Part shown: in pieces, positions 1 to 23,626 of the stretch
Layout: every line of letters begins with the position of its first letter
Position numbering within the stretch: position 1 is the first letter of the stretch
IMG/VR virus record: IMGVR_UViG_3300028800_000311
Coordinates: 1 to 23,626 of that record
Strand: one strand, 5' to 3'
From: a virus
Length of the DNA stretch: 23,626 nt
The notes under the pieces: generated by a model
What the model saw: the letters and a program-made list of their open reading frames with translations, nothing else
Databases searched by the model: none
Told to the model about the DNA's origin: nothing
Made by a program: the position numbers and the translations under genes

Positions 1-1391
1 TGACTCTTGCGGGTTCTGGCGCAGCATCAGACATCAGCTCCGGCGGCGTCAAGCTTAAGAAGATGAAGCTAGCCGGTTCTGGCAATGAGAAAGATGTTGC
101 CACTGGTGGCGTCAAGCTCAAGAAGATGAAGCTGGCTGGTTCTGGAACAGCATCAGACATTAGCTCTGGTGGCATCAAGCTCAAAAAGATGAAGTTGGCT
201 GGTTCTGGAGCAGCATCAGACATTAGTTCCGGCGGCGTCAAGCTCAAGAAGATGACTCTGGCGGGATCAGGTAATGAGAAAGATGTCGCTTCTGGCGGTA
301 TCAAGCTTAAGAAGATGAAGCTGGCTGGTTCTGGAACCGCATCAGACATCAGTTCAGGCGGCATCAAGCTTAAGAAGATGAAACTAGCCGGATCAGGCAA
401 TGAGAAAGACGTGGCCTCAGGCGGCGTCAAGCTCAAGAAGATGACTCTTGCTGGTTCTGGAACAGCATCGGACATCAGCTCAGGCGGCGTCAAGCTTAAA
501 AAGATGAAGCTGGCGGGAGCTGGTAACGAAGACGATGTCGCTTCTGGCGGTATCAAGCTCAAGAAGATGAAGCTGGCCGGTTCTGGAACAGCATCAGACA
601 TTAGTTCCGGCGGCGTGTCGCTTAAGAAGATGCGTATCGCAGGATCAGGCAATGAGAAAGATGTCGCTTCTGGCGGTATCAAGCTCAAGAAGATGACTCT
701 TGCTGGTTCCGGTGCAGCTTCTGATATTAGCACTGGCGCCGTTTCGCTTAAGAAGATGCGCCTATCCGGTTCAGGCAATGAAGATGACGTTGCTTCTGGA
801 CATGTTGCACTCAAGAAGATGCGCCTATCCGGATCAGGCAGAGCATCAGACATCAGCTCAGGCGGAGTTTCGCTTAAGAAGATGCGTGTTGCTGGATCCG
901 GAAACGAAGACGACGCTGCCTCAGGTGGTGTTTCGCTTAAGAAGATGCGCCTGTCTGGTTCCGGTGCCGCTACAGGTGCTAGTACTGGAAGTGTGCAACT
1001 TAAGAAGATGCGCCTGTCTGGTTCTGGGAATGAAGACGATTCCGGAACCGGTGCCGTTAAACTTCATAAGATGCGATTGTCCGGAACAGGCAACGAAGAC
1101 GATGTCGCTACTGGCGGTATCAAGCTTAAGAAGATGAAGCTAGCCGGATCAGGCAGAGCATCAGACATCAGCTCCGGCGGCGTCAAAATCAAGAAGATGA
1201 CTCTCTCCGGATCTGGAAGAGCGTCTGATATTAGTTCCGGTCATGTCGCACTTAAGAAGATGCACTTGTCGGGTTCTGGAACTAAACAGGATTCTGGATC
1301 AGGTAGCGTTCGACTTCATAAGATGCGGCTTTCAGGAACCGACGGATCTCAGGTAACACATGCTTCGGCTCTGTTCATATTCGCGCCATAA
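1..1391 (+). CDS. Tandem-repeat fibre-like protein, 5' end outside window
   Basis: The frame is open from the left edge to the TAA at 1389-1391, so the N-terminus is missing. Nearly the whole visible product is a 21-residue repeat with the plan M-x-L-(A/S)-G-S-G-x-x-x-D-x-x-S-G-G-V-x-L-K-K. Two unit types tend to alternate, one with NE(K/D)DVA and one with (T/A/R)ASDIS in the middle. Hydrophobic residues alternate with polar ones and Gly/Ser turns recur at fixed places, which suggests a beta-solenoid or fibre shaft; that is inference. The product ends in a non-repeat tail of about 16 residues. Units near the 5' side are Lys-rich and very alike; those near the 3' side are Arg-rich and more diverged. 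It lies just upstream of the packaging genes. I do not recognise a named family; a tail fibre or virion surface protein is the best guess. Confidence 0.7.
   Translation, partial: TLAGSGAASDISSGGVKLKKMKLAGSGNEKDVATGGVKLKKMKLAGSGTASDISSGGIKLKKMKLAGSGAASDISSGGVKLKKMTLAGSGNEKDVASGGIKLKKMKLAGSGTASDISSGGIKLKKMKLAGSGNEKDVASGGVKLKKMTLAGSGTASDISSGGVKLKKMKLAGAGNEDDVASGGIKLKKMKLAGSGTASDISSGGVSLKKMRIAGSGNEKDVASGGIKLKKMTLAGSGAASDISTGAVSLKKMRLSGSGNEDDVASGHVALKKMRLSGSGRASDISSGGVSLKKMRVAGSGNEDDAASGGVSLKKMRLSGSGAATGASTGSVQLKKMRLSGSGNEDDSGTGAVKLHKMRLSGTGNEDDVATGGIKLKKMKLAGSGRASDISSGGVKIKKMTLSGSGRASDISSGHVALKKMHLSGSGTKQDSGSGSVRLHKMRLSGTDGSQVTHASALFIFAP
63..1322 (+). repeat. 63-bp in-frame tandem repeat array, 20 full units
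   Basis: Twenty complete 63-bp units run from 63 to 1322 with no change of length. A partial unit stands before (1-62) and a degenerate one after (from 1323). Each unit starts at an ATG and keeps the reading frame. Identity is highest between units at the 5' side, where long stretches are shared between units two apart. Confidence 0.9.
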
Positions 1392-1407
1392 TGAAGGGAG
1401 GTTAAAC

Positions 1408-2136
1408 GTGGCAGACCCAACTGCAGGACAGCGAAGAATGTTCGCCAAAATGGGTGTGGCGATGCCGGATGGATCCTACTATATTCGTCCGGATCACCCA
1501 GAAGATCTTCAGAACGCAATCGACTCAGTCGGACGGGCTGCTGGATCCGGTGGCAAGACTGACGAGGAGCAGCGGAACGCAGTTCGTTCTCACATCATCA
1601 AGCGTGCAAAGGACTTGAAGAAGGCTTCGGCGATCCCGTCGACGTGGAATCCTGACGGGACGTTGAAGCACGACGACGTAGAAATTGATCCGAACGTCGA
1701 GGAGTTTCTGACTCATTTCGGCGTTAAGGGCATGCATTGGGGTGTTCGGAAGGATCGAGGATCTTCGACACCAGCACCTCGGGCAAAGCCGTCGACTGAT
1801 GCAGCTCGAGCTGAGAAGATCTCGGCTAAAGCTGAGGCTGGAGCGCACACCCTGACGAACAAGGAACTTAAAGACCTTGTCAACAGGATGCAACTTGAGC
1901 AGCAGTACACGAAGCTCAATACTCCGGAGTCGGAGACGCGGTCCAAGAACGGCAAGAATTTCGTTCAGAAATACAACGGGCACGCTGCGACCGGTCTCAC
2001 GGCGTTCAAGACTACCAAGGAGATTGCCAAAATAGTCGCTCCTCTCATTGTGGCCGCCGCTGCTGGAGCTGCTGCCGCCAAGGCCACCGGTAACACCGGT
2101 CCTGTGAGGATGCCGCAACTGGCGATCGGAGCTTAG
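1408..2136 (+). CDS. Head-region protein with HFGVKGMHWGVRK motif
   Basis: The start is GTG at 1408, behind a GGGAGG at 1396-1401; the frame is open further upstream but that part lies inside the preceding repeat gene. The product has 242 residues. Residues about 10-80 (MPDGSYYIRP, HIIKRAKDL and so on) match a small domain that I recall from many phage head proteins, in which an 'IRxxxDLxNAI...HIIKRA' pattern recurs. Residues 103-115 carry HFGVKGMHWGVRK, a motif that recurs in phage proteins near head genes and has no function known to me. A charged helical stretch follows (residues about 128-180). The C-terminus has an Ala-rich hydrophobic run (about 213-228) that could cross or touch a membrane. 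The gene sits 14 bp before the large terminase. It is not a recognisable small terminase. Role unknown; a virion or head-assembly protein is inferred from position. Confidence 0.8.
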   Translation: MADPTAGQRRMFAKMGVAMPDGSYYIRPDHPEDLQNAIDSVGRAAGSGGKTDEEQRNAVRSHIIKRAKDLKKASAIPSTWNPDGTLKHDDVEIDPNVEEFLTHFGVKGMHWGVRKDRGSSTPAPRAKPSTDAARAEKISAKAEAGAHTLTNKELKDLVNRMQLEQQYTKLNTPESETRSKNGKNFVQKYNGHAATGLTAFKTTKEIAKIVAPLIVAAAAGAAAAKATGNTGPVRMPQLAIGA

Positions 2137-2150
2137 AGAGGAGGACGTCG

Positions 2151-3896
2151 ATGACTCTGTCAAATACGGCAACGCCAAAGTACTACGGAGCGTTCCGTGA
2201 AGCAGTTCTTCGAGGAGAGATTCCGGTTAACCGGGAAGTCTCACTTGAGATGAACCGCATTGACGAGCTCATCCGCGATCCGAATTTCTACTACGACGAC
2301 GCAGCGATCGACGGGTTTATCAAGTACTGCGAGAACGAGCTCACACTGACTGACGGAAGCGATCTCTTCCTTCTGGACAGTTTTAAATTGTGGGCTGAGA
2401 GTCTTCTTGCCTGGTTCTACTTCGTCGAACGAAGTGTGTACGAGCCATATCCAGATGGCCATGGCGGTCGTTACGTACGCAAAGTTATTTGCAAACGACT
2501 TCGTAACAAGCAGTACTTGATCGTGGCCCGAGGATCGGCAAAGTCGATCTACGCCGAGTGCATTCAGTCATATTTCCTGAACGTGGATACATCGACGACG
2601 CATCAGATAACGGTTGCGCCGACGATGAAGCAGGCCGATGAGGTCATGTCACCGTTCAGGACTGCGATCACTCGCGCGAGAGGTCCTCTCTTTCAGTTCC
2701 TAACTGAGGGGTCGCTGCAGAACACCACAGGCTCAAGAGCCATGAGAGTCAAGCTAGCATCGACGAAGAAAGGCATCGAGAACTTCCTCACGGGATCGAT
2801 TCTCGAAGTCCGACCGATGTCTATCGCTAAGCTCCAGGGCTTGAGGCCTAAGATCTCGACGGTCGACGAGTGGCTTTCCGGTGATATTCGCGAGGATGTT
2901 ATCGGAGCTATCGAGCAGGGTGCTTCTAAGCTTGACGATTACATCATTGTCGCCATAAGTTCTGAAGGAACTGTGCGTAACGGCTCTGGCGATACGATCA
3001 AGCTTGAGTTGGCTGACATTCTCAATGATGTTTACCCGAACCCGCATGTTTCCATATGGTATTACAAGCTGGACGAGCTCGCAGAAGTCGCGGATCCAGC
3101 TATGTGGCCGAAGGCGAACCCCAATATCGGGCAAACTGTTTCTTACGATGTCTATCAACTGGATGTTGAACGGGCTGAGAAAGCTCCAGCATCCAGGAAC
3201 GATATTCTCGCTAAGAGATTCGGTATACCGATGGAGGGGTTCACGTACTTCTTTACCTATGAAGAGACAGTTCCGCATCGTAAGCGCGAATTCTGGCGCT
3301 TGCCGTGTGCTATGGGCGCTGACCTCTCACAAGGTGACGACTTCACGGCATTCACCTTCATATTCCCGCTAGCTAATGGATCTTTCGGCGTTAAGACGAG
3401 AAGTTATATTTCCAGTCTGACACTGATGAAGCTTCCAGGAGCTATGCGGCACAAGTACGACGAATTCACGAACGAAGGCAGTCTTCACGTCCTCGATGGC
3501 GTTGTCCTCGACATGATGGAAGTTTACGAGGACCTCGAACGATTCATCGCCGCGAACGAATACGACGTGCGAGCTTTCGGGTTCGACCCGTACAACGCCA
3601 AGGAATTCGTCACGCGCTGGGAAGCTGAGAACGGTCCGTTCGGGATCGAGAAGGTTATCCAGGGAGCTAGGACTGAATCGGTTCCTCTTGGCGAGCTCAA
3701 GACCTTGTCAGAAGAACGCATGCTCATATTCGACCAGGCTCTTATGAGCTTCGCCATGGGTAACGCGATAACTATCGAGGACACGAACGGCAACCGCAAG
3801 CTTCTGAAGAAGCGGCAAGAGCAGAAGATCGACAACGTCGCTGCTTTGATGGATGCCTGGGTCGCATACAAGCTCAACAAGGACTCGTTTGAGTAG
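2151..3896 (+). CDS. terL: Terminase large subunit
   Basis: This 581-residue protein is the DNA-packaging motor and nuclease that docks on the portal. The N-terminal ATPase has a variant P-loop, ARGSAKS, at residues 126-132, and a Walker B-type segment, KISTVDEW, with Asp239-Glu240. The C-terminal RNase H-like nuclease shows the expected acidic residues: Asp391 in AMGADLSQGDD, Asp479 in AFGFDPYNA, and a late Asp561 or Asp568 in QKIDNVAALMDAW. Length is normal for the HK97-like terminase families. The ATG at 2151 follows GAGAGGAGG with good spacing. The order terminase, small gene, portal, protease-capsid fits a siphovirus head block. No small terminase gene was seen in this window; it may lie to the left. 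Confidence 0.95.
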   Translation: MTLSNTATPKYYGAFREAVLRGEIPVNREVSLEMNRIDELIRDPNFYYDDAAIDGFIKYCENELTLTDGSDLFLLDSFKLWAESLLAWFYFVERSVYEPYPDGHGGRYVRKVICKRLRNKQYLIVARGSAKSIYAECIQSYFLNVDTSTTHQITVAPTMKQADEVMSPFRTAITRARGPLFQFLTEGSLQNTTGSRAMRVKLASTKKGIENFLTGSILEVRPMSIAKLQGLRPKISTVDEWLSGDIREDVIGAIEQGASKLDDYIIVAISSEGTVRNGSGDTIKLELADILNDVYPNPHVSIWYYKLDELAEVADPAMWPKANPNIGQTVSYDVYQLDVERAEKAPASRNDILAKRFGIPMEGFTYFFTYEETVPHRKREFWRLPCAMGADLSQGDDFTAFTFIFPLANGSFGVKTRSYISSLTLMKLPGAMRHKYDEFTNEGSLHVLDGVVLDMMEVYEDLERFIAANEYDVRAFGFDPYNAKEFVTRWEAENGPFGIEKVIQGARTESVPLGELKTLSEERMLIFDQALMSFAMGNAITIEDTNGNRKLLKKRQEQKIDNVAALMDAWVAYKLNKDSFE

Positions 3897-3905
3897 GGAG
3901 GTGAA

Positions 3906-4256
3906 ATGGCAACAGACGATGAAGTAGACGAATTCTTTGCTCACCATGGCGTCAAGGGCATGCACTGGGGTGTCAGGAAGGCCGAGCGAGCTGCACGCGA
4001 TCAGTCAATTCGCGACGCAAGAGCAAAAAACGTCAGTCGTATGGTAGAGACTAACAACCAGATTGTTAAGTTGAACCTTGCGACTACCGAGAAAGGCAAA
4101 GTGGCCGCAGTAAAGGCCATCAACCAGCTGCAGAAAGATGCAGACGAGTCGGGCGACAACAAGCTGGCCGCACAGAGAACTTCAGGAGAGAAAGCCGCCT
4201 CTGCTGTTCTTATCACAGCGGGCGCTGTTCTAGCTGCCAGGATCCTTCTCGGATGA
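3906..4256 (+). CDS. Small protein with HHGVKGMHWGVRK motif
   Basis: The product has 116 residues and starts at an ATG preceded by GGGAGG (3896-3901). Residues 13-25 are HHGVKGMHWGVRK, almost the same motif as in the gene before the terminase; in both cases it follows a (D/E)EF(F/L) segment. The middle (about 26-90) is charged and likely helical. The last 20 residues (ASAVLITAGAVLAARILLG) are hydrophobic and could form a membrane segment. It lies between terminase (9 bp gap) and portal (34 bp gap), so it is expressed with the packaging genes. Function unknown. The shared layout of motif, charged helix and hydrophobic C-terminus suggests that it and the 1408 gene act together or are distant relatives. 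Confidence 0.8.
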   Translation: MATDDEVDEFFAHHGVKGMHWGVRKAERAARDQSIRDARAKNVSRMVETNNQIVKLNLATTEKGKVAAVKAINQLQKDADESGDNKLAAQRTSGEKAASAVLITAGAVLAARILLG

Positions 4257-4290
4257 TATTTCACGCCCAAACATAGGAGGGAGGTGAGAG

Positions 4291-5604
4291 ATGGCTGTAA
4301 TGAGCGGTATAGTCTCATGGCTTAAGCACGGATGGAACGCCTTCGTCGCGCTTGACAGGAATGCCCCCCAGCCTTGGAACGAAGGGCCTAGCTACAGTTA
4401 CAGGCCCGACAGAACTCGTTTCCGTATGTCGAATGAGCGATCGATCATCGCATCGATCTTGACTCGCATCGGAATCGACGCAGCAGCTGTGGATATTCGC
4501 CACGTCAAGCAGGATAATAACGGGCGATACGTTGCTGACATGCCTAGTGGGCTGAATGACTGCCTGACTGTTGAAGCCAACCTTGATCAAGGTGCCAGAG
4601 CATTCAGGCAAGACGCGGTTATGACACTTCTGGACAAGGGCGCCATTGCGATTGTTCCCGTCGACACAACCATGAATCCCCTGGATTCTGGAAACTACGA
4701 CGTTAAGTCCCTTCGCGTCGGCGAAGTCATCATGTGGATGCCCCAGAGTGTCACGGTGAGAGTTTACAATGACCGTAAAGGGCTGAAGGAAGACATAATA
4801 CTTCCCAAGAAGTTCGTTGCGATCGTTGAGAACCCGCTGTACACGATCATGAACGAGCCTAACAGCACGTTGCAACGGCTCATCAGGAAGCTCAACTTGC
4901 TGGATGCAGTGGATGAACAGTCTGCTTCCGGAAAGCTTGATCTTATCATCCAGCTTCCTTACGTGATTAAGACAGAGACACGTCGTGCCGAGGCAGAGAA
5001 GCGGCGCAAGGAGATCGAGGTCCAGCTTAAGGGTTCCCAGTACGGAATTGCTTATGCTGACGGCACTGAGAAGATCACCCAGCTTAACAGGCCGGCCGAG
5101 AACAACCTTCTTGAGCAGATCAACTACCTCACCACGATGCTTTACGGCCAACTCGGCCTCACTGATGAAGTGATCAACGGTACGGCTGACGAAGCCACGA
5201 TGATCAACTACTATAACAGAACGATTGAACCCATTCTCTCTGCCATTGCAGAAGCGATTAAGCGAGCTTTCCTTACTAAAACAGCACGGTCACAGGGCCA
5301 GTCTATTATGGTCCTTAACAACCCGTTCAAACTTGTCGCGGCGACGGTTCTTGCCGAGATGGCTGACAAGTTTACCAGGAACGAGATCCTCTCGTCTAAC
5401 GACATGCGGGCCATTCTTGGATACAAGCCTTCTACCGACCCGAAGGCTGACCAGCTACTCAACAAGAACATCCCAGCAGCATATGCTGAACTACCGCAGG
5501 ACGGAGTTGCCCTGAAGAAGCCTGTGCTTCCGCCCAGATCTCCGTTCCCGCAAGTTCCGACAATACCACAAGGAGTTGCTAGTCAAAATGGCACCGGCCC
5601 CTGA
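4291..5604 (+). CDS. Portal protein
   Basis: The product has 437 residues. The portal forms the ring at the head vertex through which DNA is packaged and to which the tail connectors bind. The N-terminal part (RFRMSNERSIIASILTRIGID at about 43-63) and the region at about 251-315, with LLEQINYLTTMLYGQLGLT and MINYYNRTIEPIL, resemble the stem and clip regions of SPP1/HK97-type portals; the segment NEILSSNDMRAILGYKPS follows towards the C-terminus. The tail is Pro-rich (residues about 410-430), as is common for portals. The ATG at 4291 has AGGAGG upstream (4276-4281); a second ATG four codons in (4303) is possible. The 3' end overlaps the protease start by 17 bp. Confidence 0.9.
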   Translation: MAVMSGIVSWLKHGWNAFVALDRNAPQPWNEGPSYSYRPDRTRFRMSNERSIIASILTRIGIDAAAVDIRHVKQDNNGRYVADMPSGLNDCLTVEANLDQGARAFRQDAVMTLLDKGAIAIVPVDTTMNPLDSGNYDVKSLRVGEVIMWMPQSVTVRVYNDRKGLKEDIILPKKFVAIVENPLYTIMNEPNSTLQRLIRKLNLLDAVDEQSASGKLDLIIQLPYVIKTETRRAEAEKRRKEIEVQLKGSQYGIAYADGTEKITQLNRPAENNLLEQINYLTTMLYGQLGLTDEVINGTADEATMINYYNRTIEPILSAIAEAIKRAFLTKTARSQGQSIMVLNNPFKLVAATVLAEMADKFTRNEILSSNDMRAILGYKPSTDPKADQLLNKNIPAAYAELPQDGVALKKPVLPPRSPFPQVPTIPQGVASQNGTGP

Positions 5605-7645
5605 TTTCACCGGGTATGCCACCCGGAATGGCCTCAAGTGCGCGGACGGCAGGATCATCATGGCCGGTGCCTTCAAGGGCAACAACGGCCAGAAGGTTCC
5701 GCTGCTTTGGCAGCACGGTCACAACGATCCCGACAACGTGCTCGGTCACGCGATTCTCACCAACGTTGAAGACGGCGTGCGAGCTGACGCGTACTTCAAC
5801 GAGAACCCGAAGTCGCAGCGAGCAAAGCAGCTGGTCCTCCACGGGGACATCACAGCGCTCAGCATCTACGCGAACCAGCTCATGCAGAAGGGCCAGAATG
5901 TCCATCACGGAAACATCCGTGAGGTCAGCCTGGTCATCTCCGGAGCGAACCCTGGCGCGTACATCGACCCCGTCGTCATGCGGCACGGCGACGAGGAAGT
6001 TGAACTCGCCGATGAGGCCATCATTTACACCGGTCTCACCATCGAGCACGCAGCGGCCGTCGCCGACGCAAAGCCGGAAGCAAAGGACCCGGAGAAGAAG
6101 ACGGTCACGCCGACCGCCTCCAACCCGGACCCTGACAAGGACGGCGACAACGACCTATTTGATCCGGAGGATGGCGGGTTGGGACCTGACGCCACAGTGG
6201 CTGACGTCTTCAAGACGTTCACGCCCGAACAGCAGAACGTGGTTTACGCGCTTATCGGCGCTGCACTCGACAACGCCAACTCAGGCGATACCGCTCACTC
6301 CGGCATCCAAGGCGCCGGTGACAATGATGAAGGAGATGTTGTGACCCGCAATGTGTTCGACCAGACCGGCCAGGACCAGGCGCCTGCCCAGACCGGCTAC
6401 ACCCTGACGCATGCCGATATCAAGGGCATCGTCGCCGCTGGCATGAAGTGCGGCAGCCTGAAGACGGCTGCCGAGGACTTCGCCCTCGCGCACGGCATCG
6501 ACAGCATCGATGTCATGTTCCCCGAGGTCAAGCTGCTCACCAACGAGCCGGACTTCCAGTCCCGGCGGATGGAGTGGGTGCAGGGCGTTCTCTCGGCGAC
6601 CCGGAAGTCCCCGTTCAGCCGGGTCAAGACGATCCTGGCGGACATCACCCCGGACGAGGCCCGCGCCAAGGGCTACATCAAGGGGAACATGAAGAACGAG
6701 GAGTTCTTCGGCGTCACCAAGCGCACCACCACGCCGACCACGGTGTACAAGAAGCAGAAGCTCGACCGGGACGACATCCTGGACATCACCGACTTCGACG
6801 TGGTCGCCTGGATGAAGACCGAGATGCGGCTCATGCTGGACGAGGAGGTCGCGCGCGCGATCCTCATCGGCGACGGCCGTGACATCTCGAGTGCGGACAA
6901 GATCAAGGACCCGGCGGGCGCTTCCGACGGTGCCGGCATCCGGTCCGTCCTGAACGACCACGAGATCTACACGACCACCATCAACGTCAACATCGACGAC
7001 GCCAACTCGACGGCGGACGAGATCGTGGACGCGATCGTGAACGGCATGCGGTTCTACCGCGGCACCGGCCAGCCGGTGTTCTACACGACCCTGCCGGTCC
7101 TCACGAAGCTGCTGCTCGCCAAGGACACCCTCGGCCGGAGGCTCTACCAGACCAAGGCTGACCTCGCGGCGGCCATGATGGTCCGGGACATCGTTCCTTG
7201 CGAGCCGATGGAGGAGGAGACCAGCCTGCTCGGTCTCATCGTCAACCTGGCGGACTACAACATCGGTGCCGACAGCGGCGGGGAGGTGTCGTTGTTTGAT
7301 TTCTTCGACATCGACTTCAACCAGCAGAAGTACCTGATCGAGACCCGCCTGTCCGGCGCCCTGGTCAAGTTCAAGTCCGCCCTGGCCGTCATGAAGGTCG
7401 ACTCCGCTGACGTCCTGGTCGACCCGCTGATCCCGCCGACCCAGTCCGGCAACGCCGTGTCCGGCGCCAACCAGACGCACGTGACCTACGTCGCGACCGG
7501 TGCGAACGGCGCCGTCACGATCTCCAGCGGTGCGTTCACCGTGACCACCGCCAACACGCCGGTCACCGTCCAGGCCTCCCCGGCATCCGGCTACTACTTC
7601 GCGTCCAACGCGGAGGACAGCTGGACCTTCAACTACCAACCGTAA
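5588..7645 (+). CDS. Prohead protease-major capsid fusion
   Basis: One 685-residue frame holds two head proteins. Residues 1 to about 135 look like an HK97-type (S78) prohead protease. The likely catalytic residues are His43 or His45 in WQHGH and Ser92 in ITALSIYA, with Glu112 in REVSLVISGANP. An acidic, Pro/Asp-rich linker follows (about 150-240), which may act as the scaffold-like delta region. From about 252 on is the HK97-fold capsid protein, with EEFFGVTKRTTTPTTVYKK, LDITDFDVVAWMKTEMRLML and ARAILIGDGR. Residues about 620-685 form an extra beta-rich domain ending in ASPASGYYFASNAEDSW. The ATG at 5588 follows AAGGAG at 5570-5575 at a slightly long distance (12 nt). The fusion is seen directly; family assignments come from known motifs. 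Confidence 0.9.
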   Translation: MAPAPDFTGYATRNGLKCADGRIIMAGAFKGNNGQKVPLLWQHGHNDPDNVLGHAILTNVEDGVRADAYFNENPKSQRAKQLVLHGDITALSIYANQLMQKGQNVHHGNIREVSLVISGANPGAYIDPVVMRHGDEEVELADEAIIYTGLTIEHAAAVADAKPEAKDPEKKTVTPTASNPDPDKDGDNDLFDPEDGGLGPDATVADVFKTFTPEQQNVVYALIGAALDNANSGDTAHSGIQGAGDNDEGDVVTRNVFDQTGQDQAPAQTGYTLTHADIKGIVAAGMKCGSLKTAAEDFALAHGIDSIDVMFPEVKLLTNEPDFQSRRMEWVQGVLSATRKSPFSRVKTILADITPDEARAKGYIKGNMKNEEFFGVTKRTTTPTTVYKKQKLDRDDILDITDFDVVAWMKTEMRLMLDEEVARAILIGDGRDISSADKIKDPAGASDGAGIRSVLNDHEIYTTTINVNIDDANSTADEIVDAIVNGMRFYRGTGQPVFYTTLPVLTKLLLAKDTLGRRLYQTKADLAAAMMVRDIVPCEPMEEETSLLGLIVNLADYNIGADSGGEVSLFDFFDIDFNQQKYLIETRLSGALVKFKSALAVMKVDSADVLVDPLIPPTQSGNAVSGANQTHVTYVATGANGAVTISSGAFTVTTANTPVTVQASPASGYYFASNAEDSWTFNYQP
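6330..6343 (+). promoter_or_regulatory. Internal ribosome binding site and GTG start for the capsid
   Basis: AAGGAG at 6330-6335 stands 5 nt before an in-frame GTG at 6341, inside the protease-capsid frame and exactly between the two halves. This is a better-placed signal than the one in front of the full-length frame. Confidence 0.65.
6341..7645 (+). CDS. Major capsid protein from an internal in-frame start
   Basis: Translation from GTG 6341 (codon 252 of the fusion) would give a 434-residue capsid protein beginning (M)TRNVFDQTGQDQ. That matches the point where I recall stand-alone capsid proteins of this family beginning, near an 'NVF' segment. The 30 codons before the start have about 16 ending in G/C; the 46 codons from the start have about 40, and later stretches are nearly all G/C-ending, as expected for the most abundant virion protein. 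The product holds the HK97-fold region plus the extra C-terminal beta domain. The alternative is that only the fusion is made and the protease cuts it. Both routes could operate. Confidence 0.65.
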   Translation: MTRNVFDQTGQDQAPAQTGYTLTHADIKGIVAAGMKCGSLKTAAEDFALAHGIDSIDVMFPEVKLLTNEPDFQSRRMEWVQGVLSATRKSPFSRVKTILADITPDEARAKGYIKGNMKNEEFFGVTKRTTTPTTVYKKQKLDRDDILDITDFDVVAWMKTEMRLMLDEEVARAILIGDGRDISSADKIKDPAGASDGAGIRSVLNDHEIYTTTINVNIDDANSTADEIVDAIVNGMRFYRGTGQPVFYTTLPVLTKLLLAKDTLGRRLYQTKADLAAAMMVRDIVPCEPMEEETSLLGLIVNLADYNIGADSGGEVSLFDFFDIDFNQQKYLIETRLSGALVKFKSALAVMKVDSADVLVDPLIPPTQSGNAVSGANQTHVTYVATGANGAVTISSGAFTVTTANTPVTVQASPASGYYFASNAEDSWTFNYQP

Positions 7646-7660
7646 CAACTCCTCCCCACG

Positions 7661-7984
7661 GTGCGATTCTACGGGGCTGTGGGATATACCGAAAGCCAGG
7701 AAACAGCTCCAGGCGTCTGGGTCGATGTGATGACTGAAAGACACTACTACGGTGATGTCATCCGCGATCAAAGGCGCCTGGAGCCCGTTTCCGGTAAGGT
7801 GAACGACGATATTCGGGTTGATAACTCGTTTGCCATCGTGGCTGACGGTTATGCCATAGATAACATTCTCAACATGCGCTATATCATGTGGAACGGGCAA
7901 CCGTGGACGATTACTAACGTGGAAGTTCGCCGGCCAAGACTCATATTGCAGATCGGAGACCAGTGGGATGGCTCAACGGCTTGA
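7661..7984 (+). CDS. Head-tail connector, stopper-like
   Basis: The product has 107 residues beginning (M)RFYGAVGYTESQETAPGVW. The opening, the DVIRDQRRLEP segment and the VRRPRLILQIGDQWDG end match a compact beta-barrel connector family found between capsid and tail genes in many siphophages; such proteins close the head after packaging. The GTG at 7661 has no convincing Shine-Dalgarno sequence (the 15 nt after the capsid stop are pyrimidine-rich), so it may depend on ribosomes coming off the capsid gene. The family-typical opening supports this start. It overlaps the next gene by 17 bp. No separate gp6-like adaptor gene is visible between it and the capsid. Confidence 0.8.
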   Translation: MRFYGAVGYTESQETAPGVWVDVMTERHYYGDVIRDQRRLEPVSGKVNDDIRVDNSFAIVADGYAIDNILNMRYIMWNGQPWTITNVEVRRPRLILQIGDQWDGSTA

Positions 7985-8273
7985 TCTGCAAGCAGTACTC
8001 GAGGGACTTCTGGAGACTGGGAACGTATATTTCCAGCCACCGGAGAATCTCAAGATGCTGTACCCGGCAATTGTCTACAATCGTGATTTCCAGAACGCCC
8101 GGTTCGGAGATAACATTCCGTATGCTAGGACTCTCAGGTACCAGATTACGGTTATAGACGCGAATCCGGATAGTCCGATCCTGGACCGGATTGCTGAGAT
8201 GCCGATGTGCACGTTCGTCAGGCATTTCACGACAGAAGGACTCAATCACGACGTCTACGACGTTTACTTCTAA
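7968..8273 (+). CDS. Tail terminator-like protein
   Basis: The product has 101 residues. The pattern NVYFQPPENLKMLYPAIVY, RYQITVIDANPDSPI and HFTTEGLNHDVYDVYF matches the small alpha/beta tail terminator (tail-to-head joining) family that I recall from many siphophages. Its place immediately before the tail tube gene agrees. The ATG at 7968 lies in the end of the stopper-like gene; GGAGACCAGTGGG upstream gives a modest ribosome binding site (GGAG at 7955-7958). Length is typical. Confidence 0.8.
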   Translation: MAQRLDLQAVLEGLLETGNVYFQPPENLKMLYPAIVYNRDFQNARFGDNIPYARTLRYQITVIDANPDSPILDRIAEMPMCTFVRHFTTEGLNHDVYDVYF

Positions 8274-8285
8274 GGAGTTGTTGCA

Positions 8286-9155
8286 GTGACAGCACTAACG
8301 TGGGACGAAGAGGTCAACCGCCTCTTCGAGACGGGTGTCGATCACGGCGTCCTGTACCCGCTCGACCCCGACACGGGTCTGTACAGCCCGGGCGTCGCCT
8401 GGAACGGGCTGACCGCGGTTAACGAGAAGCCTGCCGGCGCGGCTGCAACGCCGCAGTGGGCCGACAACATCAAGTACCTCAACCTCCTGTCCATCGAGAC
8501 CTTCGACTTCACCGTCGAGGCCTGGACGTACCCGGTGGAATGGGGTGCCTGCGACGGCAGTGCGGCTCCGCATGCGGGTGTCGCTGTCGGCCAGCAGACG
8601 CGTCAGCCCTTCGGCATGGTCTACCGGACCAAGGTGGGCAACGCCGTCGAGGCTGAGGCCGGCTTCAAGCTGCACCTGGTCTACGGGTGCCTTGCGGCCC
8701 CGTCGGAGAGGGACTACTCGACCGTCAACGACACGCCGGCCCCGGTTCAGTTCAGCTGGGACGTCACCACGACACCGGTCCCCGTCACCGATTTCAAGCC
8801 GACGTCGCTCATCACCGTCGACTCGACGGTCGTGAGCTCGGACAACTACAACGCCCTGTGCACGATCCTCTACGGTGACGTGGGCGTCGACCCGCTTCTC
8901 CCGACTCCCGACGCGGTGATCGCCATGTTCGCCGGCTCCGTCACCACGGTCACCACCGTGGAGCCGACGTTCAACCCGACGGGTCACCACCTGACGATCC
9001 CGTCGACGACCGGCGTGGTCTACTACATGGACGGCGCCATCGTTGCCAGTGGCGACCACGTCATCGCGGCCGACAAGCTGATCACTGCCATCCCGGCGGC
9101 TGGCTACGTGTTCTCCGCGATCTCGGTCGACGCCTGGCACATTGTCTACTCGTAA
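8286..9155 (+). CDS. Major tail tube protein with C-terminal decoration domain
   Basis: The product has 289 residues. It is paralogous to the product of 9727-10521: both share the opening (WD...FE(T/A)GVD(H/R)GVL), EKP(A/S)G, E(A)(W/F)TYP.E, CDG, RQ.FG..YRT.VG, APSER/NPSER, and F(S)WD with FKP(T/S)S. It is taken as the principal tube subunit because its codons are almost all G/C-ending (29 of the first 33 examined), as in the capsid gene. The core runs to about residue 210; the rest is an added beta-rich domain ending AIPAAGYVFSAISVDAW, which resembles the end of the capsid protein. The GTG at 8286 has AAGGAG at 8272-8277. Confidence 0.85.
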   Translation: MTALTWDEEVNRLFETGVDHGVLYPLDPDTGLYSPGVAWNGLTAVNEKPAGAAATPQWADNIKYLNLLSIETFDFTVEAWTYPVEWGACDGSAAPHAGVAVGQQTRQPFGMVYRTKVGNAVEAEAGFKLHLVYGCLAAPSERDYSTVNDTPAPVQFSWDVTTTPVPVTDFKPTSLITVDSTVVSSDNYNALCTILYGDVGVDPLLPTPDAVIAMFAGSVTTVTTVEPTFNPTGHHLTIPSTTGVVYYMDGAIVASGDHVIAADKLITAIPAAGYVFSAISVDAWHIVYS

Positions 9156-9178
9156 GTAGACCGATGAAGGGACAAGGA

Positions 9179-9715
9179 ATGCTCCGTCTAGTTTTCGGGA
9201 GTGAGTTCTTCGACGAGGCGAAACAAGAGTTCGTCACCGTGGAAGACACAGTCCTTGAGATGGAGCATTCCTTGGTCTCATTGTCAAAATGGGAGTCAAA
9301 GTGGGAAGTTCCGTTTCTCGGGCATGATAATAAGAGCGAGGAACAAGTTCTTGACTACGTGAAGATGATGATTGTAGGTCCCGAACCTACTCCGGAACTT
9401 TTCGCCAGAATTACAAATGACATGATTACTCAGGTTAACACGTACATCAATGCCAAGATGTCGGCGACGTGGTTTAACGATAAGGCCAAGAAAGGTCCAG
9501 GTAGGATAGTCACTGCCGAGATTATCTACTACTGGATGATCTCTCTTGGAATCCCATTCGAGTGCCAGCACTGGCATCTTAACCGGTTGCTGACACTTAT
9601 CAAGGTATGCAGCGCCGAGAATGCGCCCAAGAAGAAGATGAGCCGAGCAGAAGCGGCAGCACAACAGCGGACGTTGAACGAGCAGCGGCTCAGGCAACTC
9701 AATTCGACCGGCTAG
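9179..9715 (+). CDS. Tail assembly chaperone-like protein
   Basis: The product has 178 residues from ATG 9179, chosen because GAAGGGA (9166-9172) sits 6 nt before it and because relatives tend to start 'MLxI...EFFDE'; an upstream ATG at 9164 has no ribosome binding site. The segment LEMEHSLVSLSKWESKWEVPFLG with EEQVLDYVKMM is a recurring pattern of the chaperones that bind the tape measure during tail assembly. The C-terminal 30 residues are basic and Gln-rich. Chaperones usually stand directly before the tape measure and often make a -1 frameshift product; here the gene lies between two tube paralogues and no convincing slippery heptamer was seen. Confidence 0.65.
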   Translation: MLRLVFGSEFFDEAKQEFVTVEDTVLEMEHSLVSLSKWESKWEVPFLGHDNKSEEQVLDYVKMMIVGPEPTPELFARITNDMITQVNTYINAKMSATWFNDKAKKGPGRIVTAEIIYYWMISLGIPFECQHWHLNRLLTLIKVCSAENAPKKKMSRAEAAAQQRTLNEQRLRQLNSTG

Positions 9716-9726
9716 GGAGGTGTTTA

Positions 9727-10521
9727 ATGCCGAGAATCAACTGGGATCAAGCCGGATCAAGATTCTTTGAGGCTGGTGTCGACCGAGGAGTCCTGTTCAC
9801 GACTGGAAACCCTGGGGTCCCTTGGTCGGGACTTATCTCGGTCACCGAAAAGCCTTCCGGCGGTGGAGCAACTTCGTACTACATGGACGGCCAGAAGTAC
9901 CTCAACGTGACAGCAGCTGAAGAGTATGCTGCAACGATTGAGGCGTTCACGTACCCAGACGAGTTCTATCCGTGTGACGGCTACGGACACGCGAAGACAG
10001 GACTTTACGCAACCCAGCAAGACAGGCAATCTTTCGGTCTGGCCTACAGGACAATGGTTGGAAGCGACAGCGACCCCGAAGATGCGTACAAGATACATAT
10101 TATCTATAACGCGCTGGCAAACCCGTCCGAGAGAGCCAATCAGTCGCTTAAAGACACGCCTGACACCACGAACTTCAGCTGGGATATTTCGGTAATGCCG
10201 AACCTGCTGTCTGGATTCAAGCCGTCTTCGCATCTCGTCATTGACACCCGGCAAGCCCATCCCGGGGCCGTCTCGGACATGGAAGATATTCTCTACGGAA
10301 CGGACTCGACAGAGTCGAGACTGCCAACGTTCGATGAGATCTTGACCGTGTTCGAAACCAATTCGCTGTTCGTCGTCACTGATAACGGTGATGGGACCTG
10401 GACTGCTACGGCTCCCGATGACCTAGGCGCGATCACGATGACGGACTCTACGCACTTCAGCATTACGTGGCCATCGGCCGTGTTCCTTAGCAGCACCTTG
10501 TACTCACTGAGCTCGTCCTAG
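9727..10521 (+). CDS. Second tail tube protein paralogue
   Basis: The product has 264 residues from ATG 9727, with GGGAGG at 9716-9721. It is alignable with the 8286 gene over most of its length (GVDRGVLF, EAFTYPDEFYPCDGYGHA, RQSFGLAYRTMVGSD, NPSERANQSLKDTPDTTNFS, SGFKPSSHLVID). Its C-terminal domain differs: LFVVTDNGDGTWTATAPDD followed by ITMTDSTHFSITWPSAVFL, a pattern seen in phage Ig-like appendages. Codon use is ordinary (15 of the first 30 codons end in G/C), unlike the 8286 gene, which suggests a lower dose. It may be a minor tube component or the ring at one end of the tube; that is inference. Confidence 0.8.
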   Translation: MPRINWDQAGSRFFEAGVDRGVLFTTGNPGVPWSGLISVTEKPSGGGATSYYMDGQKYLNVTAAEEYAATIEAFTYPDEFYPCDGYGHAKTGLYATQQDRQSFGLAYRTMVGSDSDPEDAYKIHIIYNALANPSERANQSLKDTPDTTNFSWDISVMPNLLSGFKPSSHLVIDTRQAHPGAVSDMEDILYGTDSTESRLPTFDEILTVFETNSLFVVTDNGDGTWTATAPDDLGAITMTDSTHFSITWPSAVFLSSTLYSLSSS

Positions 10522-10534
10522 AAAGGAGGCCTGA

Positions 10535-11215
10535 ATGGCTACCGTAGACGGAATGACCGCTGCCGCGATGGAAGCGATCCGCGATGGCGTTGTCGTCAGC
10601 GGAACGATCGACGGATCTGGACACTTGATCCTGACGAAATACGGCGGGGGCACGATCGACGCAGGAGCGATTCTCGGCACTGTCCCTAGTGCGACCACCA
10701 GTGTTCAGGGTGTTGTCCAGCTCGCCACAGGCGCTGAGGCCATCACTGGAACTGACACGGCGAAGGCCGTTACCTCTGCGGCCCTTGCCGCAGCCTTGTC
10801 TGGAATCCTGACTTCGATAGCTGGTCTCCAGCCTCTGGATTCGGACTTGACTGCCATCGCGGCCATATCTCCGTCGAACGATGATGTCATTCAGCGCAAG
10901 GCCGGAGCATGGACTAACCGAACGATCGCGCAACTGGCGACCGACTTGTCCGCGTCAGCCCTTCAGCCGAAGGACGCTGACCTGACAGCCATCGCGGGTC
11001 TCACGCCATCCACCAATGACATGCTGGCGTTCAAGTCAGGTGCGTGGGCAAACAGGACTCTTGCCCAGACGCTTGCCGACCTCGCAACGGTCGGTGACGC
11101 GATCGGATACCTGTACAACGGCTCGGCATATTTGGCGGTTAACGCCCCAGGAATCTATGTCGGAAGCGCCGACCCAGGCTCTGTCCCGAACGGATCCGTC
11201 TGGTACTCGGTGTAA
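10535..11215 (+). CDS. Minor tail / tail fibre protein with internal repeats
   Basis: The product has 226 residues; ATG 10535 follows AAAGGAGG (10522-10529). The middle has a segment TTSVQGVVQLATGAEAITGT, which recurs in phage tail fibres. Two repeats of about 45 residues follow (98-142 and 143-184), each opening LQP(L/K)D(S/A)DLTAIA and containing (S/A)GAW(T/A)NRT(I/L)AQ. The C-terminus has PGIYVGSADPGSVPNGSVW. These features point to a trimeric fibre or a neck/collar appendage. It lies before the tape measure, unlike the fibres placed after Dit, so it might decorate the head-tail region rather than the tip. Confidence 0.7.
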   Translation: MATVDGMTAAAMEAIRDGVVVSGTIDGSGHLILTKYGGGTIDAGAILGTVPSATTSVQGVVQLATGAEAITGTDTAKAVTSAALAAALSGILTSIAGLQPLDSDLTAIAAISPSNDDVIQRKAGAWTNRTIAQLATDLSASALQPKDADLTAIAGLTPSTNDMLAFKSGAWANRTLAQTLADLATVGDAIGYLYNGSAYLAVNAPGIYVGSADPGSVPNGSVWYSV

Positions 11216-11218
11216 GCC

Positions 11219-11968
11219 ATGTCATATAACCAGACACTTGTCGACAACTTTGATGACAACTCGTTCAGCACCTCGTTGTGGGCTAGGACAAGCAGCTCTA
11301 CTGCAGTGGAAGCCAGTGCAAAGCTCACGCTTACGCCGAACGCTTCTACAAGCCAGTGGCTTGTTACCGTCCCGACGTACGACCTGACGAACGGGAACAT
11401 CTTTGCTTTTCAGGCTACGAAAAGCGGAACTGCCGACTCGACCAACGAGATATATTTCGGAGCGAGCGACTCGGCGACACCAAACGCCGGCAACCGTGCG
11501 TCATTTGGCGCATTCGGCACGAGCGGAACAATCGAGTCGGATAACCAGGGATCGACAACGGTTTCCGGTTTCACGCTTGTCGGGACTCCTGCTGGTCCTA
11601 CGGCTACTGGCTGGACAGCAGGAACTTGGTACGGGATAGGCAACTGGGGATCAGATAACATTCTCCATTTGTACTCGTCCTCGGATGGCCAGACTTGGAC
11701 TGAGCTCGCTCACATGACGTTTGGCGGAACATTCGCCACAAGAAGTGCTTGTCATCCGTTCATCAGCGCTTTCGGTGCTGTTGCCGGTTATACACTCGCA
11801 CTGGACAATGCTTCTCTCTGGGTTCCCAGTACTGTCCACGGCAAAGTTCGCTCCGGCGGTGCTTGGGTGACGCCAACGGCGGCCAAAGTTCGCTCCGGCG
11901 GTGCTTGGGTAGTTCCAACAGCAGTAAAGGTTCGTTCCGGCGGTGCTTGGGTCGTGCCTACGAACTAG
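11219..11968 (+). CDS. Adhesin-like minor tail protein with three 14-residue C-terminal repeats
   Basis: The product has 249 residues. The first about 200 look like a lectin-type beta-sandwich (VDNFDDNSFSTSLWAR at the start; GTWYGIGNWGSDNILHLYSS and GYTLALDNASLWVP near the end), a fold used to bind sugars. Three 14-residue repeats follow (11843-11968), each with KVRSGGAWV. The ATG at 11219 lies 3 nt after the previous stop and has no clear Shine-Dalgarno sequence, so translation is probably coupled. A role in recognising the cell surface or virion decoration is inferred from fold and position, not shown. Confidence 0.7.
   Translation: MSYNQTLVDNFDDNSFSTSLWARTSSSTAVEASAKLTLTPNASTSQWLVTVPTYDLTNGNIFAFQATKSGTADSTNEIYFGASDSATPNAGNRASFGAFGTSGTIESDNQGSTTVSGFTLVGTPAGPTATGWTAGTWYGIGNWGSDNILHLYSSSDGQTWTELAHMTFGGTFATRSACHPFISAFGAVAGYTLALDNASLWVPSTVHGKVRSGGAWVTPTAAKVRSGGAWVVPTAVKVRSGGAWVVPTN
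11843..11968 (+). repeat. Three 42-bp in-frame tandem repeats
   Basis: Units begin at 11843, 11885 and 11927, with period 42 bp. They encode KVRSGGAWV followed by (T/V)PT. Nucleotide identity is high, including a shared CCGGCGGTGCTTGGGT stretch, so duplication is recent or maintained by recombination. Confidence 0.9.
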
Positions 11969-11976
11969 GAGATCCG

Positions 11977-12357
11977 ATGTCCGTCGATATTACGCAGACA
12001 GGGGACTGGAGCAAGACGTCGTCATATCTGCAAAGGATGGCGAAGCTTGACATCAGTCAGCAACTCCATGCTTACGGTCAAGCTGGCGTGTATGCGCTTT
12101 CAGCAGCAACACCGAAGCGTTCGGGTAAGACCGCGGAATCCTGGTATTACAAGGTATCCCGGTCAGGGAATACCTGGTTCGTTGGATGGTACAACTCCAA
12201 TGTCCACGAAAGCGTTCCGATCGCAATTCTCATTCAGTACGGTCACGGAACTGGATCTGGTGGGTATATTCAAGGCCGCGATTTCGTTAATCCGGCTATC
12301 AGGCCAGTCTTTGACATGATAACTTCGGGTGTGTGGAAGGTGGTGACATCGGATTGA
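11977..12357 (+). CDS. HK97 gp10-like tail completion protein
   Basis: The product has 126 residues. The pattern SAATPKRSGKTAESWYYKV, then HESVPIAILIQYGHGTGSGGYIQGRDFVNPAIRPVFD, is that of the HK97 gp10-like family that finishes the tail at its head-proximal end. The ATG at 11977 follows AGGAGA (11967-11972); the frame is open upstream but overlaps the adhesin gene. The usual place of this gene is between the stopper and the tail terminator; here it lies after the fibre genes and overlaps the tape measure start by 4 bp. Confidence 0.85.
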   Translation: MSVDITQTGDWSKTSSYLQRMAKLDISQQLHAYGQAGVYALSAATPKRSGKTAESWYYKVSRSGNTWFVGWYNSNVHESVPIAILIQYGHGTGSGGYIQGRDFVNPAIRPVFDMITSGVWKVVTSD

Positions 12358-15300
12358 GCAGTGTTGACGAGCGCGTCGTTGAGATGACGTTCAAGAATTC
12401 GGACTTCATCAAGAATGTTCAAGCGACGCTCACCGTCCTTCAAGCCCTGAAAGACAAGCTGAACTTCAAAGGCGCTACTGATAGCCTTAATGCTCTTGAC
12501 AGCGCCGGTAAGGGATTTTCGCTATCAGGCATTGGTAGTGCGCTTGATACCGTAGCATCAAAGTTCTCGACAATGGGACTCATAGGGATTACAGTCCTTA
12601 CCAATATTGTCAACAGAGCGATCGATGCAGGCATTGAGATTACCAAAGCTCTGGCGATTGATCCCATTAAAGAAGGTTTCTCGAACTATGAGAACCAGAT
12701 CAACTCGACCAAGACTATCATGGCGAACACGGGCGCTTCGCTCGACGTTGTCACAAGTAAGCTTAACGAGCTAAACACTTACGCTAATCAGACAATTTAC
12801 AGCTTCAACGACATGTCGACAGCGATTGGCACATTTAGCGCCGCCGGTGTCCCACTTAACCAGGCTGTTGGCGCTATTAAGGGCATGGGTAACTCGGCAG
12901 CCTTGTCTGGCGCGGGAGTTACTCAACTCCAGTCAGCCATGTACCAGATGAGTCAGGCTCTTGCCGGCGGTGTTATCAAGCTCCAGGACTGGAACTCTCT
13001 GCAGCAGGCGCAGGTTGCCTCCGGGAAGAACTTCCAGCAGGTGTTCGAAGACACCTCGGCGTCGATGGGCAAGAATGTCGATGCGATTGTCAAGGCACAA
13101 GGTGGTTTCAGGAACTCCCTGCAGACCGGCTGGCTGACGGCGGACGTCTTTACCAAGGCCATGAACATTATGGCCGGCCAGATCGACCAGACCACCGGTA
13201 AGACGGTTGCATACAGCGTTGCTCAGATCCAGGCAATGGGCTATACGAAGGCTCAGGCTGAGAATCTTAACAGGCTATCAGCGGCGGCCATTAGCTCTGC
13301 TACGCAAATCCGCACCTTCACGCAGCTGATGGATACGCTGAAGGATGAAGTGGCGACAGCGTGGGCCACAGTCTTCAAATCGCTTATCGGAGATCTTCCA
13401 GCTGCAGCACATGAGTTTACTGCGCTGCACACGGTTCTTGAGAACCTGCTAACCAACCCGATTTATGCTCTGAATAACTTCATCCAGCAGCTGGCTAAGC
13501 TAGGCGCTATCGACCTGATCGTCCAGTCGATGATTGACGTCTTCCATGCCTTGTCTGCTGTCTTCAAGGCGGTCGGCGATGCTTACCGGGAGATCTTCCC
13601 GCCGGTTAGCGCCGACACCGTTGCCAAGCTGATCCAGAAGTTCGAAGAGTTCACGTACAGTTTGATTCCGACGAAGGCCGGCATCAACGAGATTCGTGAC
13701 ATCTTCGTGGATCTGTTCTCGGCTGTTAAGATCGTCATCGACATCATTGGTGACGTCGCCAAGGGATTTGACGGCGTCGGAAGCTCAGCTGCCTCGGGCG
13801 GTAAGAGCATCCTTGGTGTCATCAGTTACCTGCTGAACTACGTGAATGCGCTCCTTCAGATCATTGAGGGCAACGCTAAGTTCGCGGACTTCTTTCAGGG
13901 CCTGGGCGCCATCCTCAGCTCACCGATCAGGCTTATCGCTGATGCGGCAGGCGGATTCAACCTTCTCGGCAAGGGCATTCAGGATGCCTGGACAGTCGCT
14001 AAGCCCATCTTCGACTTGATCGGTAATGCGATCGGTTCGCTGGGCAAGTCGATCGCCGCCAGCATTCAAAATGGGAGTTTCCAGAACGTTGTTAACACGT
14101 TCAACCAGATTGTCCTCGGCGGAATTCTTCTGAGCATTAAGAAGTTCATAGACAGCCTGAGCAAGGAGAAGGAAGGCGCAGGCCTCTTCGACACCATCAA
14201 GGAGTCGTTCGAGAGCCTGACAGGCGCGTTGAAGTCCATGCAGGCGGAACTCAAGTCAGCAACGCTTGAGAAGATCGCCATTGCTGTCGGACTTCTGACA
14301 CTGTCGATCATCGCCCTGTCCTACGTCAATGTTCAGAACCTCACGAAGAGCCTGACCGCAATCACAGCTGAGTTCATTCAGCTGGTTGCGTCAATGGTTG
14401 TTATCGACAAGCTTTCTGGAACTGCAGGATTCATCAAGCTTCCGCTCATAGCGGCGTCCATTGTCTTGCTGGCTGGCGCAATCGTCATCCTTTCAGCAGC
14501 GGTCGTTATCCTAGGGCACCTTAGCTGGGATGAGATAGTCAAGGGCCTGACGGCAATTACGGCTTTGCTGGCAGACCTGACGGCGACAATCTTGATTCTC
14601 GGAAGAAACCCCACGGGTCTTTACTCCACGGCAATCGGGATCGAAGTCATCGCTGTAGCCATGAACATCATGGCCGCAGCCGTAGGCAAGCTCGGCGCGA
14701 TGGACTGGCAGACCCTTCTCAAGGGTGTCGGGACAATCGCCGCGTTGCTTCTCGTGATGGCTGGATTCAATGCCATCTCTGCAGGCGGAGCAGAACTGAT
14801 CACCACGGCAGCAGCAATGGTGATCGTCGGAGCAGCCATCACGATCCTCGCTGGAGCCATTGACACACTGGGTAAGCAGCCTCTTGACGTCCTTGCAAAG
14901 GGACTTGGGACTATCGCTGCAGCCATGTTGATCATATCTGGCGGGCTATATTTGATGGAAGGCGCTCTTCCTGGAGCAGCCGCCCTCGTTGTAGCCTCCG
15001 CAGCGATCGTGATCTTGGCCGGAGCTCTTACCAGTCTCGGCGGATTGTCATGGACTGACATAGCGCAGGCTCTGGTAGTCCTGGCTGGATCGCTTGTGAT
15101 CATCGGGACTGCGCTCATATTCATGGAGGCGTCGCTTCCGGGTTCTGCAGCTCTCATTGTAGCTGCAGCTGCACTTGCTATTCTCGCACCAGTGCTTGTC
15201 GTACTAAGCACTTTGTCATGGGAAGGCATAGCGAAGAGTCTAGTAGCTCTTGCAGGAGCGTTCCTTGTCATCGGTGTGGCCGGCCTGGTTCTTGGTCCGC

Positions 15301-16571
15301 TGACTCCGGTTCTTCTTGCCTTCGGCGCTGCGATAGCACTTCTCGGCATCGGCATATTGGCGGCCGGAATCGGCGTAGCAGCCTTCGGAGTCGGCCTGAC
15401 TGCGGTCGCCGTGTCTGGTGGAGCAGCATTTGCCGTCCTTGTTGGCGGAATCGAAGCTCTGCTAGGCATCCTCCCGACCGTGGTTGTGACCCTCGGCAAG
15501 ACGATCGCTCAGTTTGCGGTAGCTCTCCAGCAAGCTGCACCGCCCGTTATTGCGGCTTTCACGGCCATCATGACTCAGCTGCTGAACGCGGTTATCGTCC
15601 TCGCGCCGAAGATTGCACAAGCAGCAACGGCCTTGATAACGGCTATCCTGACAGTTATCGCGGCTAATTCGCCGAAGATCATCTCAACGATGGCGACACT
15701 AGTCATCAATCTTCTAACCCAGCTAACAACCAACACGCCTAAGTTCATAGCGGCTGGCGTCAGCCTTATCATCGCTATATTTAACGGCATGTCGGCTAAC
15801 GTTTCGAAGGTTGTCGGCGCAGCGACCACGATGATTACCAACTTCATCGCGGCTATCGGCGCTAGCGCCCTTCGGATTACGCAAGCCGGTGCGACGATGG
15901 TTATCAACTTCGTGAACGGCCTTGCTGCGCAGATCAATGCGGATGCACCGGCAATGCGGGCTGCGGGTGTCAACTTGGCCCTGGCGATCATCAACGGCAT
16001 GACTGGCGGTATTCTCGGCGGAATCCCGTCGATCGTGAGCGCCGCTCAGAGCATGGCCCAGTCTGCGCTGAACGCCGCTAAGAGCCTGCTTGGGATCAAC
16101 TCACCATCCAAGGAATTCCAGTACGTAGGCGAAGGCATTCCTGAGGGCACCGTCGTTGGCATCAATAACGGCACTGGCGACGTCGAAGACGCTGCGGCAA
16201 ACATGGGCTCCAAGGCACTAGATGCCATGAAGAACAGCCTTGCGGCGGTTAACGATGCGGTCAATTCCGGCATCGATCTACAGCCGAAGATCACGCCTGT
16301 TATCGACCTGACGCAAGCCAAGGCCGGTTTCAGCACGCTCAACGGCATGTCGAAGAGTCAGCTGATCTCTGCGAATGTGTCGACCAACAAGGCGACGTCC
16401 ATATCTTCGGACAATGCAGAGACCGCTATCGCCCTGGGTATTAACCCTGCGGCTGGCACGAACTTGACCTTCGTGCAGAACAACACATCACCGAAGGCGC
16501 TCGATGCCGCAACAATCTACCGCCAGACGAAGAACCAGATCTCTCAAGTGAAGGGGGCGCTTCCCTCGTAA
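12354..16571 (+). CDS. Tape measure protein
   Basis: The product has 1405 residues from TTG 12354, which overlaps the TGA of the gp10-like gene; AAGGTGGTG at 12338-12346 is the ribosome binding site, and relatives I recall begin 'SSVDERVVEMTF'. A GTG at 12333 is the alternative but has no separate signal. The N-terminal region (about 100-300; ENQINSTKTIMANTG, MYQMSQALAGGVIKLQDWNSLQQA) is the common tape measure domain. Residues about 660-1020 are very hydrophobic and contain about five repeats of 56-60 residues. A second hydrophobic helical region follows, and LGINSPSKEF near residue 1248 is the typical late motif. No lysozyme or peptidase domain was seen. By the usual rule of about 0.15 nm per residue the tail would be near 200 nm. 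Confidence 0.95.
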   Translation: MSSVDERVVEMTFKNSDFIKNVQATLTVLQALKDKLNFKGATDSLNALDSAGKGFSLSGIGSALDTVASKFSTMGLIGITVLTNIVNRAIDAGIEITKALAIDPIKEGFSNYENQINSTKTIMANTGASLDVVTSKLNELNTYANQTIYSFNDMSTAIGTFSAAGVPLNQAVGAIKGMGNSAALSGAGVTQLQSAMYQMSQALAGGVIKLQDWNSLQQAQVASGKNFQQVFEDTSASMGKNVDAIVKAQGGFRNSLQTGWLTADVFTKAMNIMAGQIDQTTGKTVAYSVAQIQAMGYTKAQAENLNRLSAAAISSATQIRTFTQLMDTLKDEVATAWATVFKSLIGDLPAAAHEFTALHTVLENLLTNPIYALNNFIQQLAKLGAIDLIVQSMIDVFHALSAVFKAVGDAYREIFPPVSADTVAKLIQKFEEFTYSLIPTKAGINEIRDIFVDLFSAVKIVIDIIGDVAKGFDGVGSSAASGGKSILGVISYLLNYVNALLQIIEGNAKFADFFQGLGAILSSPIRLIADAAGGFNLLGKGIQDAWTVAKPIFDLIGNAIGSLGKSIAASIQNGSFQNVVNTFNQIVLGGILLSIKKFIDSLSKEKEGAGLFDTIKESFESLTGALKSMQAELKSATLEKIAIAVGLLTLSIIALSYVNVQNLTKSLTAITAEFIQLVASMVVIDKLSGTAGFIKLPLIAASIVLLAGAIVILSAAVVILGHLSWDEIVKGLTAITALLADLTATILILGRNPTGLYSTAIGIEVIAVAMNIMAAAVGKLGAMDWQTLLKGVGTIAALLLVMAGFNAISAGGAELITTAAAMVIVGAAITILAGAIDTLGKQPLDVLAKGLGTIAAAMLIISGGLYLMEGALPGAAALVVASAAIVILAGALTSLGGLSWTDIAQALVVLAGSLVIIGTALIFMEASLPGSAALIVAAAALAILAPVLVVLSTLSWEGIAKSLVALAGAFLVIGVAGLVLGPLTPVLLAFGAAIALLGIGILAAGIGVAAFGVGLTAVAVSGGAAFAVLVGGIEALLGILPTVVVTLGKTIAQFAVALQQAAPPVIAAFTAIMTQLLNAVIVLAPKIAQAATALITAILTVIAANSPKIISTMATLVINLLTQLTTNTPKFIAAGVSLIIAIFNGMSANVSKVVGAATTMITNFIAAIGASALRITQAGATMVINFVNGLAAQINADAPAMRAAGVNLALAIINGMTGGILGGIPSIVSAAQSMAQSALNAAKSLLGINSPSKEFQYVGEGIPEGTVVGINNGTGDVEDAAANMGSKALDAMKNSLAAVNDAVNSGIDLQPKITPVIDLTQAKAGFSTLNGMSKSQLISANVSTNKATSISSDNAETAIALGINPAAGTNLTFVQNNTSPKALDAATIYRQTKNQISQVKGALPS
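14520..15400 (+). repeat. Diverged 56-60 residue hydrophobic repeats in the tape measure gene
   Basis: Five units start at residues 723, 783, 842, 898 and 954 of the protein (nt 14520, 14700, 14877, 15045, 15213). Four of the five open with (L/M)(S/D)W, followed by about GL-x-x-I-A-A-L and, near the unit's end, ILAGA-x-x-x-LG or a variant. They are recognisable at protein level only. Confidence 0.65.
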
Positions 16572-17392
16572 TGCTTACAAAGTTGGAGTTCACGAACGTT
16601 CGGGGCGATGTGCTCTCTCTCCCGATATCTGACTATTCCAATGGCTACCTGGTCAGTGACATCGAAGGACTGGGCCCCGTCAAAGCTACGTTGACGTCCG
16701 CGTCGATGGCTCAGCTTGACGGGGCTCAGCCCCAGTCGAGTCGCAGGGATGTCAGGAACATTACCTTCAAGATTGAGCTAAAGCCGAATTACAGTGATAC
16801 TACTGTTGACAGCCTTCGGACTGCTCTTTACGCATATTTGCTGCCGAAAGCGGTTGTCGGGATCAAGATTTACCGAGACGGAAGTTCCTGGGGTCTTACA
16901 ACCGGGACCGTTGAGAGCTTCGACAACACGTTGTTCACTCAGAAGCCTGAGATGGACGGATCGATCATCTGCTATGACCCGGATTTCTACGGTCCGAGCG
17001 TCGTATCTGTGAGCGGCTCGACAGTAGCTGACACGACAACGCAGGCGATCAACTACGCTGGAACCTCTGATGCAGGGGTCATATTTACCCTGAATGTTAA
17101 CAGGTCTATCGCAGGGTTCAACCTGTACAACATCAAGCCGGACGGCACTACACAGACATTCCTCTATGAGGGTGCTCTCGTCAATGGTGATGTGGTTGTT
17201 GTGACTTCCATACCGAGGCAGAAATCCATCATCAAGACGACATCGGGAACGCCTTCGTCCGTTCTTGCGGGTGTTGACTCCTCGTCTGCCTGGATCAGCC
17301 TTGGAAGCGGTATCAACGAGTTCCGGGCGGCTGTCTCGGGCGCAGCTATACCTTACACGATCCAGTACACCCCCAAATACGGTGCATTCTGA
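16571..17392 (+). CDS. Distal tail protein (Dit-like)
   Basis: The product has 273 residues. Dit forms the ring between tube and tip and carries the receptor-binding parts. The pattern MLTKLEFTNVRGDVLSLPI, DGAQPQSSRRDVRNITFKIEL and ICYDPDFYGP fits the siphovirus tail-component (Dit) family, with an N-terminal belt domain and a C-terminal beta-sandwich (about 145-273). Position directly after the tape measure is the standard one. The ATG overlaps the tape measure TAA by one base (TAATG) and AAGGGGG upstream gives the ribosome binding site. Confidence 0.85.
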   Translation: MLTKLEFTNVRGDVLSLPISDYSNGYLVSDIEGLGPVKATLTSASMAQLDGAQPQSSRRDVRNITFKIELKPNYSDTTVDSLRTALYAYLLPKAVVGIKIYRDGSSWGLTTGTVESFDNTLFTQKPEMDGSIICYDPDFYGPSVVSVSGSTVADTTTQAINYAGTSDAGVIFTLNVNRSIAGFNLYNIKPDGTTQTFLYEGALVNGDVVVVTSIPRQKSIIKTTSGTPSSVLAGVDSSSAWISLGSGINEFRAAVSGAAIPYTIQYTPKYGAF

Positions 17393-18576
17393 TGCAACTC
17401 GAGTTCTGGACACTAGACGATAACTTGCAGAAGTCCGAAGTAATCGAGGGTTATAACTCGTTTATCTGGACTGAAAGATATTCTTCCTGGGGCGGTATCG
17501 AGATCAAGATCCCCGCGAGTCAAGCGGCGCGCTCCCTTCTCCCAGCGGGAACAATGATCGCGCAATCACTATCGACCTATATAATGGTCGTTGAGACGAT
17601 CGAAGACGCGACCGATACAGATGGATCGGATATTCTTGACATTACGGGTCGTTCACTTGAGGCGATCCTTGACGACCGTGTCGCTATGTCTTCCGGTCAG
17701 GTTTCTGACATCGTAACGAACCCGAAGTGGGTTCTTACTGACACGCCTGGCAACATCGCACGTGCTATATTTATCTACATCTGCGTTGATGCGACGCTGG
17801 ACGATGGCGACATCATCCCGTTCTATCATTCTGGAACGATCCTGCCAACTGGATCCATTGCCGAGTCGAGCGAAACCATTACGGTCAACCTCGATCCAGC
17901 CACCGTGTACGCGTCAGTGAAAACCATCTGCGATACATACGGTCTTGGCTTCAGGTTGGTCCGGAACGGCGAAACTTCGCAGGTATATTTCGAGATCTAC
18001 ACGGGTGACGACCGGACTTCGGACCAGACTGATCGGGCTGCTGTCATATTTAGCCCGAACTTGGATAACCTTTCCGAGGTGCGAAGGCTCACGTCCAACG
18101 CTGCGTACAAGAACCTTGCGTACGTGATCGGTAAAGACCAGGTGAAAGTCGTTTTCGGAGTCGGCGAAGATACCGAATCATCCGGATTCAAGCGCCATGT
18201 CCTCATCGTGGACGCCTCCAGCATCGACGCCACAAGTGTTTCAGACGTTGATGCTGCTCTTTCCCAGGCCGGCTTGGATGCGTTGTCTCAGCACCGGAAA
18301 GTGTACCAGTTCGACGGTCAGATCTCCGAAATCGGGTCGTACAAGTATGGTACCGACTACAAGCTCGGCGATCTGGTTGAAGAGCAGGATGTCACTGGCT
18401 TCGGTAATCAGATGTATGTAACTGAGCAGATATTTGTCTCAGACGATCAAGGAGACCGGTCATACCCGACTCTTACCCTGTCGCAAGTCATCGTTCCTGG
18501 AACATGGATCGATGTTACTCCGCCAGATGAAGTATGGTCGGATGTAGACCCAAGCCAGGTATGGGGCAACCAGTAA
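17392..18576 (+). CDS. Tail tip protein, ReqiPepy6 Gp37-like (Tal-like)
   Basis: The product has 394 residues. The opening MQLEFWTLDDNLQKSEVIEGYNS, the SSWGGIEIKIPAS segment, DITGRSLEAILDDR and the late YKYGTDYKLGDLVEEQD are characteristic of the Siphovirus ReqiPepy6 Gp37-like family, which takes the place of Tal/gp27-type proteins at the tail tip. The last 20 residues (Pro/Asp/Trp-rich, ending PSQVWGNQ) look like a linker or docking tail. The ATG overlaps the Dit stop (TGATG), so the two are translationally coupled. No protease or muralytic domain was seen. Confidence 0.85.
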   Translation: MQLEFWTLDDNLQKSEVIEGYNSFIWTERYSSWGGIEIKIPASQAARSLLPAGTMIAQSLSTYIMVVETIEDATDTDGSDILDITGRSLEAILDDRVAMSSGQVSDIVTNPKWVLTDTPGNIARAIFIYICVDATLDDGDIIPFYHSGTILPTGSIAESSETITVNLDPATVYASVKTICDTYGLGFRLVRNGETSQVYFEIYTGDDRTSDQTDRAAVIFSPNLDNLSEVRRLTSNAAYKNLAYVIGKDQVKVVFGVGEDTESSGFKRHVLIVDASSIDATSVSDVDAALSQAGLDALSQHRKVYQFDGQISEIGSYKYGTDYKLGDLVEEQDVTGFGNQMYVTEQIFVSDDQGDRSYPTLTLSQVIVPGTWIDVTPPDEVWSDVDPSQVWGNQ

Positions 18577-18591
18577 GGAGAGGAGGAAAAG

Positions 18592-18882
18592 ATGCCAATT
18601 GGCGACGATGCCGCGGCCGCTGGCTTTGCTCTCGTTCCAGACACCGGCGAGGGCGGCGAAGTCAGGTTCGGTGCTCAAGAGATTAACCGAACCCGTGACT
18701 ACGTGGCTCAGGTCAAAGCTCTTGTCCTGTCTATCTGGCCAGTCAACCGAGGCGGAACAGGAGCATCGACCGCTGCCGCAGCCCGGGTAAACCTCGGCAT
18801 AGCCAGTGGAACAGCGGATCCGGATGACTCAGTCGGTGGAGCAGTCGACGGAAATATCTACTTCAAGATCGTCGGCAGCTAA
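18592..18882 (+). CDS. Small tail protein with WPVNRGGTGAST motif
   Basis: The product has 96 residues. VRFGAQEINRTRDYVAQVK at about 24-42 is likely a helix for trimerisation. WPVNRGGTGASTAAAARVNLG at about 49-69 is a segment that recurs in phage tail fibres, where it usually precedes a knob or chaperone domain. Here the protein ends soon after, so it is either a short fibre stub or a base on which the next gene product assembles. Two overlapping Shine-Dalgarno sequences (GGAGAGGAGG at 18576-18585) give it a strong start, unlike the next gene, which has none. Confidence 0.75.
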   Translation: MPIGDDAAAAGFALVPDTGEGGEVRFGAQEINRTRDYVAQVKALVLSIWPVNRGGTGASTAAAARVNLGIASGTADPDDSVGGAVDGNIYFKIVGS

Positions 18883-18885
18883 CTC

Positions 18886-19977
18886 ATGGCTACGAATGAA
18901 GTCTCTGTTACTGGCAGTAGCACGATCAAGATCATGGTTAATCTTGTCGGGCAGAATGCTGAAGCCGGTACAGATACCTTCGAAGTCATCGGACAGATGG
19001 TCAACGCTGGTAGTGCATCGTCGACCAGTCCTGGTAGTAACATCGGCCGGTCTGTTTCCGGGTCTGTCTACGACGATCTTTCGCATTTCGGATTTGCGAT
19101 AGCCGGTCACACCATATCGACCTTCATCGATGAAGAGTACACGATTGCCGCCGGTAGTGACGGAAATCTTACCGTGAACTTCACCGTATCTTACGGTGTA
19201 ACAGGAACAACTTTGTTCTTGAGTAACAAGAGTGTCGGGGTGTCGCTGACGGCGCCGCAACTGATTCCTAGCACGGTGTCCGGCTTGAAGTTGTCCAATG
19301 TCACGTCGGACAGCCTGACATTGACGTGGAACGCAGCCAAGAGTGCCACGAGCTACTATGTAGACATGTGGCCGAACACCGCGGGAACTGGCACTGCAAC
19401 TCGGACGACTGTATCTGGTACGACAACGGATATTTCGTCACTGACCCCAGGTAGCGGCTACAGGTTCAGGGTCACTGCTACTAACTCGGCGGGTAATGGT
19501 GGGATTTCTTCGCCCGTAACAGTTACCCTGACTTCGGCAGCATCAGCGCCGAGTGCACCGACGTTTAAGAACGTATCGGCCCGGTCGCTGACCGTGAACT
19601 GGACGAAGCCATCGAATCTCGGTGGAGCGACACTTACCGGTTATCGTGTAAGCAGGTACGACGGTACTAGCACGTCGGGAGCTTCCACAGACACGGATAC
19701 TTCAGGTTCAGGGACTTCTCTGGACGTCACAGGCCTTGATCCTGGGGCAACATACACGTTTACCGTTCTCGCCAAGAACACGTCGAGCGATAACGGCGGC
19801 TTGTCTGATCCGTCAGCACCTAGCACGGTAACTCTTCTAGCTGGGGCTTGGGTTCGTGATGGCGGTGTATGGAAGATCGCAATTCCTTATATTCGTCATT
19901 CGGGCACCTGGCAGCTGGCAACTCCGTTCATCAGGGTCACCAAGAACACCGTGCCCTCCTGGAATCAGACCGACTAG
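18886..19977 (+). CDS. Minor tail protein with two fibronectin type III domains
   Basis: The product has 363 residues. Residues 1 to about 125 form a beta-rich N-terminal domain of the sort used to dock on the tail tip. FN3 domains lie at about 128-218 (SDSLTLTWNAAKSATSYYVD; SSLTPGSGYRFRVTATNSAG) and about 222-318 (ARSLTVNWTKPSNLGGATLTGY; GLDPGATYTFTVLAKN). The C-terminus has two imperfect motifs, WVRDGGVWK (322-330) and IRHSGTW (336-342), that echo KVRSGGAWV in the adhesin at 11219. ATG 18886 is 3 nt after the previous stop with no visible Shine-Dalgarno sequence, so coupling is likely. FN3 domains in phage tails are thought to help loose binding to the cell surface. Confidence 0.85.
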   Translation: MATNEVSVTGSSTIKIMVNLVGQNAEAGTDTFEVIGQMVNAGSASSTSPGSNIGRSVSGSVYDDLSHFGFAIAGHTISTFIDEEYTIAAGSDGNLTVNFTVSYGVTGTTLFLSNKSVGVSLTAPQLIPSTVSGLKLSNVTSDSLTLTWNAAKSATSYYVDMWPNTAGTGTATRTTVSGTTTDISSLTPGSGYRFRVTATNSAGNGGISSPVTVTLTSAASAPSAPTFKNVSARSLTVNWTKPSNLGGATLTGYRVSRYDGTSTSGASTDTDTSGSGTSLDVTGLDPGATYTFTVLAKNTSSDNGGLSDPSAPSTVTLLAGAWVRDGGVWKIAIPYIRHSGTWQLATPFIRVTKNTVPSWNQTD

Positions 19978-20265
19978 GTGATTAAGCGAGGAGAGGTGAA
20001 GTGGCTTTCGATTCTGCGAAAGAAATCTCTGGAACTGGCTCTAATGGCTTTTGGAGCATGGATTATCTGGAAACAGGTATATTCTGTGACTCCAAACGGC
20101 TACCTGTGCGGCATAGGGTTCGGACTGATGATCCCATCCGCAAGGTCCGCGATAATCCGGATCTTGTCGGAGCCTGGATTGTCATCTTCCTCTTCGTCGC
20201 CACCGCCGGAGAAGCCCTTGCCCAATTCGCCGGAGGATTCTGGTGACCGAACCGGAAAACCGTGA
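19978..20265 (+). CDS. Candidate two-helix membrane protein with Ser/Pro tail (overlaps another frame)
   Basis: This 95-residue frame begins with GTG directly after the preceding TAG; GTG 19996 is an alternative. It has a basic start, a hydrophobic helix (LELALMAFGAWIIWKQVYSV), a second one (GYLCGIGFGLMIPSARSAII), and a Ser/Pro-rich tail (SSSSSPPPEKPLPNSP). The helix-helix-tail plan is what I would expect of a real small phage membrane protein, and PNGYL-type small membrane proteins next to holins feel familiar. Against it, no well-spaced ribosome binding site serves either GTG. Nearly the whole of it overlaps the 20001-20246 frame. One or both may be real. Confidence 0.5.
   Translation: MIKRGEVKWLSILRKKSLELALMAFGAWIIWKQVYSVTPNGYLCGIGFGLMIPSARSAIIRILSEPGLSSSSSSPPPEKPLPNSPEDSGDRTGKP
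20001..20246 (+). CDS. Candidate C-terminal membrane-anchored protein (overlaps another frame)
   Basis: This 81-residue frame begins at GTG 20001, 7 nt after GAGGAG (19988-19993), the best-placed ribosome binding site here. Its TGA overlaps the GTG of the next gene (GTGA), a usual sign of translational coupling. The first half is polar; residues about 55-78 (DLVGAWIVIFLFVATAGEALAQF) form one hydrophobic helix close to the C-terminus. Codons there are mostly C-ending, as in the neighbours. The signals favour this frame, while the protein character of the 19978 frame is at least as convincing. Confidence 0.5.
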   Translation: MAFDSAKEISGTGSNGFWSMDYLETGIFCDSKRLPVRHRVRTDDPIRKVRDNPDLVGAWIVIFLFVATAGEALAQFAGGFW

Positions 20266-20593
20266 GCGAGAAGAGCGGCTAGACCGGGCGGACCTGCAAG
20301 ACAGGAAAGATCACCGAGACCGCCAGGATCGTCGTGACCGATGGGCCATGAAAGAACGGTTCTCATACGTGACTTTGGCTGTCATCATCATGATGCTGTT
20401 TGTTATATTTGGTGTCGGCGGAGTCGTCTACATCAATAATAACAACCGCGCCTGGTGTGAGATCATCCATATTTCAACACCAGTAACACCGCCGCCGAAG
20501 CCTTTCATAGGGCAGAATGACCCGAACGCGGCGAGAAGGTACAACGGTTACGAGGCTCTGCAGAGACTCGACCGTCGTTTCGGCTGTAACTAG
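20243..20593 (+). CDS. Single-pass membrane protein with charged N-terminus
   Basis: The product has 116 residues from GTG 20243, with GGAGG at 20232-20236. Residues 1 to about 40 are almost all Arg, Asp, Glu, Gln and Lys, with RDRQDRRDR-type repeats, and should be a charged helix on the cytoplasmic face. A hydrophobic helix follows at about 45-67 (VTLAVIIMMLFVIFGVGGVVY). The outer part has WCEIIHIS, a Pro-rich stretch and a final Cys near the end, so a disulfide is possible. Small membrane proteins of this plan stand beside holins in actinophages as I recall. It may be a second holin or a holin regulator; not proven. Confidence 0.75.
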   Translation: MTEPENREREERLDRADLQDRKDHRDRQDRRDRWAMKERFSYVTLAVIIMMLFVIFGVGGVVYINNNNRAWCEIIHISTPVTPPPKPFIGQNDPNAARRYNGYEALQRLDRRFGCN

Positions 20594-20616
20594 CATTACG
20601 CAAGAGGGGAAATTCA

Positions 20617-20943
20617 ATGAACAGCAAGGTGTACGACGTCCTCAAGCCGATCGCCATGATCTGGCTCCCGGCATTCGCATCCTTCTACTTCGCAGTGGCC
20701 TCGATCTGGGGCTTTCATGACACCACGGCCGTGATCGGGACCCTGTCGGCGGCCGACGCTTTCCTTGGAGTCATCCTCGGGATCTCATCCAAGATCTACA
20801 CACCCCCGGTCGACGGCGCCATCGTGGTTGACAACAACGGCCTCAAGACAGTTCAGCTTCCCGGCCTCGAGGCTCACCAGATCGCGGCGAAGCCAACCCT
20901 TACTCTGCAGGTCAAGAACGAGACGACCGGCGCACCTTCGTAA
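20617..20943 (+). CDS. Holin
   Basis: The product has 108 residues from ATG 20617, with AGGGG about 8 nt upstream. Two hydrophobic helices lie at about 10-31 (KPIAMIWLPAFASFYFAVASIW) and about 37-58 (TAVIGTLSAADAFLGVILGISS), joined by a short polar turn, with a soluble C-terminal half of about 50 residues. This is the plan of the small r1t-type/actinophage holins that perforate the membrane at lysis. Codons are strongly G/C-ending. No endolysin was found on either side in the window, which is unusual but not rare in actinophages, where the lysin gene may stand elsewhere. Confidence 0.8.
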   Translation: MNSKVYDVLKPIAMIWLPAFASFYFAVASIWGFHDTTAVIGTLSAADAFLGVILGISSKIYTPPVDGAIVVDNNGLKTVQLPGLEAHQIAAKPTLTLQVKNETTGAPS

Positions 20944-20977
20944 TTCGCGAGGAAAACAAGTCCTATGATGAGAATCA
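20944..20977 (+). repeat. 34-bp start-associated element, copy R0
   Basis: The most diverged of six copies. It keeps TTCGCG, AAAACAAG and CCT, then reads ATGATGAG where others have TAATGAAG. In this copy the element contains the start codon of the 20965 gene. Confidence 0.6.
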
Positions 20978-21297
20978 ATGAAAGGACTAAAGTGTTTAGC
21001 CTCAAGAAGAATGAAGAAGAGCTACGCCGCCTTGAAGAGGCACTGGACCGAGCCATTCTAGATCTCGGGAACTACCCAAGCAATTCCAAGGAGTACGCAT
21101 CCATCGCCAACGCCGTCAAGGTGCTCGCCGAAGCCAACGCAGTCGACCAGACTACGTACAAGAGGCCTTCGGTGAGCCCTGAGACGATGGCCACGATCGG
21201 TGCGAACCTCGTTGGGATCTTGATGATCCTGAACTACGAACGAGCGCACGTCCTCACCTCCAAGGCGATGCAGTTCATCGTCAAGACAAAGATCTGA
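20965..21297 (+). CDS. Conserved-looking small protein, helical with hydrophobic C-terminal segment
   Basis: The product has 110 residues from ATG 20965 (ATG 20968 also possible); GAGGA at 20949-20953 is the likely ribosome binding site. The N-terminal half is charged and probably coiled coil (KKNEEELRRLEEALDRAI). The segment VSPETMATIGANLVGILMILNYERAHVLTSKAMQFI near the C-terminus contains a hydrophobic stretch and a pattern (SP-T-A--G-NL-GIL--L-YE---V-TSKA) that I recall from small phage proteins of unknown function in many actinophages. It is the last gene before the terminator at 21334. Confidence 0.8.
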   Translation: MMRINERTKVFSLKKNEEELRRLEEALDRAILDLGNYPSNSKEYASIANAVKVLAEANAVDQTTYKRPSVSPETMATIGANLVGILMILNYERAHVLTSKAMQFIVKTKI

Positions 21298-21333
21298 CCA
21301 CAGAGTCGACAAAGATTCGTCAAAATGGGAGTT

Positions 21334-21398
21334 CCGCGTAAGCAGCCAGTCAACATACGGTTGCTTACGCGGGATTTCTGTTTTGTATTTTCGTTTTA
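21334..21398 (+). terminator. Strong intrinsic terminator of the late operon
   Basis: CCGCGTAAGCA (21334-21344) pairs perfectly with TGCTTACGCGG (21362-21372), an 11-bp stem with a 17-nt loop. A T-rich run (GATTTCTGTTTTGTATTTTC and on to 21398) follows at once. It stands 37 bp after the last gene of the structural/lysis block, so it probably ends late transcription. Confidence 0.85.
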
Positions 21399-21406
21399 AA
21401 AAATTC

Positions 21407-21425
21407 CCGGGGGGATTTTCCCCGG
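21407..21425 (+). other. Short G/C hairpin after the terminator
   Basis: CCGGGG (21407-21412) can pair with CCCCGG (21420-21425) around a 7-nt loop. No T run follows, so it is not a typical terminator. It separates an AT-rich stretch (TTTTAAAAAATT at 21394-21405) from repeat copy R1. It may protect the 5' end of the next transcript or be incidental. Confidence 0.45.
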
Positions 21426-21429
21426 AGGA

Positions 21430-21463
21430 GTCGCGGCAGAAACAAGCCGTCTAATGAAGCCCC
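21430..21463 (+). repeat. 34-bp start-associated element, copy R1
   Basis: It contains TCGCGG, AGAAACAAG, TCTAATGAAGCCCC. It ends 16 bp before the ATG at 21480. Confidence 0.8.
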
Positions 21464-21479
21464 TACGAAAGGACCCACC

Positions 21480-21710
21480 ATGAAGCTGAATGAAAACCTT
21501 TGTGCGGCCATCGACGGCATCAACATGACCCTCTCGAACACCACCGACGAGATCAAGCAGGTCCTCGAGAGCGACAACCTCGTCTACAAGACGAAGCGCC
21601 TCATCGAGATCAATGCTGAACTCCAAGTCGGACTTGAGTTCGCGAAGAAGGATGTTGAGAAGGAGATCGATCGCCAGAGGAACAAGAAGTTCTGGCAGTT
21701 CTGGAAGTAG
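21480..21710 (+). CDS. Small coiled-coil protein with aromatic C-terminus
   Basis: The product has 76 residues from ATG 21480; AAAGGA about 8 nt upstream is the ribosome binding site. It is highly charged and predicted helical throughout (DEIKQVLES, KTKRLIEINAEL, KKDVEKEIDRQR). It ends in KKFWQFWK, a basic aromatic tail that could sit on a membrane surface. It follows element R1 and is followed 8 bp later by hairpin H1. No family recognised. Confidence 0.75.
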   Translation: MKLNENLCAAIDGINMTLSNTTDEIKQVLESDNLVYKTKRLIEINAELQVGLEFAKKDVEKEIDRQRNKKFWQFWK

Positions 21711-21717
21711 CTTAAAG

Positions 21718-21747
21718 CCTAGCCCCGACAAGGGGTTTAGGTTTCTC
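21718..21747 (+). other. Intergenic hairpin H1 with GGTTTCTC tail
   Basis: CCTAGCCCC (21718-21726), loop GACAA, then GGGGTTTAGG (21732-21741) with one bulged T and one G-T pair, followed by TTTCTC. It is the sequence-variant member of the H family. A weak terminator or RNA processing site is possible. Confidence 0.65.
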
Positions 21748-21780
21748 TCGCGTGAAAAACAAGGTCTCTAATGAAACCCC
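21747..21780 (+). repeat. 34-bp start-associated element, copy R2
   Basis: It contains CTCGCGT, GAAAAACAAG, CTCTAATGAAACCCC. It follows H1 directly and ends 15 bp before the ATG at 21796. Confidence 0.85.
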
Positions 21781-21795
21781 GTTAAAGGAGAGATT

Positions 21796-22014
21796 ATGAG
21801 CCTCAAGAAAGATGTTATTAACCTCCAGGCGATTTTCCCCACCATATCAGCAGACGACGCAGAAACTCTTGCGCGCTTCCACCGCCGCGTTAAAAACGCG
21901 AACCGGCTAGTTGTTGCGCGAGCAGTACTCACGCCTGTTGCCGTTGGTGTGGCAGTCGGCCTGGTCGTTACATTCGTCAATAAACTTGATAACGAATCGA
22001 CCGAAACCGAGTAA
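21796..22014 (+). CDS. Small single-pass membrane protein
   Basis: The product has 72 residues from ATG 21796, with AAAGGAGAG just upstream (21784-21792). The N-terminal 37 residues are soluble and basic towards the membrane side (FHRRVKNANR). One hydrophobic helix lies at about 38-61 (LVVARAVLTPVAVGVAVGLV and on), and the short C-terminus is acidic (DNESTETE). By the positive-inside rule the N-terminus should face the cytoplasm. It has R2 in front and H2 behind. No family recognised. Confidence 0.75.
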   Translation: MSLKKDVINLQAIFPTISADDAETLARFHRRVKNANRLVVARAVLTPVAVGVAVGLVVTFVNKLDNESTETE

Positions 22015-22018
22015 CCAA

Positions 22019-22048
22019 AGAGCCCCTAACACGGGCTTTAGGTTTCTC
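22019..22048 (+). other. Intergenic hairpin H2 with GGTTTCTC tail
   Basis: AGAGCCC (22019-22025) pairs with GGGCTTT (22033-22039) including one G-T pair, loop CTAACAC, then AGGTTTCTC. Loop and tail are the same as in H3 and H4. Confidence 0.75.
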
Positions 22049-22054
22049 TTATAT

Positions 22055-22088
22055 TTCGCGTCAAAAACACGTCCTCTAATGAAGACCC
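22055..22088 (+). repeat. 34-bp start-associated element, copy R3
   Basis: It contains TTCGCGT, CAAAAACACG, CCTCTAATGAAGACCC. It lies 6 bp after H2 and ends 22 bp before the ATG at 22111. Confidence 0.85.
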
Positions 22089-22110
22089 ACTTTGTGAAGG
22101 GATGATACTA

Positions 22111-22290
22111 ATGAAGAAGCAGATCGCCGCCACGAAGGAATTCGTCAAGCGCAACCAGACCAAGATCCTGGTCACCGCCCTTACCGTTGTTACGGTAGGT
22201 GCGATGATCCAGCGACAGGAGCTGAACGCGCACAACGACTTCCTCCGCGAGCACGGCCTGTACGAAGAGTTCACCGCCGACGAAGAGTAA
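22111..22290 (+). CDS. Small single-pass membrane protein
   Basis: The product has 59 residues. ATG 22111 is preferred because GAAGGG (22096-22101) is 9 nt before it; an in-frame ATG at 22102 abuts that signal. The N-terminus is basic (KKQIAATKEFVKRNQTK), then comes a short hydrophobic helix at about 18-34 (KILVTALTVVTVGAMIQ) and an acidic soluble C-terminus of about 25 residues (LREHGLYEEFTADEE). The N-terminus is expected in the cytoplasm. It is followed 9 bp later by H3. No family recognised. Confidence 0.75.
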   Translation: MKKQIAATKEFVKRNQTKILVTALTVVTVGAMIQRQELNAHNDFLREHGLYEEFTADEE

Positions 22291-22299
22291 TAAACCAAC

Positions 22300-22328
22300 G
22301 AGCCCCTAACACGGGCTCTAGGTTTCTC
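22300..22328 (+). other. Intergenic hairpin H3 with GGTTTCTC tail
   Basis: GAGCCC (22300-22305) pairs with GGGCTC (22313-22318) around CTAACAC, then TAGGTTTCTC. Bases 22300-22334 are identical to 22980-23014 (35 bp), including the start of the following ribosome binding site. Confidence 0.8.
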
Positions 22329-22340
22329 GAAAGGAGAAAA

Positions 22341-22580
22341 ATGAGTTTGTTCAACCGGCCTCCGCGAGTTATCGACAATAGTACCGGAGCGGATGTTACG
22401 CCCGGGCGTAAGGGGAGGCATCGCCGAACTGGTACCGGATGCACGGTTACCTGGGGTGAATGCGACACGCGCAGCAGTCGTTCCGAGGATGATGAAGAGC
22501 AGAAGCTCCCTCACGTCTGCGGCGAGTCTGGCGATCGTCACATTCATCGCTGCACGGCCTGCAATACCCCTCAGGCCTGA
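22341..22580 (+). CDS. Small Cys/His-rich, probably zinc-binding protein
   Basis: The product has 79 residues from ATG 22341, with AAAGGAG at 22330-22336. The first 30 residues are basic. Likely metal ligands are Cys34, Cys41, His58, Cys60, His67, His69, Cys71 and Cys74, the last part being HxC-x6-HxHxC-x2-C. The pattern resembles small phage zinc-binding proteins of unknown role. It is preceded by H3 with no R element between. A longer frame shifted by one base (22393-22611) overlaps it but lacks a ribosome binding site. Confidence 0.65.
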   Translation: MSLFNRPPRVIDNSTGADVTPGRKGRHRRTGTGCTVTWGECDTRSSRSEDDEEQKLPHVCGESGDRHIHRCTACNTPQA

Positions 22581-22586
22581 CGCATA

Positions 22587-22620
22587 TTCGCGTAGAAAAC
22601 AAGGCCTCTAATGAAGAGAG
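22587..22620 (+). repeat. 34-bp start-associated element, copy R4
   Basis: It contains TTCGCGT, AGAAAACAAG, CCTCTAATGAAGAGAG. It ends 7 bp before the ATG of a 21-codon ORF. Confidence 0.85.
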
Positions 22621-22627
22621 CAATGCA

Positions 22628-22693
22628 ATGAGCAATCGAATCTTGACTGTGCGAATCAGTTGCCGAGTAGTAATACGTTCGGTAAGGGAATGA
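22628..22693 (+). CDS. Possible 21-residue micro-ORF
   Basis: ATG 22628 to TGA 22693 encodes a very basic peptide (MSNRILTVRISCRVVIRSVRE). The only ribosome binding signal is GAAGAGAG at the end of R4. It is supported by its place behind an R element, as in the other small genes. It may instead be the remains of a decayed gene, since 22621-22735 holds nothing else. Confidence 0.3.
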   Translation: MSNRILTVRISCRVVIRSVRE

Positions 22694-22735
22694 GATTGCA
22701 AATGCTGGACGTGAAAATCGTCTGCTTTCTTTTCT

Positions 22736-22769
22736 CTCGCGTCAGAAACCAGCCCTTTAATGAAGCCCC
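22736..22769 (+). repeat. 34-bp start-associated element, copy R5
   Basis: It contains CTCGCGT, CAGAAACCAG, CTTTAATGAAGCCCC. It ends 25 bp before the ATG at 22795 and is preceded by a pyrimidine-rich stretch (22721-22735). Confidence 0.8.
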
Positions 22770-22794
22770 GTCGCTCAACCAGAAGAAGGACACC

Positions 22795-22971
22795 ATGTCT
22801 GAACTGAACACCGAAGAGCAGCCCGAAACTACCGAGCCGTCCCGTGCGCAGAAGATCGCCGCCGCCGTTACCACGGTCGTCGTGACCCTCGCCATTGGCC
22901 TCGCCGCCACCGGCCTGTCCGACAAGGTCAACAAGCAGATCAACGCCATGATCCTGAAGACCGACGCCTGA
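22795..22971 (+). CDS. Small single-pass membrane protein
   Basis: The product has 58 residues from ATG 22795, with AGAAGAAGGA just upstream; the frame is open to 22660 but that part overlaps R5. The N-terminus is acidic (ELNTEEQPETTEPS), one hydrophobic helix lies at about 20-41 (KIAAAVTTVVVTLAIGLAATGL), and a short C-terminus carries four Lys residues. Codons are strongly C-ending. The charge pattern is the reverse of the 21796 and 22111 products, so the topology could differ. H4 starts 6 bp after it. Confidence 0.75.
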   Translation: MSELNTEEQPETTEPSRAQKIAAAVTTVVVTLAIGLAATGLSDKVNKQINAMILKTDA

Positions 22972-22977
22972 AAGCCT

Positions 22978-23008
22978 TAGAGCCCCTAACACGGGCTCTA
23001 GGTTTCTC
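22978..23008 (+). other. Intergenic hairpin H4 with GGTTTCTC tail
   Basis: TAGAGCCC (22978-22985) pairs with GGGCTCTA (22993-23000) around CTAACAC, an 8-bp stem that a flanking CC/GG pair can extend; then GGTTTCTC. It is the most complete member of the family and 35 bp are identical to H3. Confidence 0.85.
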
Positions 23009-23024
23009 GAAAGGGAGTTAACCC

Positions 23025-23228
23025 ATGGAACAGCCACAAGTCATCTATATCAAGATCCGTCCGCGCACCATTATCAAGGCCACGGTCATCGCCAGCCTGA
23101 CATATTCCGGCATGCGAGCCGTCGTGCATCTCCTTCTCCCGCCGGTCACTGCGCTCAACGACCGGGTCCAGGAAGCGAACGAGAAACTCAAGCAGCAGGC
23201 GCAGGTGTTATGGGCATCGGAGACCTGA
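23025..23228 (+). CDS. Small membrane-associated protein with C-terminal helix
   Basis: The product has 67 residues from ATG 23025, with AAAGGGAG at 23010-23017. A basic start (YIKIRPRTIIK) leads into a hydrophobic stretch at about 16-40, then a polar helix (NDRVQEANEKLKQQAQ). It overlaps the next gene by 19 bp, so the two are probably made together. No family recognised. Confidence 0.7.
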   Translation: MEQPQVIYIKIRPRTIIKATVIASLTYSGMRAVVHLLLPPVTALNDRVQEANEKLKQQAQVLWASET

Positions 23229-23467
23229 CTAAGGCTGAGCGGCGAGACATCGTTGTCGATCTCCTGAATTTGTCTATGTCGGTCGAGGAGATCGTGGACA
23301 AGTACGGCGCAACGCCCAGGATCATCTATCTCGTGGCGAACCGGGCCGGCCTTAACATGAGTCTCCGAGGCAGGATCATGAAGATGCGAGCTCAGTTTAC
23401 AGAGCTGAATCGCAAGATCAGTATCGAAACCCAGAAGCTATGGGACTCGGTAGACGGCAATATTTAG
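23210..23467 (+). CDS. Small protein with helix-turn-helix-like segment
   Basis: The product has 85 residues from ATG 23210, inside the end of the preceding gene. Residues about 22-46 (MSVEEIVDKYGATPRIIYLVANRAG) look like the recognition part of a helix-turn-helix of the kind that reads 'species-specific' DNA in small regulators and terminase-like proteins. The rest is helical and basic. It could be a DNA-binding regulator; that is inference from one motif. It is the only candidate regulator in the window. Confidence 0.65.
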   Translation: MGIGDLTKAERRDIVVDLLNLSMSVEEIVDKYGATPRIIYLVANRAGLNMSLRGRIMKMRAQFTELNRKISIETQKLWDSVDGNI

Positions 23468-23492
23468 AGTCTTCGAACTGGAAGGAGGAGAC

Positions 23493-23626
23493 GTGAACTG
23501 CCATATTTGTGGCATGCCAGGAGCAGATGTTCCAGATCCGTGCTGTAACGCACCTGACTGTGAGCATAAGCTTGACTACGTACACATGAAATGTCTTTCT
23601 CCTGCTCGTCAGCGAGAAGAACTAAC
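23493..23626 (+). CDS. Cys-rich zinc-finger-like protein, 3' end outside window
   Basis: GTG 23493 follows GGAAGGAGGAG (23480-23490) closely. The 44 visible codons stay open to the right edge. Cys3, Cys6, Cys17, Cys18, Cys23, His25, His31 and Cys34 make one or two probable zinc sites (CHIC, CC, CEH, HMKC), a layout like a small treble-clef or FYVE/RING-like finger. Full length and function cannot be judged. Confidence 0.65.
   Translation, partial: MNCHICGMPGADVPDPCCNAPDCEHKLDYVHMKCLSPARQREEL

What the first reader, a model, noticed from the sequence alone, without database searches (positions are those of the whole stretch)
20944..22769. A gap-free 34-bp element repeated six times in front of tiny genes
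Copies start at 20944, 21430, 21747, 22055, 22587 and 22736, and all align over 34 bp without a gap. The shared skeleton is (T/C)TCGCGT at the left, AAACAAG in the middle and CTCTAATGAAG at the right. Five of six lie 7-25 bp before an ATG of a small gene; R0 contains the ATG itself. The layout recalls the start-associated sequences of some mycobacteriophages, but the sequence is not one I know. A spaced -35/-10 pair does not fit it (TCGCGT to TCTAAT leaves about 13 nt), so it may be a promoter for an unusual sigma factor, an operator, or an RNA element acting on translation.
Basis: partly seen in the sequence, partly recalled or inferred. Interest (0 to 1): 0.78.

Follow-up and report, generated by a model that had tools for sequence, protein, structure and literature searches.

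The report
Promoter of a phage-encoded RNA polymerase
A short DNA sequence repeated six times in this soil phage is a promoter (a start signal for making RNA) shared by a large family of phages, most likely read by the phages' own single-protein RNA polymerase, a type of enzyme whose start signals are mostly unknown, so the idea can now be tested directly.

Summary
The six copies are real: all on the + strand, 0.01 expected by chance. They belong to a widespread phage element with rigid spacing, TCGC(G/A)-N5-WACAnG-N3-TATAATGA. Of 759 non-redundant copies collected, 75% stand about 51 nt before a start codon with a Shine-Dalgarno site (15% at random positions) and 43% directly follow a terminator hairpin (7%). 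Some drive tRNAs or non-coding RNAs; copy 5 in the window (22587) looks like one of these. So the element acts on transcription, not translation. In 72 records the sites of each record lie on one strand only. No TTGACA box is enriched.

In the non-coding units, bases 2-4 after TATAAT covary with the 3' terminator arm (Fisher p 2e-5 to 2e-3), so the RNA begins at or next to TATAAT, too early for a sigma-70 promoter. The same phages encode a ~905-residue RNA polymerase (PHROG_4291; SGADFDGD; best structural match QDE-1). Lactococcus phage 1706 has this enzyme and a diverged element. Gordonia cluster DJ papers reported the motif as a sigma-70 promoter.

Best reading: sigma-independent promoter of a YonO/QDE-1-like phage polymerase. 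Promoter: about 0.95. Read by that enzyme: about 0.68. There are no transcript data, and the window is a fragment without the polymerase gene.

The parts
20944..20977 (+). element copy 1 (TTCGCGAGGAAAACAAGTCCTATGATGAGAATCA); promoter of the gene starting at GTG 20992
20992..21297 (+). small gene behind copy 1, GTG start with Shine-Dalgarno GAAAGGA; PHROG_5818 (unknown function)
21321..21385 (+). long inverted repeat followed by a T-rich tail: likely terminator of the first small gene
   Evidence: (I1), sequence
21430..21463 (+). element copy 2; promoter of gene at ATG 21480
21480..21710 (+). small gene behind copy 2 (76 aa, no family found)
21718..21747 (+). terminator-like hairpin CCTAGCCCC-GACAA-GGGGTTTAGG with tail TTTCTC, directly before copy 3
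   Evidence: (D3), sequence
21747..21780 (+). element copy 3; promoter of gene at ATG 21796
21796..22014 (+). small gene behind copy 3 (72 aa)
22019..22049 (+). terminator-like hairpin GAGCCCCTAACACGGGCTTTAGGTTTCTC
   Evidence: (D2)
22055..22088 (+). element copy 4; promoter of gene at ATG 22111
22111..22290 (+). small gene behind copy 4 (59 aa, PHROG_12653)
22299..22329 (+). terminator-like hairpin, same repeat; followed directly by a Shine-Dalgarno site and gene 22341 without an element
   Evidence: D2
22587..22620 (+). element copy 5; promoter of a non-coding RNA-like unit, not of a tiny gene
22612..22736 (+). predicted non-coding RNA; GAAGAGAGC at its 5' end pairs with GCTTTCTTTTC at its 3' end; fold alone is only mildly stable (z -1.4)
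   Evidence: class-wide statistics
22736..22769 (+). element copy 6; promoter of gene at ATG 22795
22795..22971 (+). small gene behind copy 6 (58 aa)
22979..23009 (+). terminator-like hairpin, same repeat, behind the last unit
   Evidence: D2

Best explanation
Each copy is a directional promoter for one short transcription unit (one tiny gene, a tRNA or a small non-coding RNA), often placed right behind the terminator of the unit before. It is most likely recognised by the phage's own single-chain RNA polymerase of the two-barrel (YonO/QDE-1) superfamily, without a host sigma factor. The box TCGC(G/A)-N5-(A/T)ACAnG is the recognition part, and TATAAT at a fixed 3-nt distance is the melting/start region. 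RNA synthesis begins at or 1-2 nt after TATAAT, which leaves a leader of about 25 nt with the Shine-Dalgarno site near its end. Shown by sequence statistics: the element, its geometry, strand bias, unit structure, co-occurrence with the polymerase gene, and covariation that places the RNA 5' end near TATAAT. Inferred: that the polymerase itself reads the element, that no sigma factor is needed, and that the window's phage (a fragment) has the polymerase.
For: Geometry: anchored on the downstream half only, TCGC and ACA come back at 92-100%; the box-to-TATAAT spacing is exactly 3 nt in 288 of 302. Direction: 83 matches in 22 records and 354 in 50 records, one strand per record, none for the reversed control. 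Units: 75% with SD and start codon against 15%, 43% with an upstream terminator against 7%; also before tRNA genes and ORF-less units. Start of RNA: positions 26-28 covary with the 3' arm of the closing stem, p 1.5e-5, 1.1e-4, 2.1e-3, register fixed from position 29. No -35 hexamer: TTGACA-like sequences are rarer than in shuffles. Polymerase: PHROG_4291 in 40 of 47 element-positive records; named-phage counts equal for Gordonia 55/55, Streptomyces 54/54, Rhodococcus 4/4, Siphovirus 12/12; invariant SGADxDGD; best fold match QDE-1, E 6.5e-9. Polymerase-positive phages outside these genera carry the element or a diverged form (1706 12 on +, 0 on -; Curtobacterium JoyLin 3/0). Close terminase relatives of the window, G004 and G005, encode the polymerase.
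Against: No transcript data. TATAAT is a perfect sigma-70 -10 hexamer. The polymerase is one of several co-inherited core genes, so co-occurrence does not single it out. Seven element-positive records show no polymerase, though they may be fragments. The window record itself has no polymerase gene. Sites are related by descent, so p-values overstate independence. The polymerase model is only moderately confident (pLDDT 75, pTM 0.53).
Confidence: 0.68

Rival explanations
1. Promoter of host RNA polymerase with its main sigma factor: TATAAT is the -10 box and a phage-encoded activator bound to the TCGC...ACAnG box replaces the -35 contact, as MotA does at phage T4 middle promoters.
For: Perfect TATAAT in 175 of 302 sites; no -35 hexamer; the box lies where such an activator would bind; DJ papers read TATAAT as a sigma-70 -10 (PMC9671010, PMC10868162).
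Against: RNA must include positions 26-28, which lie only 2-4 nt after TATAAT; G and A directly after TATAAT are conserved at 96-98%; Lactococcus 1706 has a changed box and TATAGT together with a distant polymerase.
Confidence: 0.22
2. Promoter read by a phage-encoded sigma factor together with host core polymerase.
For: Fixed, extended motif without a host -35; weak HTH/sigma-region-4-like matches inside the ~905-residue protein.
Against: That protein is a full-length two-barrel polymerase, and no separate sigma factor was recognised among the core families that were annotated; the early RNA start fits a sigma factor poorly.
Confidence: 0.06
3. Operator of a phage repressor or antirepressor (like stoperators or the SPbeta SPBRE), lying over ordinary promoters.
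For: Short asymmetric repeated intergenic motif in one direction.
Against: Conservation covers the start region as well; only three contigs in 84,980 species genomes, so no prophages; Vardy lacks an integrase (PMC9671010) and Rhodococcus cluster CC is predicted lytic (PMC13313380); no match in SPbeta.
Confidence: 0.03
4. RNA element acting on translation (start-associated sequence).
For: Constant distance to start codons.
Against: It precedes tRNAs and non-coding units too; a separate Shine-Dalgarno site follows; most of the motif lies upstream of the inferred RNA 5' end.
Confidence: 0.01

Closest known systems
43-50-bp MEME motif of Gordonia cluster DJ phages (Vardy PMC9671010, Conley PMC10868162, Mossy PMC11008172)
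   Same: The same element: it lies before small genes in the middle of the genome, contains TATAAT, and Vardy, Conley and Mossy are hit by the consensus.
   Different: Those papers read TATAAT as a sigma-70 -10, or the motif as a translational start site, and report it for one cluster only. They do not describe the TCGC/ACA box, the spread over other phage groups, the tRNA and RNA units, the early RNA start or the polymerase.
Promoters of the Thermus phage P23-45 single-chain two-barrel RNA polymerases (PMC10770324)
   Same: Phage-encoded single-chain polymerase of the QDE-1 type, repeated short promoter motif, motif shared by related phages with the enzyme.
   Different: Motif and polymerase are different in sequence; P23-45 promoters are mapped by cappable-seq and ChIP-seq, here there is no transcript evidence.
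YonO of Bacillus phage SPbeta (PMC5467207)
   Same: Single-chain two-barrel DNA-dependent RNA polymerase of a phage.
   Different: YonO transcribes one late operon and its promoter sequence was left undetermined; SPbeta gave no hit to PHROG_4291 and no element.
SAS/ESAS of cluster K mycobacteriophages and the SAS-like motif of Microbacterium cluster EF (PMC7302621)
   Same: Repeated motif at a constant place before start codons of small genes.
   Different: SAS covers the ribosome binding site itself; this element ends before it and also drives RNAs that are not translated.
Phage T4 middle promoters (MotA box plus -10; own knowledge)
   Same: A box at about -30 and a TATAAT hexamer without a -35 box.
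   Different: Different box and spacing; no MotA-like protein found; inferred RNA start is too close to TATAAT.
SPBRE/MrpR operator of SPbeta (PMC10516654)
   Same: Short repeated intergenic element in phage promoter regions.
   Different: 15-bp repressor site of a temperate phage; the element is not found in SPbeta.

Membership tests
promoter of a phage-encoded single-chain RNA polymerase | directional motif of fixed geometry at the start of transcription units | tested here: met
promoter of a phage-encoded single-chain RNA polymerase | the polymerase is encoded by phages that carry the motif | tested here: met
   40 of 47 element-positive records; matching named-phage counts; the window record itself is a fragment without it
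promoter of a phage-encoded single-chain RNA polymerase | motif absent from phages without the polymerase | tested here: met
   phiC31 and SPbeta: neither; only two such controls
promoter of a phage-encoded single-chain RNA polymerase | RNA 5' end at a fixed place next to the motif | tested here: inconclusive
   covariation places it at about positions 22-26; not mapped by experiment
promoter of a phage-encoded single-chain RNA polymerase | purified enzyme initiates at the motif | not testable with these tools
   needs in vitro transcription
sigma-70 promoter | -10 hexamer TATAAT | tested here: met
   175 of 302 sites exact; in the window the hexamers are TCTAAT (four), TATGAT and TTTAAT
sigma-70 promoter | -35 hexamer TTGACA at 16-18 nt | tested here: not met
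   depleted relative to shuffles
sigma-70 promoter | RNA start about 7 nt after the -10 hexamer | tested here: not met
   RNA includes bases 2-4 after TATAAT by covariation; indirect
SAS/ESAS of mycobacteriophages | motif covers the ribosome binding site of translated genes | tested here: not met
   separate Shine-Dalgarno site downstream; also before tRNA and ORF-less units
repressor operator / stoperator | temperate phage with a repressor; prophages carry the sites | tested here: not met
   three contigs in 84,980 species genomes, two of them small phage-like contigs
two-barrel RNA polymerase (YonO/QDE-1 superfamily), for PHROG_4291 | catalytic DxDGD loop | tested here: met
   invariant SGADxDGD in 15 sequences
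two-barrel RNA polymerase (YonO/QDE-1 superfamily), for PHROG_4291 | two-barrel fold | tested here: met
   Foldseek top match QDE-1, E 6.5e-9, prob 1.00, 878 columns; model moderately confident
two-barrel RNA polymerase (YonO/QDE-1 superfamily), for PHROG_4291 | RNA synthesis on DNA | not testable with these tools
   needs biochemistry
Gordonia cluster DJ 50-bp motif | the same element in cluster DJ genomes | tested here: met
   Vardy, Conley, Mossy and other DJ phages are hit by the consensus

The most novel reading that the evidence does not exclude
The element is a sigma-independent promoter for a QDE-1-like single-chain polymerase shared by phages of Actinobacteria and Firmicutes. RNA starts inside or directly after TATAAT. 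Besides tiny genes it drives a large undescribed class of small phage RNAs whose very first bases close the terminator stem, and promoter box and polymerase diverge together (TCGC form against the CACATGTTTTACAT form of Lactococcus phage 1706).
Probability: 0.5. Interest if true: 0.85.

Novelty: new variant of a known kind. Interest (0 to 1): 0.72.

Why it matters
The promoter sequence read by YonO was stated to be undetermined (PMC5467207), and for single-chain two-barrel phage polymerases few promoters are mapped. Here is an explicit consensus with hundreds of natural variants and culturable carriers (Gordonia, Arthrobacter, Streptomyces, Rhodococcus and Lactococcus phages). In many named genomes the polymerase is annotated only as a helix-turn-helix DNA-binding protein. 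If right, this gives a new orthogonal polymerase-promoter pair, explains how the many tiny cassette genes of these phages are expressed, and exposes a set of unstudied phage small RNAs.

Tried and rejected
phiC31 as a source of similar early promoters: genome scanned, no match. SPbeta SPBRE/MrpR operator: no match. T7-like RNA polymerase (PF00940): no hit in 50 records, but the control genomes did not ring either, so weak. A first box-anchored search had the wrong offset and gave noise; corrected. A first covariation test with the register fixed from position 31 gave no usable signal at 25-27, because those bases scarcely varied; resolved by adding units with GG after TATAAT and fixing the register from position 29. 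Another candidate factor, f3 (PHROG_4678, 26 of 28 genomes), was set aside because Lactococcus 1706 has the element form but no detectable homologue. Rfam: no known RNA family in the window, only a tRNA in 14 loci. The 18-nt hairpin GGACGTGAAAATCGTCTG of the window RNA occurs in only one other viral contig, also in an element-driven unit, about what chance would give for the count, so no RNA family could be built. The fold of the window RNA alone is only z -1.4.
Full report
OBSERVATION. The window (23,626 b, a whole IMG/VR record) holds six copies of the element, all on the + strand and all between 20,944 and 22,769. A 28-nt pattern with up to three mismatches finds these six and nothing else; shuffles give 0.01. 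Five copies precede a start codon with a Shine-Dalgarno site at 47, 49, 48, 55 and 58 nt from the T of TCGCG. For copy 1 the start is most likely GTG 20992, not the ATG inside the element: PHROG_5818 aligns from residue 2 to the end of that product. Copy 5 has no such start; it is followed by a 125-nt unit whose first bases pair with those before a T-rich tail.

WHAT SURROUNDS IT. The window codes for the left, structural half of a siphophage: terminase 2151-3896, fused protease-capsid 5576-7645, a tape-measure-like ORF 12333-16571, a holin-like gene 20617-20943. The element field begins right after the holin-like gene. Three near-identical terminator-like repeats and a related fourth (D2, D3) separate the units, so the field is a string of terminator-promoter-small gene cassettes. 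No copy lies in the structural region.

HOW WIDESPREAD. The logo is T-rich, then TCGCG, A-rich, AAAACAnG, three free bases, TATAATGAGACCCC. Forty-two contigs fetched only for a related terminase, so not chosen for the element, gave 83 matches in 22 records, one strand per record, none for the reversed control; all nineteen records above 37 kb had matches. Fifty element-positive records gave 354 matches, again one strand per record and no control match. Named phages: 189 records (Arthrobacter, Gordonia, Streptomyces, Rhodococcus, Microbacterium and metagenomic siphoviruses). Bacterial and archaeal genomes (84,980 species) gave three contigs, two of them small phage-like metagenome contigs with 7 and 6 copies.

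ANATOMY. Anchoring only on TATAATGAGACCCCTA (84 sites) recovers T-C-G-C at 98-100% and A-C-A at 92-99%, bases that were not selected for. Anchoring only on the box (302 sites) recovers TATAAT-like hexamers at exactly 3 nt in 288; part of that set came from loci chosen with the full pattern. TTGACA-like hexamers are depleted at the -35 place. Of 759 non-redundant sites, 75% have a Shine-Dalgarno site and start codon downstream, mostly 45-60 nt from the element start (random 15%), and 43% a terminator hairpin just upstream (random 7%). Some sites drive tRNAs (ReqiPepy6 tRNA-Ala; tRNA-like genes in L281 and L053) and many drive ORF-less units of median 77 nt. This makes it a promoter and excludes a translation element.

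WHERE RNA STARTS. In ORF-less units the first bases pair with the last bases before the T-run (42% with a strong stem, 6% when 3' ends are swapped). With the pairing register fixed only from position 29 on (TATAAT = positions 19-24, counted from 0 at the T of TCGC), the partners of positions 26, 27 and 28 follow the identity of those positions, A with T and G with C: Fisher p 1.5e-5, 1.1e-4 and 2.1e-3 in 73 units of 50 loci, little changed after removing near-duplicates. The RNA must therefore include these bases. A sigma-70 start would be near position 31. I infer a start at about positions 22-26; the exact base is not fixed.

WHO READS IT. Twenty-eight element-positive genomes of 30-60% GC share a core. 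Among it is a ~905-residue protein, PHROG_4291 'RNA-dependent RNA polymerase', in the named genomes at the right end, with invariant SGADxDGD and helix-turn-helix-like segments at both ends. An AlphaFold2 model (pLDDT 75) matched to solved structures gives QDE-1 first (E 6.5e-9, prob 1.00), then plant RDR2 and, weakly, cellular polymerase large subunits. It occurs in 40 of 47 element-positive records; phiC31 and SPbeta give no match to this family. In named phages its counts equal those of the element for Gordonia, Streptomyces, Rhodococcus and 'Siphovirus'; I compared counts and the listed rows, not complete accession lists. Phages from genera without a BLAST hit for the element (Lactococcus 1706, Curtobacterium JoyLin, a saliva Caudovirus) do contain it when read directly. 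In 1706, whose polymerase is distant, the box is changed to CACATGTTTTACAT and the hexamer to TATAGT followed by AGA. This fits a polymerase-promoter pair that diverges together. Other core genes are co-inherited, so the assignment remains an inference.

COMPARISON. Gordonia cluster DJ notes described the same motif and read its TATAAT as a sigma-70 -10 (PMC9671010, PMC10868162); another called it a predicted translational start site (PMC11008172). P23-45 is the nearest proven system: two single-chain two-barrel polymerases, each with its own promoter motif, mapped by cappable-seq (PMC10770324). YonO is the founding phage case, with undetermined promoter (PMC5467207). What appears new here is the common element across these phage groups, its two-part anatomy, the RNA units, the early start and the link to the polymerase. 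The literature library holds only open-licence papers, so earlier reports elsewhere (for instance the original 1706 and Rhodococcus phage papers) could not be checked.

LIMITS. There are no transcript data. The window is a fragment without the polymerase gene, although its close terminase relatives G004 and G005 carry it and G005 has element copies. Sites are related by descent, so p-values overstate independence.

Noticed in passing
L098, L114, L093, L221, L233, L219, L225 (ORF-less units behind the element): Many non-coding units hold tandem hairpin-like repeats with constant loops (e.g. GGTGCAAAAGGCGATAAATTCCCACACC, GGCGTATTGAACCC, GGACGGATTACCGACCC). They look like designed RNA decoys or sponges; none matches Rfam.
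   Followed up: partly
window 22706-22723 and L096 (minus strand, 3264-3281): The 18-nt hairpin GGACGTGAAAATCGTCTG at the 3' end of the window RNA occurs in one other viral contig only, there also in an element-driven ORF-less unit.
   Followed up: yes
window 1360-2136 and 3906-4256; N-terminus of the polymerase in L395: Two head-module proteins carry the DUF7211 tag (HxGVKGMHWGVRK). The polymerase begins with an invariant, poorly structured HYGxxRxSGRYPxGSG, loosely alike; it could be a virion-packaging signal, which would make the polymerase a virion enzyme.
   Followed up: no
window 3-1391: Long ORF made of about 20-residue repeats (LKKMKLAGSGNEKDVASGG and variants), weakly like DUF5907; function unknown.
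   Followed up: no
named phages: The polymerase gene of Arthrobacter, Gordonia, Streptomyces and Curtobacterium phages is mostly annotated as helix-turn-helix DNA-binding protein or hypothetical.
   Followed up: yes
L417 (QHXL01000552.1) and L418 (CAMYWN010000004.1): Small contigs binned into an Acidobacteria and a Saccharibacteria MAG carry 7 and 6 element copies; they look like phage contigs, so either mis-binned or a hint at hosts.
   Followed up: partly
window 22341-22580 and 23025-23228: Two small ORFs follow the terminator-like repeat with a Shine-Dalgarno site but no element, so they may depend on read-through.
   Followed up: no
L053 at 4368, L281 at 3554, L416 at 17851: tRNA or tRNA-like genes begin within a few bases of TATAAT and run directly into a T-run without an encoded CCA; ARAGORN gives the first two no clear identity and does not call the third.
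   Followed up: partly
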